Under the pieces are notes generated by a model. That model was not told the origin of the DNA. It ran no database searches and saw only the letters and a list, made by a program, of their open reading frames with translations. A DNA stretch of 64,000 nt, from assembly GCA_039980135.1 (NCBI GenBank), contig JBDXCV010000002.1:124001-188000 (forward strand), read 5' to 3'. Shown here in pieces: positions 1 through 64,000 of this stretch. Each line of letters starts with the position of its first letter. Position 1 is the first letter of the stretch. A program made the position numbers and the translations under genes. This DNA comes from Alphaproteobacteria bacterium (lineage in GTDB: Bacteria; Pseudomonadota; Alphaproteobacteria; UBA6615).

Positions 1-2
1 AT

Positions 3-1112
3 ATGTGCTCATCCCATGAATTGAATAAGAATCCTCGCATTGTCGACCTGTTTTGTGGCGCCGGCGGGTTTTCGTTGGGTGCGCATATGGCAGGGTTTGA
101 AGTTGCTGCTGCTTATGACATCGATCCCATTCTGACATCGTCGTTCAGGAAGAATTTCGTGTCGACTAACCTGTTGCTTAAGGACATATCTATACTTCGC
201 GGCGATGAGGTTCGAAAGTCAGCGGGCGGGACCGTAGATGGAATTATTGGCGGGCCTCCGTGCCAAGGATTTAGTGATATTGGTCGACGTCTAACTGACG
301 ATCCACGGAGAGAGCTTCTTGGGCACTTTTTTCGAGTGGTTAGAGAAGTCAGACCGGCATTTTTTATTATGGAGAATGTACCTGGTCTCCAGTACACGGA
401 CGCGCGTGGAGTTCTAGAAATTGCGCTGAAACAAGTGGAAGAATTTTACGAAATTTTCGGGCCGAATATTTTAGATGCATCAGATTTTGGCGCGGCTACG
501 AAGCGTTCTCGCTTGTTCGTGATTGGTATGCACAAGGGCCGAGCTGATCCTATGCAGATGAGGGATATTGTGGAGCACAAAGCTGTGCCTTCCTCAGTTG
601 AAGCGGCGATCAGCGATCTTCTTCATTCTGTTGAAATTGGTGAGCAGGATGGATTCGATTGGTGGCGAATTGAGAAAAAGGGTAGGCCGACTGACTATGC
701 GCGACTACTTCGATCAGTTGATAGGGAATTTACGGGACATAGGAAAACATCCCACTCGCAAAAAGTGATTAACCGATTCAACGAGGTTCCTCAGGGCGGG
801 AAGGACATAGTTGGCCGACATCCTAGATTGGCCTGGAATGGGCTTTGCCCAACGTTGAGGGCAGGAACAGGTGCAGATAGGGGCTCGTATCAATCAGTTC
901 GCCCGATACATCCTACAGAGGACAGAGTCATAACTGTTAGAGAAGCTGCGCGACTTCAGGGGTTTCCGGATATCCACCTTTTCCATCCAACGATTTGGCA
1001 TTCGTTTAGAATGATTGGAAACAGCGTATCTCCAATAATCGCGAAGGCTATTTTGCAGGCAGTACGATCAAAGTTTGATACTGCAGAAATGCAACTTGTT
1101 GCTGCCGAGTAG
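3..1112 (+). CDS. DNA (cytosine-5) methyltransferase
   Basis: This enzyme would transfer a methyl group from SAM to C5 of cytosine in a specific DNA site. The motifs are in canonical order: SAM-binding motif I (DLFCGAGGFSLG, residues 15-26), catalytic PCQ loop (GGPPCQGF, nucleophile C87), ENV motif (E124-N125-V126), TKRSR (166-170) and the C-terminal GNSVSP. The variable target-recognition region lies at about 180-280, so specificity cannot be read. Length (369 aa) is normal. The start lies two bases from the window edge, so an earlier start is possible. The gene and its 3' flank are clearly more A/T-rich than everything from about 1169 onward, which suggests transfer. No restriction endonuclease is visible; one could lie to the left. 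Otherwise it is an orphan methylase. Confidence 0.9.
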   Translation: MCSSHELNKNPRIVDLFCGAGGFSLGAHMAGFEVAAAYDIDPILTSSFRKNFVSTNLLLKDISILRGDEVRKSAGGTVDGIIGGPPCQGFSDIGRRLTDDPRRELLGHFFRVVREVRPAFFIMENVPGLQYTDARGVLEIALKQVEEFYEIFGPNILDASDFGAATKRSRLFVIGMHKGRADPMQMRDIVEHKAVPSSVEAAISDLLHSVEIGEQDGFDWWRIEKKGRPTDYARLLRSVDREFTGHRKTSHSQKVINRFNEVPQGGKDIVGRHPRLAWNGLCPTLRAGTGADRGSYQSVRPIHPTEDRVITVREAARLQGFPDIHLFHPTIWHSFRMIGNSVSPIIAKAILQAVRSKFDTAEMQLVAAE

Positions 1113-1168
1113 ACTAATTGGCAAAGATATCCTCGGAATTATTTTTCTCGTTTTATGGTCCCTTCCAA

Positions 1169-1969
1169 ATGAACATCACCCTCAACGAAATCGACTTCCG
1201 CTACGAGCTCGACGGGCCGGAAGGCGCGCCGTGGATCGTGTTTTCGAACTCCCTGACCACCGACGTCACCATGTGGGACACGGAAGTGGCGCAGCTTGCT
1301 GATCGCTACCGCATCCTGCGCTACGACACGCGCGGCCACGGCCAGTCCTCGGGCCCGGAAGGGCCCTACAGCTTTGAATTGCTGGTCGGTGACATCATCG
1401 CGCTGATGGATGCGCTCGGTGTGGACAAGGCCCATTATGTGGGTCTGTCGCTCGGCGGCATGGCCGGTCTTGGCATGGCCATAGAGCATGGCGATCGCCT
1501 GCTCAGCCTCGCGGCGTGCGACGCGCGACCTTACGCCGACCCGGAGTGGGCGGCGCCCTGGGTCGATCGCATTGCGCTCGCCCGTGACAAGGGCATGGAG
1601 GCGCTGGTGGAGCCCACCGTCGCGCGCTGGTTCACCGAAGACTTCCAGGCCGAGGCGGCGAACGCGCCGGTGCTCGACCATGTGCGCCGGATGATCCGCG
1701 AGACCTCCGTCGAGGGCTATACCGGCTGCGCGGGGGCGCTCCAGGGTCTCAACTATCTGCCCCGGCTGGGTGAGATTTCCGTGCCGAGCCTGTTCATGAC
1801 CGGCAAGTCCGACGGCAGCACGCCGCCGGCGGCCTCACAGCAGATGCACGCCGCGGTGCCGGGCTCCCAATGCGTGATTCTGGACCCGGCCTCGCACATC
1901 TCGAACCTCGAGAACCCGGCGGCATTCGACGCGGCGCTGTTTGCTCATATCGAGGCGGCGGACGCCTGA
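1169..1969 (+). CDS. alpha/beta hydrolase, 3-oxoadipate enol-lactonase-like
   Basis: A cytoplasmic serine hydrolase of 266 aa that resembles PcaD, which hydrolyses 3-oxoadipate enol-lactone in the beta-ketoadipate pathway. The nucleophile elbow is GLSLGG (S94), the acid is D215 and the catalytic histidine is H243 (ASHISN). The PcaD-like opening YELDGPEGAPWIVFSNSL and the RYDTRGHGQS strand are present. ATG 1169 is preferred over an upstream start at 1118 because the family N-terminus begins there and the base composition changes there too. No other protocatechuate gene is nearby, so the true substrate is open; the general fold is certain. Confidence 0.85.
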   Translation: MNITLNEIDFRYELDGPEGAPWIVFSNSLTTDVTMWDTEVAQLADRYRILRYDTRGHGQSSGPEGPYSFELLVGDIIALMDALGVDKAHYVGLSLGGMAGLGMAIEHGDRLLSLAACDARPYADPEWAAPWVDRIALARDKGMEALVEPTVARWFTEDFQAEAANAPVLDHVRRMIRETSVEGYTGCAGALQGLNYLPRLGEISVPSLFMTGKSDGSTPPAASQQMHAAVPGSQCVILDPASHISNLENPAAFDAALFAHIEAADA

Positions 1970-2001
1970 CGTGAGGCGACTTAGGCCGCATAATTCTCGT
2001 C

Positions 2002-2085
2002 ATGCCCGCGCAGGCGGGCATCCATAAACGCTGACGCATGACCGGGCATGGTCCCGTGTCTATGGGTTCCCGCCTTCGCGGGAAC
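2002..2085. repeat. paired palindromic repeat (REP-like)
   Basis: Two small hairpins form an inverted pair. The first has arms ATGCCCGC and GCGGGCAT with a 4-base loop (2002-2021). The second has arms GTTCCCGC and GCGGGAAC with loop CTTC (2066-2085). The flanks (TCGTC and GACGA) extend the symmetry of the whole. The sequence type resembles the dispersed CGTCATNCCCGC repeats of many proteobacterial genomes. It sits downstream of the hydrolase gene. Confidence 0.75.
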
Positions 2086-2146
2086 GACGACCGAGAGATA
2101 AAACAAGCAGCCGCAACGCGTCGACATTCGCGATGGCGGGACGAGA

Positions 2147-2175
2147 GATGCCCGGATCAAGTCCGAGCATGACGA
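2147..2175. repeat. palindromic repeat of the ATGCCCGGA type
   Basis: ATGCCCGGA and TCCGAGCAT pair with one mismatch around a 5-base loop, followed by GACGA. It is a degenerate copy of the element at 2824-2846, on the other side of the VOC gene. Confidence 0.7.
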
Positions 2176-2235
2176 GACCATGGTGCTGGCTTATTATCGT
2201 TCAACGGAACGCAATTTCCGCCACAGGAGGCACCC

Positions 2236-2778
2236 ATGACCGGCGCACCCCGGCTCCGCCATCTCGGCATCTTCACCAACGACATGGACGCGATGCTGGC
2301 GTTCTACACCGATGTCATGGGCCTGACGGTCACCGACCGGGGCGAGTATGGCGATCCGGTGCAGCGGATTGTGTTTCTGTCGAGCGACCCGGGCGAACAT
2401 CATGAGTTCGTGCTCGCCGACCCCCCGTCGGGGGACCGCGAGACCGTCCATGTGCAGCAGATGTCGTTCCTGCTCGATAATCTCGACGATCTGCGCGTGA
2501 TCCACGACAAGATCGTCGCGGCGGGGATCAGCATCGACCGGACGACCACCCACGGCAACGCCTGGTCGGTCTATTTCCACGATCCCGGCGGCAACCGGGT
2601 CGAGTGCTACGTCCACACGCCCTGGTACATCCCCCAGCCCCACGCCCACCCGTTCGATCTGTCCCGGTCCAACGCGGAAATCATGGCCGAGACCGAGGCC
2701 CATTGCCGCGAGGACGGGGGCTTCATGATGGCGGCCGACCGGGAGCGGAAGATGGCCGCGATGATGGCGGCGAACTAG
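2236..2778 (+). CDS. VOC-family (glyoxalase/extradiol dioxygenase-like) protein
   Basis: A 180-aa vicinal-oxygen-chelate protein. Two beta-alpha-beta-beta-beta modules are recognisable: LRHLGIFTNDMDAMLAFYTDVMGL (residues 7-30) and the second half ending HDPGGNRVECYVHTPW (115-130). Candidate metal ligands are H9, H55 or H56, and E123. The position that normally carries the third ligand in the second module reads QQMSF, so metal chemistry may differ from a true ring-cleaving dioxygenase. A good Shine-Dalgarno (CAGGAGG) precedes ATG 2236. The gene stands alone between two clusters of palindromic repeats. Substrate unknown. Confidence 0.8.
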   Translation: MTGAPRLRHLGIFTNDMDAMLAFYTDVMGLTVTDRGEYGDPVQRIVFLSSDPGEHHEFVLADPPSGDRETVHVQQMSFLLDNLDDLRVIHDKIVAAGISIDRTTTHGNAWSVYFHDPGGNRVECYVHTPWYIPQPHAHPFDLSRSNAEIMAETEAHCREDGGFMMAADRERKMAAMMAAN

Positions 2779-2823
2779 GGCAACAAACCCGTTTCGTCAT
2801 GCCCCGACGTCTTCCACCACGTC

Positions 2824-2846
2824 ATGCCCGGACTTGATCCGGGCAT
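2824..2846. repeat. palindromic repeat, ATGCCCGGA/TCCGGGCAT
   Basis: A perfect 9-bp inverted repeat with loop CTTGA (2824-2832, 2838-2846), preceded by CGTC. It is the intact version of the degenerate copy at 2147-2175, in the gap between the VOC and Sel1 genes. A half copy (CGTCATGCCC) lies just upstream at 2795. Confidence 0.75.
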
Positions 2847-2976
2847 CTCATGCGCAAGCCGCGATTATCTAAAACTTTCCCAATTCTTAACGCTCCTCTA
2901 AGCCTGCCTGCGTGAGGCTGTCCCTGCGAAGCCGCGCGGTTTTTCCGCGCCAACAGGAAACAGGGGAGACGGGTCC

Positions 2977-4707
2977 ATGACCGATCGGGTCACAGGCTGG
3001 CTGGCCGCAATTGCGGGCGCAGGCGCCGTTCTGGCAGCCATGATGGCGATGAGCACATCGGTCGCGGTTGCGCAGCAGACGGCAACCGACAATCCGCAAC
3101 AGGCGCGCATGGCCCCGCCGGACATGCTGTCGACGGCTGCGCCCGGCGCCGCGGCGGGCGCCTATGATGCCCGCACCCTGGATGCCTTCGCCCGGGCGAC
3201 GCGGATCGTCGGCGCGCTGCGCAACGAATACACACCCAAAATCGCGGCGGCCAACATCGCCGGGCGGCCGGACCGCGCCGAGGCCCTGTTCGACGAGATG
3301 CGCGCGCGCATGCATGACGCCATCGACGCCACGGGCCTGACCATCGAGACCTATGAGGCCATTGCGTCACGGGCCGAGCATGACCGGGCCCTGCGGGCAC
3401 GGATCGAGGCGATCATGACGGGCGCCCGCCCGCCCGCCGATCCCGGCCTGGGGGTCCGGGCGCCCCAGCGCGCGCCGGTCACGCCGGTCTCGCGCGAGCC
3501 GGACGAGACCGAAGACGAGGCCGCGCTCGCGGCGGCAAGAGGCGAGATCGAGAGCCTGCATCGGCGGCTCGATACCGAGCGTTCGCGCGCCCGGGTGGCC
3601 CAGGAGCGTGCCGCGGAGGACGCGGCGGCACTGCGCCTGTCGCTCGAAGGGGCCATCGAGCGCCTCACACGGCAAATCGAGGCGCAGGTGACGGACCGGG
3701 CGCCGGACGAACAGGTTCGCGCCGAGGTCGAGGCGTTGCGGATGGCGGCGATGCGCGGTGAGCTTGCCCGCGCTGCGCTGATGCGCGAGATCCGGGTTCT
3801 GGTGCGGCAGTTCGCGTCGGCAGGGGCGGCGATGGCGGCGCTGGAGATGGATATGTCGGCGGAGCCGGCACCCGATATCGTGCCGCTCGTCCGGCTGGAG
3901 GCCCGTCCGGTGTTGCTGGCGGGGAGCGTGCCGACATTGGCGCGCGACCTGACGGCGGTGCAGTCGCGCGACGGGTTGCGGGCGCGGCTGGAGGCGGAGC
4001 AGACCCGCAATCTGACCCTGCGTGCGCGCCATGCGGCAGAGCGCGTCGCGTTGCGCCGCGAGATAGAGCGGATCGGCCGTGACCTGGCGGCCGCGACGAT
4101 GGCGCTCGAGGAGATATCGCGAGCGGGATTGCAACCCGCGTCCACGGAAAATGCCAGCCCGTTGGTTGCGGTTGCCGACCCAGGCCCGGCCCGCGTTGCC
4201 GGGGCGTCCACGATCGCGGCCGCGGATCAAACCTCCGACCCCATGCATGATCGGGAAATCTATCCGGAAACGATGCAGCTGAACGTGCCCCAGGACCAGA
4301 TCGATGCCGGGCCGGTCGAACTCGCACAGCCCGAACGCGTACGGGCCGAACTTCCGCGACCCGAACTCCCGCGACCCGAGCTCGATGTCCCGCAAACGGT
4401 GGCGCCGGCGCTGGAGGCGCCGATGGTGCCGGCCGCGCCGGTGATCGGGAACGGCGCGTTGCAGGCGGGAATCAGGGCCTATGAAACCAGAAACTATACC
4501 CGCGCCTACGAAGTCTGGCAGCCGCTCGCCGAGGCGGGCGAGGCGAGCGCCCAGTTCCACCTGGGCGCCCTCTATTTCGAGGGGCGCGGCGTTCCCCGGG
4601 ACCTGACGCAGGCGCGGCGCTGGCTGCAACGGGCGCTGGATCAGGGGCAGGAACGGGCGCGGTTTCTGCTCGGCCGGGTCGAGACCCAGCTGGCCCGGGC
4701 CGGATAG
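2977..4707 (+). CDS. secreted coiled-coil protein with C-terminal Sel1/TPR repeats
   Basis: A 576-aa exported protein. Residues 1-32 are a signal peptide or signal anchor (hydrophobic core AAIAGAGAVLAAMMAM, then SVAVAQQ). A long Ala/Glu/Arg-rich coiled coil covers roughly 180-390. A Pro-rich, low-complexity linker with two adjacent PRPEL units follows (about 440-460). The C-terminus carries Sel1-type repeats (AYEVWQPLAEAGEASAQFHLG and the next unit with GRGVPRDLTQARRWL). Sel1 proteins usually scaffold protein interactions; the partner here is unknown. GGGGAGAC lies upstream of ATG 2977. A small GC-rich hairpin (2934-2950) lies in its leader. The gene is transcribed toward a DUF2937 gene 63 bp downstream. 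Confidence 0.8.
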   Translation: MTDRVTGWLAAIAGAGAVLAAMMAMSTSVAVAQQTATDNPQQARMAPPDMLSTAAPGAAAGAYDARTLDAFARATRIVGALRNEYTPKIAAANIAGRPDRAEALFDEMRARMHDAIDATGLTIETYEAIASRAEHDRALRARIEAIMTGARPPADPGLGVRAPQRAPVTPVSREPDETEDEAALAAARGEIESLHRRLDTERSRARVAQERAAEDAAALRLSLEGAIERLTRQIEAQVTDRAPDEQVRAEVEALRMAAMRGELARAALMREIRVLVRQFASAGAAMAALEMDMSAEPAPDIVPLVRLEARPVLLAGSVPTLARDLTAVQSRDGLRARLEAEQTRNLTLRARHAAERVALRREIERIGRDLAAATMALEEISRAGLQPASTENASPLVAVADPGPARVAGASTIAAADQTSDPMHDREIYPETMQLNVPQDQIDAGPVELAQPERVRAELPRPELPRPELDVPQTVAPALEAPMVPAAPVIGNGALQAGIRAYETRNYTRAYEVWQPLAEAGEASAQFHLGALYFEGRGVPRDLTQARRWLQRALDQGQERARFLLGRVETQLARAG

Positions 4708-4770
4708 ACGAAAGGCGCGCGGGGGATTGTAGTTCATCTCTCTGCCGCAATTGTCTCTATACTCCCCGAC

Positions 4771-5277
4771 ATGCGGTGGGCATGGGCGAAAATCCTGACA
4801 TTGATTGGCGCGGCGATCGCGACGCTGGGCGCGGCGTCCGCGGCGCAGGGCCCCGCGTTCGTGCAGGTCTATCTGCAGCGCCTCGGGGGCCATATCGACG
4901 AGGCCCGGCGCACGCTGGGCGAACTGTCCGATGGCGACGCGGCGCGGATCGTCGGTGACGGCCCGTCCCACGACCGGCTTGTTGGCGCTTTCGCCGAACG
5001 CCTCGGCGATCTCGAGGCATCCCGCAGCCTGATCGAGAGCGCCTCGCCATTGTGGCGCCCTGTTGCTCTGGCACTGCACGGCGACCGGGACATCGCGTCT
5101 GCGGCGGCCGAATCCTTTACCCCCGCATTACCGCTGGATGTGACGAGCCTGCTCTATGCCGTCGCCGGCCTGGTTGTCGGTCTGCTGGTTTGGGAAATTT
5201 GTCAGTGGCCTGTGAAGGCGAAGCTGCGCCGGCGCAAGGCGCGCCAGCAACGGCTCGAAAATTCGCGTGGCAGCTAG
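4771..5277 (+). CDS. DUF2937 family membrane protein
   Basis: A 168-aa protein that matches the alphaproteobacterial DUF2937 family in its opening (TLIGAAIATLGAASAAQGPAFVQVYLQRLGGH) and general plan. It has an N-terminal hydrophobic segment (about 8-25), a soluble middle, and a second transmembrane segment near 128-150 (LLYAVAGLVVGLLVWEI). The C-terminus is basic and probably cytoplasmic. Function is unknown. Its stop overlaps the convergent NnrS stop by four bases (CTAG). Confidence 0.75.
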   Translation: MRWAWAKILTLIGAAIATLGAASAAQGPAFVQVYLQRLGGHIDEARRTLGELSDGDAARIVGDGPSHDRLVGAFAERLGDLEASRSLIESASPLWRPVALALHGDRDIASAAAESFTPALPLDVTSLLYAVAGLVVGLLVWEICQWPVKAKLRRRKARQQRLENSRGS

Positions 5278-6485
5278 CGTGGTCGCACGAAGATGGCGCC
5301 GGCGTGAACCAGAACGAAGCCGAGGAATGCCGCGATCCAAAAGGCCGCCGAGACCATCAGATGCACCGTGTAGGTCTCATCGTGGAACGGTGCGCCGACG
5401 CGTATGAGGGCTGCAAGCGTGATTGCGATGAAGACCAGCGTGGCGATCGTCCCCGCCGTCAGTGAGCGCCCGGAATGGCCGCGGATCGCCCGGCTCATCA
5501 CAGCCAGTGTCATGGTGGCGATCGCGCCGACGGTGAGGGCGTGAATGCCCGCGCTTGGCGGGACATGTGCGGGCCAGAAGATGCTCGCCGCGATGAGCGC
5601 AAGGGCGAGCGCGACCCAGCCATAGCCGATATGCAGCACCGCGAGGAGCGGCTCACGCCAGGTCGAAAGGCCCCGCCAGCGCGCGAGCCGGACGGCATGC
5701 AGGGCCGCGGCGATAGCGAGAAGGCCGCCCGTCACGGGTGATTCCGGCGCAAGAACCCACACCAGCAGGGAGATGACGCCCATGCCCAGCGCGGCCTTGT
5801 CGAAGGCGCCGAACGGTGCGGGCAACCGCTTGTCCGCCGCCTTGGCCAGCCAGTTGCGGGTGAAGCTGGGCACGACACGGCCACCGATCAGCGTGATCAG
5901 GGCCGCGAACAACGCCAGCGCCAGCCGGGTGCCGATTGGTTCGGGGTCAATTCCGGCGATCGTCTGGCCGGCATAGCCCGCATGGCTCAGCGCGTTGGCC
6001 AGGGCCAGGACCCCGATGGCCGCGACGAGCGGCAGGTTGCGCCAGTTCTTGCCGGCCGTGATTTCCCGCAACACGACGGCAAGGAACATGAGCAGGAAAG
6101 CGAGGTCGATCACCGCCGTTGCGGTTGGGCCGAGAGCGTCGGAGAACCAGATCGCCAGGCGCCCCGCGACCCAAAGCCCGGCCAGCCCGGCGAGCGGCCA
6201 GCCCTGCAACGGGAGCCGTCCCGTCCAGTTGGGAATCGCCGTCAGCATGAACCCGGCCACGACGGCCGCGCCATAGCCGAAGAGCATCTCGTGCGTGTGC
6301 CAGTTGAGGGGTGCGAGCGCGCCGGGGCTTTCGAGGATGCCGAGGAAGGCGTGCATCCAGATCAGCAGTGCGGCGACCGCCCACAGGCCCGCGAGCAGAA
6401 AGAAGGGCCGGAAGCCCTGGGACAGGACCGGCCAGCCCTGCCAGGTCCGGTAGCGCGGGACGGGTTCGTGGTCGGATTCGGACAT
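5274..6485 (-). CDS. nnrS: NnrS family membrane protein
   Basis: A 403-aa polytopic membrane protein with about twelve hydrophobic segments. NnrS proteins are haem- and copper-containing and are linked to nitric oxide resistance in denitrifiers and related bacteria. Diagnostic pieces are LSQGFRPFFLLAGLWA at the N-terminus, NWHTHEMLFGYGAAVVAGFMLTAIPNWTG, GGRVVPSFTRNWLAK and the conserved histidines in HALTVGAIATMTLAVMSRAIRGHSGR. ATG 6485 is chosen because translation upstream of it is not membrane-like. It is divergent from the quinone oxidoreductase gene, with 172 bp between the two starts. No denitrification genes are adjacent. Confidence 0.85.
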   Translation of the reverse strand: MSESDHEPVPRYRTWQGWPVLSQGFRPFFLLAGLWAVAALLIWMHAFLGILESPGALAPLNWHTHEMLFGYGAAVVAGFMLTAIPNWTGRLPLQGWPLAGLAGLWVAGRLAIWFSDALGPTATAVIDLAFLLMFLAVVLREITAGKNWRNLPLVAAIGVLALANALSHAGYAGQTIAGIDPEPIGTRLALALFAALITLIGGRVVPSFTRNWLAKAADKRLPAPFGAFDKAALGMGVISLLVWVLAPESPVTGGLLAIAAALHAVRLARWRGLSTWREPLLAVLHIGYGWVALALALIAASIFWPAHVPPSAGIHALTVGAIATMTLAVMSRAIRGHSGRSLTAGTIATLVFIAITLAALIRVGAPFHDETYTVHLMVSAAFWIAAFLGFVLVHAGAIFVRPR

Positions 6486-6611
6486 CGGTGATCTCTGAAC
6501 CTGTTGCCGGTCGGAAACGGTCGTTGGTTGTCTGCGGTCATCGTACCGCGCGCCGCCAGCCGCCATACGCGACGAATGGTCGCCGGGATGCTGGCGTTGG
6601 AACAATCGGCA

Positions 6612-6622
6612 CATGTAACATG
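6612..6622. promoter_or_regulatory. small palindrome between nnrS and the oxidoreductase
   Basis: CATGT-A-ACATG is an 11-bp inverted repeat 36 bp upstream of the plus-strand gene and 127 bp upstream of nnrS. It could be an operator in the shared promoter region. I cannot assign a regulator. Confidence 0.3.
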
Positions 6623-6657
6623 CGTCGCAAACAACAATTCGCCTGGGGGAAAGCATC

Positions 6658-7641
6658 ATGCGCGCGGCATTCTATGACCGGCTGGGTTCGGCAAGAGACG
6701 TTCTGACCGTCGGCGAACAGCCGACACCGGAGCCGGGCCCGGGCGAGGTGCGCGTGAAGCTCGCTACCTCCGGCGTGAATCCGTCCGACTGGAAGGCCCG
6801 CGCGCGCGGGCGCGGGGGTGTTATCCCGTTTCCCCTGATCATTCCCCAAAGCGACGGCGCCGGAACCATCGATGCCGTCGGCGACGGCGTGGATAGCGGC
6901 CGGGTCGGACACGATGTCTGGCTGATGAACGGCCAGTGGCAGCGCCCGTTCGGGACGGCGGCGGAATATATCTGCATGCCGGAGAAATACGTGATCGACC
7001 TGCCCGCGGGCACGGATATGGCCGACGCGGCCTGTTTCGGCATTCCGTTCCTTACCGCCCATCGGGCCGTGATGTTCGATGGCGATGTCGCCGGTCAGAC
7101 GATCCTCGTGCAGGGCGGGGCCGGTGCCGTCGGCGATCATGCGGTACAGGTCGCCAAGGCGAACGGCGCGCGGGTGATCACCACGGTCAGCTCCGACGAA
7201 AAGGCGGCGTATGTGCGCAACGCGGGTGCCGACGAGGCGGTGAACTACCGGACCGAGGACGTACCGGCGCGCATTCTCGAGCTGACTGACGGCAAGGGTG
7301 TGGACCGCATCGTCGAGCTGAACCTGTCGGCGAATGCGCCGAGTTACGGCCAGATACTCGCGCCGCGCGGGACCGTGATCATCTATGGCACGGTCGATGC
7401 CATGGCGAGCGTCCCGGCCCAGGACTTCATCGTGAAGGGCGCCAATCTCAAATGGTTCATCGTCTATTCGATCACCGATGCCGAACGGGACGAAGGCGTC
7501 GCGGCGCTGAACAAGATGCTTGCCGACGGGACCCTGAATACGACCATTGCGGCACGTTTCCCGCTTGCGGAAATCGCCGCCGCCCACGAGATGGTCGAAG
7601 CCGCCAAACATATCGGCAATGTGGTGCTCGATATCGGCTAG
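6658..7641 (+). CDS. NADPH:quinone oxidoreductase-like (MDR family)
   Basis: A 327-aa medium-chain dehydrogenase/reductase of the zinc-free quinone reductase group. The GroES-like N-terminal half (PTPEPGPGEVRVKLATSGVNPSDWKAR) is followed by a Rossmann domain with the nucleotide loop ILVQGGAGAVGDHAVQVAK (about 149-167). It lacks the cysteine cluster of zinc alcohol dehydrogenases. Such enzymes reduce quinones or enones with NADPH in the cytoplasm. It is read divergently from nnrS, which may mean joint control under nitrosative or electrophile stress; that link is inference. Confidence 0.87.
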   Translation: MRAAFYDRLGSARDVLTVGEQPTPEPGPGEVRVKLATSGVNPSDWKARARGRGGVIPFPLIIPQSDGAGTIDAVGDGVDSGRVGHDVWLMNGQWQRPFGTAAEYICMPEKYVIDLPAGTDMADAACFGIPFLTAHRAVMFDGDVAGQTILVQGGAGAVGDHAVQVAKANGARVITTVSSDEKAAYVRNAGADEAVNYRTEDVPARILELTDGKGVDRIVELNLSANAPSYGQILAPRGTVIIYGTVDAMASVPAQDFIVKGANLKWFIVYSITDAERDEGVAALNKMLADGTLNTTIAARFPLAEIAAAHEMVEAAKHIGNVVLDIG

Positions 7642-8012
7642 CCGTCCAGCCGGGGCCGTCCGCGCTCAGGTGACGCCATTGTGGCCGAGCAACCTGCCGC
7701 TACGCCACCAATGACCGTTCGCGACACATATGGGCCGGCAACGACAGCTATGCTCGCCTGCAAGACGATGTATTCGAAATTCATCATAACTAATTGATTT
7801 ATAAGGTAATTAATTTCCTTAATTGACGTCGCGCGTGGACATCATAATGTACTGATTTTATTGAATTTAATAAGTTAACGGCACGGATGGTCCGATTTTC
7901 ATAAGCCAATAATATCAATGAATTTAATATTTTAGAGGCATCTGCTAATTTTTCACTATGCAACGCGAGTCGCGCCGGGTCAGTATCCCGTCACGAGGAT
8001 TGGGAGCTTGCG
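7642..8012. other. intergenic region with an A/T-rich core
   Basis: 371 bp with no gene. From about 7770 to 7965 the sequence turns abruptly A/T-rich (runs of TTAATT and AATTTAATA) inside GC-rich surroundings. AAGGTAATTAATTTCCTT (7804-7821) is a near-palindrome. It precedes the SPOR lipoprotein gene and may hold its promoter or a nucleoid-protein binding site. Confidence 0.5.
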
Positions 8013-8918
8013 ATGCGAAAAAACCTGGCCATGATTGGATTGCCGCTTTTGTTGGGCGGATGTGGATTGCCACCGGCGCTTTCGGCGGCGTCCTGGGCGC
8101 TTGACGGGGTCAGTTATCTGGCCTCGGGCAAGAGTGTCACGGACCACGCCATATCCGAGGTCGCGCAACAGGATTGTGCCCTGTTCAGGGCCGTCCAGGG
8201 CCGCGAGATTTGTGAGGCGGAAACGGACGATTTGCAGACCGCGGAAGGCCCGCAAACCCCGGACGCGGTAGATCCGGCCGGCGATGACCCCTGGAATGGC
8301 GATGATGCCGAATTGTTGGATGATCCCTTTGTGGTCCCGGTTGAAGTGGCTGGATTCGTTGAAGGTTTCGGTCCGGGCACGGTGGTGGTGAGTGACCGAA
8401 TGACTGCACAACCGACGGCCGCGGCGTTCGTGCCGGCGGCCGCACAATGGCTTGAGACGCCTGCCTCGGCCGGCCGTTTCGCCGACGCGGCACCGAAATC
8501 CCGCCCGGCCTATCAGAACACCCCGATCTACGATATTGCGCTTTCGAGGCCACAGCCGCCGCAGCGGCCGCAATCCGATAAACCGGCCTCTGCCCTGTCC
8601 CATGCCGTTTCCCATCCCATGTCCCATGCCGTGTCCGTGGTGGGCAGCTTCAGATCCTTCGAGAACGCCACGAAACTGGCCGGCCGGTACGCGTCCCTGG
8701 GCGCCGAAGTGCGTTCGATGCGCATTGACGGTCGGGTCTGGCACCGCGTCCTGGTAGATGCGCCGTTGTCGGCAGTCCGGCCGTTGGGTGCGGAGGATGC
8801 CTGGGTTTTGCGGGTTTGCAACGCCGACGGCACCCTGCCGCCTTGCGGTTCTGTGACATTCAGCAATGCCGCGGTGGCCGCGCCGAACGGCGCCGTTCGG
8901 ACGGTGCAGGTCAACTAA
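8013..8918 (+). CDS. SPOR-domain lipoprotein
   Basis: A 301-aa predicted lipoprotein. The lipobox is LLLGGC with the acylated Cys at position 17. A Pro/Ala-rich, low-complexity middle (about 75-205) leads to a C-terminal SPOR-type fold, AVSVVGSFRSFENATKLAGRYASLGAEV followed by WHRVLVDAPLS. SPOR domains bind denuded septal peptidoglycan, so a role at the cell envelope or division site is likely. The middle contains a short HAVSHPMSHAVS repetition. The assignment of the SPOR fold is by pattern and not certain. Confidence 0.7.
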   Translation: MRKNLAMIGLPLLLGGCGLPPALSAASWALDGVSYLASGKSVTDHAISEVAQQDCALFRAVQGREICEAETDDLQTAEGPQTPDAVDPAGDDPWNGDDAELLDDPFVVPVEVAGFVEGFGPGTVVVSDRMTAQPTAAAFVPAAAQWLETPASAGRFADAAPKSRPAYQNTPIYDIALSRPQPPQRPQSDKPASALSHAVSHPMSHAVSVVGSFRSFENATKLAGRYASLGAEVRSMRIDGRVWHRVLVDAPLSAVRPLGAEDAWVLRVCNADGTLPPCGSVTFSNAAVAAPNGAVRTVQVN

Positions 8919-8977
8919 CCGAATTCAACACGCTGTGTTGCGTGAATCCGCCGGTATTTTCCGGTTACAATGGATTC

Positions 8978-9820
8978 ATGATGACTTTCCGGATCAAGAC
9001 CCTTCGATACGCACTTGCCGGCGGATTGCTGGCGGCAGTGCTGCTTCCCGATACCGCCGGGGCGGTGGTGATCCATGCGTCACACCGCGCCTTCTATGAA
9101 ATTCGCATCGGCCGCGTGGACGCGGGCTCTCAAATCGTCGACGCGCGCGGCCGCATGGTGGCGGAGTGGAGCCGCGCCTGTGACGGCTGGGCGTCCAGCC
9201 AACGCCTCGTCGTCAGCATGGCGCCCGGCGAGGGCGAACCCATAAACTCCGAAGTCGTGATGACGAGTTTCGAGGCGCTGGACGGCACCCTGTTCAGCTT
9301 TGATACCGAAACCCGGATCGGCGGTGAGACGGTCGAGGCAGCGAAAGGAGCGGCCGAACGGGCCGGGCCCGGCAAGGCCGGTCGCGCGATCTACAACGTG
9401 CCGCGTGGCATTGCGGTGGACCTGCCCGCCGATACGGTCTTTCCGTTCGAGCATACGATTGCCGTGATCGAAGCCGCGGAACAGGGACAGTCACGGGCAT
9501 TCAGCCATTATTTCGATGGTTCCCAGCCCGAAAACGCGCCGATGGCGGCGAATTCACTCATTCTAGGAAAGGCACGAGACGCCGCCCGTGGCGGTGAGAA
9601 TAATTTCGGCGCATTGAGCGCGCATAAATGGTGGCCTGTTCGATTGGCGATGTTCGCCAGCAGCTCAGGCAAGGGGCTCAACGAGGAACCGGAATTCGAG
9701 ATGACCCAGATTCTTCAGTCCAATGGGGTCGTGCGCCGGTTCGAGTTCGACTATGGCAAGTTTTCCCTGGTCGCGGCGCTGGTCGAAATCGAAGAGATTG
9801 AACCGCCCCGCTGCAACTAG
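8978..9820 (+). CDS. eipB: EipB-like cell-envelope integrity protein (DUF1849)
   Basis: A 280-aa periplasmic protein with a signal peptide (residues 1-29, cleavage near DTAGA-VV). EipB proteins of alphaproteobacteria form a large beta-spiral and are needed for envelope integrity. From memory, the Brucella protein has a conserved disulfide close to residues 69 and 278. This protein has Cys68 (SRACDGW) and Cys279 in the C-terminal PPRCN, which fits. The opening HASHRAFYEIRIG and the RMVAEWSRACDGW segment are also family features. ATG 8978 is followed directly by ATG 8981; earlier in-frame starts would remove the signal peptide from the N-terminus. It follows the SPOR lipoprotein by 59 bp and is probably co-transcribed. 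Confidence 0.85.
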   Translation: MMTFRIKTLRYALAGGLLAAVLLPDTAGAVVIHASHRAFYEIRIGRVDAGSQIVDARGRMVAEWSRACDGWASSQRLVVSMAPGEGEPINSEVVMTSFEALDGTLFSFDTETRIGGETVEAAKGAAERAGPGKAGRAIYNVPRGIAVDLPADTVFPFEHTIAVIEAAEQGQSRAFSHYFDGSQPENAPMAANSLILGKARDAARGGENNFGALSAHKWWPVRLAMFASSSGKGLNEEPEFEMTQILQSNGVVRRFEFDYGKFSLVAALVEIEEIEPPRCN

Positions 9821-9849
9821 CGTTTCGTTTCAGATCGCCGGTGCGGGAC

Positions 9850-11172
9850 TCAGCGCTTGGCGCCGGGTGTTTCGCGTTTCTTGCCGCGAATGGAGCGCCC
9901 TTTTCCGATCGCGTCGCGACCCAGTTTACCGCGGACCTGATCGATGACCGCTTCCACCTTCTTGCGGTGATCGGCGTCGGGGTCGGCGAGGTCCGGCGGG
10001 TCGGCCTCGAGTGGGTCTGCGAAATTCGATAATCCGACGCCAATCAGCCGGAACGTGCTGCCCGACGGGGCGGCACCGATCGCCCGATCGAGCAGCGGCA
10101 CCGCCGCGCGATACAGCGTCTCGGCCAGCTGGGTCGGTGCGGGCAGCGCGTGGGACCGGGTCAGAGTCCTGAATTTGGATGATTTCAGCTTGAGCGTGAC
10201 AGTCCGACCGGCCAGGTCGCGCGCTTTCATGCGGTCGGTGACCTTCTCGCAAAGCGGCCAGAGGCGCGTTCTGAGCGTTTCGGGGTCGGCGATGTCTTGC
10301 GAGAATGTGGTCTCGCTCGACAGGTTTTTGGGCAGCGAATGGGGTGTCACGGCCCTTGAGTCCTCGCCGTGGCTGAACCGGGCCAGGCGTTGGCCGATGG
10401 CGCCGTAGCGTTTCATCAGGCGGGCTTCGTCGTGGGCGCGTATCTGGCCGATGGTGTGCAACCCGTCCGCGGTCAGTTTTCGGTGCAGGGCCTTGCCCAC
10501 CCCCCAAATCCGCGTCACCGGCAGCGTGTCGAGAAAATTCAGCGCCTCGCCCTGGCCAATGACCGCGAAACCGCGTGGTTTGTCGATGTCGGAGGCCAGC
10601 TTCGCCAGGAACTTGTTGTAGCTGAGGCCGACCGACGCGGTAACGCCGATCTCACGTTCGATCTGGTTGATCAGGCGGATCAACGACTTTGCCGGGCTCG
10701 CCTGGTGCAGCTTCTGGGTCCCGGTCAGATCGAGGAATGCCTCGTCGATTGAGAGCGGTTCGACCAACGGCGTGATCTCGCGCATCAGTTCGCGGATTTG
10801 CCGCCCGACGGCGCTGTATTTTTCCATGTCCGGGCGGATCACCGTCGCGTCGGGACAGAGCTTGAGTGCCTGGAACATCGGCATCGCCGAATGCACACCC
10901 TTGATACGGGCGATGTAGCAGGCTGCGGAAACGACGCCGCGCTGTCGGCCGCCAACTATGACCGGCTTGTCGCGCAGGGACGGGTCGTCGCGTTTCTCGA
11001 CGCTGGCGTAGAACGCGTCGCAGTCGATATGTGCGATCGACAATGTGTCGAGTTCGAGGTGCGTCAGAATCCGCGGCCCAGCGCAGGCCGGACAATGTCG
11101 GGAATCGGGAGGTACCGTTGCCGCACAATCGCGGCAGAGGCCCGTGCGCGCGCCCTGGCTGCTTTCGGTCAT
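9850..11172 (-). CDS. dinB: DNA polymerase IV with N-terminal zinc finger
   Basis: A 440-aa Y-family translesion polymerase. The palm motifs are AHIDCDAFYASVEK (D50, steric-gate position Y55) and LSIDEAFLDLTG. The little-finger domain is C-terminal and ends in a basic tail. Before the catalytic core is a four-cysteine zinc-ribbon-like element, C13-x2-C16 and C27-x2-C30, which many alphaproteobacterial DinB proteins carry. ATG 11172 overlaps the stop of the upstream ROK kinase gene as ATGA, so translation is probably coupled. An SOS box was not identified. Confidence 0.93.
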   Translation of the reverse strand: MTESSQGARTGLCRDCAATVPPDSRHCPACAGPRILTHLELDTLSIAHIDCDAFYASVEKRDDPSLRDKPVIVGGRQRGVVSAACYIARIKGVHSAMPMFQALKLCPDATVIRPDMEKYSAVGRQIRELMREITPLVEPLSIDEAFLDLTGTQKLHQASPAKSLIRLINQIEREIGVTASVGLSYNKFLAKLASDIDKPRGFAVIGQGEALNFLDTLPVTRIWGVGKALHRKLTADGLHTIGQIRAHDEARLMKRYGAIGQRLARFSHGEDSRAVTPHSLPKNLSSETTFSQDIADPETLRTRLWPLCEKVTDRMKARDLAGRTVTLKLKSSKFRTLTRSHALPAPTQLAETLYRAAVPLLDRAIGAAPSGSTFRLIGVGLSNFADPLEADPPDLADPDADHRKKVEAVIDQVRGKLGRDAIGKGRSIRGKKRETPGAKR

Positions 11173-12080
11173 GCCGGGACACCGATGGCAGGCCAGAGCC
11201 ACGCAGCGCCCCGTACGCCGCTGGAATCGCCGTGCCGTGCCTGGCGGATCGGGGTTGAGATCGAATCGGAGAAGATATGGCCGCCGATCAGGTCGGGGAG
11301 ATGCGCATAGAGACACGCGATGTTCGACAGGCCGCCGCCGAGGACGATCACATCGGGGTCGATGATGTTGATGATCATCGCGAGGCCGCGCGCCAGCCGG
11401 TCTTCAAGCCGCGCGAGGGAGGCCGTGGCGGCTGCGTCGCCCGCGGCGGATGCGGCCACGATGTCCGCGGCTGCCAAGTTATTCCCGGACTGTTCCGCGT
11501 GATCGCGTTCGAAGCCCGGTCCGGAGACGAATGTCTCGATGCAGCCGCGTCGACCGCAGAAGCAGTCGCGTCCGGGAAATTCGTCCGCGGTCATCCAGGG
11601 CAGGGGCGTGTGTCCCCATTCGCCGGCGATGGCGTTGCCGCCGGCGATGATGTGGCCCCGGTTCACAAGACCACCCCCCACGCCGGTTCCGACGATCACA
11701 CCGAAGACGGTCTCCGCGCCCTGTGCTGCACCGTCCGTCGCTTCCGATATCGCAAAACAATTCGCATCGTTTGCCACCCGCACCCGCCGGTCGAGATGGT
11801 TTGCGAGGTCCCGGTCAAAAGGCCGGCCGATCAGCCAGGTCGAGTTTGCATTCTTGATCAGCCCCGTGGCCGGAGAGATCGTTCCGGGTATGCCGATCCC
11901 GACCGGTGTCGCGGTTTCGGGTGCGGGATCAATCTGCACGATGAGATCTGCGATAGCCGCGAGGGTTGCCGCGTAGTCGTCGCGCGGCGCCACCACGCGT
12001 GCGCGCGCGACCTCCGTGCCGGAATCGTCGAGCACGATTCCTTCGATTTTCGTGCCGCCGAGGTCAATTCCGATGCGCAT
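11169..12080 (-). CDS. ROK-family sugar kinase
   Basis: A 303-aa kinase of the ROK family (fructokinase, glucokinase or N-acetylhexosamine kinase). The phosphate-binding loop is GIDLGGTKIEG (residues 4-14). The zinc site is the ROK signature GH followed by CFCGRRGCIET. The second nucleotide loop is VIVGTGVGGGLVNRG. The sugar cannot be decided from sequence; the closest general pattern is MAK/fructokinase type. Its stop overlaps the dinB start by four bases, forming a two-gene operon. Confidence 0.88.
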   Translation of the reverse strand: MRIGIDLGGTKIEGIVLDDSGTEVARARVVAPRDDYAATLAAIADLIVQIDPAPETATPVGIGIPGTISPATGLIKNANSTWLIGRPFDRDLANHLDRRVRVANDANCFAISEATDGAAQGAETVFGVIVGTGVGGGLVNRGHIIAGGNAIAGEWGHTPLPWMTADEFPGRDCFCGRRGCIETFVSGPGFERDHAEQSGNNLAAADIVAASAAGDAAATASLARLEDRLARGLAMIINIIDPDVIVLGGGLSNIACLYAHLPDLIGGHIFSDSISTPIRQARHGDSSGVRGAAWLWPAIGVPA

Positions 12081-12234
12081 GTCGATGGTGGTCGAGGCTA
12101 GCAGTGGACTTTTGGCCCATTATTATCCATTTTCTTCGGCGAGTCCGCGCCAGGTCGGGGGAACGGACGGCTCATGGGGATGACTATGGGAGTGTTGCCC
12201 GGCATTTGTACGCATAAACAATGTCAGGCTGGGC

Positions 12235-12603
12235 ATGTCCAAGACCGTTCTCATCGTCGAAGACAATGAACTGAACATGAAGCTCTTCCATGATTTGCTG
12301 GAAGCGCAGGGGTATGAAACGCTCCAGACCAAGGATGGTCGCGAAGCTCTGAAGCTCGCGCGCGAACATCGACCGGACCTCGTTCTGATGGATATCCAGT
12401 TGCCGGAAGTCTCGGGACTCGAAGTCACGAAGTGGATCAAGGAGGACGAAAACCTCCGTGATATTCCGGTGATCGCCGTGACGGCATTTGCCATGAAGGG
12501 CGATGAGGAAAAAATACGCCAGGGCGGCTGCGAGGCCTATATCGCCAAGCCGATCTCGGTCTCGGAATTTCTGGAAACGGTGCAGAAATTTATCGACGCC
12601 TGA
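12235..12603 (+). CDS. divK: single-domain response regulator DivK
   Basis: A 122-aa stand-alone receiver. The acidic pocket is E9-D10, the phospho-acceptor is D53 (LVLMDIQLP), followed by T83 and K105, as in Caulobacter DivK. No output domain follows. DivK relays phosphate among PleC, DivJ and DivL and thereby controls CtrA and the alphaproteobacterial cell cycle. The motif [15 protein letters not shown] and the end [11 protein letters not shown] are typical. In many relatives pleD follows directly; here a terminator and rpmG follow instead. Confidence 0.92.
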
Positions 12604-12643
12604 CGCGGCCATTGCGCGTCGCAGCCATAATCTGTCCATGAAA

Positions 12644-12668
12644 AAAAGCCGCCCGATGGGCGGCTTTT
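12644..12668. terminator. bidirectional terminator between divK and rpmG
   Basis: A perfect 11-bp stem, AAAAGCCGCCC and GGGCGGCTTTT, around the loop GAT. It has an A-run on one side and a T-run on the other, so it can end both convergent transcripts. Confidence 0.88.
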
Positions 12669-12707
12669 GCGTTTTGACCTCCCGGCATGGCCGGGCGCGC
12701 CAATTCG

Positions 12708-12875
12708 CTATTTCATCTTTTCTTCCTTGAACGTCACATGCTTGCGCACGACCGGGTCGTATTTGCGCATCTCGAGCTTCTCCGGCTTCTGTCGCGGGTT
12801 CTTCTTCGTGACGTAGTAATAACCGGTGTCCGCCGAACTGACGAGTTTCACAAGGATGGTAGCGGGTTTCGCCAT
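12708..12875 (-). CDS. rpmG: 50S ribosomal protein L33
   Basis: A 55-aa basic protein starting [19 protein letters not shown], with [22 protein letters not shown] after it. This is the non-cysteine (C-minus) form of L33, lacking the CxxC pairs, so it does not need zinc. It is too short to be picked up by simple length filters. It lies between divK and the S41 protease gene, the usual alphaproteobacterial neighbourhood. Confidence 0.95.
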
Positions 12876-12949
12876 GGTCTTTGTCCTGTGGCTTGAAATC
12901 TGGCCGGGAAGATACCGTGCAACCCGCGCAAGTCAAGCGGTGAAGGCAT

Positions 12950-14521
12950 TTATCGCTGTGCGACTGCCGTGTTGGCCTGGTGCAGCAGGGACGCATAGAG
13001 ACCCTGATCCGCTAGTATCGCGCTCGCCAGTGCAACGTCGACATCCGGTGAGCCTCCATCGGACGGGCAAATCTGGCGCAGCCCGATCCGGTCGGCGGTG
13101 TCGGTATTGCCCGTCGCGCGCCAGTTTCCGAGCTGCCCGGCAAGCACATTTTCCCCGTCGCGCACGGCCGGTACCAGTGCCGCGGCAGATTTCAGATCCC
13201 CCCCGCCATGGGTGCACACCGTCGGCAGCACCCCCAGGTCATGAATGCGATACCCGGAAGGTGCGAGAATCCGCGACCAGGTAAGCGTGATTTCGCCATT
13301 GTTGGGCAGACGCAACACGGATTGTACCGTGCCCTTGCCGAATGAATTGGTGCCGATCACGATCGCTCGGCCCTGATCCTGCATCGCGGCGGTGACAACC
13401 TCGGCCGCGGACGCCGAGTTTCCGTTGATCAGGATCACGACCGGGCGTTTGGCGGTCTCATCGCCCTGCGATGCCGCGAATGCCTGATGGCTTCCGGGAT
13501 GGCGGCCGCGGGTCGCGATGATGTTGCCGGTTTCCAGGAAAATGTCCGCGACATCGATGGAAACATCGAGCCGACCGCCCGGGTTCGAGCGGAGGTCAAG
13601 GACGAAACCGTTCGGCGGGCCGTCAGGACTGCGCATCTGGAGTTGCACGTTTCGCCGCAGGTCCTTCGCGGAGTCCGCGTTGAAGCCGATCAACCGGATG
13701 ATCGCGATACCATTCTCGCGCCGCGTCTCGACAGTCTCGGGAACCACATGCTGTCGCGCCAGAGAGATTCTGATGGGCGCGGCGGCCCCAACACGCGCCA
13801 CGGTGAAGGTCACGGCACTGTTGATTGGCCCCCGCAGGGCCTCGACCAAGCGGCGTTGGGTCCAGCCGTCGATCGGCTCCCCCTCGACATGCGTGATCCG
13901 GTCCTGCTCGCGCACCCCGGCCTTGGCCGCCGGGCCGCCATGGTTGACCGACAGGATCAACGCGTCCGCTTCTTCTTTGGCAATGGTGATTCCGATGCCG
14001 CCAAATCCGTCGCGAAAGGCGCGTTTCTCGGTGGCGGTTTCGGCATCGTCGTAGCGGGAAAATTTGTCCAGCGGTGACAGGATACCGTCGAACACGGCCT
14101 TGAATATCGTTTCTGCCCGCGCGTCCGCCAGGGCGGGTGAGGCCGACCGCGCCACCGCGATTGCATCGACGGTTGCCTGGCTCCAGGCCTCGGGGTCGTC
14201 GTTGCCCGGCGCGGTCAGGCGACCGACCGTCCGGTTCTGATAGCGTATTTCGATGCTTCGGTTGGCCGGACGCACATCGAGATTGGGATCGATCTGATGT
14301 AACCCGGCCAGTCCGCTGATGCTCAGATCGCGCAGCGAGACATCGGTGATATAGCGGTCGTTGATGAAGCTATAGCCGGTGTCGAACATATCGCGGCTGT
14401 AGAGTTCCGAATACTCCGGCGTGCCCTTCGGACCGATCTGGCCGCATGCGGCCAACACGAGCAGGGCTGAAACCAAAGCGGTCCGCCGAGCCGATGCAAA
14501 ATATCTCATCAAGTCATTCAT
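12950..14521 (-). CDS. S41 carboxyl-terminal processing protease, lipoprotein
   Basis: A 523-aa periplasmic protease of the CtpA/Tsp family. It begins with a short lipoprotein signal (LVLAAC, Cys26). A PDZ domain lies around 175-255 (GGIGITI, VNHGGPAAKAGVREQDRI). The S41 core has LDLRSNPGG, the serine motif NSASAAE (369-374) and the catalytic lysine K396 (SFGKGTVQ). Such proteases trim or degrade envelope proteins. ATG 14521 is preferred; ATG 14509 is possible and keeps the lipobox. It sits between rpmG and rnr. Confidence 0.9.
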   Translation of the reverse strand: MNDLMRYFASARRTALVSALLVLAACGQIGPKGTPEYSELYSRDMFDTGYSFINDRYITDVSLRDLSISGLAGLHQIDPNLDVRPANRSIEIRYQNRTVGRLTAPGNDDPEAWSQATVDAIAVARSASPALADARAETIFKAVFDGILSPLDKFSRYDDAETATEKRAFRDGFGGIGITIAKEEADALILSVNHGGPAAKAGVREQDRITHVEGEPIDGWTQRRLVEALRGPINSAVTFTVARVGAAAPIRISLARQHVVPETVETRRENGIAIIRLIGFNADSAKDLRRNVQLQMRSPDGPPNGFVLDLRSNPGGRLDVSIDVADIFLETGNIIATRGRHPGSHQAFAASQGDETAKRPVVILINGNSASAAEVVTAAMQDQGRAIVIGTNSFGKGTVQSVLRLPNNGEITLTWSRILAPSGYRIHDLGVLPTVCTHGGGDLKSAAALVPAVRDGENVLAGQLGNWRATGNTDTADRIGLRQICPSDGGSPDVDVALASAILADQGLYASLLHQANTAVAQR

Positions 14522-14605
14522 ATACTTCACATATCGCGCGCATGGCGCCCGGGTAAAGGGCGGATGTTGATCGCCCATAAGGTATCGCAAACGAGTACCA
14601 ATTGG

Positions 14606-16852
14606 TTAACGCCGCCGCTGTCGCTTTTTATGGCGTTTGTCGGGGCGCTTGCGGCCGGACCGGCCTTTCCGCGGGGCGCCTTGCTTTTTCTCGTTTGAAG
14701 ACGCGCCACCGTCCATCAGGTCGAAAATGGATGAGCCGCGCAAGCCGTCGGCCTCCGCCACCCGAATTTCGACGGCATCGCCCAGCCGATAGGTCCCGCC
14801 ACCCGGCGATTCGATTGACTGGGTGCGCGCATCGAAGCGGGGGCGGCCGCCCGGGAGCCGCGATGCTGGGATGAAGCCCTCCGCGCCTTTGTCGTCGATC
14901 GCAACAAACAGGCCCGAGCGGGTGACCCCGCGAATGGTGCCGGTGAAGTTGGCGCCGATATGGCCGGCCAGAAACGCGGCGGTATAGCGGTCATTCGCGT
15001 CGCGCTCCGCAACGATCGCGCGGCGCTCGGTTTTCGAAATATGAGCGCCGAGTTCCTCGAACCGGTTGGCCTGGTCGTCATCGAGGCCACCATCGCCCAG
15101 CCCCAGTCCCCGGATCAGCGCGCGATGGACCAGCAAGTCGGCATAGCGCCGGATCGGCGAAGTGAAGTGGGCGTAGTCGCGCAAACCGAGCCCGAAATGA
15201 CCGAGATTGTCGGGGCTGTAGGCGGCCTGCATCTGCGCACGCAGGATGAGCTCGTTGACGGAGCGTTCATGTGCCTCGCCGCGGACCCGGGAAAGGATGC
15301 CGTTGAAATCGCCCGGCCGCGATATCCCGCCGCGGGGGATCTTGATGCCAAATCCGTTCAGGGCCTCGCGCAGGTCCTCCAGCTTTTCGAGCGACGGTTC
15401 GTCATGGACGCGGAACATCACGGGCTGTCCGCGCTTTCCAAGTTCACGCGCGGCGGCCACGTTCGCGGCGATCATGAATTCCTCGATAAGCCGGTGACTG
15501 TCGAGGCGGATCACCGGCACGATATCCGTGACCTGACCCTCGTCATCGAGGACGACCCGGCGTTCGGGCAAATCGAGATCAAGTGCCCCCCGGACACGGC
15601 GGGCTTCGGATAGAGCCTGATAGGCGCCGTAGAGGTTGGCGAGATGGCCCGGCTGGATGATGTCGGTGTCGGCATCGCGGGCGGCCTGGACTTCTTCATA
15701 GGTCAGGCGCGCCGCCGAGCGCATCAGGCCGCGGCGAAACTTGAACGAACGGAGGCTGCCGTCGGGGCCGACCCAGAGGTCGGCCGCCATGCAGGCGCGG
15801 TCTTCGTCGGGGCGGAGCGAACACAGGCCGTTCGAAAGCGCCTCGGGCAACATGGGGACGACCCGATCCGGAAAATAGGCGGAGTTGCCGCGTTGGTAGG
15901 CCTCACGGTCGAGCGCGCTATCCGGTGTGACATAGGCGGCGACATCCGCGATCGCGACGATGATGTGCCAGCCGCCGTCCGAGCTTCGGGTCGTGTCGGG
16001 CTCGGCGAAGACGGCATCATCGAAATCGCGCGCATCGGCGCCGTCGATCGTGATCAATGGCAGGTCACGCAGATCCACCCGGTCACCCAGAACGGGCGGT
16101 TGTGCGTTTTCCGCATCGGCGACCACGGCATCGGGGAACCGGTCCGGTATGCCGGCGCGGTGGATCGCTATCCGGCTGATGGCACCGGGGGCATCGCCGG
16201 CGCCGATATTCTCGACGATGCGTGCCTGGGTCATGCCCTGACGCCGGGCCGGCAGGGTTTCGATCACCACCAGGTCCCCGTCCGCCGCCGGGGCGTTGCC
16301 TGTCGGGGTGACGGCGAGTTCGTCGCGCCGGCCCCGATCAAGCGAGAGAATGCGGCCGCCGTCCTGCCCCGTGCGGTATTGGCCGATGATGGTTTCGGCC
16401 TCGCTCTCAGCCGCGCGCAGCGGCTTGGCGGTGTAGCGGTTGTTGCCATGCGGCGACAGGCGGGCCAGGAACCGGTCGCCGAGGCCCGGGGCCGCCATGT
16501 TGCGTGGCGCACGCAGGACCTCGATCTCGGGCAGAGGCGCGTTGGCGGCATGTTCGACGGGCCGGACCCGCAACTCGCCGTCCGAATCGACTTCGACGAC
16601 TTCAAGCATCGCGACCGGTGGCAGGGCGTCGGCGGGCCGCCATCGCCGTCCCTGAACGCGTTCGATGCGACCGGCGTCTTCAAGTTCGCGCAGGCGGTGG
16701 CGAAGTTCCGTACGCTGGCTGCCCTTCAATCCGAACGTGCGGGCGATTTCGCGGGTGGGCTGGGCGTCGGCCGCCGCCCTGAGGAGGTCCAGAATCGCAT
16801 CGGCATCGGGCAGGGTGCCCGCGTCCGTTTCGCTGGAATTGCGCCTGGCCAA
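14606..16852 (-). CDS. rnr: ribonuclease R
   Basis: A 748-aa 3'-to-5' exoribonuclease of the RNase II/R family. It has an N-terminal winged-helix region (about 18-75), cold-shock-like domains, then the RNB catalytic domain with TIDGADARDFDDA (D270, D276, D278, D279). An S1 domain lies near 625-705, and the Lys/Arg tail is typical of RNase R. It degrades structured RNA, including rRNA and mRNA, in the cytoplasm. The start lies 9 bp after the topA stop, so topA and rnr form an operon. Confidence 0.95.
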   Translation of the reverse strand: MARRNSSETDAGTLPDADAILDLLRAAADAQPTREIARTFGLKGSQRTELRHRLRELEDAGRIERVQGRRWRPADALPPVAMLEVVEVDSDGELRVRPVEHAANAPLPEIEVLRAPRNMAAPGLGDRFLARLSPHGNNRYTAKPLRAAESEAETIIGQYRTGQDGGRILSLDRGRRDELAVTPTGNAPAADGDLVVIETLPARRQGMTQARIVENIGAGDAPGAISRIAIHRAGIPDRFPDAVVADAENAQPPVLGDRVDLRDLPLITIDGADARDFDDAVFAEPDTTRSSDGGWHIIVAIADVAAYVTPDSALDREAYQRGNSAYFPDRVVPMLPEALSNGLCSLRPDEDRACMAADLWVGPDGSLRSFKFRRGLMRSAARLTYEEVQAARDADTDIIQPGHLANLYGAYQALSEARRVRGALDLDLPERRVVLDDEGQVTDIVPVIRLDSHRLIEEFMIAANVAAARELGKRGQPVMFRVHDEPSLEKLEDLREALNGFGIKIPRGGISRPGDFNGILSRVRGEAHERSVNELILRAQMQAAYSPDNLGHFGLGLRDYAHFTSPIRRYADLLVHRALIRGLGLGDGGLDDDQANRFEELGAHISKTERRAIVAERDANDRYTAAFLAGHIGANFTGTIRGVTRSGLFVAIDDKGAEGFIPASRLPGGRPRFDARTQSIESPGGGTYRLGDAVEIRVAEADGLRGSSIFDLMDGGASSNEKKQGAPRKGRSGRKRPDKRHKKRQRRR

Positions 16853-16861
16853 GCCGGTTTG

Positions 16862-19540
16862 CTAGTCCGCGCTGGGCGCGGCGTCTGCTTCTTTGGCGGC
16901 GGCTTTCTTGGCGGCAGGCTTCTTCGCCGCGGTCTTCTTTGCGGCCGCCTTTTTCCTGGCGGGCTTTTTCGCCGGCTTCTTTTTGGCCGGCGCGGCCTTG
17001 GCTTTCGCGGCCCGGGCGGCGATGAGTTCCACGGCGACCTCGAGGGTCATGTCCTGCGGGTCGACATCCTTGGGAATCGTCGCATTGATCTTGCCGTGTT
17101 TCACATAGGGGCCGTAGCGGCCGTCATGCACGGTGACGGGCTTCTCGTCGTCGGGATGGTTGCCGAGTTCCTTGAGGGGGGCGGCACGGCCTCGACGGCC
17201 CTTGCCCTTTTCGGCCAGCACCGTGACGGCACGGTTGAGGCCGACCGTCAGCACTTCGCGCGGATCGGGCAGTGAGGCGTAGACGGTGCCGTGCTTCACA
17301 TAGGGGCCGTAGCGGCCGATGCCGGCCTGGATCACGACGGCATCTTCGGGGTGCGGGCCGATGTCGCGCGGCAGCGCGAGCAGGCCCAGCGCAAGCTCGA
17401 GGTCGATTTCATCGAGGGTATAGCCATCGGGGATCGAGGTCCGCTTCGGCTTGGTTGCTTTCTTGCCTTCGCCTTCGGGCTCACCCAGCTGTACGTACAG
17501 GCCGTACGGGCCCTTGCGCAGGGTCACATCCTTGCCGGATTCCGGGTCCTTGCCGAGTTCACGCGGGCCATTGGCCAGGTCGGCGGTCTCGTCATCGCCG
17601 CCATCGACTGCCAGCTTGCGGGTGTATTTGCACTCGGGGTAGTTCGAGCAACCGACGAATGGGCCATGTTTGCCGAGACGCAGGCCGAGCCGTCCCTCGC
17701 TGCAGGCCGGACAGACGCGTGCATCGGTGCCGTCATCGCGGGTCGGGAAGAAATGCGGTCCAAGTTCTTCATCGAGTGTATCCAGAACCGAACGAACACG
17801 AAGCTCCGCGGTGCCCTCGATGGCGGCGGAGAAATCCTGCCAGAACTCGCGCAGGACGGCCTTCCAGTCGATTCGTCCGCCCGAAATATCGTCGAGGCGT
17901 TCTTCCATGCTGGCCGTGAAGTCGTACTGCACGTAGCGTTCGAAGAAGCTGCTCAGGAAACTGGTGACGAGGCGCCCCTGATCCTCAGGTATGAACCGCT
18001 TGCGGTCGAGCTGGACATAGTTGCGGTCCTGCAGGACCTGGATGATCGAGGCATAGGTGGACGGGCGCCCGATCCCCAGTTCTTCCATCGACTTGACCAG
18101 GCTCGCCTCGGAGTAACGCGGCGGCGGCTGGGTGAAATGCTGTTCCGGCGACACTTCGCGCACCGCGGCGGCCTCGCCCTCGTCGAGCGCCGGCAGACGG
18201 CGTTCGTCGTCGTTTTCGCCGCTCTCGCCGTCGCCGTTCGTCGGCTCGTCCTTGTCCTCGCGGTACAGCTTCAGGAAACCGTCAAACGCGATGGTCTGGC
18301 CGTTGGCGCGAAGCGCCAACTGCGCGTCGGACGAGCGCAGCTCCACGGCGACGCGGTCGATCTGGGCTTCGGCCATTTCCGAGGCCATCGTGCGGCGCCA
18401 GATCAACTCGTAGAGGCGGAAGAGATCGCTATCGAGGGTGTTCTTCAGGCTGGCTGGGCGGCGGAACAGATCGGTCGGACGCACCGCTTCATGGGCCTCC
18501 TGGGCATTCTTCGCCTTGGTCCGGTAAACCCGCGGTTTTTCCGGCAGATAGTCGCCGCCGAAATCCTGATCGATCAAATCGCGGCACGAGGCGATGGCCT
18601 CCTGGCTCAGGGTGACGCTGTCGGTTCGCATATAGGTGATGAGGCCGACCGTCTCGCCGTCGATCTCGACGCCCTCGTAGAGACGCTGGGCGACCCGCAT
18701 TGTCTGGGAGGTGCCGAATCCGAGCTTGCGCGAGGCCTCCTGTTGCAGGGTCGATGTCGTGAAGGGCGGCTGGGGATTGCGCCGGGTGCGCTTCTTCTCG
18801 ATCGATGCAATCTTGAAGCTGGCGGCCTCGACGTCGCTTTTCGCGGCGTTGGCAGCGCCTTCGTCGGCGATATCGAACCGGTCGAGCTTCTGGCCGTTCC
18901 GCTCGACGAGGCGGGCCTGGTATGGCGCGTTCTGGGCGCTGGTCAACCCGACTTCGATGGACCAGTACTCACGGGCCTTGAAGGCCTCGATCTCGGCCTC
19001 TCGCTCGCAGATCAGGCGCAGCGCCACCGATTGCACGCGCCCGGCCGAGCGCGACCCGGGCAGCTTGCGCCAGAGTACCGGCGAGAGGTTGAAGCCGACC
19101 AGATAGTCCAGCGCGCGCCGTGCGAGATAGGCCTCGACGAGTTCGTTGTTCAGGCTGCGCGGATGATTGAAGGCATCCTGGACGGCACCCTTGGTGATCT
19201 CGTTGAACACCACGCGCTTGACGTCGATGCCGTCGAGCAGGCCGCGGTCGCGCAGCAACTGCTCGATATGCCAGGAGATCGCCTCGCCCTCGCGATCCGG
19301 GTCGGTTGCGAGATAGAGGGTGTCGGCGCCGTCGAGGGCATCGACGATGGCGCTGACCTGTTTTTCGGAGCGGGCGTCGATGGCCCAGTCCATGTCGAAA
19401 TCCTCATCCGGCCGGACCGAGCCGTCTTTCGGCGGCAGGTCGCGCACATGTCCATAGGATGCCAGCACGGTGTAGGCATCACCGAGATACTTGTTGATGG
19501 TCTTGGCCTTGGAGGGCGATTCGACGACGACAACGTTCAT
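16862..19540 (-). CDS. topA: DNA topoisomerase I
   Basis: An 892-aa type IA topoisomerase that relaxes negative supercoils. The Toprim domain shows E7 (VVVESPSKA) and D80-x-D82-x-E84. The active-site tyrosine is Y303 (LITYMRTDS). A zinc-ribbon repeat (CPACSEGRL to CSNYPECKY) and degenerate repeats (GRYGPYVKHG) follow. The C-terminus is a Lys/Ala/Pro-rich tail of about 50 residues, as in many alphaproteobacteria, probably for DNA or RNA polymerase contact. The reverse strand carries long open frames that are only shadows. Confidence 0.97.
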   Translation of the reverse strand: MNVVVVESPSKAKTINKYLGDAYTVLASYGHVRDLPPKDGSVRPDEDFDMDWAIDARSEKQVSAIVDALDGADTLYLATDPDREGEAISWHIEQLLRDRGLLDGIDVKRVVFNEITKGAVQDAFNHPRSLNNELVEAYLARRALDYLVGFNLSPVLWRKLPGSRSAGRVQSVALRLICEREAEIEAFKAREYWSIEVGLTSAQNAPYQARLVERNGQKLDRFDIADEGAANAAKSDVEAASFKIASIEKKRTRRNPQPPFTTSTLQQEASRKLGFGTSQTMRVAQRLYEGVEIDGETVGLITYMRTDSVTLSQEAIASCRDLIDQDFGGDYLPEKPRVYRTKAKNAQEAHEAVRPTDLFRRPASLKNTLDSDLFRLYELIWRRTMASEMAEAQIDRVAVELRSSDAQLALRANGQTIAFDGFLKLYREDKDEPTNGDGESGENDDERRLPALDEGEAAAVREVSPEQHFTQPPPRYSEASLVKSMEELGIGRPSTYASIIQVLQDRNYVQLDRKRFIPEDQGRLVTSFLSSFFERYVQYDFTASMEERLDDISGGRIDWKAVLREFWQDFSAAIEGTAELRVRSVLDTLDEELGPHFFPTRDDGTDARVCPACSEGRLGLRLGKHGPFVGCSNYPECKYTRKLAVDGGDDETADLANGPRELGKDPESGKDVTLRKGPYGLYVQLGEPEGEGKKATKPKRTSIPDGYTLDEIDLELALGLLALPRDIGPHPEDAVVIQAGIGRYGPYVKHGTVYASLPDPREVLTVGLNRAVTVLAEKGKGRRGRAAPLKELGNHPDDEKPVTVHDGRYGPYVKHGKINATIPKDVDPQDMTLEVAVELIAARAAKAKAAPAKKKPAKKPARKKAAAKKTAAKKPAAKKAAAKEADAAPSAD

Positions 19541-19604
19541 GCAGGGAGGATTCCGCTTAATCTTCGTTGGCTAACAAGGACGTTTGCATGCGATCCACAA
19601 TTCG

Positions 19605-20726
19605 TCAGCAGGCCGCAACACGGTTGCCCGGATGCCGTTCCAAACGTCCCGCCAATTCGAGTTCGAGCAGGATCGTCCGGACGACAGGGGCGGTTAATTG
19701 GCACCGCCGCACGATTTCGTCAACCGCGACGGGCTCGGGCGACAAACATGAAATCACGGATTCACGGTTGTCGGTCCCCGAATAATCGAGATCGAGAACC
19801 ACTGCGCGGGTGCGCGGCGACACGGCTTCGTCATGTGACGTCGCCGGCGAGACCATGGGCCGGACGGCCTCCAGCACGTCCTCGGCATCGCGGACCAGGA
19901 CGGCGCCTTCACGGATCAGATGGTTGGCGCCGAAAGCGCGCGGATCGAGCGGAGAACCGGGGACGGCGAGCACCGCGCGGCCCTGTTCGCCGGCCAGGCG
20001 GGCGGTGATGAGAGAGCCTGATCGTTGCGCCGCTTCGACCACGATGACGGCCAGGGACAATCCCGACACGATACGGTTGCGGCGGGGAAAATGGCGTGCC
20101 TGGGGATTCAGACCCGGTGGCATCTCGCTGACGATGGCGCCGGTCTCGATAATATTTTGGTAGAGGTCGTCGTTTTCCGGCGGATAGACCACATCGATCC
20201 CGCCCGCCATGACGGCGATCGTCGTGCCATTTCCGGAAATCGCACCGGCATGCGCGGCCGTGTCGATGCCGCGCGCCAGGCCCGAAACGATTGCGACAGC
20301 CGGGTCGGCGGAGAGTTCCGAGGCGAGTAGTTCGGCGATCCGTCGCCCATTGGCCGAGACGTTGCGGGCACCGACGATGGCGATCCCGGTTCTGGCGAGC
20401 GACGCGGTGTTGCCGCGCACAAAGATTACAGGTGGTGCGTCGTCGATGGCGGCAAGCGCGGTTGGATAGTCGGGTTCACCGAGGGTCACGGCCTGCGCAT
20501 TCAGTTCGTCGAGCCGCGCCAGTTCGGCATCCGCGTCGGCGGCGGTTGTTATGTTGAGGTTTCGTTTGCCCGCGCGTCCGGCGAAATCGGGCAGCGCTTC
20601 GATCGCGTCCTCGGCGGAGCCGAAATGCTCCATCAATTCGCGCCAGGTGACCGGGCCGATGCTTTCGGTCCGGATCAGGCGCAGCCGGTCGCGGCGCTCG
20701 GTTGTTGAAATCGTCTCGTCATTCAC
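19605..20726 (-). CDS. dprA: DNA processing protein DprA
   Basis: A 373-aa single-stranded DNA binding protein that loads RecA during transformation. It has an N-terminal SAM/HhH-like part, a central Rossmann fold (IAIVGARNVSANGR, SGLARGIDTAAHAGAI, TIAVMAGGIDVVYPPEN) and a C-terminal winged helix (residues about 310-373). It lies 64 bp upstream of topA in the conserved dprA-topA-rnr order. The downstream partner order with plsY is interrupted here by a GST/MarR pair. Confidence 0.94.
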   Translation of the reverse strand: MNDETISTTERRDRLRLIRTESIGPVTWRELMEHFGSAEDAIEALPDFAGRAGKRNLNITTAADADAELARLDELNAQAVTLGEPDYPTALAAIDDAPPVIFVRGNTASLARTGIAIVGARNVSANGRRIAELLASELSADPAVAIVSGLARGIDTAAHAGAISGNGTTIAVMAGGIDVVYPPENDDLYQNIIETGAIVSEMPPGLNPQARHFPRRNRIVSGLSLAVIVVEAAQRSGSLITARLAGEQGRAVLAVPGSPLDPRAFGANHLIREGAVLVRDAEDVLEAVRPMVSPATSHDEAVSPRTRAVVLDLDYSGTDNRESVISCLSPEPVAVDEIVRRCQLTAPVVRTILLELELAGRLERHPGNRVAAC

Positions 20727-20781
20727 ACGCGCGAGGATGGCCCGTGCAAAGATGAGCGGTCAACTCGCTGTGCCGGTCGGA

Positions 20782-21456
20782 TTACTCCGCAGACGACATC
20801 ATGGTCGACAGATAGCTGTTGCGGTCGCGCAGGAACGTCATCAGCCGGTCATGATAATCTTTTGCGACCGCCGTTCGAACCGAAGGCCGGCCTGTAAGTG
20901 CAGCCCGTAGGGACTGAGTTCTCGGCAGATTGTCGAAGAAACCGAACTCGCCAATGACATCGAACGTGTCGAAATATCGGAACACCGGACCAAGTGCCGC
21001 ATCGACCAACGAGAACGTATCCCCGTCGAACCAGGGTCCGTCGCGCAGATGCGCCTCCATTTGTGTGAACTTTGCCATCAGACGCAGACGGCTCTCATCC
21101 AGTATTTCCGCGCTCGGCGCACGGTAAAACGTGGCTATGTCATTGAGTGCCGCCGAGCTGAATTCTATCCATGACCGGTGCTGGGCGCGCCTGAGCGGAT
21201 CGCGCGGGTGGAGCGGTTGAGGCTGGGTTTCCTCCAGAAATTCGACGATTACGGCGGATTCAAAAATTGTTGTGTCGTCGACCCGCAACAATGGCACCTT
21301 TCCCAGCGGCGAGATGGCCTTGAACCAGTCGGGCTTGTGACCCAGATCGACATCCACGCGTTCGAACGGGACATTTTTCTCGGTCAGTGCAATCACCGCC
21401 CGTTGCACATATGGACAGAGATGGTGAGACACCAGTTTCAACGATTTCCGTGACAT
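20782..21456 (-). CDS. glutathione S-transferase, cysteine-type
   Basis: A 224-aa GST. The thioredoxin-like N-terminal domain has LCPYVQRAVIAL with a candidate catalytic cysteine, C14, in the place used by omega- and DHAR-like GSTs. The glutathione-binding cis-Pro strand is GKVPLLRVDDTTIFESAVI. The all-helical C-terminal domain follows. These enzymes usually reduce thiols or dehydroascorbate more than conjugate. ATG 21456 has GGAG upstream; the earlier possible start adds non-GST residues. It is divergent from a MarR gene with an 85-bp shared promoter, so MarR control is likely. Confidence 0.87.
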   Translation of the reverse strand: MSRKSLKLVSHHLCPYVQRAVIALTEKNVPFERVDVDLGHKPDWFKAISPLGKVPLLRVDDTTIFESAVIVEFLEETQPQPLHPRDPLRRAQHRSWIEFSSAALNDIATFYRAPSAEILDESRLRLMAKFTQMEAHLRDGPWFDGDTFSLVDAALGPVFRYFDTFDVIGEFGFFDNLPRTQSLRAALTGRPSVRTAVAKDYHDRLMTFLRDRNSYLSTMMSSAE

Positions 21457-21505
21457 CGGGAGGTCTCCATGAAATAGTTTATGCAAATGCATGTATTAAA
21501 CAGAT

Positions 21506-21521
21506 ACATGTAAATACATGT
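21506..21521. promoter_or_regulatory. MarR-type operator palindrome
   Basis: ACATGTA-AA-TACATGT is a perfect inverted repeat (7-bp arms) in the GST/MarR intergenic region, 20 bp before the MarR ATG. A related half-site pair (AATGCATGTATT) lies at 21486-21497. MarR proteins bind such 16-20 bp palindromes between divergent genes; its use here is inferred. Confidence 0.65.
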
Positions 21522-21541
21522 TTCTAAGTCAAGGATTGCGT

Positions 21542-21997
21542 ATGGCGACATCGCCCGACGAGTTGACGGTACGCAGCTGGACACAACTGGCGCGTACATC
21601 GCGGATCGTCACGGAATCAATCGAAACCGACCTCCGGGCAGCGGGATTGCCTCCGCTTGGTTGGTATGACGTGTTGCTGGAGCTTCAGCGAGCCGAAGAC
21701 CAAACGTTACGTCCGTTCGAACTCGAAGAACATCTTTTGTTGGCTCAGTACAATCTGTCACGCCTGATCGATCGTATTGCCGCCGAGGGATATGTGCGCA
21801 AGCAACCGGTCGCATCGGATCGGCGGGGACACGAAATCGTCCTGCTTCCGTCGGGCGCGGCGATGCGCGAACGCATGTGGCCGGTATATGCAGCCGCAAT
21901 CGAACGGCACATCGGGAGCCGTTTGGACAAAGACGAGGCGGCAACTCTCGTCCAGATTCTGGGTCTTTTGTTGCCGCAGGGCGGCGCGGCGGACTGA
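21542..21997 (+). CDS. MarR-family transcriptional regulator
   Basis: A 151-aa winged-helix regulator. The recognition part is RPFELEEHLLLAQYNLSRLIDRIAAEGYVRKQPVASDRRGHEIVLLPSG, with the beta-hairpin wing DRRGH. ATG 21542 is chosen; the start at 21518 would fall inside the operator palindrome. It most likely represses itself and the divergent GST gene, with an electrophile or phenolic ligand as inducer. Its stop lies one base from the plsY stop. Confidence 0.88.
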   Translation: MATSPDELTVRSWTQLARTSRIVTESIETDLRAAGLPPLGWYDVLLELQRAEDQTLRPFELEEHLLLAQYNLSRLIDRIAAEGYVRKQPVASDRRGHEIVLLPSGAAMRERMWPVYAAAIERHIGSRLDKDEAATLVQILGLLLPQGGAAD

Positions 21998-21998
21998 A

Positions 21999-22691
21999 TT
22001 AGGGCGTGTCGCGCGATTTTAGTCGAATGCGGGATTCTTCGCCCTTGAGGAGCCGGCGGATGTTGCCGGCGTGGCGGATCCAGACCAGCAGGGCCAGGAA
22101 GATAGCGATCCCGCCCGCCTGGGGTTCGCCGAGCCACCAGGCATAGGCCGGCGCGAGCGCGACGGCGACGAGCGCCGAAAGCGAAGAATAGCGGAACACA
22201 AGCGCGACGATGAGCCAGGTCGCCAATGCCGCGAGCCCGAGCGGCCATGTCAGGCCGAGCAGCACGCCCAGGGTCGTTGCCACACCCTTGCCGCCGCGAA
22301 AACCCAGCCAGACGGGGAACAGATGGCCGAGGACGACCGCGAGCGCGGTGAAGAAGCTGACGTCGGGGCCGAAAAAAACGTAGGGCAGGAGGACGGCGAC
22401 ATAGCCCTTGGTCCCGTCCAGGAACAGGGTGGCGGCGGCGAGCTTCTTGCTGCCCGTGCGCAAGACATTGGTTGCGCCGATATTGCCGGAGCCGATCCGG
22501 CGAAGATCGCCCTTACCGGCGAGTTTGGCCAAGATCAGGCCGAACGGGATGCTGCCGAGTATGTAGGCCCCGACGATCGGCGGTAGGAACCGCTGCCAGC
22601 CATAGATCAGGTTCTTCCAGTCGGGGACAGAGAATGTCGCCTGGAAGATGCTCCAGTAGAAGATGATCGGACTGGCGCCGTCTTCGACCAT
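21999..22691 (-). CDS. plsY: acyl-phosphate glycerol-3-phosphate acyltransferase PlsY
   Basis: A 230-aa polytopic inner-membrane enzyme that transfers an acyl group from acyl-phosphate to glycerol-3-phosphate, the first step of phospholipid synthesis. The three family motifs are visible: GSIPFGLILAK, RIGSGNIGATNVLR, and GHLFPVWLGFRGGKGVAT. There are five to six membrane segments. An N-terminal extension of about 35 residues relative to the usual length is seen, and it has no internal Met. The gene starts 21 bp after the pyrC-like stop. Confidence 0.93.
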   Translation of the reverse strand: MVEDGASPIIFYWSIFQATFSVPDWKNLIYGWQRFLPPIVGAYILGSIPFGLILAKLAGKGDLRRIGSGNIGATNVLRTGSKKLAAATLFLDGTKGYVAVLLPYVFFGPDVSFFTALAVVLGHLFPVWLGFRGGKGVATTLGVLLGLTWPLGLAALATWLIVALVFRYSSLSALVAVALAPAYAWWLGEPQAGGIAIFLALLVWIRHAGNIRRLLKGEESRIRLKSRDTP

Positions 22692-22712
22692 GCGTTGATT
22701 CCGCGGTTGGGT

Positions 22713-24020
22713 TTACGACGCAGTAGTATAGATGGTTCGGCCGTCGACGATGGTGCGGATCACGCGCCCTTGAACGAGCCTGCCATCGAAGGGCGAATTC
22801 TTCGATTTGGAGGTAAAGCTGTCCGGCTCGATCCGGGAGGGTCGTTCCGGGTCAAAAATCACAATATCGGCCGCCCCGCCCACATGCAGCCGGCCGACGG
22901 GCAGTTTCAGGAGTTCGGCCGGGCGGGCGGTGACCTTGCTCAGCGCCGCCGCGAGATCGAGATGGCCGTTGTGGACCAGCTCCAGGGTCAGGGCGAGGAG
23001 GCTCTCGAGCCCGGCAGCGCCGAATTCCGCCTGTTCGAACGGCAGGCGTTTCGATTCCTGATCCTGGGGAAAGTGATCCGACGCGATACAGTCGATGGTG
23101 CCGTCGGCGAGCCCGTCGACGACCGCCTGCCGGTCGTCCTCGGTGCGCAACGGCGGCGACAGCTTGGCGAAGGTCCGGTATTCGCCCACCGCCAGCTCGT
23201 TCAGCGCAAAATAGGGCGGTGCCGTGTCGCAGGTCACCCTGAGGCCGTCGGCCTTGGCGGCGCGGATCTTCGCGACGGATTCCGCGGTGGAGATATGGGC
23301 GGCGTGGTATCGCCCGCCGGTCATTTTCACGAGCGCGAGGTCACGGTCGATCATGATCGTTTCGGCCTCGCGCGGAATGCCGGGAAGGCCCAGCCGCGTC
23401 GCGAGCTCGCCCGACTGCATGACCCCGCCGTTTGAGAGGCTCGCTTCGTCGGGATGCTGCACGATCAGCGCGTCGAAGGCCTGCGCGTATTTGAGGGCCC
23501 GCGACAGGGTCTTCGCATTCGCGACGGCACTGCGACCATTGGTGAAGGCCACCGCGCCGGCCTGCTTCAGCAGGCCCATCTCGACGATTTCGTCGCTGTC
23601 GGCGTTGCGCGTCACCGTCGCGTAGGCGAATACCTTGACGAGTTTGACGTCGCGCGCGCGCCGGGCAACGAATTCGAGGACCGAGGCATCATCGATCGCA
23701 GGATCGGTGTCGGGCAGGGTGACAACGGCGGTGACGCCGCCGGCGGCTGCCGCGCGGCTGCCGCTCTCGATGTCTTCCTTATGCTCGTTGCCGGGTTCGC
23801 AGAAATCGACCCGCATATCCACGAGACCCGGGGTCAGCACCGCGCCCTCGCAATCGACGATCTCGGTGCCCGCAGGCATGCCCGTGGCAAAAATATCCGG
23901 TCCGATCGCCATGATCCGCGTGCCGTCGGTCAGGACCCCGCCCCCGGTGCTGGCGGGCGTATCAAGGCCCGACGCCGGGTCGATCACCCTGGCGTTGGTA
24001 TAGGCGACTTTACCGGTCAT
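22713..24020 (-). CDS. dihydroorotase-like protein, probably inactive (PyrC')
   Basis: A 435-aa member of the dihydroorotase branch of amidohydrolases, adjacent to pyrB. In active enzymes the first zinc ligands and substrate arginine lie in a D-x-H-x-H-x-R motif. Here the aligned stretch is [13 protein letters not shown], so both histidines and the arginine are replaced. Later conserved pieces remain ([12 protein letters not shown]). Such pseudo-dihydroorotases are known partners that assemble with aspartate transcarbamoylase, for example PyrC' in Pseudomonas. The role is thus probably structural, and a true dihydroorotase should exist elsewhere. ATG 24020 overlaps the pyrB stop as ATGA. Confidence 0.85.
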
Positions 24021-25003
24021 GGGGTGGCCACGAGCCTTTCGCGCGTCAGGACATCGAGACATGCCATGCGAACCGCGACACCCATCTCCACCTGTTCGCG
24101 GATCAGGGAGCGGTCGATATCGTCGGCGACATCGGAATCGATTTCCACGCCCCGGTTCATCGGCCCCGGGTGCATGATCAGCGCGTCCGGCTTGGCGTGC
24201 TGCAGCTTGTCATAGTCGAGGCCGTAGAACTCGAAATATTCATGTACGGACGGCACGAAGGAGCCCTCCATGCGCTCGCGCTGGAGACGCAGCATCATCA
24301 CGATGTCGCAGCCTTCCAGGCCCGCGCGCATGTCGTGGAAGACCTCGACCCCCAACCGTTCCATCGCCGCCGGGATCAGGGTCGGCGGGGCGATAACCCG
24401 CACCCGTGCGCCCATCGTTTGCAACAGGTAGATGTTCGAGCGCGCCACCCGGCTGTGGGCGACATCGCCGCACAGGGCGACCAGAAGCCCTTGCAGGGTG
24501 CCTTTGCGCCGCCGGATGGTCAGCGCGTCGAGCAGCGCCTGGGTCGGGTGTTCGTGGCTGCCGTCGCCGCCATTGATGACGGCACAGTTCACCTTTTCCG
24601 ACAGGAGCTTCACCGCGCCCGCATTGGAGTGCCGGACGACGAGCGCATCGGCGTGCATGGCGTTCAGGGTCATCGCCGTATCGACGATTGTCTCGCCCTT
24701 TTTTATCGAGGAATTGGCGACCGCGATGTTGATGACATCCGCGCCCAACCGCATGCCCGCCAGTTCGAAACTGGTGCGGGTCCGTGTCGAGTCTTCGAAG
24801 AACAGATTGATCAGAATCTTGTCGCGCATCAGGTCGAATTTGGGGCCGCGCGCGCGGTTATGTTCCGCGTAGCGGTTCGACAGATCGAGCAGGTAGGTGA
24901 TCTCGTCCGGCGACAGATCCTGGATGCCCAATAGATGACGATGTGGAAACGGGAATTCCGCTGGCTGATCTTGAGCGGAGAGGCCTGTGGTGGCTGCAGT
25001 CAT
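24017..25003 (-). CDS. pyrB: aspartate carbamoyltransferase catalytic chain
   Basis: A 328-aa enzyme that joins carbamoyl phosphate and aspartate in pyrimidine synthesis. The carbamoyl-phosphate loop is [13 protein letters not shown] (S72-T73-R74-T75-R76). Other landmarks are [15 protein letters not shown] and the C-terminal [12 protein letters not shown]. No regulatory chain (pyrI) is adjacent. The overlap with the dihydroorotase-like gene suggests equimolar expression for a PyrB-PyrC' complex. ATG 25003 is chosen since the residues before it are not homologous-looking. Confidence 0.96.
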
Positions 25004-25173
25004 TAAAGCGGGAATATAGGGACGGGACTCACGATATTGCAAGGCGTTGTTATGCACCGATGCCGGAAGCCCGCCACGGACGCTGCGGATTTCTGGCGAC
25101 GCAACCCCGGCTCTGCTAGAAGGCGAGGACGGAACCGGGCGGCCATGATGCGGCCAAGGGGGGAGACCGGGCG

Positions 25174-25944
25174 ATGAAAGCGGTGATACTGGCTGGCGGG
25201 CGCGGGACGCGTCTTGCCGAGGAAACGGAGCTTCGACCCAAGCCGATGATCGAGATCGGCGGGCGTCCGATCCTGTGGCACATCATGAAGATCTACGGGC
25301 ATCACGGGATCACCGACTTCGTGATCTGCCTCGGCTACAAGGGCTACCTGGTCAAGGAGTATTTCGCGAACTATGTGCTGCATTCCTCCGATGTCACGGT
25401 CGATCTCGCGACGAATGAAATTCGCTATCACAACATGACCGCCGAACCCTGGACGGTCACCCTGGTCGACACCGGCGACGACACCCAGACCGGCGGGCGT
25501 ATCGCGCGCGTGGCCGAACATCTGGATGGTGAGCCGTTCTGCCTGACCTACGGTGACGGCGTCGCGGATATAGACGTGGCCGCCAGCGTCGCCTTCCACA
25601 AGGAACAGGGCGCACGTTGCACCATGACGGCCGTGCGCCCACCGGGACGCTTCGGGGCGGCCGAAATTGAACGTGGCAAGGTGACGCGTTTCGCGGAGAA
25701 ACCGCGCGGCGATGGCGGCACCATCAATGGCGGCTTCTTCGTCTGCGAGGCGAGTGTGCTCGACCTGATTGACGGCGACTCCACCGTTTGGGAACAGGCA
25801 CCCCTCAACAGCATGGCCGAGGCCGGGGAGCTCGGAGCCTGGCGCCATGACGGGTTCTGGCAGCCGATGGATACCCTGCGGGAGAAAAATCAGCTCGAGG
25901 CGCTGTGGGACGCGGGCGACGCGCCCTGGAAGGTCTGGGATTGA
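25174..25944 (+). CDS. rfbF: glucose-1-phosphate cytidylyltransferase
   Basis: A 256-aa nucleotidyltransferase that makes CDP-glucose from CTP and glucose-1-phosphate, the entry to CDP-3,6-dideoxyhexoses and branched sugars. The signature [13 protein letters not shown] (6-18), the substrate segment [19 protein letters not shown], the metal-site [10 protein letters not shown] and the end [18 protein letters not shown] match RfbF. The usual partner CDP-glucose dehydratase is not adjacent, and no O-antigen cluster is present. Read alone, it may feed a locus elsewhere. Confidence 0.9.
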
Positions 25945-25987
25945 ACGCCTGCCGGCGGCGCTTAGGTTCCTGTCAGGAGTGTAGTCC

Positions 25988-26668
25988 ATGGAAGTAAACG
26001 CCGATTTCTCCCAGCGAGTCGTGATCGATACCAATGCGCTGGATTGGATACCGTCGCCGCTCGCCGGCGTGGACCGGCGCATGCTCGACCGGGTCGGCGA
26101 CGAGGTGGCCCGGGCGACGAGTATCGTGCGCTATGCGCCGGGCAGCGCGTTCTCGCCCCATACACATTCCGGCGGCGAAGAGTTTTTCGTCCTGGACGGG
26201 ACCTTCTCCGACGAGCATGGCGATTACGGTCCGGGCTTCTATGTGCGCAACCCGGTGGGTTCGGCGCACACGCCATCGAGCGACGGGGGCTGCACCATTT
26301 TGGTCAAACTCCGGCAGATGGACCCCGACGATCAGGACTTCGTGCGCATCGACACGGCGAACGGTGACTGGCAGGTGACGGAACGGGATGGGGTCGAGAT
26401 GCTGCCGCTCCACGAATATGGCGACGAGCGGGTCATGATGTTTCGTTTGGCACCCGGCGCGTCTGTGCCCCTGCACGGCCATGCCGGCGGCGAGGAGTTG
26501 CTGGTTGTTGAGGGCGAACTGGCCGACGAGCATGGGCGTTATCCGCAAGGTACCTGGCTGCGCAGCCCGCCGGGCACCCGCCATGCGCCGTTCAGCGATG
26601 CGGGCTGCGTAATCTATGTGAAGCTCGGCCATCTGGCCGAGGTGCGTGGATTGAACATCGACGCCTAG
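25988..26668 (+). CDS. bicupin protein, ChrR-like cupin domains
   Basis: A 226-aa protein made of two similar cupin domains. The first has HTHSGGEEFFVLDG and the second HGHAGGEELLVVEG, each carrying the H-x-H-x3-E metal motif, plus matching PGFYVRNPVGSAH and GTWLRSPPGTRH histidines. This is the cupin type seen in the C-terminal half of the anti-sigma factor ChrR. The zinc-binding anti-sigma N-terminal part is absent and no ECF sigma gene is nearby, so it is probably an enzyme or metal-binding protein of unknown role. It follows rfbF by 43 bp and may be co-transcribed. Confidence 0.78.
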   Translation: MEVNADFSQRVVIDTNALDWIPSPLAGVDRRMLDRVGDEVARATSIVRYAPGSAFSPHTHSGGEEFFVLDGTFSDEHGDYGPGFYVRNPVGSAHTPSSDGGCTILVKLRQMDPDDQDFVRIDTANGDWQVTERDGVEMLPLHEYGDERVMMFRLAPGASVPLHGHAGGEELLVVEGELADEHGRYPQGTWLRSPPGTRHAPFSDAGCVIYVKLGHLAEVRGLNIDA

Positions 26669-26674
26669 TGCGAG

Positions 26675-27196
26675 TTACGCGCTGCTGAATCGGTCGTGGT
26701 AGCGCTCGGTCTCGCGCTGGACATCGTCCAGTCGTCGTCCGAGGAAAGTGGCCGGGATGTTGACCGGCGACTGGGAAATCCCGGCCAGCGCGCGCACCAT
26801 CCAGCGCCGGTGGGGCGGCACACGGGAAATCACCGCGCCGGGATCATGGGGCACCACGCCGATCAGCCGTGCCAGATAGGTGCGCCGCGGCGCGATCCGT
26901 TCGATCTCCGACCAGTTCATCCAGCCGACCGCGAAGGGTGAGGCGTTGTCGAACAGTCCGTCCCGATTTAGCACCACCACCGGCGCGTTCGAGATCAGGC
27001 GGTAGGTGGCGTAGATCCCGCTCGCGCCGAAGGCGATGAGCCCGCCGGCCCCGACCAGCTGTGCATAGATGTCCGGGGTCAACAGGAAGAACACAGCCGC
27101 GACGGCGAACATGGCAGAACCGAAGACGGTCGCGAGGGTCTTCGACCGGGTCGGGTAGACGATTATTTCCGGGAAGTCGTTTTTCTTCACGCTCAT
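26675..27196 (-). CDS. small membrane protein, paralogue of its upstream neighbour
   Basis: A 173-aa protein with a soluble start (FPEIIVYPTRSKTLAT), two close transmembrane segments (about 22-65) and a C-terminal soluble half of PH-like pattern (VVVLNRDGLFDNASPFAVGWMNWSEIERIAP). This architecture resembles the STM3941-type small proteins. It shares layout and motifs (FPEI, a double membrane hairpin, W-x-EI) with the gene upstream, so the two arose by tandem duplication. The start overlaps that gene's stop (ATGA). Function unknown. Confidence 0.7.
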   Translation of the reverse strand: MSVKKNDFPEIIVYPTRSKTLATVFGSAMFAVAAVFFLLTPDIYAQLVGAGGLIAFGASGIYATYRLISNAPVVVLNRDGLFDNASPFAVGWMNWSEIERIAPRRTYLARLIGVVPHDPGAVISRVPPHRRWMVRALAGISQSPVNIPATFLGRRLDDVQRETERYHDRFSSA

Positions 27197-27747
27197 GGCC
27201 GCGGGTTTCCAAACTTGCGGTGATAATGGGCCAGAATGCCGAGCAGGTGGTCGCGGTTGATATTCAGGCGCCAGGTGTTGAGCTTGATGATGTTCTTCGC
27301 GAAGGCGGAATCGAACCAGATCAACCCACGGCGCAGCGGGTGCATCCGCGCCATGATGGCCTTCTTGTCGTCGACCAGCACCCAGACCACCTGCTTGTGG
27401 GGCATGCCGCGCACGTCGCGGATCTCTCCCCAGCTGATCGTGCCCATGTTGAAACATTCTGAGGGATCGGAGATGCCCGTTTCGTCGACCCTGAACTGTG
27501 GTTGTCCGTATAGCCGCGCATGCAGGCCCAGCAGTATCCAGACGGTCGCGACCAGGCCACCGCCGCCGCAGATCACCAGGGGCAGGGCGGTTATGTCCTG
27601 TCCGCTCGCGCCCGTCAGAATGCGGAACACGACCCAATAGGCGCCGCCTGTCATGGCGCATATGAACAGCATCGTTGTGGCGAATTTCGACCCCGACGGG
27701 CCAATCGTGATTTCGGGGAATTCTTCGATATCGGGCTTGTCGCTCAT
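27193..27747 (-). CDS. small membrane protein, first of a tandem pair
   Basis: A 184-aa protein: FPEITIGPSGSKFATT, two transmembrane segments (about 25-75), then FRVDETGISDPSECFNMGTISWGEIRDVRG, matching the plan of the downstream paralogue. A PH-like C-terminal fold is plausible. Its ATG shares one base with the ruvX stop (TGATG), so ruvX and both paralogues form one translationally coupled unit. I do not recognise a function. Confidence 0.7.
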   Translation of the reverse strand: MSDKPDIEEFPEITIGPSGSKFATTMLFICAMTGGAYWVVFRILTGASGQDITALPLVICGGGGLVATVWILLGLHARLYGQPQFRVDETGISDPSECFNMGTISWGEIRDVRGMPHKQVVWVLVDDKKAIMARMHPLRRGLIWFDSAFAKNIIKLNTWRLNINRDHLLGILAHYHRKFGNPRP

Positions 27748-28214
27748 CAGCTGTTCCGCAGGTAATCGAGATAATTCTGGAGAATGATCGAGGCGGCCAT
27801 CTTGTCGATGACCTCGCCGCGGCGTTTTCGGTTCATGTCGGCCTGATCGATCAGCACCCGCTCGGCCTCGGCGGTGGTCAGGCGCTCATCCCAGAAGGTG
27901 ATCGGAAGATCGACCTTGCCGGCCATGTTGTTGGCGAAGGCGCGGGTGGACTGGGCGCGGGGGCCTTCCGAGCCGTCCATGTTGCGCGGCAGGCCGAGGA
28001 CCAGGCCGCCGACCTCTTTCTCGGCAATCAACGTCAGAAGCTTTTCCGCATCGGCGGTGAATTTGGTGCGGCGCAGGGTCTCCAGCGGTGAGGACACCAT
28101 GAGCATCGAATCCGATACCGCGAGACCGATGGTCTTGGTGCCGAGGTCAAAGCCGAGCAAGCGTCCGCGTGGCGCCAGGGCGGATTTCATCTCGTTGGGT
28201 TCGACGATCAGCAT
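27747..28214 (-). CDS. ruvX: RuvX/YqgF family RNase H-like nuclease
   Basis: A 155-aa RNase H-fold protein. The first catalytic motif is GFDLGTKTIGLAVSD, with VLGLPRNMDGSEG and the acidic motif WDERLTTAEAE. The family takes part in 16S rRNA 5' processing and in Holliday-junction processing in some bacteria. It begins an operon with two small membrane proteins. In alphaproteobacteria it commonly sits near pyrB and gatCAB, as here. Confidence 0.92.
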   Translation of the reverse strand: MLIVEPNEMKSALAPRGRLLGFDLGTKTIGLAVSDSMLMVSSPLETLRRTKFTADAEKLLTLIAEKEVGGLVLGLPRNMDGSEGPRAQSTRAFANNMAGKVDLPITFWDERLTTAEAERVLIDQADMNRKRRGEVIDKMAASIILQNYLDYLRNS

Positions 28215-28422
28215 GCAAACTGTTTAGGCGTCGCACGGTGGCGTGTCTATCGTCCGTCCAGCCTTGGAGACGCTGCGCCCGCTGTTATCCACCGGCTGGC
28301 TGTCGGTCGACAACTTGTCGTTAACCATTGCGATGATACGTTGAAAATCAGGAGTTTCTTAAGTAACCTGCCAGTGTCTCGGGGGAGGCGCTTTAAGCCA
28401 TTTGGTTTGGAAATCTGCCGTT

Positions 28423-30039
28423 ATGCGGTCCCTGAGGACGTTGCCTGACCTATTCTTGTCACACAGCCTGACCGGCTTTGTTCGGCTGGGCCGCTTCGGT
28501 ATTCCGGTCGGCTTCGCGCTGATCGCCGCGCCGGTGTTTCTGGCCGTCGGTTTTCTGGTCCTACGCGCAGAACAGGACACAGCGACAAATGCGCTTGTTC
28601 GGGCCACGGAGGTTCAGAATGCGGGCATCGCACGGACGCTTGCGAATGCTCATGCAGAGCCGATCTCTTATCTGCTTGCCTTCGATATCGGCGATGCGCC
28701 GGAGTTATTGCCCATCGGGCTGCGGCGTTCGGGTCTGACGCCGCTCATCGAAGCGAGCATACGTGACACGAATGTCGTGGACGTCAGACTCTACGACAAA
28801 GCCGGCATCACCCTGTTCTCGCTTGATCAGAGTCAGTTGGGCCAGGACATCTCGGCCTGTGAGTGCTTTCGCGAGGTGATGCAGGACGGTACATACAGCG
28901 AGCTTATACATGTTGGTCCCGAGGGCCATCTTCATGAAAACTCCCCTCATTCGCACGGTTCGACCGAGTTTGATCATCTCTCGACCATGCTTCGCCTGAA
29001 TGTGCTGACTCCCCATTTGGTCGCAACGGAAAGTGTGCTCGAGCTGCGGTCGGATGTGACGGGCCTCGTCGCACCGATCATTGCAGCTCAGCGGGAAACC
29101 AGAATGGAAGTCGGTATTCCGCTCGTGGCGCTTTATATTCTCATGGTGGCGCTGGTCACATTCGGCCATGCGACGGTTGTCCGGCGGGATCGGCAGGCGG
29201 CGATGTTCGCAGCGCGTGCCGCCCAGAGCGAGGCGTCGGACCGGGCGAAGTCCGAATTCCTGTCGCTGATGAGTCACGAGCTGCGCACGCCCCTGAACGC
29301 CATCGTCGGGTTCTCCCAGCTGATCTCGGACTACAGCCGCAACCGGTCCGATGAAGAAGCGGTTGGGTGGGCTGACGCGGTCCATGACAGCGGCCTGCAC
29401 ATGACCCGGGTGGTGTCCTCCATTCTGGATATCACGGCCCTTGAGCTCGGCGAGTTCGAACTCGATCGCGAGATTTTGTGCCTGCCCGATATTGTCGATG
29501 CCGCCGCAAAGGCGGTTCAGCCGGCCTTCGATACGGGGCTTGTTACCTTGACGGTTCAACACGACGGACATCGGAAAGCCGTTCATGGCGACGCGCAGAA
29601 GCTGTGTGAGGTGTTCGAGAATTTGCTTTCGAATGCGGCGCGCTTCACACCGGCGGGCGGTACGGTGGATGTCACGCTCGATTCCAACCGTGACGGGTTC
29701 GTGTCGGTAAAAATCCGCGATACCGGTGCGGGCATGACCAAAACCCAGATAGAGCAAGCGCGCCTGCCCTTCCAGACGAACTGGAGCGGCCTGTCCCGTG
29801 AAGCCGACGGTGCAGGTCTGGGGCTGACGATCGCCGACCGGGTCGTGAAACTGCTCGGCGGCAGTCTCGGCATCGAGAGTGTCGAGCATGAAGGCACGCT
29901 GGTCACGGTCTCCTTGCCCGTTATCAGGCCCGACAACGCGAATGACGCCGAAGTGGATCCGATCCCATTGCATCGCTTGGATAATCCGAAAACCGCCGAT
30001 CCCGCTGGTGACCTGTTCGGTCGGAAAATCGTTGCCTGA
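28423..30039 (+). CDS. membrane sensor histidine kinase with His-rich periplasmic domain
   Basis: A 538-aa kinase. TM1 spans about 27-47 and TM2 about 230-252, enclosing a periplasmic sensor of about 180 residues. That sensor has C146-x-C148 and six histidines between 163 and 185 (GHLHENSPHSHG), which suggests metal sensing. No HAMP domain is evident; a short linker leads to HisKA (SLMSHELRTPLN, H285) and HATPase_c with ENLLSNAARF, IRDTGAGM and GLGLTIA. There is no receiver and no adjacent response-regulator gene, so its partner is elsewhere. ATG 28423 is preferred over an upstream TTG at 28402. Confidence 0.87.
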   Translation: MRSLRTLPDLFLSHSLTGFVRLGRFGIPVGFALIAAPVFLAVGFLVLRAEQDTATNALVRATEVQNAGIARTLANAHAEPISYLLAFDIGDAPELLPIGLRRSGLTPLIEASIRDTNVVDVRLYDKAGITLFSLDQSQLGQDISACECFREVMQDGTYSELIHVGPEGHLHENSPHSHGSTEFDHLSTMLRLNVLTPHLVATESVLELRSDVTGLVAPIIAAQRETRMEVGIPLVALYILMVALVTFGHATVVRRDRQAAMFAARAAQSEASDRAKSEFLSLMSHELRTPLNAIVGFSQLISDYSRNRSDEEAVGWADAVHDSGLHMTRVVSSILDITALELGEFELDREILCLPDIVDAAAKAVQPAFDTGLVTLTVQHDGHRKAVHGDAQKLCEVFENLLSNAARFTPAGGTVDVTLDSNRDGFVSVKIRDTGAGMTKTQIEQARLPFQTNWSGLSREADGAGLGLTIADRVVKLLGGSLGIESVEHEGTLVTVSLPVIRPDNANDAEVDPIPLHRLDNPKTADPAGDLFGRKIVA

Positions 30040-30109
30040 CAGGATTGCCGCGTTTCCGTCGCGGTGATAGCTTCCGCGCCGTTTCCGAACTTTAACCCTC
30101 CGGTCTTTC

Positions 30110-30397
30110 ATGGCGCTCGATACCGACACCGTTCGTCGCATTGCGCGGCTCGCCCGCATCCACGTCGAAGACGCGGCGCTGGCGCCGCTTGCCGACGAGC
30201 TCAACAACATCCTCGGCTGGATCGAACAGCTCGACGAGGTCGACACGGACGGTGTCGATCCCATGACCAGCGTGGTCGAGATGGTCCAGCGCCTGCGCGC
30301 CGACGAGATGAATGACGGCGATATTCAGGAGGACGTGCTGGCCAACGCGCCGGACCCGGCGGACGGGTTCTTTACCGTACCGAAGGTGGTCGAGTAA
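30110..30397 (+). CDS. gatC: Asp/Glu-tRNA amidotransferase subunit C
   Basis: A 95-aa subunit that clamps GatA to GatB in the GatCAB amidotransferase. Family features are [14 protein letters not shown] at the start, [26 protein letters not shown] in the middle, and the end [11 protein letters not shown]. Its stop shares a base with the gatA start (TAATG). Confidence 0.96.
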
Positions 30398-31869
30398 TGA
30401 GCGCGTTGACCGACCTGACGATTGCCGCCGCGGGCGCGGGCCTCGACAAGGGTGACTTCACCGCCCGCGAGCTGACCGATGCGTATCTGGCCGCGATGGA
30501 AGATGCGCGCGCGCTCAACGCCTACACCGCCGAGACCCCGGAGCGGGCGCAGGCGATGGCCGACGCATCGGACGCGCGCCGTGCCAAGGGTGGTGTGGCG
30601 GGGCCGCTGGACGGTATCCCGCTGGCGATCAAGGATCTGTTCTGCACAGAGTGCGTGCTGTCCACGGCGGGCAGCCACATCCTCGACGGGTTCGAGCCAC
30701 GCTACGAATCGACCGTCACCCGGAACCTCTGGGATGCGGGTGCGGTCATGCTCGGCAAGGTGAACATGGACGAGTTCGCCATGGGCTCGGCCAACGTTAC
30801 CAGCCATTACGGGCCGGTGATCAATCCATGGAAGGCCGCCAGCGGCGACGCGGCGGGCAAGGATTTGGTGCCCGGCGGTTCGTCGGGCGGCTCGGCAGCG
30901 GCGGTTGCCGCACGGATCGCGGCGGGCGCGACCGGCACCGACACGGGCGGCTCGATCCGCCAGCCGGGTGCGTTCTGCGGCATCGTCGGCATGAAGCCGA
31001 CCTACGGGCGCTGCTCGCGCTGGGGCGTGATCGCGTTTGCCAGTTCGCTCGATCAGGCGGGACCGCTGACCCACACGGTCGAGGATTCCGCACTCATGCT
31101 GACGGCCATGGCGAGCTTTGACCCGAAGGATTCGACCAGCGTGGACCAGCCGGTGCCCGACTTCGCCGCGGCGCTGACGGGCGATATCCGGGGGCTCCGG
31201 GTCGGCGTGCCTGCCGAGTACCGGATGGATGGCACCCCGCCCGAGATCGAAGCGCTCTGGCAGCAGGGCATCGACTGGCTGCGCGACGCGGGCGCAGACA
31301 TCGTCGACATCTCGCTGCCCCACACGAAATATGCGCTGCCGGCTTATTACATCGTCGCACCGGCCGAAGCGTCCTCGAATCTGGCCCGCTATGACGGCGT
31401 GCGCTACGGGCTACGGATCGCGGGGGAAGATCTCGCCGACACCTATGAGCGGACCCGCGCCGAAGGCTTCGGCGCGGAGGTGCAGCGCCGGGTGATGATC
31501 GGGACCTATGTGCTCTCGGCCGGCTACTACGATGCCTATTACCTGAAGGCGCAGCGGGTGCGCACGCGTATCGCTGATGATTTCCGCGCCGCCTGGAGCA
31601 ACTGCGATGTAATCCTCACCCCGACCACGCCGAGTGCGGCGTTCGCCATCGGCGAGAAGATGGATGACCCGATCGCCATGTATCTGAACGATATCTTCAC
31701 CGTCCCGGCCTCGATGGCGGGGTTGCCGGCGATTTCGGTCCCGGCCGGTCTGTCGGGTGACGGGCTGCCGCTGGGGCTGCATTTGATCGCGCCCGCATTC
31801 GGCGAAGAGACGCTGTTTCGGGCCGCCGGCGTGCTCGAGAGTGCCGCAGCCTTCGACGCGCGTCCGTGA
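30397..31869 (+). CDS. gatA: Asp/Glu-tRNA amidotransferase subunit A
   Basis: A 490-aa amidase that releases ammonia from glutamine for transamidation of Glu-tRNA(Gln) or Asp-tRNA(Asn). The amidase-signature triad is K79 (LAIKD), S162 (GGSSGGS) and the nucleophile S186 (DTGGSIRQP). The next gene is gatB after 18 bp. Length is normal. Presence of the complex implies that at least one amide aminoacyl-tRNA is made indirectly. Confidence 0.97.
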
Positions 31870-31887
31870 GTTAGACTGAGAAACGAT

Positions 31888-33435
31888 ATGAGCGACGCGA
31901 CCGACACCGCCGACGAAAACATCCCCGAACATCTGGTGGCGCATTTCACGTCCCGGGTCGGCCACAACTCCGACGACCTGATCGAGGGCGAGACCGGGCC
32001 GTGGGAGATCGTCATCGGCATGGAGGTCCATGCCCAGGTGATTTCTGAATCCAAGCTCTTCTCCGGCGCGTCCACCGAATTCGGCGGTGAGCCCAACAGC
32101 CATGTGAGCCTCGTCGATGCGGCGATGCCGGGCATGCTGCCGGTGCTCAACATCGCCGCCGTCCGCCAGGCGGTGCGCACAGGGCTGGGCCTCGAGGCTG
32201 CGATCAACCTGCGTTCGGTGTTCGATCGTAAGAATTACTTCTACGCCGATTTGCCCCAGGGCTATCAGATCAGCCAGTTTTCCGATCCGATCGTGGGGGA
32301 GGGGCGCGTGTCCGTTGATCTGGAAGACGGCGAGAGCTTCGAGGTGGGCATCGTGCGCATTCACCTGGAGCAGGATGCGGGCAAGTCGATCCATGATCGC
32401 CACCCGACCCAGACCTATATCGATCTGAACCGCTCCGGTGTGGCGCTGATGGAGATCGTCTCCAAGCCCGACATCCGTTCCGGCGAGGAGGCGGCAGCCT
32501 ATCTGGCGAAGCTGCGCTCGATCCTGCGTTATCTGGGCACGTGCGACGGCAATATGCAGGAAGGCTCCATGCGCGCCGACGTGAATGTCTCGGTGCGCCG
32601 GCCGGGCGAAGACCTCGGCACGCGCTGCGAGATCAAGAACGTCAATTCGCTGCGGTCCGTGCGCGAGGCCGTGGATTACGAGGCGCGGCGCCAGGTCGAG
32701 ATCCTCGAAGAAGGCGGCGAGATCGATCAGGAGACGCGCCTGTTCGACGCCGACCGGGGCGAGACGCGCTCGATGCGTTCCAAGGAAGAGGCCCATGACT
32801 ATCGTTACTTCCCCGACCCGGATTTGCTGCCGGTCGTGATCGAGCAGTCGTTCGTGGACGAGATCAAGGCGAGCCTGCCCGAGCTGCCCGACGCCAAGGC
32901 GGCGCGGTTCGCCTCGGAGTTCGGCCTGAATGCCTATGATGCTGGTGTACTCGTCGCCGAGCGGGAGACGGCGGAATTCTATGAAGCCGTGGTCGATCCG
33001 GATGGTGCCAGGCGCGACCCAAAGATCGCCGCCAACTGGATCTCGGGAGATTTCTTTCGGCGCCTGAACGCCGATGATCTGGAGATCGCCGACAGCCCGG
33101 TCTCGGCCAGCCAGCTCGGCGGGCTGCTCGACCTGATCGCCGACGGGACCATTTCCGGAAAGATCGCCAAGGATGTGTTCGATGAGATGTTCGACAGCGG
33201 CAACGATGCGGCGGACATCGTCGAAGCCAAGGGCCTCAAGCAGATTTCGGACTCGGGCGAGATCTCAGCCATCGTCGATCAGATTATCGCCGACAACCCC
33301 GCCCAGGCCGACGAGTATCGGGGCGGCAACACCAAGGTCGCAGGCTGGTTCACCGGCCAGGTGATGAAGGCGACCCAGGGCAAGGCGAACCCGCAGATGG
33401 TCAACCAGCTGCTGCAGGAAAAGCTGGGCGGCTAG
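31888..33435 (+). CDS. gatB: Asp/Glu-tRNA amidotransferase subunit B
   Basis: A 515-aa subunit that binds the misacylated tRNA and activates it with ATP. The family opening [23 protein letters not shown] begins near residue 47, after an N-terminal extension of about 40 residues that is common in alphaproteobacteria. [18 protein letters not shown] and the C-terminal YqeY-like helical part ([24 protein letters not shown]) are present. Its stop lies one base from the convergent MORN gene stop. Confidence 0.97.
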
Positions 33436-33436
33436 G

Positions 33437-34273
33437 TCAGCCTGCGCGCGCCCCGTCGCTGAAAGTTGCGCTTTCTGCCGGCCCGCCTTCCGGCGTGAAG
33501 GTTCCTTCGCCGTGGGGCTTGCCGGCCCTGGTCGGCCCGACGAACCGGTCGCCGTTCTTCCAGATGTACAAGACATTGCCGACGGGAGCGCCGCTTTCGA
33601 AGTCACCTTCAATCCGGTCGCCGCTCGGAAACGCCATGATGCCGGCCCCATGCGGCCGATTTGCCCTGAACGCGCCCGTGTAGGTTATGCCGGGGCGCTG
33701 CAGAATGCCCTCGGGGGTGACATGATATGTCAGCGCCAGTTTCCCATGGCCTTCGCGCAGGCCATCGGCGAACGCGCCTTCGTATCGGCTCGCCGCGATG
33801 CGCGGTCGAATTGTCTCCGTCACCCCGTGACCGTGCCGTTCTCCGTCATGGAATGAACCTTTGTAGGTGCCGGCAACTTGGCCGCTGATATCGAAATACT
33901 CGACCGTGGCGTCGCCTTCCCGTTTGCCGTCGACCATGCGCCCTTCGAATATGCCGCGCAGCCGCCCGTCATGTGTCCAAACAAGGCTGCCTGGCCCCGA
34001 TACTATCCGGGTCCCGTCCGATCTGGTGGCGCACGCGCCAGCCCATTCGGCGTTCGTGCCGCTGCTGCTGGTGTCGCCCGGTATCCAGACGCGGCACTGC
34101 TGTTTTCGGGTGGATATCCAGATACCCGCCTTGAGTGCACGCAAATCGACCTTGTCGCCGCTGTCCGCGTTGCGGACCACCTGTCCGGGTGAAACACCAT
34201 CCGTGTTGCATCCGGCCAGCACGAGGATGCCGGCGCTGAGCGCGAATTGGCGAATCCGGCTTCGAAGGTCCAT
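33437..34273 (-). CDS. MORN-repeat lipoprotein
   Basis: A 278-aa lipoprotein (lipobox LVLAGC). The body is made of MORN-like repeats: GIFEGRMVDGKREGDA, YKGSFHDGERHGHG, YEGAFADGLREGHG, YTGAFRANRPHGAG, IEGDFESGAPVGN and FVGPTRAGKPHGEG. MORN arrays form extended beta structures involved in membrane or protein contact; the specific role is unknown. ATG 34273 is the start that places the lipobox correctly. Confidence 0.85.
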   Translation of the reverse strand: MDLRSRIRQFALSAGILVLAGCNTDGVSPGQVVRNADSGDKVDLRALKAGIWISTRKQQCRVWIPGDTSSSGTNAEWAGACATRSDGTRIVSGPGSLVWTHDGRLRGIFEGRMVDGKREGDATVEYFDISGQVAGTYKGSFHDGERHGHGVTETIRPRIAASRYEGAFADGLREGHGKLALTYHVTPEGILQRPGITYTGAFRANRPHGAGIMAFPSGDRIEGDFESGAPVGNVLYIWKNGDRFVGPTRAGKPHGEGTFTPEGGPAESATFSDGARAG

Positions 34274-34406
34274 GCGTATTTCCCGCGTGCTTATGAAAAT
34301 GTCGGAAGCGTTCTCGGTCAGTTTGCAGTAGTCCTGGGGTTCCACTCAACACTCTTGCGCGGGCCCGGCCTTGATTGAGGCCTGCTCGAAAGTCACGCTC
34401 TTCGGT

Positions 34407-35339
34407 ATGAACACCGTCTTCGCCATTGTGCTGCCCATCTTCGGACTGATCGCCCTCGGGGTGATCGGCGGGAAGTCGCGTTTCTTCCCCGAGAGCGCGG
34501 TCAACGGGCTCAACAATTTCGTGTTGTATGTCGCCGTCCCGGCGCTGCTGTTCCGCACCATTTTGCGCGCCGAGCCGCTCGAGCATCTGAACATGGACGT
34601 GGCCTACGCCTATTATCTCGGCTCGTTTGCGATGCTGGGGGCGGCCATGCTGTTCGGGCGCGGCGTGTTCGGGCTGCGCGACGGGGAGCGGGCGTCGTTT
34701 GCCATGGGCACGATGTTTGCCAACACCTCCCTGCTGGGCATCCCGATCATTTTCGCCGCCTACGGCGAGGCGGGGCTGGTGCCCCTGATGGTCATCATCA
34801 CCTTCCACTCGCTGGTCTTCTCGACGATCTTTTTTACCCTGCATGATCTGGGCAAAGCCGGTGCGGTCGGCTGGCGCGGGACGGCGCGGCTCGCCGGGCG
34901 TTCGATCATCACCAACCCGGTGATCATTTCGATCGCCGTGGGTTTCGTCTGGTCCGTTTTCGGTCTGGGGCTGCCGGGGCCCGTCTCGACGATCATCGAC
35001 ATGCTCGCGGATGCCACCATCCCCACCGCGTTGTTCGCGCTGGGGGCGGTGCTGGCCGGGTTCAAGGTGGCGGGCAACATCCCGCAGGCGGCGACCATGG
35101 CCGTGGCCAAGCTGATATTGCACCCGCTGGTCGTGTTCGTGGTCGCGCGCACCCTGTTCGACCTGTCGGACCTGGAGCTAACAGTCGTAACCATCACCGC
35201 CGCGCTGCCGGGTGGGTTGATGGTGTTCCTGATTGCCCAGTCCTACGGCGTGTATGTGGCGCGTGCCGCGTCAACTCTGGTGATTGGCACCGCGGGGTCG
35301 CTGATCACTGTGTCTGTTCTGCTGGCGTGGTTCGCATAG
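34407..35339 (+). CDS. AEC-family transporter
   Basis: A 310-aa inner-membrane carrier of the auxin efflux carrier family with about ten membrane segments. Landmarks are the opening FAIVLPIFGLIALGVIGGKSRFFPESAVNGLNNFVLYVAVPALLF, the central TMFANTSLLGIPI and the late TALFALGAVLAGF. In bacteria these carriers move malate, malonate or similar carboxylates, so a carboxylate is the best guess. ATG 34407 is preferred over an upstream TTG at 34371. Confidence 0.88.
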   Translation: MNTVFAIVLPIFGLIALGVIGGKSRFFPESAVNGLNNFVLYVAVPALLFRTILRAEPLEHLNMDVAYAYYLGSFAMLGAAMLFGRGVFGLRDGERASFAMGTMFANTSLLGIPIIFAAYGEAGLVPLMVIITFHSLVFSTIFFTLHDLGKAGAVGWRGTARLAGRSIITNPVIISIAVGFVWSVFGLGLPGPVSTIIDMLADATIPTALFALGAVLAGFKVAGNIPQAATMAVAKLILHPLVVFVVARTLFDLSDLELTVVTITAALPGGLMVFLIAQSYGVYVARAASTLVIGTAGSLITVSVLLAWFA

Positions 35340-35396
35340 CGAACAAGTGTGCGACTTGTGTGCTTGATCCCACGGGGATGTGAACCAGATCACCTT

Positions 35397-35414
35397 CCAT
35401 ACGTCAGCGTATGG
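35397..35414. promoter_or_regulatory. inverted repeat upstream of the NmrA-like gene
   Basis: CCATACG-TCAG-CGTATGG is a perfect 7-bp inverted repeat 60 bp before ATG 35474. It may be an operator for the oxidoreductase gene. No regulator gene adjoins. Confidence 0.35.
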
Positions 35415-35473
35415 TCGTAAGGCAGCTTGTCTGACGTTCGGGCATTCGAACCATTGAACAGGGGACAGAAATC

Positions 35474-36340
35474 ATGATCGGTGTCATCGGGGCCACAGGC
35501 TCCACCGGCCGCGCGCTTGTCGCGGCCCTCAAGGAAAAGGGCGCGGACTTCCGCTGCCTCGTGCGTGATCCGGCCGCGGCGGCCGAGAAACTCGGCGACG
35601 ATGTCGCGCTGGTGCAGGCCGACCTCGCCGATGCGGCGAGCCTCGAGACGGGCCTCGCGGGCTGCGACAAGGTCTTTCTGCTGTCGGGCCATAGCCCGGT
35701 GATGGTCGCGCAGCAGATGAACGCCGTGAATGCGGCCAAGTCCGTGGGTGCGACCCACATCGTCAAGCTGTCCGGCGGCAGCTTCATCATCAAGGAAGAC
35801 ACGCCGGCCAAGATCGGCCGCGGCCATTGGGAGATCGAGGAAGCGATCAAGACCAGCGGTCTCGACTGGACGTTCCTGCGCCCCGGCTTCTTCATGCAGA
35901 ACTTCCTGAACATGGCCGAGGCGATCAAGGCCATGGGCAAGGTGATGATGCCGCTGCCCGCCGATGTGGGACTCGGGATGATCGACGTGCGCGACACCGC
36001 GGACGCGGCGGCGGGAATCCTCACCACCGACGGCCATGCCGGCAAGGTCTATGAACTGTCCGGCTCGGATGTCAGCCCGGCGGAGGCCGTCTCCGCCATC
36101 GGATCTGTGATCGGCAAGGAGATCACCTTCGTCCAGGTACCCATGGAGGGCGCGATTGGCGCCATGAAGGAGCGCGGCATGCCCGACTGGCTGGTCGATC
36201 ATCAGAGCACCCTGATGGGAATCGCCGCGAATGGCGACATGGCGAGCTATGGCAACGATTTGATCGAGACCCTGGCCGGCCACGCGCCGCGCACGCCGGC
36301 GGATTTTGCCCGTGACCACGCGGCGGCGTTCGGCGGCTGA
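35474..36340 (+). CDS. NmrA-like NAD(P)-binding protein
   Basis: A 288-aa atypical short-chain dehydrogenase. The nucleotide loop is GVIGATGSTGRALVAALKEKG (residues 3-23) and VKLSGGSF replaces the usual Tyr-x3-Lys active site, as in NmrA and QorB-like proteins. DWTFLRPGFFMQNF is a further family mark. Such proteins are redox sensors or quinone/azo reductases. It is monocistronic, ending in a strong terminator. Confidence 0.85.
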   Translation: MIGVIGATGSTGRALVAALKEKGADFRCLVRDPAAAAEKLGDDVALVQADLADAASLETGLAGCDKVFLLSGHSPVMVAQQMNAVNAAKSVGATHIVKLSGGSFIIKEDTPAKIGRGHWEIEEAIKTSGLDWTFLRPGFFMQNFLNMAEAIKAMGKVMMPLPADVGLGMIDVRDTADAAAGILTTDGHAGKVYELSGSDVSPAEAVSAIGSVIGKEITFVQVPMEGAIGAMKERGMPDWLVDHQSTLMGIAANGDMASYGNDLIETLAGHAPRTPADFARDHAAAFGG

Positions 36341-36366
36341 CGGATTTCGTCAATCGAACGACGAGG

Positions 36367-36393
36367 AGGGCGGGCGCCGAGCCCGCCCTTTTT
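36367..36393 (+). terminator. rho-independent terminator of the NmrA-like gene
   Basis: AGGGCGGGC and GCCCGCCCT form a perfect 9-bp GC-rich stem with loop GCCGA, followed by a run of five T residues. It starts 27 bp after the stop codon. Confidence 0.92.
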
Positions 36394-36435
36394 GCTGCCG
36401 GTCGCTATTCTTGACTTGCGGGAGCGGGGTATTAG

Positions 36436-36449
36436 GTCTTATATAAGAC
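36436..36449. promoter_or_regulatory. perfect 14-bp palindrome before the racemase-like gene
   Basis: GTCTTATATAAGAC is a perfect palindrome, flanked by TTAG and TAAT which extend the symmetry with one offset. It lies 46 bp upstream of ATG 36495 and is a good operator candidate, of the kind many dimeric regulators use. No regulator gene is adjacent on this side. Confidence 0.55.
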
Positions 36450-36494
36450 TAATATGTGCACGAGACCATGACAATAAGGATGACGGAGGCCGCC

Positions 36495-37412
36495 ATGAGT
36501 GCCGTTGAGACCCTTACCGGAACCGAAGACGCCGACCCGAATGCCGCGCCTTCCAAGTACCAGTTTCTGCTGATCCCGCCGTTCCGTCTCCCGAGCAAAA
36601 CGAAATGGGGCTACCAGACCCTGCATCTGGACGGTGAGCTGCCGAAGAAAGAGCGCCTGATGAATGCCGACATGGTGCTGCCCTATCTCGGCGGCATCGA
36701 CTGGGACCTGCACCCGGGCGCCGAGGCGACCTATGGCGACTGGCCGGTGGAAACCCGCGAGGAGTTCGCCTACGCCTCTGATGCGCGGCTCAAGAATATC
36801 CGCATTGCGATCGAGACCGGCAAATATAACGGCATCGTGCTGCTCGGCGGCGGCGAGCCGGGCTTCCTCGAAGCGCGCGAGATGTGCCGCAAGGCGGGGA
36901 TCGTGTGCACGGGCAACGCCCATTCCCAGATGTATCTGGCGACGATCCTGGGCAACAAATATTCGGTGATCGACATCGCCGGCGTGCACAATGTCTACTA
37001 TCGCGACCTGATCTATCAGCACCAGCTGCAGAATCGCTGTGCGTCAATCCGTAACATCGGCATGCGTCTGCCTCGCCCCGGTGCAGAGGACGGACCCCAG
37101 CTGCGCGCCGAGCGCGAGAAGGCGCTGGCGGGCGAGAAATCCCTGGCGGTCGACAATGCGGTCGAGCAGGCGGAAAAGGCGCTGATGGAAGACGGCGCTG
37201 AGGTGATTACCCTTGGCTGTTCCGGCACCTTCTGGCTCAAGCCGTTCATCGAGAAGGGGCTTGCGGAGCGGGGTTGGGAAGTGCCCGTGCTCGAGGGTTA
37301 TTCGTCCTCGATCGCGCTGGCCAAGCTGATGATCGATCTGGGGGTGAACGCGTCCGGCATCACCTTCATGGAAGATCACCCCAAGCGGCTGCCCGAGAAG
37401 TTCATCGTCTGA
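36495..37412 (+). CDS. Asp/Glu/hydantoin racemase superfamily protein, single-Cys type
   Basis: A 305-aa protein of the Asp/Glu racemase fold. The second catalytic cysteine is present (ITLGCSGTFW, C242). In the first half, where racemases carry a cysteine (VIACFGDPG-like), this protein reads VLLGGGEPGF (G118-G120). One cysteine with a glycine in the other place is the pattern of arylmalonate decarboxylase, so decarboxylation or another one-base reaction is possible. ATG 36495 is chosen for its GGAGG ribosome site; an upstream GTG at 36456 is less likely. A palindromic operator candidate precedes it and a tRNA-Leu remnant follows the stop by 9 bp. Confidence 0.8.
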   Translation: MSAVETLTGTEDADPNAAPSKYQFLLIPPFRLPSKTKWGYQTLHLDGELPKKERLMNADMVLPYLGGIDWDLHPGAEATYGDWPVETREEFAYASDARLKNIRIAIETGKYNGIVLLGGGEPGFLEAREMCRKAGIVCTGNAHSQMYLATILGNKYSVIDIAGVHNVYYRDLIYQHQLQNRCASIRNIGMRLPRPGAEDGPQLRAEREKALAGEKSLAVDNAVEQAEKALMEDGAEVITLGCSGTFWLKPFIEKGLAERGWEVPVLEGYSSSIALAKLMIDLGVNASGITFMEDHPKRLPEKFIV

Positions 37413-37421
37413 CGTGTAGAA

Positions 37422-37481
37422 GCTGACTCAAAATCTGTTTCTCGCAAGGGAGTGGGAGTTCAAGTCTCCCCGGGGGCACCA
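37422..37481 (+). pseudogene. tRNA-Leu(CAA) 3' fragment
   Basis: Sixty bases match the 3' part of a class II leucine tRNA: anticodon loop CTCAAAA (anticodon CAA), a variable arm stem around GCAA, a perfect T arm (GGGAG-TTCAAGT-CTCCC), acceptor 3' strand CGGGGGC, then ACCA. The 5' acceptor strand and D arm are missing; upstream is the end of the racemase-like gene. The anticodon stem has one mismatch, perhaps at the crossover point. This is the usual footprint left when an element integrates into a tRNA gene. Confidence 0.88.
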
Positions 37482-37700
37482 ATGTTTTCGGTACGTACTG
37501 TTGAATCTCGTGCGCTTCCCGACATTTGTTAGATGTCAAAGTACGCGCGGATGAAGGTTTGGAATGCGGCGGCACTCCCGATTGTTGGAGGGCAAAGCTC
37601 GCATATTTAGAGGTGGCTCTAGATCTGAAGGGCTGATCTATTTGAGCGCGCCCCCGCCTCAAATCGCCGATATTTTTCTTAGTATCTCCTGAGACTGTCG

Positions 37701-37740
37701 GAGAAACCCGCTGAACTTCCGGGTTTCTCGGAAGTTCAGC
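37701..37740 (-). repeat. interleaved inverted repeats A-B-A'-B' after the GntR gene
   Basis: Read on the plus strand, GAGAAACCC (A), GCTGAACTTCC (B), GGGTTTCTC (A') and GGAAGTTCAGC (B') abut with no spacer. A pairs with A' (9 bp) and B with B' (11 bp), so only one full hairpin can form at a time. It begins 15 bp after the GntR stop on the minus strand and may act as a terminator or RNA switch. No U-run follows. Confidence 0.7.
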
Positions 37741-37755
37741 GTTTACGATGGTCGA

Positions 37756-38511
37756 TTAGCGTGCAGCCGTTTGGACACGCGTCGAGATGGTATACCGGTC
37801 AGCCGGATGGACGGCGATGACGTATTGGAATGGCTTGCCGTCCTGGCCGATGTACCAGCGTTGCATTTCGAGAGCCGGAGATCCTGGAGATGCGTCAAGG
37901 CGACGTGCCTCGTGATCGGCCAGCGCGATTGCCCGAACCTCCTGACGGAGCTCGATGATACGTTCACCATACCGTTCCTCGATTAGCTTGCCGATGAAAC
38001 CACGATATTTCCCGATTTCTGCGGCAGCGCCGGCATATATGTCGGCGATATAGATCGTGTTCCACGCAAGTGGCTGCGCTGTTTGCGTGGTACCGGTAAG
38101 CCGCAGAGCTTCGGTTTTCACGAAACGCTGGCCGGCTGTGCAGCCGATCGTCACCGCCAGTTCCGGATCGATTTCGAGAGTGTGTTGGCTCACATCCACC
38201 AACCTTGTCTTGTCGGCGTATTGCAGCAGATCGTCGATCGAACTGAACTGTTGCTGGTAGAGACCAGTCGGTTCGCGCGCTAAGACGGTCGTGCCCTTGC
38301 CTTGCTGGCTCGCGACCAGCCCAAGCGATTGCAGACGGCGCAGCGCTTCTCGCACAGTGTGCCGACTGACTCCGAACCGCTGGCCAATTGCCGTTTCGCC
38401 GGGCAGATATTCACCTGGCGCGAACACGCCATCACTGATCTCTTCGGCAAGCCGGCGTGCGACCTGCTCGTAGCGTGGTGCGCCGCGCACTGCACCCGGC
38501 GCGAGGCTCAT
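37756..38511 (-). CDS. GntR-family regulator, HutC/UTRA type
   Basis: A 251-aa repressor. The N-terminal winged helix is PRYEQVARRLAEEISDGVFAPGEYLPGETAIGQRFGVSRHTVREALRRLQSLGLV (about 12-65). The UTRA ligand domain follows (about 90-240). Such regulators respond to small acids, amino acids or sugars. It is divergent from the TRAP operon, with 511 bp between starts. It probably controls that operon and the convergent hydro-lyase operon, which share a sequence motif upstream. ATG 38511 removes a non-homologous leader. Confidence 0.9.
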   Translation of the reverse strand: MSLAPGAVRGAPRYEQVARRLAEEISDGVFAPGEYLPGETAIGQRFGVSRHTVREALRRLQSLGLVASQQGKGTTVLAREPTGLYQQQFSSIDDLLQYADKTRLVDVSQHTLEIDPELAVTIGCTAGQRFVKTEALRLTGTTQTAQPLAWNTIYIADIYAGAAAEIGKYRGFIGKLIEERYGERIIELRQEVRAIALADHEARRLDASPGSPALEMQRWYIGQDGKPFQYVIAVHPADRYTISTRVQTAAR

Positions 38512-39022
38512 ACGATACCTCCGGAATGCGTCTGTTCGATAGCAGGGCCCCGCTCTGCGATTAACGGGTTGTGGGGCACCTTGCACATTGCCAGCCAGAA
38601 CTTTCTCTTATTGCGCATCGGACAAATCCAGCTGTCCGCGGTCATGAAGGGCAGGCCGGACACCAGCGACCGACAGACAACGTGTGCGGCCTATGCCTGA
38701 TCGTGGCTGGCACCGAGATGCCCAGTTGCCAGATAGTCTAGATGAAACAGCACAGTATCGACAGCGCAACGTCGGCGTCGCGGTTATATCGACTTTGGAA
38801 CATAGGTTATGACTTGACCGGTTGTCCGTACAAGTACAATCTGTATCCGTAATCTGTCTATCGGCGGTGGGATGACTGTCTGGGGTGCTGGAACTACTGG
38901 ATAAGGAAATGGGGTGTGTTCGGTACACCTTGTGACGCTGCTGTTGCGGTGAGGCGCGCGTGCTGCCGCGACGATGACAATTCGGGTCAAACGAAACAAC
39001 AATACTAAGGGAGTCATACGTT
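38512..39022. other. long regulatory spacer between gntR and dctP
   Basis: 511 bp without a credible gene. It holds a promoter-like pair TTGACC (38814) and TACAAT (38835) with a 15-bp spacer. The candidate GntR operator overlaps this spacer. The remainder shows no further feature I can support. Confidence 0.6.
38822..38835. promoter_or_regulatory. candidate GntR operator at the TRAP promoter
   Basis: TTGT-CCGT-ACAA is a perfect inverted repeat; with the next bases it contains CCGTACAAGT. The same ten bases occur at 45004-45013 upstream of the hydro-lyase operon. It sits between the -35-like and -10-like elements, where repressor binding would block transcription. Confidence 0.5.
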
Positions 39023-40060
39023 ATGCCGATTTCAAAATTGCCGAAGTTAAGTTTGATTGCCACCGTAGCGGTTGCGATTGCGTCGGTTGCGACGACCATG
39101 AGCGCGTCTGCGGGCGAAAGATTTCGTATCTCGCTCGAGACTCCGCCCACACATCATCGAAACATTGCAATTCGGCAGTTTGTTGACCGGTTGTCCGAGA
39201 CAGCTGGGGACCAACTCGATGTCGAACTCTTCGAGTCCGGCCAGCTGTTTGGCGGTGGTGATGTGCCGCGCGCACTCGCGCAAGGCACGCTTGAAATGGG
39301 TGCCCCGGGCATGTGGCAAAATGTTAAGTTCGTGTCGAACGCTGGTGTCATGCAGCTACCGATGTTCTACGGCGCAACGCGAGATCAAATTCATGCGGTG
39401 ATGGACGGTGAACTCGGCGATGAGTTGGTCAAAGAAATCGAATCCAAAATGAAGGTCGTGATCATCGGACCTCAGTTGGACCATGGCTACGCCAACATAT
39501 ACACGGTCAACACGCCCATCCGTTCGTTTGACGATCTGAAAGGTCTGAAGCTGCGCGTTGTTGGCGGTTTCGCCAATACCCGTCGATACCAGGTGCTCGG
39601 CGCTGCGCCGGTTGGCGTGCCTTGGCCCGATACGCCACTGGCACTGACGCAAGGCACTGTGGAGGGGCTGTTCACGACCCACGTGACGGTGGCGAGCGCC
39701 AAACTCTGGGACGCCGGCATCAAGTATGCCTTCGAGGACCAGCAATGGTTCGCACAATATGTGCCGATGGTTAGTCGCAAGGTCTGGGACGATTTCGATG
39801 AAGCGACGAAAGCGGCCGTTATCGATGCCTGGGCAGAGACGATCAACGGTATGCGCGAGTTTACCGAAGCCAACCAGGGTCGGGCGCGTAAGCAGCTTGA
39901 AGGAAATGGTATCAATGTCGTCCAGGCGACACCTGAGCAGTTGAGCGCAATGCGCACACGGCTGCTCGCTGTACAGAACGAGATCGTCGAAAAAGGCAAG
40001 ATGGATGCCGACTATGTGGCCCGCGTGAAGGCTGCGCTCGACGCCGAAATGAGCAAATAG
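39023..40060 (+). CDS. TRAP transporter solute-binding protein (DctP type)
   Basis: A 345-aa periplasmic binding protein with a signal peptide (residues 1-30, cut near SASAGE). It captures an organic acid and hands it to the DctQM membrane units. The family region LKGLKLRVVGGFANTRRYQVLGAAPVGVPWPDTPLALTQGTVEGLFT contains the arginine (R in KLRV) that usually binds the substrate carboxylate. The substrate is unknown. It is the first gene of dctPQM, followed by a strong stem-loop before dctQ. Confidence 0.9.
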   Translation: MPISKLPKLSLIATVAVAIASVATTMSASAGERFRISLETPPTHHRNIAIRQFVDRLSETAGDQLDVELFESGQLFGGGDVPRALAQGTLEMGAPGMWQNVKFVSNAGVMQLPMFYGATRDQIHAVMDGELGDELVKEIESKMKVVIIGPQLDHGYANIYTVNTPIRSFDDLKGLKLRVVGGFANTRRYQVLGAAPVGVPWPDTPLALTQGTVEGLFTTHVTVASAKLWDAGIKYAFEDQQWFAQYVPMVSRKVWDDFDEATKAAVIDAWAETINGMREFTEANQGRARKQLEGNGINVVQATPEQLSAMRTRLLAVQNEIVEKGKMDADYVARVKAALDAEMSK

Positions 40061-40077
40061 CGCAGCGACTATATTTG

Positions 40078-40113
40078 CCGGTGCGGTTGCGCTTTCAGGC
40101 GCAACCGCACCGG
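40078..40113 (+). terminator. intercistronic stem-loop between dctP and dctQ
   Basis: CCGGTGCGGTTGCGC and its exact complement form a 15-bp stem with a 6-base loop, 17 bp after the dctP stop and without a T-run. Such hairpins usually stabilise the binding-protein message and lower expression of the membrane subunits. Confidence 0.8.
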
Positions 40114-40131
40114 TGGCAGTGCGAGGCAAAC

Positions 40132-40635
40132 ATGTCAAAGATCGAAGCATTGGTTGCGGCCCTACTGGCAACCGCGGGGCTGCTGTTGATCGCGTACGAA
40201 ATGGCGGCACGGGTATTTGTGCCGGAATGGGCCGTCGACTGGGGCCAGGAGTTGACGATCTTTCTCATCGTCTGGGCGATGTTGTTAACGGGCGGTATCC
40301 TGGTGCGTGAGAATGCGCATATTCGGGTGGACCTCGTGTTGCGCGTCCTGACACCGCGCTGGCTTAGCGCAGTTGAAATCTTCAATTGCACTGTCGGCGT
40401 GGTCTTCTGCACGGCGATGGCTTGGTTTGGGTACGAAGTGGTGCAGTTTGCCATCGAATTTGGTGAACGTAGCGAGACTTCCCTGCAGATTCCGATGGCG
40501 TTCTATTTTTCTTGCTTGCCGGTCGCCATGGCTCTGATGGCATTGCGCTACGTTATTCGGCTCTTCCAGATGATACGTGATTTTGGCGCTCCTACACCAA
40601 TCGACGAATTTCACCACCTCCCATCTGCAGACTGA
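40132..40635 (+). CDS. TRAP transporter small membrane subunit (DctQ type)
   Basis: A 167-aa protein with four membrane segments. LTIFLIVWAMLLTGGILVRENAHIRVDLVLRVL is the DctQ signature around segment two. It connects DctP and DctM function and is needed for transport. ATG 40132 is chosen; an earlier TTG at 40075 lies before the stem-loop. Confidence 0.88.
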   Translation: MSKIEALVAALLATAGLLLIAYEMAARVFVPEWAVDWGQELTIFLIVWAMLLTGGILVRENAHIRVDLVLRVLTPRWLSAVEIFNCTVGVVFCTAMAWFGYEVVQFAIEFGERSETSLQIPMAFYFSCLPVAMALMALRYVIRLFQMIRDFGAPTPIDEFHHLPSAD

Positions 40636-40676
40636 TCTGCGGCCCGGTTGCAGGCTGGAGCTGAAGGAGCCCCTCG

Positions 40677-41957
40677 ATGCCATTTCTTACAGCTTTCGGC
40701 GTGCTCTTCGGCGCACTTGCTGCGGGGATGCCGATCTTCCTCGTGCTTGGCGCGACCTCGCTGTTGCTCTTCTGGATCGAAGGCGAGCCGCTGATTGGCG
40801 TGGCTCAGGTCGTTGTCAATCGGCTCAATTCGGCGGCGCTGATTGCCGTGCCGTTTTTCGTGATCGCGGCAACCTTCATGGCCAAGGGCGGCGTCGCACG
40901 GGCGCTTGTCGATTTTGCCAACGCCTGGGTTGGTCGCCTGCAGGGCGGTCTCGGCCTGGTCTGCGTTGTCGCAACCACAATCTTTGCTGCGATCAGCGGC
41001 TCCTCAGTCGCCACGGCGATGGCTATGGGCACGGTGCTGGTGCCGGCAATGATGCAGGCGCGCTACGAACGCCATTTTGCGCTCGGTGTTGTCGGGGCGT
41101 CGGGCACTCTCGGCATTCTGATTCCGCCGAGCCTCGGCATGATTATTTTTGCCTTGGTCGCCGACGAATCAGTGCCTCAGCTGTTCCTTGCTGGTGTCGT
41201 GCCGGGCCTGATTCAGGTTGCGCTATTTGTTGTAATTGTTCTCGTATACGCCCGCCGAAAGAACTATCCGGCTGGCGAACCGATGTCGCGTGACGAGTTC
41301 ATCGCTGTCAATTTGCACGCATTGCCGGCGCTCACGCTGCCGGTCATTGTGCTGGGTGGTATCTATGGCGGTTTCGTGACCGTGACGGAGGCGGCCGGCC
41401 TTTCGGCGATCGTGGCGATAGCCCTCAGTGTCTTGGTCTACAAGGAATGCCGACCGGGTCAGATCCTCGAATTTATGGCGGACGGCGTCAAATCAGCTGG
41501 CTCGATCATCATTATTGTTGCGGGCGCAATGCTGTTCGGCCACTGGATTATTGAATCCGGCGCCCCGCACACTCTTGTGGATTGGGTTATCGATCAGGAA
41601 ATCGAGGCTTGGCAGTTTCTGCTGTTCATGAACGTTATCATGCTGATCCTTGGCACGTTTCTTGAGGGCATTTCGATCATCCTGATCACCGTGCCGCTCG
41701 TTCTGCCATTGCTGCAAGCGCTCGGTATCAGTCCGATCCACTATGCGATCATCGTTACGGTTAACCTTGAGATAGGCCTGTTGACCCCGCCAATCGGGCT
41801 AAACCTGTTTGTTCTCTCGTCAATTTCAAAGGCGCCGGTCACTGAGGTGGTGCGTGGTGTCTTGCCGTTCTTCGTCGGTATGTTAGCCTTTTTGATGCTG
41901 ATCACCTTTGTGCCGGTGTTGTCCACTTGGCTTCCCGGCCTCGTTTTCGGGCGATAG
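40677..41957 (+). CDS. TRAP transporter large permease (DctM type)
   Basis: A 426-aa permease with about twelve membrane segments that couples solute import to sodium or proton flow. Signatures include GGVARALVDFANAWVGRLQGGLGLVCVVATTIFAAISGSSVATAMAMG, LIPPSLGMIIFA and NLEIGLLTPPIGLNLFV. The upstream gap to dctQ is 41 bp. Its stop faces the GST gene stop, 18 bp away. Confidence 0.92.
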   Translation: MPFLTAFGVLFGALAAGMPIFLVLGATSLLLFWIEGEPLIGVAQVVVNRLNSAALIAVPFFVIAATFMAKGGVARALVDFANAWVGRLQGGLGLVCVVATTIFAAISGSSVATAMAMGTVLVPAMMQARYERHFALGVVGASGTLGILIPPSLGMIIFALVADESVPQLFLAGVVPGLIQVALFVVIVLVYARRKNYPAGEPMSRDEFIAVNLHALPALTLPVIVLGGIYGGFVTVTEAAGLSAIVAIALSVLVYKECRPGQILEFMADGVKSAGSIIIIVAGAMLFGHWIIESGAPHTLVDWVIDQEIEAWQFLLFMNVIMLILGTFLEGISIILITVPLVLPLLQALGISPIHYAIIVTVNLEIGLLTPPIGLNLFVLSSISKAPVTEVVRGVLPFFVGMLAFLMLITFVPVLSTWLPGLVFGR

Positions 41958-41975
41958 TTCCTAACAGAAAGCAGA

Positions 41976-42683
41976 CTACTTCGTATGGCGGGTTGGTGAT
42001 TGGCCGAAATAGTTCGCGTGTTGTTCGGATGTGAGCGGTTCACGGCGCTGTTTGTTGCTCAAGATCATAAGTCCTTCCTGCACCGCAGGCCGGTTGGCGA
42101 TTGTGTTGTACCAACGCTTGAGATTGGGAAAATCGTTGAGGTTCTGTCGTTGAACCTTGTGGTTGATCATCCAGGGGAATGTTGCGATGTCGGCGATCGT
42201 GTAGTTGTCCCCGGCGAGGTAGGCCGAGTCGCGTAGTCGGCGGTCGATGACGCCATAAAGCCGAGCAGTCTCGTTGACATATCGGTCAATAGCGTAGGGA
42301 ATCTTCTCTGGCGCATAGTGGTCGAAGTGGTGGTTCTGACCTAGCATGGGGCCCACGCCGCCGACCTGAAACATTAGCCATTGCAAGACATTGTAGTGGC
42401 CGCGTGGGTCCTCACTGGCGGATGGCAGTAGGCTTCCGTTTTTGTTTGCCAAATAGATCAGGATTGCACCTGACTCAAAAATCGATATCGGTACGCCATC
42501 CGGCCCGTCATCGTCGACGATCGCCGGAATCTTGCCGTTCGGGCAGATATCTAGGAAATCAGGCTGGTGTTGATCACCGGCACCGATGTCGATGGGCTGG
42601 ATCGTATAGGCCAAATCGCATTCGGCCAGCATGATGTGCAGCTTTTTGCCGTTTGATGTCGGCCATGTGTAGGCATGAATCAT
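41976..42683 (-). CDS. glutathione S-transferase, YfcG/nu-class-like
   Basis: A 235-aa GST. The opening IHAYTWPTSNGKKLHIMLAECDL resembles the bacterial disulfide-bond reductases YfcG and YghU (Thr/Asn in the active site instead of Tyr or Cys). Other marks are NGKIPAIVDDDGPDGVPISIFESGAILIYLA and the helical domain GGVGPMLGQNHHFDHYAPEKIPYAIDRY. A second protein of the same subfamily is encoded at 60204. It is the last gene of the hydro-lyase operon (22 bp after the GFA gene) and probably uses glutathione on a pathway compound. Confidence 0.88.
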   Translation of the reverse strand: MIHAYTWPTSNGKKLHIMLAECDLAYTIQPIDIGAGDQHQPDFLDICPNGKIPAIVDDDGPDGVPISIFESGAILIYLANKNGSLLPSASEDPRGHYNVLQWLMFQVGGVGPMLGQNHHFDHYAPEKIPYAIDRYVNETARLYGVIDRRLRDSAYLAGDNYTIADIATFPWMINHKVQRQNLNDFPNLKRWYNTIANRPAVQEGLMILSNKQRREPLTSEQHANYFGQSPTRHTK

Positions 42684-42704
42684 TTTACGTTCGTCCTGCG
42701 GGGG

Positions 42705-43121
42705 CTAACCGGGTTGGGTGTCGTTGACTTCGGCGCCGTCAGGAATGTCGACCCATCGCTGCTTGCTGGAGACCCAGAGATGCCGCTCCGGTTGCAAGTC
42801 TTGCGTGTTGTCGAGAGTGCCTGGTTTTAGTGCGATGACCCCGGGCTTTTCAGGCTGGTTGTATATTCGGCTGCCGCATTCCGGGCAAAAAGCACAAAGT
42901 TTTTTGCGGCCGGATGGCGCTTTAAGACTGATTGTCTTCAACGCACCGGCCGTGAGTTGAAAACCAGCCGTCGGGACCTGCAGGCTGAGGCCAAAGGCGC
43001 TGCCAGACTGGCGCTGACAGTCAGTGCAGTGGCATGCGATCAGTTGCTTTGGCGATTCGGTCAGGACATAGCGGATATGGCCACATTGGCAGCCACCGGT
43101 TTGTTTCGCCGTGTCATTCAT
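42705..43121 (-). CDS. GFA-family zinc protein
   Basis: A 138-aa protein of the glutathione-dependent formaldehyde-activating (GFA) family. All zinc motifs are present: GGCQCGHIRY, CHCTDCQRQSG, and CPECGSRIY. The founding member was described as linking formaldehyde to glutathione; most members have unknown substrates. Its position between the hydro-lyase and a GST points to glutathione-linked handling of a reactive carbonyl, which is inference. Confidence 0.88.
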   Translation of the reverse strand: MNDTAKQTGGCQCGHIRYVLTESPKQLIACHCTDCQRQSGSAFGLSLQVPTAGFQLTAGALKTISLKAPSGRKKLCAFCPECGSRIYNQPEKPGVIALKPGTLDNTQDLQPERHLWVSSKQRWVDIPDGAEVNDTQPG

Positions 43122-43159
43122 GGTGTTTCTCTATGTCGAAGCTTGCTGTTGATCGGGTG

Positions 43160-43684
43160 TCACTGGCGGGCGCGGGCTTCCGCGACTCGCCGAGCTACCA
43201 TCGGTTTCCAGCCACCGAGGGCGATTGTTTCGAGCAGTTTCGATGGAAGCGGATCGTATTGAATCTCGGTCTCGTGTGTCAGATTTCGGAATAGGCCGCT
43301 CGCGAAATCGACCTCAAGGTTGTCGCCGTTCTCGCAAGCGGCTGTCACACCCGGGCATCTCGGCAGGAACGGCAGGCCCGCGTTGACTGCCATGCGAAAG
43401 CTGCTATGCGGGATCGACTCGACCACCAGACCAAGTCCGTTCGCCTGGATACCGATCAGCCCCTGGATGTGGGGGTTGCCCTGGGCAAAACGCTTGCCGG
43501 CGACAAGGATGTCTCCAGGTGCGACCTGCTTCTGCATTTCAGGGTCGTATCCTTCCATGAAATAGGGCCGCAAAACATCGGGGTCTGTCTCACGCTGCAT
43601 GGCAAAACGCAGCGGCATCAGATCGCCGTCGACGCCGATATTGTCACCGACCTTCCAGCAGCGTCCGCGGTAAATCCAGTTCAT
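43160..43684 (-). CDS. aconitase/isopropylmalate dehydratase-type small subunit, divergent
   Basis: A 174-aa swivel-domain subunit. The opening YRGRCWKVGDNIGVDGDLMPLRFA, the motif VAPGDILVAGKRFAQGNPH and the C-terminal ANGLGLVVESIPHSSFRMAVNAGLPFL follow LeuD/AcnA-type folds. In classical members the loop reads GKNFGCGSSREHA and its Ser-Arg bind substrate and act in catalysis. Here the aligned loop is GKRFAQGNPHIQG, so the Ser-Ser-Arg is gone. Substrate and perhaps chemistry must differ. Its start overlaps the large-subunit stop (ATGA). Confidence 0.82.
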   Translation of the reverse strand: MNWIYRGRCWKVGDNIGVDGDLMPLRFAMQRETDPDVLRPYFMEGYDPEMQKQVAPGDILVAGKRFAQGNPHIQGLIGIQANGLGLVVESIPHSSFRMAVNAGLPFLPRCPGVTAACENGDNLEVDFASGLFRNLTHETEIQYDPLPSKLLETIALGGWKPMVARRVAEARARQ

Positions 43685-44943
43685 GACTGAAGCAACTCTC
43701 GTGGATCGACGATCTTTCCGGCGATGGCCGACGCAGCAACCGTCAGTGAGGAAGCAAGGTAGATATCCGCAGTCTCTGAGCCGAGTCGGCCGTAGTCATT
43801 ACGCGTGCCGGTGTTGATTGACACTTCGCCGTCGGCTGTCGGGCCGATGCGGCCGGCGGCGCAGGTGCCGCAGCCAGGTGCCGTCACCATCGCACCTGAA
43901 TTCAGGAAGATTTCTGTCAGGCCTTCAGCCGACGCGCGAGCGGCGATCTCCAGCGTTCCGGGAGTGATAAACAGACGGACATGGTCCGAAATTCGACGTC
44001 CCTTCAGCAAGCGGGCAGCATCACGCAGATCTGTCAGTGTTCCGCCAGCGCAACTGCCGATTGATGCGTGATCGATCGGCGTGCCGGCGACTGCAGAGAC
44101 GCCGACCACATTGTCCGGCGTGGGCGGGGCGGCGACCTGCGGTTCGAGTAGGCCAAGGTCAATATCGTAGCTCGCAAGAAACTTCGCATCGTCGTCGCTG
44201 CGCATCTCGTTGAGTGGGCCCTCAACGCGGTCGCGCAGATAGTCGAATGTCACCGCATCGGTCTCCACGACCGATGATTTGGCGCCGATTTCGAGCGGCG
44301 TATTGCAGAGGATCATGCGCTGGTCGATGCTGAGATCAGCGAGCGCTGGTCCACCATACTCGACCACCGAGTAGTCGATAATGTCGGGGTCAAGATCGCC
44401 AATCAGGCGTTGTGCTATATCGCGAATCGCGATGCCGTCGGGCAGCGATCCGGTCAGGTTCACCCGGACAGTTTCCGGGACTCGGCACCAGCAATTGCCA
44501 AGTGCGATGACCTCGCTGATTTCAAAAGCCATGGCGAACGCAAGACAGCCAACTGCACCGAAATTCGTCACATGTGGGTCATAAGCAAGAACGAAGCCGC
44601 CCGGTTTGATGAAGCCCTTCTCGACCGGGAGGATATGGCCGTGGCCTGGTTCTGACGTGTCGAAGTGGTGCCGGATACCGTATTTCTTGGCGATGGCACG
44701 CGCCTGTTTCTGACGCAATGCCGCTTGCGGACTAACTGCCACTGGCTCGTGGCAGGTCGACATGATCATGTGCTCGGGATCGTGGACGCGGTCGATGCCC
44801 AGATCTTGTAGGGCACGGTCGAAATTCACGATATACCAGTCATGTACGGTAACCCAATCGCCCTCCGGGTAGACGATCTCGCCGGGTGTCGCGGCGCGTC
44901 CCAGCACGCGGCTGAGAATTTTCTCGGTAATTGTCTGACCCAT
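43681..44943 (-). CDS. aconitase/isopropylmalate dehydratase-type large subunit, divergent
   Basis: A 420-aa [4Fe-4S] hydro-lyase subunit. The three cluster cysteines are present (IGSCAGG and APGCGTC), as is a late TRNDYGRLG that matches NRNFEGR. Two active-site motifs differ: the usual D-H pair reads CH (STCHEPV) and the usual DSH reads DPH (AYDPHVTNFGA). GHGHILPVEKGFIKPGG keeps a histidine. The enzyme likely adds or removes water on a hydroxy-acid that differs from citrate or isopropylmalate. It opens the minus-strand operon large subunit, small subunit, GFA, GST. Confidence 0.84.
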   Translation of the reverse strand: MGQTITEKILSRVLGRAATPGEIVYPEGDWVTVHDWYIVNFDRALQDLGIDRVHDPEHMIMSTCHEPVAVSPQAALRQKQARAIAKKYGIRHHFDTSEPGHGHILPVEKGFIKPGGFVLAYDPHVTNFGAVGCLAFAMAFEISEVIALGNCWCRVPETVRVNLTGSLPDGIAIRDIAQRLIGDLDPDIIDYSVVEYGGPALADLSIDQRMILCNTPLEIGAKSSVVETDAVTFDYLRDRVEGPLNEMRSDDDAKFLASYDIDLGLLEPQVAAPPTPDNVVGVSAVAGTPIDHASIGSCAGGTLTDLRDAARLLKGRRISDHVRLFITPGTLEIAARASAEGLTEIFLNSGAMVTAPGCGTCAAGRIGPTADGEVSINTGTRNDYGRLGSETADIYLASSLTVAASAIAGKIVDPRELLQS

Positions 44944-44956
44944 GGGCAGGTTCCGT

Positions 44957-44966
44957 CCGGTACAAC
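44957..44966. promoter_or_regulatory. second, weaker motif copy near the hydro-lyase start
   Basis: CCGGTACAAC shares GTACAA and the CCG start with the motif at 45004 and lies 14 bp before the large-subunit ATG. It could be a secondary operator half-site; the match is weak. Confidence 0.25.
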
Positions 44967-45003
44967 CGCTAAAACGCGGGTGGGATGATAGTCATCCGGA
45001 TGA

Positions 45004-45013
45004 CCGTACAAGT
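45004..45013. promoter_or_regulatory. motif CCGTACAAGT upstream of the hydro-lyase operon
   Basis: An exact ten-base match to the candidate GntR operator at 38826-38835, 61 bp upstream of the large-subunit ATG. GAC and GTC flank it with outer symmetry. This supports common control of the TRAP and hydro-lyase operons. Confidence 0.45.
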
Positions 45014-45354
45014 CCAGAGGCAATATGTGAAATAGTGCATATTTTTGGGAATCAACAATTCTCATCGGCCAAGTTCGACTAAGGCTAGAATTTGATCACG
45101 CCGATACTGACAGAGACAAAGTGCAGGCCTGATCGTTGAGGCTCGCGAATGACGAAATGTGTAAGCACTAAGTAAGCAGGCGGCGGAGAAAGAGATAGTA
45201 TAGGCAAGGCCGAACAAGCTGACTAAATACCTGTAAAAAATGGATAAAACGTAATCTTTAGTGCGCGATAGGACTGCGTAGAAAACGCCTTTTTGCGACT
45301 TACGCCTTGTGGTGGTTCGCGGGCAGATCTGTTGACCACCCGAGGCGAGGCCGG

Positions 45355-45387
45355 TATCACTCACTTCAATAATTGAAGTGAGTGATA
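45355..45387. promoter_or_regulatory. perfect 33-bp palindrome at the HxlR start
   Basis: The left arm is TATCACTCACTTCAAT, the centre a single A, and the right arm ATTGAAGTGAGTGATA. All 16 base pairs match. The last base is the A of the HxlR ATG at 45387. This is almost certainly the operator for autoregulation; in RNA it would also form a hairpin covering the ribosome site. Confidence 0.88.
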
Positions 45388-45866
45388 TGAGCCGGTCCGA
45401 TCTCGCCTCCCAGGTTTGTACCTACGCCCGCACCATCGAGCTGCTCGGCAACGAGTGGACCTTGATGATACTGCGCGAGCTGTTCCTGGGCAGTCGCCGG
45501 TTTGATGATTTGCGGAGCCAGACCGGCGCCTCGCCGCATACCCTGAGCCAGCGCCTCAAGCGACTGGAGGGCGCCGGCATTCTGCGCCGCGAGGCCTATA
45601 GCGAACACCCGCCGCGTTATGAATACCGCCTGACGGCCATGGGGCGTGATCTCTGGCCGATCATCATCGCGATCAAGCAGTGGGGCGACAAATGGTTCGA
45701 GGGTGACACCACCCATGTCGAAATCACCCATAAGGATTGCGGCGCGACCGTGACGCCGCGCATGACCTGTCCGGATTGCGGCGCGCCGATGCACGCCCAT
45801 GATTCCGAACCCCGTCTTTCCACCGAATATGAAAACGAACGCCGCGTCGCCGGGAGGCAGACATGA
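45387..45866 (+). CDS. HxlR-family regulator with C-terminal cysteines
   Basis: A 159-aa winged-helix regulator. The core is CTYARTIELLGNEWTLMILRELFLGSRRFDDLRSQTGASPHTLSQRLKRLEGAGIL followed by YRLTAMGRDLWPII. The N-terminal cysteine (C11 or so) is typical of thiol- or aldehyde-sensing HxlR proteins. The tail has DCGATVTPRMTCPDCG, a zinc-ribbon-like set of cysteines. A perfect palindrome abuts its start. Its stop overlaps the nitronate monooxygenase start (ATGA), so both are expressed and probably regulated together. Confidence 0.9.
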   Translation: MSRSDLASQVCTYARTIELLGNEWTLMILRELFLGSRRFDDLRSQTGASPHTLSQRLKRLEGAGILRREAYSEHPPRYEYRLTAMGRDLWPIIIAIKQWGDKWFEGDTTHVEITHKDCGATVTPRMTCPDCGAPMHAHDSEPRLSTEYENERRVAGRQT

Positions 45867-46840
45867 AAACACGTATCACCGAAATGCTCGGAATCGAGCA
45901 TCCGATCATCCAGGGCGGCATGCACTATGTGGGTTTCGCGGAACTCGCCGCCGCGGTCTCGAATGCCGGCGGGCTGGGCATCATCACGGGCCTGACCCAG
46001 AAAACGGCGCCGGACCTCGCCAACGAGATCGCGCGCTGCCGCGACATGACCGACAAGCCCATCGGGGTCAACCTGACCTTCCTGCCGATCGTTGACGAAC
46101 CGGACTATCCCGGTCTGATCCAGGCGGTCATCGACGGCGGGGTCAAGATCGTCGAGACCGCCGGAAACAACCCCGCGAAGTGGCTGCCGGTCCTCAAGGA
46201 CAACGGCATCACCGTGATCCACAAATGCACGACCGTCCGCCATTCCCTGAAGGCCCAGGAGATCGGCTGTGACGCCGTTTCGGTCGACGGTTTCGAATGC
46301 GGGGGCCATCCCGGCGAGGACGACATCCCCAACATGATCCTGCTGCCCCGGGCCGCCGATGAGCTCGAAATCCCCTTCGTCGCCTCGGGCGGCATGGCGG
46401 ATGCGCGTTCGCTGGTCGCCGCGCTGGCCATGGGGGCGGATGGCATGAACATGGGCACGCGCTTCATCGTGACCAGGGAAGCGCCGGTGCATGACAATGT
46501 GAAGGCGGCGATCGTGGCCGCGAGCGAGTTGGACACGCGCCTGGTGATGCGGCCGCTGCGCAATACCGAACGTGTTCTCACCAACGCGGCTGTCGAACGC
46601 CTGCTGGAGAAGGAACGGGAACTCGGCGCGAATATCGAATTCACCGACATCGCGCCGGAGGTCGCCGGGGTCTATCCCAAGGTCATGCTCGACGGCGATA
46701 TGGACGCGGGCGCCTGGTCGTGCGGCATGGTCGCCGGCCTGATTCACGACATCCCGACCTGCAAGGAACTGATCGACCGGATCATGACCGACGCGGATGC
46801 GTTGATCCGTCAGCGGCTCGAAGGCATGGCGGCGGCCTAG
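45863..46840 (+). CDS. nitronate monooxygenase family protein
   Basis: A 325-aa FMN enzyme of the 2-nitropropane dioxygenase fold. The opening GIEHPIIQGGMHYVGFAELAAAVSNAGGLGII, the catalytic-histidine motif GFECGGHPGEDD, and the phosphate loop SGGMADARSLVAALAMGADGMNMGTRF are all typical. It oxidises alkyl nitronates or acts on related compounds such as propionate-3-nitronate. It is translationally coupled to the HxlR gene. Its stop overlaps the RND pump stop by four bases on the opposite strand. Confidence 0.9.
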   Translation: MKTRITEMLGIEHPIIQGGMHYVGFAELAAAVSNAGGLGIITGLTQKTAPDLANEIARCRDMTDKPIGVNLTFLPIVDEPDYPGLIQAVIDGGVKIVETAGNNPAKWLPVLKDNGITVIHKCTTVRHSLKAQEIGCDAVSVDGFECGGHPGEDDIPNMILLPRAADELEIPFVASGGMADARSLVAALAMGADGMNMGTRFIVTREAPVHDNVKAAIVAASELDTRLVMRPLRNTERVLTNAAVERLLEKERELGANIEFTDIAPEVAGVYPKVMLDGDMDAGAWSCGMVAGLIHDIPTCKELIDRIMTDADALIRQRLEGMAAA

Positions 46841-49800
46841 TCGCCTTTTACGGGCACGCGACCGGCCAGTTCAGCGTCCAGCGCCCTTTCGACGGTCGCA
46901 CGCGGTTTCGAGAAGCCCGCCATCAGGTTGTACAGCACCGGGGTCAGGAACAGGGTCAGGATCAATGACAGCCCCAGTCCGCCGACAATCACGGAACCAA
47001 TCGCAATCCGGCTCTCGGCGCCCGCGCCCGATGCGAGCACCAGCGGCACGGCACCGAGTATGGTCGAGATAACCGTCATGAAAATCGGTCGGGCGCGCAG
47101 CACGGCGGCTTCGACAACCGCCTCGCGAACATTCATGCCCTCGTCGCGCAACTGGTTTGCGAACTCGACGATCAAGATGCCGTTCTTGGCCATCAACCCG
47201 ATCAGCAGCACGATACCGATTTGGCTATAGACGTTGAGGGACAGGCCGGCGGCGAACAGTGCATAGACCGCACCCGCGACCGCGAGTGGCACGGACAGCA
47301 TGATCACGAGCGGGTGGATGAAGCTCTCGAACTGGGCCGCGAGGACCAGAAACACGATCACCAGCGCCATCAGGAAAACGGTCATCGTATCGCTCGACGT
47401 GTCCTTGAAGACGGCCGACTGGCCGGAATAACCCAGCCGTGCATTGTCGGGGAGAATGTCAGCCGCCCCGGCCTCCATGAAAGAAATGGCGTCGCCGAGC
47501 GCATAACCCGGCTCAAGCCCGGCGGAAATCGTGATCGAGGGCAGCCGGTCGGTGCGGCGTAGCTCCGGTGCGGCAGCGCTTTCCGATGCCGCCACCAGCG
47601 CACTCAGAGGCACCAGGGATGTGCCATCACCCGCCCGCACGAAGATGTTGGAAATATCTGTCGGGGTCCGGCGGTCCTCCGGCTGCGCCTGGGTGATCAC
47701 CGGATATTCGCGGCCACGGTCGATATATTGCGTGACTTCGCGGGACGCGAACATCGTCTGAAGCGTCTGGGCGACAAGTTCCGCGGGGATGCCCAAATCA
47801 TTCGCGCTGGCCCGGTCCAGGCGCAGGTCGAGCTGCGGCTGATTTTCCTCATAGTCGATCTGAGGATTGACCAGACGTTCGTTGGTTTCCGCATGCTCGA
47901 GAAGCGCCGCGGCCCATAATTTGACCAGCTCGAAATCGGGACCGCCGACGACGATGCGAAGTGGCGTCGAGTTGCCGCGCAGACCAAGGCCGGCCGGGCT
48001 GGCAACGCCGGCGCGCGCACCGGCCAGGCCGCGCGCGGCCGGCTGTATCGCATTGACCACATCGGCCTGGCTCGCCTCGCGGTCTTCCCACTGCGCCAGG
48101 CGCATGACGACGAAGGCGCGGTAGGGCCGGTTGCCCCAGCCGACGAGTGAATAGACCGTGACGATGTTGCCGTTGTCGACCTGCGGCTGGAGGGCACGTT
48201 CGATCACGCTTGCCTGCTCGTTGGTGTAGGCGGTGGTTGCACCCTGGGGGGCGGTAATCGGTACGAACGCGACTCCCCGGTCTTCGGATGGCGCAAGCTC
48301 GCGTGGCAGCGTCTGGTACAGAATCACGGCGCCAACGACGAACAGCAGAGAAAGCGCGATGACGATCAGCGGCAGCCGGAGCGCGGTTTCGAGGCCCCGG
48401 CGATAGACCTGGGCAAGGCGTGGGGCCGTCGCCGCGGTATCGCTGCCACCGGCAGCTGGTGTGTTGGCTCTGGCCTTGACCACGCGTGACGCGATCATCG
48501 GGCACAGGCTGAGCGCGACGAAGGTCGAGATCACCACGGCACCCGCCATCACCATGCCGAACTCGCTGAACAGACGACCGACCTGTCCGCCCAGAAACGA
48601 GATCGGAATGAAAACGGCAATCAGGGTCACGGAAGTCGCGAGCACCGCGAAGGTCACCTGGCGGGTTCCGAGCACGGCGGCGATGAGCCGCGACTCCCCG
48701 CCATCGACCCGGCGCTGGATGTTTTCCAGCACCACGATGGCGTCATCCACGACGAGGCCGATCGCCAGCAACAGCGCAAGCAGGGTCAGCACATTGATCG
48801 AGAAACCGAATGCCGCGACCATCGAGAGGCAGCCGATCAGAGCAACGGGGATCGTCACCGCGGGGACCAGCGTGGCGCGGAACGAACGTAGGAACAACAG
48901 GATCACCAGCACGACCAGCGTGAGGGAAATGCCGAGCGCGATCAGCACCTCACGGATGGAGGCAGAGATAAACAGTGCGTCGTCCGATCCGACGATGATC
49001 CTCATCCCTTCGGGCATCGTCGGTTCCATGGCAACGATTTCCGCCCGAACCTCATTCGATATCGCCATCGTATTGGCCTGGCTTTGCCGGATGACCTGCA
49101 GCCCGATGGCGGGCTGCCCGTTGGCACGGACGATCGTGTTGTCGTCCTCCACCCCGCGGACGACCGTGGCCACATCGCCGATGCGAACCGGATACCCATC
49201 GACGGTCTTGATGGAGATATTGCGGAACTGGTCGGGTGTCGTGAGACGGCTATCGAGACGAATGTCGAGCAGGCGCTGGCTCGACGTGATTTCGCCGGCC
49301 GGCAACTCCACGTTGTTGCGCCGGATAGCGGCCTCGACATCCGAGACCGTCAGGTTGCGGGCCGCCAATGCACGTCGGTCGAGCCAGATTCGGATGGCGA
49401 AACGGCGTTCGCCGCGCAAGTCGACGGAGGCCACGCCGTCGAGGGTAGAGAGACGGTCGATCACAAACCGCTCGACATAATCGGTGATCTCTTCCGGCGA
49501 GTGTCGGTCCGAGGTGACCGCCAGACGCATGACCGGATCGGCGTCGCTGTCGTTCTTGATCACGATTGGCTCGTCGACGCCGTCGGGCAGACTGCCGCGA
49601 ATGCGTCCCACGGCGTCGCGCACGTCGTTTGCCGCTTCGTCGATATTCCGGCCGACTTCGAACTCGATGACCGTCCGGGACCGCCCGCGGCGGCTCTGGG
49701 AGGAGATGGTCTTGACACCGGACACCCCGGCGATCGAGCTCTCCACGATTTCGGTGATGTCTGTATCGACGATTTGAGGCGAGGCGCCCGTATAAGTCGT

Positions 49801-49944
49801 CGTGACGGTGACGATGGCGGAATCGATATCCGGCAGCTCACGGATGGGAAGCGTGAGCAGGGACCCGACGCCCATCACGACGATCAGCAGGCTGGCGACG
49901 AGCGCCAGGACGGGGCGTTTTATGGAAATATCCGAAAGCGTCAT
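46837..49944 (-). CDS. RND multidrug efflux permease (HAE1 type)
   Basis: A 1035-aa inner-membrane pump of the AcrB/MexF superfamily that exports drugs or solvents by proton exchange. The opening SDISIKRPVLALVASLLIVVMGVGSL, two large periplasmic loops, and the proton-relay segment ALLLAIGLVVDDAIVVLENIQRR (Asp pair) are canonical. It lies downstream of its adaptor gene (64 bp). No outer-membrane channel or regulator is adjacent; the channel must be shared. ATG 49944 gives the family start. Confidence 0.94.
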   Translation of the reverse strand: MTLSDISIKRPVLALVASLLIVVMGVGSLLTLPIRELPDIDSAIVTVTTTYTGASPQIVDTDITEIVESSIAGVSGVKTISSQSRRGRSRTVIEFEVGRNIDEAANDVRDAVGRIRGSLPDGVDEPIVIKNDSDADPVMRLAVTSDRHSPEEITDYVERFVIDRLSTLDGVASVDLRGERRFAIRIWLDRRALAARNLTVSDVEAAIRRNNVELPAGEITSSQRLLDIRLDSRLTTPDQFRNISIKTVDGYPVRIGDVATVVRGVEDDNTIVRANGQPAIGLQVIRQSQANTMAISNEVRAEIVAMEPTMPEGMRIIVGSDDALFISASIREVLIALGISLTLVVLVILLFLRSFRATLVPAVTIPVALIGCLSMVAAFGFSINVLTLLALLLAIGLVVDDAIVVLENIQRRVDGGESRLIAAVLGTRQVTFAVLATSVTLIAVFIPISFLGGQVGRLFSEFGMVMAGAVVISTFVALSLCPMIASRVVKARANTPAAGGSDTAATAPRLAQVYRRGLETALRLPLIVIALSLLFVVGAVILYQTLPRELAPSEDRGVAFVPITAPQGATTAYTNEQASVIERALQPQVDNGNIVTVYSLVGWGNRPYRAFVVMRLAQWEDREASQADVVNAIQPAARGLAGARAGVASPAGLGLRGNSTPLRIVVGGPDFELVKLWAAALLEHAETNERLVNPQIDYEENQPQLDLRLDRASANDLGIPAELVAQTLQTMFASREVTQYIDRGREYPVITQAQPEDRRTPTDISNIFVRAGDGTSLVPLSALVAASESAAAPELRRTDRLPSITISAGLEPGYALGDAISFMEAGAADILPDNARLGYSGQSAVFKDTSSDTMTVFLMALVIVFLVLAAQFESFIHPLVIMLSVPLAVAGAVYALFAAGLSLNVYSQIGIVLLIGLMAKNGILIVEFANQLRDEGMNVREAVVEAAVLRARPIFMTVISTILGAVPLVLASGAGAESRIAIGSVIVGGLGLSLILTLFLTPVLYNLMAGFSKPRATVERALDAELAGRVPVKGD

Positions 49945-50008
49945 CGTTCGATGGTCCGGGATGGGCGGTGCGCCCGTGGCGGAGCGGGTTGCGAAATGTG
50001 CGGGCACA

Positions 50009-51115
50009 TCAGCCGGAGACTCTGCCCGTACCGGCTGGTTTGGCGCGGCGAACCGGTCTGCCGTCGCGCGCCTTCTGGACCCCACGTACAATTACTTCTT
50101 CACCGTCCGATATCCCGTCGAGGATCTCGACATTGCCGAAGCCGCGTTGCCCGATGGTGATGTCGCGGCGCTCGGCAATCGTGCCGCGTTCACCGTCGCG
50201 CACCACGAACACCGCAGGCTGGCTGCCTTCAATGAAGATCGCCTCCTCGGGCACCGTCAACGCCTTGCGGTTGTCGAGGACGACGGCGAGGTGCATGAAC
50301 ATTCCGGCGGGCAACTCGTAGTCTGGATTGGGCGCGACAGCCCGCGCGCGAAACGCTCTCGAGACTGGATCGATCCTGCTGTCGATGCGCTCGATCCGAC
50401 CCTCGAAAACCCGGCCCGGGAACGCCGTTGCGTCGGCGAGGACCCGCTGACCGGTCTTGATGCGGCCGAACAGGTTTTCGGGGATCGAGAAATCAATCTC
50501 GATCAGGGAAAGGTCGTCCAGGCTGGCGATGTTCTGCCCGGCCTCGACCCGCGATCCGGTCTCGATATTGGTGAAACCCACAACACCGTCGAAGGGCGCA
50601 ACCACGATGCGGTCGCGAAGCCTGCGGGCTGCGCGGTCCCGTTCGGCCTGCGCCGTCGCCAGGGCGACCTCCAGCTTCTCGACGGCAGCCTGAGATGTCG
50701 CGCTCGATTTCATCAATTCCCGCGCGCGTTTCAGCGCGCTCCGGGCCTCGGTCAGCTGCGCCTCGGCCTCGATCAGATTGGCGCGCTCGATGTCGTCGTC
50801 GAGCCGAAGCAGAATATCCTTCGCATCGACACGCCTGCCGGCCTGGACATTGACCTCGGTGACACGTCCGGACGCGGAGGGGGTTATCTCGACGGCCCGG
50901 TGGGCCCGGGTCGAGCCGACCGCCTCGACAGTCGTTTCGAGGTCGGCGATCGTCGCGCGCACAGTTTCGACAGCCGGGCCACCGCCGCCGCCTCGCGGGC
51001 TGCCACTTGGCGCCGCGTTGCTCGCGGAATAGGCCTGCCAGCCCGCGTAACCCCCGCCCAGGAGAGCGACGATCACGGCCAGAATTCCGACCTGTTTGAC
51101 GATGGACATCGACAT
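50009..51115 (-). CDS. RND efflux periplasmic adaptor
   Basis: A 368-aa membrane-fusion protein. It has an N-terminal membrane anchor (about 9-28), a Gly-rich linker, a lipoyl half-motif (SASGRVTEVNVQAGRRVDAKDILLRLD), an alpha-hairpin (residues 105-165), the second lipoyl half (IVVAPFDGVVGFTNIETGSRVEAGQ) and a beta-barrel. It joins the RND pump to an outer-membrane channel. It is the first gene of a two-gene operon. Confidence 0.94.
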   Translation of the reverse strand: MSMSIVKQVGILAVIVALLGGGYAGWQAYSASNAAPSGSPRGGGGGPAVETVRATIADLETTVEAVGSTRAHRAVEITPSASGRVTEVNVQAGRRVDAKDILLRLDDDIERANLIEAEAQLTEARSALKRARELMKSSATSQAAVEKLEVALATAQAERDRAARRLRDRIVVAPFDGVVGFTNIETGSRVEAGQNIASLDDLSLIEIDFSIPENLFGRIKTGQRVLADATAFPGRVFEGRIERIDSRIDPVSRAFRARAVAPNPDYELPAGMFMHLAVVLDNRKALTVPEEAIFIEGSQPAVFVVRDGERGTIAERRDITIGQRGFGNVEILDGISDGEEVIVRGVQKARDGRPVRRAKPAGTGRVSG

Positions 51116-51452
51116 TCCTTCTCGGCCGGAGACCCGGTCCCACCTGTGTCAACGCATGTCTGTGCGTAGCATAAATTCTGCCAGAGAATTATGGTTATTA
51201 TTTGTCGATCCGGGTGTCTCCCATGCGCTGCGCGCGTGGCTGGTATCGAACCGAAGAAGCCGGTGAGGTGATGTTCGGCGTGGTCGGTCGGGCGGGTCGG
51301 CTATGCCAGGCGGCCGATTGAATTCATATAGGTTTGTTTGCGGTCGCGAAGGCTGGTACGAATCCACTGAGTATCCGTCCGTTACCGGTCGGCGACCATG
51401 TTTCACAAGCGACACCTGACCTATCCGAACCGAGGAATTGGGAGCCATTTCC
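51116..51452. other. divergent spacer between the RND adaptor and the dehydrogenase
   Basis: 337 bp with no gene I can support. An A/T-rich patch lies at about 51168-51205, next to the adaptor start, and probably holds that promoter. No clear operator was found. Confidence 0.5.
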
Positions 51453-52895
51453 ATGACGCACGCCTATCCGAATATCGAACTCCATGTCGCCGGCAAGTGG
51501 GGGCCCGCACTCGGCGGAGAGACGATCGATGTGATCAATCCCGCGACCGGTCAGCCGATCGGCAATGTTGCCCATGCGCGTGTGGCCGACCTGGATGTGG
51601 CGCTGGAAGCCGCCGAGACCGGGTTCCGCGCGTGGAAAGAGGTCTCCGCCTTCGATCGCTACAAGCTGATGCGCAAGGCCGCCGATCTGGTGCGCGAACG
51701 CGCCGACGCGATCGCGACATTGATGACCATGGAGCAGGGCAAGCCGGTTGGTGAGGCGAAGATCGAGACGCTGTTCGGCGCGGACATCATCGACTGGTTC
51801 GCCGAGGAGGCGCGCCGCACCTATGGCAGCGTCATCCCCGCGCGCATGGGCGGCGTGACCCAGCTGATCGTCAAGGAGCCGGTCGGCCCGGTTGCTGCGT
51901 TCACACCGTGGAACTTCCCGATCAACCAGGCGGTACGCAAGCTCTCGGGCGCGGTCGGTGCGGGTTGTTCGATCATCCTGAAGGGGCCGGAAGAAACGCC
52001 GGCGAGCTGTGCAGAACTGGTGCGCTGCTTCGTCGATGCCGGCTTGCCGGACGGTGTGGTCAATCTCGTCTACGGCATCCCGGCCGAGATCTCCGAATAT
52101 CTCATCCCCCATCGCACGATCCGGAAGATCACCTTCACCGGTTCAACTGCCGTGGGCAAACAGCTGGCCGTGTTGGCCGGCGCGCATATGAAACGCGTCA
52201 CCATGGAACTGGGAGGCCATTCGCCGGCGATCGTCTTCGAGGATGCCGATGTCGAAGTCGCGCTCAAGGTGCTGACGGCCAACAAGTTCCGCAATGCAGG
52301 ACAGGTCTGTGTCTCGCCGACGCGGTTCCTGGTGCATGAAAAACACTATGGCCGTTTCGTCGAGGGCTTCACGGAATTCGCCTCCACCCTGCCGGTGGGC
52401 GACGGCATGGACCCGGACACCAAGATGGGGCCGCTGGCACATGATCGGCGCGTCGAGGCGATCGAGGGGTTCGTATCTGACGCGGTGGGCAAGGGTGCGA
52501 CCGTACATACCGGCGGCCAGCGCAAGGGCAATGAGGGCTACTTCTTCGAGCCGACCGTCCTGACCGATGTCCCGATGGATGCCCGCATCATGAACGAGGA
52601 ACCGTTCGGCCCGGTCGCGCCGATCATGCCGTTCACCGATTTCGACGCGGTCGTTGCGGAGGCCAACCGCCTCGACTATGGGCTCGCGGCCTATGCCTAC
52701 ACCAAGTCGGCCAAGACGGCCCAGGAGGTGGGTGCGGCGTTCGAAAGCGGCATGGTCTCGATCAATCATCACGGCATCGGGCTGATCGAGACCCATTTCG
52801 GCGGCGTGAAGGATTCGGGCTACGGTTCGGAAGGCGGCTCGGAGGCCATCGACGCGTATCTGAACACCAAGTTCATCACCCAGGCCGGGCTGTAG
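51453..52895 (+). CDS. NAD(P)-dependent succinate-semialdehyde dehydrogenase-like
   Basis: A 480-aa aldehyde dehydrogenase. The cofactor region is FTPWNFPINQAVRKLSGAVGAGCSIILKGPEETP, the general base is in TMELGGHSP, and the catalytic cysteine is in NAGQVCVSPTRF. The GabD-like pattern (VINPATGQPIGNV, VSINHHGIGLIETHFGGVKDSGYGSEGG) suggests succinate or a similar semialdehyde as substrate. ATG 51453 is preferred over an upstream TTG at 51438. It stands alone. Confidence 0.88.
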   Translation: MTHAYPNIELHVAGKWGPALGGETIDVINPATGQPIGNVAHARVADLDVALEAAETGFRAWKEVSAFDRYKLMRKAADLVRERADAIATLMTMEQGKPVGEAKIETLFGADIIDWFAEEARRTYGSVIPARMGGVTQLIVKEPVGPVAAFTPWNFPINQAVRKLSGAVGAGCSIILKGPEETPASCAELVRCFVDAGLPDGVVNLVYGIPAEISEYLIPHRTIRKITFTGSTAVGKQLAVLAGAHMKRVTMELGGHSPAIVFEDADVEVALKVLTANKFRNAGQVCVSPTRFLVHEKHYGRFVEGFTEFASTLPVGDGMDPDTKMGPLAHDRRVEAIEGFVSDAVGKGATVHTGGQRKGNEGYFFEPTVLTDVPMDARIMNEEPFGPVAPIMPFTDFDAVVAEANRLDYGLAAYAYTKSAKTAQEVGAAFESGMVSINHHGIGLIETHFGGVKDSGYGSEGGSEAIDAYLNTKFITQAGL

Positions 52896-52917
52896 GGCGG
52901 ATACCGGGAGCGGGCGC

Positions 52918-53820
52918 CTAGTTCTGCGGGCTCCCGACCTCCGCCACCAGGAAATCGATGAAGGCGCGGGTTTTCAGCGCCATCTCGCGCTGGGCGGGAA
53001 AGATCGCGTAGACCGCGGCTTCCTGGCGTTCATAGTCGCGCAACAGACGGATCAGCCGGCCCGATTCCAGTTCCGGGGCGGCGAAGTGATACGGCACCCG
53101 CGCGATTCCCATGCCGGCCAGCGCGCCTTCGCGGGCGACGATCAGGCTGGTGCTTCGCAGGGGGCCCGTGACCGGGACGGCATAGGCGGCGCCATCACGG
53201 TCGAAGACCCATTCGGCGATGTTCTGAACCGCTGTGGTGATCAGGCAGGCGTGATCGTCCAGTTCGTCGGGACGGGCCGGTGCACCGTGCTTCGCGATAT
53301 AGGCGGGGCTGGCGCACAGGACCGTGGGGGTCTCCATGATCTTGCGCGCGATCAGCGCGGAATCCGGCAGTGTGCCGGCGCCGCGAATGACCACGTCGAA
53401 GCCCTCGCCGACCACGTCGACGAAGGCATCGGACGCGGTCACGTCGAGACGCACCTCGGGATATTTTGCCGCGAATTTCGGCAGTAACGGCGCGATATAC
53501 ATGTGTCCGAAGGTCACCGGCATGGCCAGGCGGAGCACCCCGCGCGGCGCGGCCGTGACCGAGTTGACTGTTTCCGCGCCCTCATCAAGCGTCGCAAGCG
53601 CCGACGACACGCTGGCATGATAGGCGGTGCCCGCCTCGGTCAGCGCGAGGCTGCGGGTGGTGCGGGCGATCAGCCGGGCCCCCAACCGGGTCTCCAGCTC
53701 CGATATGGCCTTGCTGACCGCCGACGGCGAGACGGCAAGCCGTTCAGCGGCGGCGCGGAAGCTCCCGGTCTCCGCAACCGCGTCGAACATCTCCAGAGAT
53801 CGCGTCGAGGGGTGACTCAT
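52918..53820 (-). CDS. LysR-family transcriptional regulator
   Basis: A 300-aa regulator. The helix-turn-helix is ETGSFRAAAERLAVSPSAVSKAISELETRLGARLIARTTRSLALTEAG (about 17-64). The ligand domain shows LRLAMPVTFGHMYIAPLLPKFAAKYPEVRLDV. It is divergent from the VOC gene across a 92-bp A/T-rich gap that contains an operator-like palindrome, so it probably controls the VOC/OsmC/Gfo cluster. Confidence 0.92.
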   Translation of the reverse strand: MSHPSTRSLEMFDAVAETGSFRAAAERLAVSPSAVSKAISELETRLGARLIARTTRSLALTEAGTAYHASVSSALATLDEGAETVNSVTAAPRGVLRLAMPVTFGHMYIAPLLPKFAAKYPEVRLDVTASDAFVDVVGEGFDVVIRGAGTLPDSALIARKIMETPTVLCASPAYIAKHGAPARPDELDDHACLITTAVQNIAEWVFDRDGAAYAVPVTGPLRSTSLIVAREGALAGMGIARVPYHFAAPELESGRLIRLLRDYERQEAAVYAIFPAQREMALKTRAFIDFLVAEVGSPQN

Positions 53821-53836
53821 AAGTACTGAAAATATC

Positions 53837-53851
53837 TCATCAATATGATGA
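53837..53851. promoter_or_regulatory. LysR-box palindrome
   Basis: TCATCA-ATA-TGATGA is a perfect inverted repeat in the LysR/VOC gap. A further half copy, TTGATGA, lies at 53863-53869. Paired sites of this kind are usual for LysR regulators. Confidence 0.6.
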
Positions 53852-53912
53852 TCACAATCCTATTGATGAACAAAGTTGCTTAAACGATGGTGTTGGAAAG
53901 GGAGATACGATC

Positions 53913-54431
53913 ATGACCGAACTGGCCACGCCCCGTGCGCTCAACCATATCGGGCTCACCGTTCCGGATATTCACGCCGCCATCGAATGGTACGGGCGGG
54001 TGTTCGGATTTCGCCGGATCATGGGCCCGCGCCGGCTCGAGGCGAAGCTCTCGGACACGGCGGAATCCGGCCACATCATGGGCCCACGGTTCCGCGCGGC
54101 CCTGCAGGCGCATCTGGTGACGGGGAACGGCATCGGGCTTGAACTGTTCCAGTTCACGGAACCCGAAACCGAGGCGCCCGATGACAATATGGAATACTGG
54201 AAGCATGGCTATTGGCACCTCTGCTTCACCGATCCCGATATCGAGGGGCTGGTCGAGACGATCATCGCGGAGGGCGGAAAAAAAAGAACCGATGTCTGGG
54301 CATTCGTTCCGGGCACCGATTACAAACTTTGTTACTGTGAAGACCCGTTCGGGAATGTGATCGAAATCTTTTCGCACAGCTACGAACAGACGTTCGGCAA
54401 CTGGCCCAACGAAGGTCGCGACGCCGAATAA
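53913..54431 (+). CDS. VOC-family protein (glyoxalase-like)
   Basis: A 172-aa single-module or fused VOC protein. The first half begins ALNHIGLTVPDIHAAIEWYGRVFGF (metal ligand His near residue 11) and the second half has YWHLCFTDPDIEGLVETIIAEGG and EDPFGNVIEIFSHSYEQ (ligand Glu). It resembles lactoylglutathione-lyase-like enzymes acting on small sugar or carbonyl compounds. It is the first gene after the LysR promoter; the OsmC gene follows by 22 bp. Confidence 0.85.
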   Translation: MTELATPRALNHIGLTVPDIHAAIEWYGRVFGFRRIMGPRRLEAKLSDTAESGHIMGPRFRAALQAHLVTGNGIGLELFQFTEPETEAPDDNMEYWKHGYWHLCFTDPDIEGLVETIIAEGGKKRTDVWAFVPGTDYKLCYCEDPFGNVIEIFSHSYEQTFGNWPNEGRDAE

Positions 54432-54453
54432 GCGTGTCCTTAGGGGAACTTTA

Positions 54454-54987
54454 ATGACTGACGAACTCAAGAAAACAGAAACCATGGCTGAAGACGGCAA
54501 GGTGAAAACCTTCAATGTTGTCTTCAACGTCGAAGGTAAGTCCGTCGGCAAGATGCGCAACGAGATCAAGGGGCAGATGGTCAGCCCGGTGGTGGACGAG
54601 GCGTTCGAGATGGCCACGGATGAAGGCGCGGCCCATGGCGGTGACATGACGGCGCCGCCGCCGCTGGCCTATTTCTGCACCGGCTTTATTGCCTGTCTGA
54701 TGACGCAGATCCGCGCGTTCGCGAAACGCCTGCGTGTCGAAGTCGGCGAAGTGGCCGTAAAGGCACATATCGAATGGGAAGCCCGGGTCGAAGGGCGTGA
54801 CCCCTATACCAGCCGCCCGATTGCCTTCCGGCTCGATATTGATCTGGATAGCGATGCGCCGTTCGAGGATCAGAAACGCCTGCTTGACGCGGCCCAGAAG
54901 GGTTGTTTCGTTGAGGCGACCCTGGCCAACCCGATCCCGGTTCAGCACCAGTTGTTGATCGACGGTGAATATCGCGACGCCGACTGA
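54454..54987 (+). CDS. OsmC-like protein
   Basis: A 177-aa member of the OsmC/Ohr superfamily. A central helix carries C75 and C81 (PLAYFCTGFIACLMTQI) and a later C151 lies in KGCFVEATL. True OsmC/Ohr enzymes use two cysteines to reduce organic hydroperoxides. Here one helix cysteine and C151 could fill those roles, but the extra helix cysteine and the N-terminal extension set it apart. It follows the VOC gene closely. Confidence 0.78.
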   Translation: MTDELKKTETMAEDGKVKTFNVVFNVEGKSVGKMRNEIKGQMVSPVVDEAFEMATDEGAAHGGDMTAPPPLAYFCTGFIACLMTQIRAFAKRLRVEVGEVAVKAHIEWEARVEGRDPYTSRPIAFRLDIDLDSDAPFEDQKRLLDAAQKGCFVEATLANPIPVQHQLLIDGEYRDAD

Positions 54988-55080
54988 GATCGATGGTGGA
55001 ATGTCGGGCGTGACTGGCGCGCCCGACGCAACCCTGCTTCAATCCGAAGCCGGACAACGGGTTGATGTGGGGAGAGACGC

Positions 55081-56079
55081 ATGTTGAATGCGGCCGTGGT
55101 CGGGCTGGGTTGGTGGGGCAAGCAGATTGTCGCCAGCCTCGCCGACAGTGAAAAGATCACCGTCACGCGCGGGGTCGATGTAGACCTCGACGGCGCGCGC
55201 GACTTTGCGGGGCAGCACGGGCTTGTGATCGGCGACAGCTATAATGACGTGCTGACGGATGATGCGGTTGATGCGGTGATACTTGTCACACCGCACGCGC
55301 TGCATGAGGAACAGGTCCTCGCCGCGGCGTCGGCCGGCAAACAGATTTTCTGTGAGAAACCATTCTCGCTTTCGGCGGAATCCGCCCAGAGGATGCTCGA
55401 GGCATGCGACAAGGCCGGGCTGAAGGCTGTCGGGATTGGCCATGAACGCCGTTTTGAGCCTGCGCTTGAGGCGATGAAGCAACATCTGGACGCCGGTGAC
55501 TTCGGCACGCTCATCCACATCGAGTGCAACTGGTCCCACAATAATTTCACCAAGGCCGTGGCGTCGGGCTGGCGCAAGGACGCCAAGCAGGCGCCGCTGG
55601 GCACCCTGACGGCGCTGGGCGTGCACATCACCGACTATTTTCAGTCTATGGCCGGACCCGTTGCCAGGTTGCGGGCGACAACTGCTGACCGCTCGCCGCT
55701 ATTTCCGGGTAACGACATGGTGGCGGTTCAGTTCACCTTCGAAAGCGGCGTGACGGGCTATATGTGCAACATCGCGACGACGCCCTTTCACAGCGCCATC
55801 AAGGTTTTTGGCGACAAGGGTTGGGGTGAGGCGCGGGAGAATTCGAACGTGGATATCCCGGAGCCTGCGACTCTGACGACGCGCTGGCTCGACGAGGAGC
55901 TGACCATCCAGACCCACCAGACGCAGAATGTGGTCCGGGCAAACCTCGACCAGTGGGCCGATGCCGCGCAGGGCAACGGAACGTATCGCTTCACGCGCGA
56001 CCACCTGCTGCACAATGTTGAAATCCTGGAGGCGATCGTCCGCTCGGCCGAATGCGGCGACGAAGTCGCGGTTCGGTAG
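55081..56079 (+). CDS. Gfo/Idh/MocA-family oxidoreductase
   Basis: A 332-aa NAD(P)-dependent sugar or cyclitol dehydrogenase. The Rossmann start is AAVVGLGWWGKQIVASLAD, and the catalytic lysine lies in the EKPFSLS motif. The C-terminal alpha/beta domain shows GHERRFEPALEAMK and the histidine-containing LTALGVHITDYFQSM. Substrate unknown. It lies 93 bp after the OsmC gene, probably in the same transcription unit under LysR. Confidence 0.88.
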   Translation: MLNAAVVGLGWWGKQIVASLADSEKITVTRGVDVDLDGARDFAGQHGLVIGDSYNDVLTDDAVDAVILVTPHALHEEQVLAAASAGKQIFCEKPFSLSAESAQRMLEACDKAGLKAVGIGHERRFEPALEAMKQHLDAGDFGTLIHIECNWSHNNFTKAVASGWRKDAKQAPLGTLTALGVHITDYFQSMAGPVARLRATTADRSPLFPGNDMVAVQFTFESGVTGYMCNIATTPFHSAIKVFGDKGWGEARENSNVDIPEPATLTTRWLDEELTIQTHQTQNVVRANLDQWADAAQGNGTYRFTRDHLLHNVEILEAIVRSAECGDEVAVR

Positions 56080-56155
56080 GGGCGTCCGGGATTGTTGATC
56101 CACGGTGAAGTCGATATCTGCGCGCAGAGCGTTGCGAGCGCTTTCCGGTTGTCGG

Positions 56156-56170
56156 AACTCTGTTAGAGTT
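56156..56170. promoter_or_regulatory. palindrome upstream of the XRE-cupin gene
   Basis: AACTCT-GTT-AGAGTT is a perfect inverted repeat 42 bp before the TTG start at 56212, a possible autoregulatory operator. Confidence 0.45.
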
Positions 56171-56211
56171 GGGGTGAAGGGTCGACCGACACTCCGGAAA
56201 GGTTCTGGCTT

Positions 56212-56805
56212 TTGGAAAATTCTACGGTCTCGGCAGATGAGGTTGGGGAGATTCGTCTCGGGACCAAGCTGCGCCATGCGCGCATGGTGCGCGGCTTACT
56301 TCTGAAGGACGTCGCAACGAAAGCCGGATGCTCGGAAAGTCTTCTTTCGAAGATCGAGAACGGGCACGCCAACCCATCCGTTCAGATGTTGCATCGCATC
56401 GCGAATGTTCTGGGCGCCAACTTCAATGCCTTGTTCGCAAGCGATGATCTGGACTCCGGTATCGTTGCGCGCGCCGGGGAGCGACCCGAAATCGATACGG
56501 ACCAGCTACGCAAGGGTCGCGGAATCGCGTTCGAGCGTCTGATTCCCTATGCGCCGGGTCACCTGTTGCAGGGCAATATTCACGTCATCGCCCCCGGGGG
56601 AGAATCCGAAGGTCTGATCGACCATGTCGGGGAAGAAGTTGGCTACGTTCTCGAGGGTGAGCTTGAGCTGTTTGTCGGCGATAAGGAGTTTCGACTCTCG
56701 GTCGGCGACTCCTTTCACTTCAACTCCGATACCCCGCATCGCTACCGCAATCCCGGCAAGGTCACAACGCGCGTCATCTGGGTTAATTCGCCCCCCACAT
56801 TCTGA
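56212..56805 (+). CDS. XRE-type regulator with C-terminal cupin
   Basis: A 197-aa regulator: helix-turn-helix at about 15-70 (GTKLRHARMVRGLLLKDVATKAGCSESLLSKIENGHANPS) and a cupin at about 120-190 (HVGEEVGYVLEGELELFVGD, SFHFNSDTPHRYRN). Such proteins control polyamine, sulfur or amino-acid metabolism through ligand binding in the cupin. The start is TTG 56212: GGAAAGG lies 8 bases before it and no in-frame ATG precedes the HTH. It precedes a TRAP operon, which it probably regulates. Confidence 0.88.
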   Translation: MENSTVSADEVGEIRLGTKLRHARMVRGLLLKDVATKAGCSESLLSKIENGHANPSVQMLHRIANVLGANFNALFASDDLDSGIVARAGERPEIDTDQLRKGRGIAFERLIPYAPGHLLQGNIHVIAPGGESEGLIDHVGEEVGYVLEGELELFVGDKEFRLSVGDSFHFNSDTPHRYRNPGKVTTRVIWVNSPPTF

Positions 56806-56839
56806 TCACGGTGTCACGCAAATTGGGGTGCCGCATTAA

Positions 56840-56858
56840 ACTTGCATAATATTCAAGT
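56840..56858. promoter_or_regulatory. inverted repeat upstream of the second TRAP operon
   Basis: ACTTG and CAAGT enclose nine A/T-rich bases (CATAATATT), 163 bp before the dctP start. It may serve the XRE-cupin regulator or the promoter. Confidence 0.35.
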
Positions 56859-57021
56859 GACTTTATATTGCTTCAAGGCTTGGATTGGACTCGAAAAATC
56901 GTGACGGTCCAGGTTTGAACAGTTGGGGTGCGTGGAGGAAACGCAAGACCAACAAGAACGACAGATCAATTACAGCGCCCGCTGTCCTAGTCAGAGCAAC
57001 CGCTTCACTCAGGAGAGCTTC

Positions 57022-58029
57022 ATGAGCGCACGTATTACATCAGCAGCAATCGCCATTTCCGCCATTGCGTTAGCCGTTCCGGCCTCGGTTCCCGCATTTG
57101 CCGGAGATCTCAAAATCGCCCATTCCTTGCCGTCCGGCGCACCGCGCGATCAGGGCGCACATATCATTGCGAACATGGTCAACAAGGATGACCGCTGTGA
57201 CCTCGACGCCAAGGTCTTTCCCGGTTCTCAGTTGGGAAGTACGGAGATCGTCGTCGAGACCATGCAACTCGGCGGCATTGAGATGACGATTCAACCCGCT
57301 TCATTTCTGGTCGGTTTCGAACCGCTCATCGGCATCATGGACTTTCCGTTCTTCTGGCCGGATACGCGCGAAGATCTCGCGAAGGTTCATAAGTCCGACG
57401 CGATGCGCGCGCTTCTGGACTCAACCGACAAGCAGAACATCCATACGCTGATGGTCTGGCATACAGGGTACAAGACCTGGACGGGCAACAAGCCGCTTTT
57501 GACCATGGAAGATTACAAGGGCCAGAAGGCGCGTGCGATGCCCTCCGCGATTCTCATCGAACAGGACAAGCAGCTCGGCATGACCCCGGTCGGGATGCCT
57601 TTCTCCGAGACCTATACGGCACTGCAGACCAAGGCGATCGATGCGCAGGAAAACCCGATTGTCACCAGCTTTTTCATGAAGTTTCACGAAGTTCAGGACT
57701 ACATGACGCTGTCGAACCACGGCACCCTCGACCAGTTGATCATGGTCAGCAAGACCTGGTGGGACGGACTATCTGCGGAATGCCACGCCGCGATTACCGA
57801 GGCGGCTGTCGCAGGCGGCAAGGTAACCGAAGATAAGACCTATGCGATTATTGAGAAGGCCAATGCGGCCTTTGCCAAATCCGGCATGAAAGTCGTGGAG
57901 ATGAGCCCGGCGCAGACGACGCTGCTCCGCGACGCGATCCTTCCCGGAGTTGAGGCGTTCTACATCGATAAGAATGGCGCTGAAGGCGAAAAGATCCTCG
58001 CCGGCTTCAAGCAATATCTCGGAATGTAG
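57022..58029 (+). CDS. TRAP transporter solute-binding protein (DctP type)
   Basis: A 335-aa periplasmic binding protein with signal peptide (residues 1-29, ending VPAFAGD). The substrate-arginine region is YKGQKARAMPSAILIEQDKQLGMTPVGMPFSETYTALQTKAIDAQENP, typical of DctP-type proteins for acidic solutes. AGGAG precedes ATG 57022. It is distinct in sequence from the island copy at 39023, so a different ligand is probable. First gene of dctPQM. Confidence 0.9.
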   Translation: MSARITSAAIAISAIALAVPASVPAFAGDLKIAHSLPSGAPRDQGAHIIANMVNKDDRCDLDAKVFPGSQLGSTEIVVETMQLGGIEMTIQPASFLVGFEPLIGIMDFPFFWPDTREDLAKVHKSDAMRALLDSTDKQNIHTLMVWHTGYKTWTGNKPLLTMEDYKGQKARAMPSAILIEQDKQLGMTPVGMPFSETYTALQTKAIDAQENPIVTSFFMKFHEVQDYMTLSNHGTLDQLIMVSKTWWDGLSAECHAAITEAAVAGGKVTEDKTYAIIEKANAAFAKSGMKVVEMSPAQTTLLRDAILPGVEAFYIDKNGAEGEKILAGFKQYLGM

Positions 58030-58055
58030 CGCGAGATCCAAAAGGTTCCTGAGCC

Positions 58056-58589
58056 ATGTATGTTTCCGCTCTCGAAGCCATCCTCGGCAGTCTGGACCGT
58101 ATCGTGCGGTTGGCTGCCGGGGCTGCGCTTCTCGTCATGACGCTGCTCCTGTTCGGCAATTCTACCGCGCGTTTTCTGTTCGGCCTCTCCTTTGTCGGGG
58201 GAGAGGAGTTGGCGCGTGTTCTCACGGTCTGGATGACCTTCATGGCGGCCTATCTGGTGGTGCGCAAAAATAGCCATGTCGCGATCGACATTCTGATGCG
58301 CCTGGTCGACGAACGGCTCTACCGTGCGATCACATTCGCGGTGAGCCTGATCGCCGCCTTTACGATGGCCTATATCACCCGCTACGGGGTGGAATTCAGC
58401 CATCGCGTATGGGCGAGTGGGCAGGAGAGCTCTGTCCTGCCCATGCTCCGGGTCGTCTTCTATCTTCCGATTCCCATTGGCTGCGGCCTGATGTCACTCG
58501 GTTTCCTGATCAATGCGGTCAAGGTCTTGCGCGGCGAACTTCCGCGGCCCGCGCTCGAGGGTATGACCTCCGCGCCGGCGGGAGAGTAA
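58056..58589 (+). CDS. TRAP transporter small membrane subunit (DctQ type)
   Basis: A 177-aa protein with four membrane segments. GGEELARVLTVWMTFMAAYLVVRKNSHVAIDILMRLV is the DctQ signature. It lies 26 bp after dctP and 3 bp before dctM. Confidence 0.88.
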   Translation: MYVSALEAILGSLDRIVRLAAGAALLVMTLLLFGNSTARFLFGLSFVGGEELARVLTVWMTFMAAYLVVRKNSHVAIDILMRLVDERLYRAITFAVSLIAAFTMAYITRYGVEFSHRVWASGQESSVLPMLRVVFYLPIPIGCGLMSLGFLINAVKVLRGELPRPALEGMTSAPAGE

Positions 58590-58592
58590 TCG

Positions 58593-59870
58593 ATGCCCGC
58601 AGCGATATTTCTTGTATCCACCTTTACGCTTTTGTTTCTTGCGGCGCCCATCTTCATATCGATCCTGGCGCCTACTTTCTTCGCGATCGAAGTGTTCGGA
58701 AATCCGGTGCCGGCAACGGTCTATACCGCGCGGCTGGTCGAGGGCATTAACTCGTTCGCGCTGCTGGCGATACCGCTTTTCATTTTCTCGGCTGACATTA
58801 TTTCCCGGGGCCAGATCGGTGCGCGTCTGCTCGCCATGGTGGAGAGCATGATCGGACATCTCACCGGGGGTGTCGCGATCACAACCGCTGTTGCGTGTGC
58901 CCTGTTTGGTGCGATTTCGGGGGTCGGTGCCGCAGCCGTCGTCAGCATTGGCCCGATTGTGTATCCGGCGCTGCTTCGCCAGGGATACAGCCGCAGCTTT
59001 GCCGTCGGGCTGATCCTGGCATCCTCGACACTCGCGATGCTCATCCCGCCATCCGTTTCGATCATTATTTTCGCGTTGCAGACCAACGGATCCGTCGGTC
59101 AGTTGTTTCTGTCGGGCCTGAGTGCGGGTGTTCTCCTGACAGCTGCCTATGCGTTCTACGCCTGGGCCTATGCCAAGAAGAACGGCATCGGCAAGACGTC
59201 CAAGGCAAGCCCCAAGGAGCGACTGAAGGCAACGCGCGACGGAATGTGGGCTCTTGGCTTGCCGGGAATTATCTTCGGTGGCATCTATTCCGGCGCCTTC
59301 ACACCGACAGAGGCCGCTGGCGCGGCCTGCATCTATGCGATTGTTGTCGAAACGCTGGTCTACCGACAGCTCAAATTGCGCGAAATCCTCAACGTGTCTT
59401 CGGACTCGGCGATGACGATTTCGACGTTGATGATCCTTATCAGCGCCGGTTCGGTTCTGACCTTTTATCTGACCCTGGAACAGGTGCCTCAGCAGGTCTC
59501 GCAGATTTTGCAGGGCCAGCCGGCGTTCGTGATCCTGCTGCTGATCAATGTAATCTTTCTGCTCGCGGGCATGTTCGTGGACCCTTCGTCGGCCATCATC
59601 GTATTCAGCCCGCTGATCTATCCGGCAGCAACTGCAGCGGGGATCGATCCTGTGCATCTGGGCGCGGTAATCGTGTTGAACGTCGCGCTGGGTATGATCA
59701 CGCCACCCATGGGGATGAATATCTTCCTCGGGATCATGACGTTCAAGGTGACCTATATGGAAGCTGTGCGGGGTTCGATGCCGTTCATCATCGTGTCGTT
59801 GATCGTTCTGGCGTTGATCACGTATGTCCCGATTCTGACGACGTGGCTGCCGGAACTGGTCTATGGCTGA
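58593..59870 (+). CDS. TRAP transporter large permease (DctM type)
   Basis: A 425-aa permease with about twelve membrane segments. Conserved parts are GARLLAMVESMIGHLTGGVAITTAVACALFGAISGVGAAAVVSIGP, LIPPSVSIIIFA, and NVALGMITPPMGMNIFLG. It completes the second TRAP system. A GST gene of the subfamily seen near the first TRAP follows after 333 bp. Confidence 0.92.
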   Translation: MPAAIFLVSTFTLLFLAAPIFISILAPTFFAIEVFGNPVPATVYTARLVEGINSFALLAIPLFIFSADIISRGQIGARLLAMVESMIGHLTGGVAITTAVACALFGAISGVGAAAVVSIGPIVYPALLRQGYSRSFAVGLILASSTLAMLIPPSVSIIIFALQTNGSVGQLFLSGLSAGVLLTAAYAFYAWAYAKKNGIGKTSKASPKERLKATRDGMWALGLPGIIFGGIYSGAFTPTEAAGAACIYAIVVETLVYRQLKLREILNVSSDSAMTISTLMILISAGSVLTFYLTLEQVPQQVSQILQGQPAFVILLLINVIFLLAGMFVDPSSAIIVFSPLIYPAATAAGIDPVHLGAVIVLNVALGMITPPMGMNIFLGIMTFKVTYMEAVRGSMPFIIVSLIVLALITYVPILTTWLPELVYG

Positions 59871-60203
59871 GGTTTCTACGTCTGCCAAAAACTTGCGCCT
59901 ACACGAGTGGCGTCTGCCAGTTACTGGCTCCTGACCGGGCAACAGGTTGCATGCTTGCAATGGCCCGGGCCGATCAGCCTGATCAATATTTCTTCCAGAC
60001 GCGGCCCTATCGGTAAACTGGCGCGAAGAGCAGGGTGACGAGAATTTTTTGTCGTCGTCCGATGTCTGATTACGCAAACTTATGCATTCGGATGGTTGCG
60101 TGCCGGGCTGTGCGACGGGCAAAGTTCCAATCGGTCGAGCAGGACCGCAATGCCGTATTCCGCGCGTGTCGGATAACGCGGGCTGGAAAATTGGAAGACG
60201 AAG
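59871..60203. other. spacer between dctM and the GST gene
   Basis: 333 bp with no gene or hairpin I can support. It probably contains a separate promoter for the GST gene. Confidence 0.4.
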
Positions 60204-60908
60204 ATGATCAAGGCTTATTCATGGCCGACCCCGAACGGGCACAAGGTCCACATCATGTTGCATGAATGCGCGCTGGAGCATGAGGTCATCCCGGTAAACA
60301 TCGGCGACGGGGATCAGTTCAAGCCCGATTTTCTGGCGATCAGCCCGAATAATCGCATCCCCGCGATCGTCGATACGGACGGACCCGGCGGACAGGAAAT
60401 CTCGATCTTCGAGACCGGCGCGATCCTTTATTACCTGGCCCGCAAGACCGGCCGGTTCATGCCCGACGCGGCAAACGACCCTGCGGGCCATTACGCGGTC
60501 ATGGAGTGGCTCATGTGGCAGATGGGCGGGATCGGCCCGATGATGGGCCAGGCCAACCATTTCCGCCGCTATGCGCCAGACCGCATCGAGTATGCGACCA
60601 ACCGCTATGCCAATGAGACGAAGCGCCTGTTCGGCGTGGCCGATACGCGCCTGGGAAAGACACGTTACCTGGCCGGCGACGACTACACGATCGCCGACAT
60701 CGCGGCCTTCCCGTGGATGCGCAACTGGAAAGGCCAGGAAGTGCCTCTCGACGAGTATCCGAATACCAGGCGCTGGCTCGAGGAAGTCGGCGCGCGCCCG
60801 GCCGTTAAGTCAGGTCTCGAGGTTCTTATCGAACATCGCAGTTCCGGCCCGCCGAAAGGCAAGGCCTGGGACGTCATGTTCGGTAACGAGCAGTTCAAAC
60901 GCAGATAG
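60204..60908 (+). CDS. glutathione S-transferase, YfcG/nu-class-like
   Basis: A 234-aa GST, clearly a paralogue of the one at 41976-42683. The opening IKAYSWPTPNGHKVHIMLHECAL, the strand NNRIPAIVDTDGPGGQEISIFETGAILYYLA and GGIGPMMGQANHFRRYAPDRIEYATNRY match it nearly motif for motif. It likely reduces or forms glutathione adducts in the cytoplasm. Its position beside a TRAP transporter repeats the island arrangement. Confidence 0.89.
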   Translation: MIKAYSWPTPNGHKVHIMLHECALEHEVIPVNIGDGDQFKPDFLAISPNNRIPAIVDTDGPGGQEISIFETGAILYYLARKTGRFMPDAANDPAGHYAVMEWLMWQMGGIGPMMGQANHFRRYAPDRIEYATNRYANETKRLFGVADTRLGKTRYLAGDDYTIADIAAFPWMRNWKGQEVPLDEYPNTRRWLEEVGARPAVKSGLEVLIEHRSSGPPKGKAWDVMFGNEQFKRR

Positions 60909-60954
60909 GGCCTGAAATGAAAACGAGGGGCCGCACGCGCGCTATGCAGAACCG

Positions 60955-61665
60955 ATGCCGCTGATCCCCCTGCATGACGCGAATCCGCGCCTGTACATCC
61001 GGGCGCACTACGCCACCATCGCCCTGATCGCCATAAACACGCTGATTTTTGTCAGTCGGATCGGGATCGGGGACGGGCAGCTGTTCGAGGCAGTGGCCGG
61101 CTATGCCGTGGTGCCGGCGCGGTTCTTCGACGGGTTCGAAGTCCCGGTTCGCATCGAAAGCGTGTCCGCGCCGCTGACGCTGCTCACCTATCAGTTCCTG
61201 CACGCCGACTGGGCGCATCTCGCCTTCAACATGCTGTTCCTCTGGGTCTTCGGAGACAATCTCGAAGATGCGCTCGGGCATGTTCGTTTCGTCATGTTCT
61301 TCCTGCTGTGCGGCATCGCGGGCGGATTGGCGCAGAGCATCGTGGAACCCGATTCCGTCACGCCGGTGATCGGCGCGAGCGGGGCGATCTCGGGTGTCCT
61401 CGGCGGTTATCTGGTGCTGTATCCGCGCGCCCGGTTGCTGGTGCTGGCGTTCCTGATGATACCCCTGCGTCTGCCGGCCCTGCTGGTAATCGGCACATTC
61501 TTCGCGCAGGACCTGCTCTGGGGCCTGACCAACGCGCCCGCGGCATTGGGCACCGCCGTGTGGGCGCATATCGGCGGGTTCGTCGCCGGCGCGGTGCTGG
61601 TGGTCTTCCTGCGGAACCCCAGAGTTTCGCTATGGCACAAGCCGCCCAGTCCTTGGAAATCGTGA
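60955..61665 (+). CDS. rhomboid-family intramembrane serine protease
   Basis: A 236-aa membrane protease with six to seven transmembrane segments. The catalytic serine is S142 (GASGAISG) and the histidine is H205 (WAHIGGFVAG). The oxyanion-hole segment HLAFNMLFLWVFGDNLED (N92) is present. Rhomboids cleave substrates inside the membrane. The long loop between the first two membrane segments (about 35-75) matches the bacterial type with an LFEAVAGYAVVPARF start. Confidence 0.9.
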   Translation: MPLIPLHDANPRLYIRAHYATIALIAINTLIFVSRIGIGDGQLFEAVAGYAVVPARFFDGFEVPVRIESVSAPLTLLTYQFLHADWAHLAFNMLFLWVFGDNLEDALGHVRFVMFFLLCGIAGGLAQSIVEPDSVTPVIGASGAISGVLGGYLVLYPRARLLVLAFLMIPLRLPALLVIGTFFAQDLLWGLTNAPAALGTAVWAHIGGFVAGAVLVVFLRNPRVSLWHKPPSPWKS

Positions 61666-61834
61666 ATGAACTGGCGTCGATGGATCAGGGGAGGTTTGAC
61701 CGCAGCTGCAATCGTTGTAGCGATCTGGCTTTTGGTAACCTTTTTCCCGATTGAGCCATGCGCGCCAGACGAGCGCCTTCTACCGAGCGTGCGCATGCTG
61801 GTACCTGGCTGCGGCCTTTATGATTAATCCAGCG

Positions 61835-62434
61835 TCACCAAAGCCCCTCGACGATGACGATGTTGGAGTCCGACGCTGAGATGCGGATGGGCTTGATCCG
61901 GGTGTACGCGTCCCCGTCATAAAACGCGAGGGCGGCCGCCATGTCGGCGAACCCGACGATCACCAGCCGGTCGAGCACCATCCCGCCTTCGACCGACCGC
62001 GATGCGCCGCCGCGCGCCAGATAGGTGCCTTGTGCGTCGCTCAGCACGGCGGGCACCTGCGCGGCATAGGGCTTGTATCCGTCCGGGTCGGTGATCCGGA
62101 TATTCCCCAGGATGTAGGCGTGCCTGCCGTCGGCGGTGGCGCCGTCTTCCGGGCCCTCGACCAGCCAGATGTGGGATGTGGTCGTCGCGTGCCGGATTGC
62201 GGCCACCGGTTCGTAGGCCGGGTCGTCGGCGAACGCAGTGGCGCTGGCCAGATCGGGGAATTCCAGGACGACAATGCGCCCGTCGGGCCAGGAACCCTCG
62301 ACCACGTCACGGTCGCCGCCGCGCACGATATAGCGGCCGCCGTGCTTCTCGATCAGCGCGGGCACCGCGTTCTTGTAGTCCTCGTAGCGTTCGGGATCAT
62401 GCACGTCGATGGTGGCGAACAGGTATGCGGTCAT
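61835..62434 (-). CDS. tandem DUF1330 protein
   Basis: A 199-aa protein made of two DUF1330 (dimeric alpha/beta barrel) units: AYLFATIDVHDPERYEDYKNAVPALIEKHGGRYIVRGGD and AYILGNIRITDPDGYKPYAAQVPAVLSDAQGTYLARGG. Single-unit relatives form dimers; the fusion would make an internal pseudo-dimer. Function unknown. ATG 62434 is the start of the first unit; an upstream extension has no family likeness. Confidence 0.85.
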   Translation of the reverse strand: MTAYLFATIDVHDPERYEDYKNAVPALIEKHGGRYIVRGGDRDVVEGSWPDGRIVVLEFPDLASATAFADDPAYEPVAAIRHATTTSHIWLVEGPEDGATADGRHAYILGNIRITDPDGYKPYAAQVPAVLSDAQGTYLARGGASRSVEGGMVLDRLVIVGFADMAAALAFYDGDAYTRIKPIRISASDSNIVIVEGLW

Positions 62435-62826
62435 GACTGGTCCTGATGGTTCGGCCGGTGTGTCTGTCGGGTGATGATACCGGGTAACGCCGAACGGCAC
62501 AGCCTTGTCACCCGTTATTGTCTGGCCCCGGGGGCCAAACATGACCGGAATTTCACCGGAATTTCCCGTCGATGAGAACGTCGCAAGCTTTTCCTGTCAC
62601 CGGTTGAAATCCATTGTGATTCCCGTGTTTGTGGTCATTGGGTTCCCCGAAGCGGACGCTGCCGGCGTGGCGCGGGTCAAGGGCACCCCGCACACCGCGC
62701 CGTTGCTGGAAAATCTGAACAAGGTCGCGGGCGAACTCGGTATCGAGGGTCTTCCCGGACATATTCCACGCGCTGTTTCGGATGATTGTTTCAAATCACG
62801 GCGGATTGGCGTAAAACCCGGCCCCC
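62435..62826. other. spacer between the DUF1330 and lyase genes
   Basis: 392 bp. A plus-strand open frame (62505-62834) runs through it and slightly into the lyase gene, but it has no recognisable motif, so it is not called. No riboswitch-like structure was recognised. Confidence 0.45.
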
Positions 62827-63984
62827 ATGGCTAACGACATCGATAAATCCCGCAAACCGTCCACGCAGGCCGCGCAGGCGCTCGGCTGGCTCGACCCGTC
62901 CACGAACGGGGTCGCGCCGCCGATCCACACGTCCACCAATTATGCCCGCGACGAGAATTACGAGAAGGTCGGCGATCGCGGTTACACCCGCGACGAGAAT
63001 CCGACCTATGAACAGGTCGAGGCGCTGCTCGCGACCCTGGAAGAGGGTGCCGACGCGATGGTCTTCGGATCCGGGATGGCGGCGGCCACGACGGTAATGC
63101 TTTCGCTGGCACCCGGCGATCATGTGATCGCCCCGTCGGTCATGTATTTCGGGTTGCGGAACTGGCTGGTGAATATCGGCCGGCATTGGGGGCTGGACGT
63201 CGATTTCGTGACGCCGGGCGATACGGCGGCGATCGCCGCGGCGATCCGCCCGGGGAAAACCAAGCTGGTGTGGGTCGAAAGTCCGTGCAATCCGACATGG
63301 GATGTCACCGATATCGAGGCGGCGGCGCGTATTGCCCATGATGCCGGCGCGATACTGGGGGTCGATTCAACCGCCGCGACGCCGGTGCTGACCCGCCCCC
63401 TGGCGCACGGCGCCGATATCGTCATGCATTCCGCCACGAAGTATCTGAACGGCCATGGCGACGTGCTCGCCGGGGTGCTGGTGACGGCGCGCGAGGATGA
63501 ACGCTGGGAGCGGATGAATTATCTGCGCTTCGAAAATGGGGGCATGCTGGGCGCGTTCGAGGCCTGGTTGCTGATGCGCGGCCTGCGGACGCTTTATCTG
63601 CGTGTTGAGCGGGCGTGTGCCTCGGCGCAGCGCATTGCCGAGCATCTCGCCGGGCACGCGGCGGTCGACGAGGTCCTTTATCCGGGATTGCCGGCACATG
63701 CCGGGCATGCGGTCGCGGCGCGCCAGATGGTCGGCGGCTTCGGGGGCATGATGTCGATACGTGTGAAGGGAGGCGCCGAAGAGGCGCTGAATGTCGCCAA
63801 GCAACTGAAGCTGTTTGTGCGCGCCACGTCGCTCGGGGGCGTCGAGAGCCTTGTCGAGCATCGCGCGACGGTGGAGGGCGACGACAGCCCGTTCCCCGAC
63901 GATCTGCTGCGGTTGTCGATCGGCATCGAGGATGCCGACGATCTGATCGCCGATCTCGACCAGGCGCTGGCTGCGCCTGCCTGA
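62827..63984 (+). CDS. metC: cystathionine beta-lyase-type PLP enzyme
   Basis: A 385-aa Cys/Met-metabolism PLP enzyme. The PLP lysine is K205 (SATKYLNGHGD) and D180 (GVDSTAATPV) pairs with the pyridine ring. Further marks are YTRDENPTYEQVEALLATLE, GSGMAAATTVMLSL and the C-terminal SLGGVESLVEHRA. MetC cleaves cystathionine to homocysteine, but the fold also covers gamma-lyases and synthases; the choice is tentative. It is the last gene in the window. Confidence 0.85.
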   Translation: MANDIDKSRKPSTQAAQALGWLDPSTNGVAPPIHTSTNYARDENYEKVGDRGYTRDENPTYEQVEALLATLEEGADAMVFGSGMAAATTVMLSLAPGDHVIAPSVMYFGLRNWLVNIGRHWGLDVDFVTPGDTAAIAAAIRPGKTKLVWVESPCNPTWDVTDIEAAARIAHDAGAILGVDSTAATPVLTRPLAHGADIVMHSATKYLNGHGDVLAGVLVTAREDERWERMNYLRFENGGMLGAFEAWLLMRGLRTLYLRVERACASAQRIAEHLAGHAAVDEVLYPGLPAHAGHAVAARQMVGGFGGMMSIRVKGGAEEALNVAKQLKLFVRATSLGGVESLVEHRATVEGDDSPFPDDLLRLSIGIEDADDLIADLDQALAAPA

Positions 63985-64000
63985 TCGGCCGTGCTTCGGG

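Follow-up and report, generated by a model that had tools for sequence, protein, structure and literature searches.

A 60-base piece of a tRNA-Leu(CAA) gene in a genome from an uncultured alphaproteobacterial family was found to be, with high confidence, the edge of a lineage-specific insertion. It forms the left boundary of a 7.8-kb block of cargo genes (37.42-45.23 kb) that extends to its right. The interpretation we favor, at a probability of about one half, is that the block is the remnant of an element carrying an anticodon-type tRNA-Leu attP, which integrated at a secondary, intergenic site. Coordinates refer to the window, the whole 64,000-nt stretch of DNA that was analyzed (C2:124001-188000 of a 3.76-Mb host assembly in 15 contigs), and are collected in Table 1.

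A truncated tRNA-Leu(CAA) follows the racemase-like gene

The fragment (37422..37481, plus strand; GCTGACTCAAAATCTG...GGGGGCACCA) comprises the final 60 bases of tRNA-Leu(CAA), beginning in the anticodon stem and ending with the CCA, and its identity is certain. It matches positions 31-87 of the family tRNA-Leu(CAA) in 57 of 57 bases, positions 28-29 match too, and the similarity ends at position 28, where the anticodon stem begins, and is at chance level upstream of this base. In the terms used by Islander, the fragment is a tDNA piece with the 3´ end of the gene (positions 28-87, CCA included). Since ARAGORN called no tRNA in the 64,000-nt window and an Rfam search returned no matches there, the window is without a whole tRNA gene. 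The first-pass annotation, which had described a truncated tRNA-Leu(CAA) with no 5´ half and no intact copy to its left, was thus correct on these points, as it was in placing the fragment directly after a racemase-like gene and at a change of composition: the racemase stop lies at 37412, the fragment starts 9 nt later, and at its start GC content falls from ~63% to ~57%. An apparent D-loop homology to the left of the fragment (GTAGA) was rejected as chance, with 31% of shuffles scoring equally, and RNA folding of the fragment itself gave no stable fold.

Table 1. Features of the window flanking and composing the inserted block
Feature	Coordinates	Strand	Basis and remarks
nuoM and nuoN region	30397..33435	+	Left backbone; names read from position and size
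NmrA-like gene	35474..36340	+	Pfam NmrA; in the same genus, final native gene before the variable slot opens on the right
Asp/Glu racemase-like gene	36456..37412	+	Adjoins the fragment
Proposed left att (attL'), AAGCTGACTCAAAATCTGT	37420..37438	+	19-bp direct repeat with 45216-45234, 16/19
GntR/UTRA transcriptional regulator	37756..38586	-	Pfam; cargo
TRAP transporter DctP	39023..40060	+	Pfam; cargo
TRAP transporter DctQ	40075..40635	+	Pfam; cargo
TRAP transporter DctM	40677..41957	+	Pfam; cargo
Glutathione S-transferase (GST)	41976..42683	-	Pfam; cargo
GFA-domain glutathione-dependent protein	42705..43121	-	Pfam; cargo
LeuD/homoaconitase small-subunit-like	43160..43684	-	NCBIfam LEUD_arch, below curated cut-off; cargo
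LeuC/homoaconitase large-subunit-like	43681..44943	-	Pfam; NCBIfam hacA_fam just below cut-off; cargo
Proposed right att (attR'), AAGCTGACTAAATACCTGT	45216..45234	+	LeuC-HxlR intergenic space; 16/19 repeat
HxlR regulator	45378..45866	+	First native gene on the right (HxlR-NMO-ALDH module)
Nitronate monooxygenase-like (NMO)	45863..46840	+	Native right flank

The fragment bounds a block of genes found in no relative examined

Gene order in the window runs NmrA, racemase, fragment, cargo, HxlR, NMO. The DNA to the left of the fragment (nuoMN, a transporter gene, NmrA) is conserved, and the nuoMN region is kept, with the same genes after it, in same-genus and same-family genomes. In two genomes of the same genus (G003 and G001), NmrA leads directly to NMO, followed by an aldehyde dehydrogenase (ALDH) gene and a GFO/IDH gene. 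The racemase gene is missing from the other members of this genus (g1) and is found after NmrA in genus g6, with NmrA leading to the racemase in G011 and the racemase leading to a LysR gene in G011 and G022. HxlR-NMO-ALDH forms a conserved module elsewhere in genus g6, and in the window similarity to the native HxlR-NMO module starts at ~45363. Where relatives of the racemase region are named, they are without exception metagenome-assembled Alphaproteobacteria. Our initial reading, a 15.5-kb insertion between the racemase and LysR genes based on G011 and G022, was dropped because the same-genus genomes show NMO and ALDH to be native to the backbone. The start of HxlR carries a perfect inverted repeat of 16 bp (45355-45387), probably the HxlR operator.

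The GntR-DctPQM-GST-GFA-LeuD-LeuC segment was present in no relative examined. Relatives sharing both the fragment and its downstream genes, the outcome that the first-pass annotation had named as refuting an integration scar, were sought and none was found. The best relatives of DctP, in other genera of the family, are 47-48% identical (60 genomes searched), with no counterpart in same-genus genomes; those of LeuC reach 60-62% (385 genomes of the class), and no closer donor of the cargo than these was found in the genomes searched. The GC content of the block is 56.8%, compared with 62-64% in most flanking genes, an argument weakened by a second TRAP cluster in the window (56.9-60.1 kb) that is equally low in GC (57.3%). 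Together with the GST gene that follows it (56923-60908 for the whole, at similarly low GC), this second cluster forms a looser parallel of the inserted one. The cargo probably serves to import and degrade an organic acid, a predicted substrate.

A direct repeat is found at both edges of the block

The 19 bases that begin at 37420 recur at 45216, in the same orientation and with three mismatches. This is the sole second match in the window, where 0.01 would be expected by chance, a significance somewhat overstated because the repeat was first spotted by eye in the expected region and then tested window-wide. Across 220 kb of the host genome it is also the only other match to reach 15/19. When intergenic sequences were simulated in a further test, 0.6% of them matched the fragment equally well. 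The right copy lies ~130 nt before the start of similarity to the native HxlR-NMO module. The first nine bases of both copies are identical (AAGCTGACT); the overlap used by tyrosine recombinases is usually ~7 bases, for which these nine are long enough.

The left junction carries a tRNA 3´ end and the right junction is without tRNA homology. Two properties of a secondary-site integrant are seen here: direct repeats, although imperfect (16/19), flank the inserted segment, and the tRNA portion of the attP is at one junction only. The exact empty site, with the racemase leading directly to HxlR-NMO, was present in no relative examined, though the flanks are conserved, and the junctions are for this reason bracketed rather than proven.

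The annotated genes of the block include no integrase, relaxase or phage gene. Islander islands contain a non-Xer tyrosine integrase and a secondary-site integrant has a cognate one; the only PF00589 proteins in the assembled genome are XerC and XerD. Given this absence of an integrase, the element would be a remnant, or its movement would have depended on a recombinase provided in trans.

The intact tRNA-Leu(CAA) lies elsewhere, in conserved surroundings

The sole other copy of the sequence in the whole genome is an intact tRNA-Leu(CAA) on a different contig (C3:1092190-1092276; L002 1471-1557), a gene that the first-pass annotation had proposed to locate together with its neighbors, which proved ordinary and conserved. 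Gene order on both sides is the same as in G006, G002, G021, G023, G011, G022, G003 and G017, and the only difference beside the host tRNA is a 1.44-kb DUF2254 gene in place of the 5.4-kb cupin-cox segment of the relatives; the cupin gene is absent from the host genome, with no copy relocated elsewhere in it. This conserved order means that no island, of any size, runs from the tRNA towards the fragment. With the intact tDNA on another contig, the two do not bound an island in one replicon as in Islander.

The anticodon stem of the host tRNA-Leu is CTGGA/TCCAG, which among the sequences compared occurs elsewhere only in G006; it represents a compensatory change, with CAGA/TCTG in the other relatives. 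The fragment equals the tRNA-Leu of G002, G004, G011, G021 and G023 and is closer to these than to the host's own derived tRNA. Because it differs from the host anticodon stem, it was not copied recently from the resident gene; judging from these sequences, it would come from a family member with an ordinary tRNA, or would predate the stem change in the host.

Two other genomes carry 3´ fragments of tRNA-Leu(CAA) cut in the anticodon arm, which provide independent support for an att-type reading of the window fragment. The one in G036 (L055, G036:C156, 491-550) begins at the same base as the window fragment and, from position 29 onward, shows no difference from the intact tRNA of G036 itself; inspection by eye of the translated ORFs of this 3.3-kb contig revealed no obvious integrase. 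In G023 (L054, G023:C372), an intact tRNA-Leu(CAA) (3665-3751) and a decayed 3´ fragment (5635-5690) are separated by 1.9 kb with a PEP-mutase-like gene and a NIPSNAP gene, and the decayed fragment is followed by the cupin-cox genes, the normal downstream neighbors of the tRNA. The G023 locus has the form of a small integrase-less insertion at the tRNA site.

Discussion

Our data suggest a model in which the primary target of a mobile element would be tRNA-Leu(CAA), with crossover in the anticodon arm, and in which this element would have integrated instead at a secondary site, the intergenic space 3´ of the racemase gene. Recombination, which would have involved a tyrosine integrase, may have taken place within all or part of a short core, AAGCTGACT. 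On the left, host DNA would have been joined directly to the attP half with the tRNA 3´ end (37420-37481), followed by the cargo; the right end would be the core-like sequence at 45216-45234, which has no tRNA homology and beyond which the native HxlR-NMO genes resume. Later loss of the integrase would have left a fixed 7.8-kb cargo encoding GntR, the TRAP transporter, GST, GFA and a LeuDC-like dehydratase. An attP containing the 3´ half of tRNA-Leu and recombining at a non-tRNA site would give exactly the two junctions observed. We favor this secondary-site model because the fragment is cut at the anticodon stem, on its 5´ side, and is intact to the CCA, as in anticodon-centered islands, and because of the repeat at the far edge, the direct NmrA-NMO order in G003 and G001, the low GC content and the lack of an island at the host tRNA-Leu.

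The predicted attP would consist of AACAAGCTGACT, then CAAAATCTG plus the tRNA 3´ end. An exact attP search gave no match in viral contigs, and plasmid and phage records gave just one distant Pseudomonas megaplasmid match and two Microbacterium phage tRNA genes; neither a donor nor a circular form was found in these collections.

The main rival to secondary-site integration is that the GntR-TRAP-LeuDC genes lay just downstream of tRNA-Leu(CAA) in a related donor, and that a piece broken within the tRNA was transferred and joined here by illegitimate recombination, such that the fragment would record a donor breakpoint and not an att site. We regard this as unlikely, while giving it more weight than any other alternative. 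It accords with a fragment that matches the family-type tRNA rather than that of the host, and with the variability of the tRNA-Leu 3´ flank in the family, which may hold the 5.4-kb cupin-cox segment, the 1.44-kb DUF2254 gene of the host, or the 1.9-kb insert and decayed fragment of G023. However, neither the right-hand copy of the direct repeat nor the cut point shared with the G036 fragment is predicted by it, and no genome was found with GntR-TRAP-LeuDC after tRNA-Leu.

It is a good deal less probable that the fragment is a tRNA pseudogene copy that happens to border an unrelated gene cluster and is unlinked to the insertion. The lack of an integrase would fit such an origin, and the imperfect 19-bp repeat might itself be chance, at the ~1% level, but the position of the fragment exactly at the insertion edge, a cut point typical of att sites, and the 3´ fragments of the same tRNA in two other genomes all argue against it.

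The geometry predicted by the first-pass annotation, an intact tRNA-Leu upstream with the island between it and a fragment representing attR, later rearranged, agrees with the type of 3´ fragment but is very improbable here, being contradicted by the intact gene on C3 with conserved order on both sides and only a 1.44-kb replacement, by the conserved nuo-NmrA backbone to the left of the fragment, and by the differing anticodon stem of the host tRNA; a classic island spanning C3 to C2 was ruled out because the genes downstream of tRNA-Leu are conserved. The broader claim of an integration scar fared better, as the fragment is probably one, at an insertion edge with a matching repeat at the far edge, and of the options the annotation left, an old rearranged event or a different geometry, the latter is favored, with the island to the right of the fragment.

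Anticodon-centered sites and displaced 3´ fragments are the common form among the islands catalogued by Islander, in which the anticodon-centered class makes up 2083 of 3919 (PMC4383910). The window resembles them in having a 3´ tRNA fragment that starts at the anticodon arm and metabolic cargo, and G036 and G023 likewise hold 3´ fragments of the same tRNA. Unlike those islands, the block lacks an integrase and, on the same contig, an intact tRNA at its other end, and it lies downstream of the fragment. A second comparison is SGI1, for which secondary-site integration into an intergenic region (sodB-purR) produced direct repeats differing from attP (PMC2297512). The window block shares an intergenic target and short direct repeats with SGI1 at sodB-purR, but SGI1 is a complete mobilizable element, whereas the block is an integrase-less remnant with a putative excised form.

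These observations imply that an island located away from the tRNA can still be marked by a tRNA fragment. Such a case would escape an Islander-style rule, in which the limits of an island are set by the intact tRNA and the fragment, and is found by comparison with relatives. The observations also identify a variable site, tRNA-Leu(CAA), in this uncultured family of Alphaproteobacteria. A more general scheme, which we consider improbable, is that small integrase-less catabolic cassettes in this family repeatedly enter and leave tRNA-Leu(CAA), and also enter secondary sites, with the help of a recombinase provided in trans; the 1.9-kb insert of G023 and the window fragment would be two such cassettes. 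Beyond the block, the RND-HlyD pair and the LysR/OsmC genes (46837-51115 and 52918-54987) are differently placed among relatives, with RND-HlyD to the left of the racemase in G023, and the stretch past nuoN has the character of a reshuffled catabolic region.
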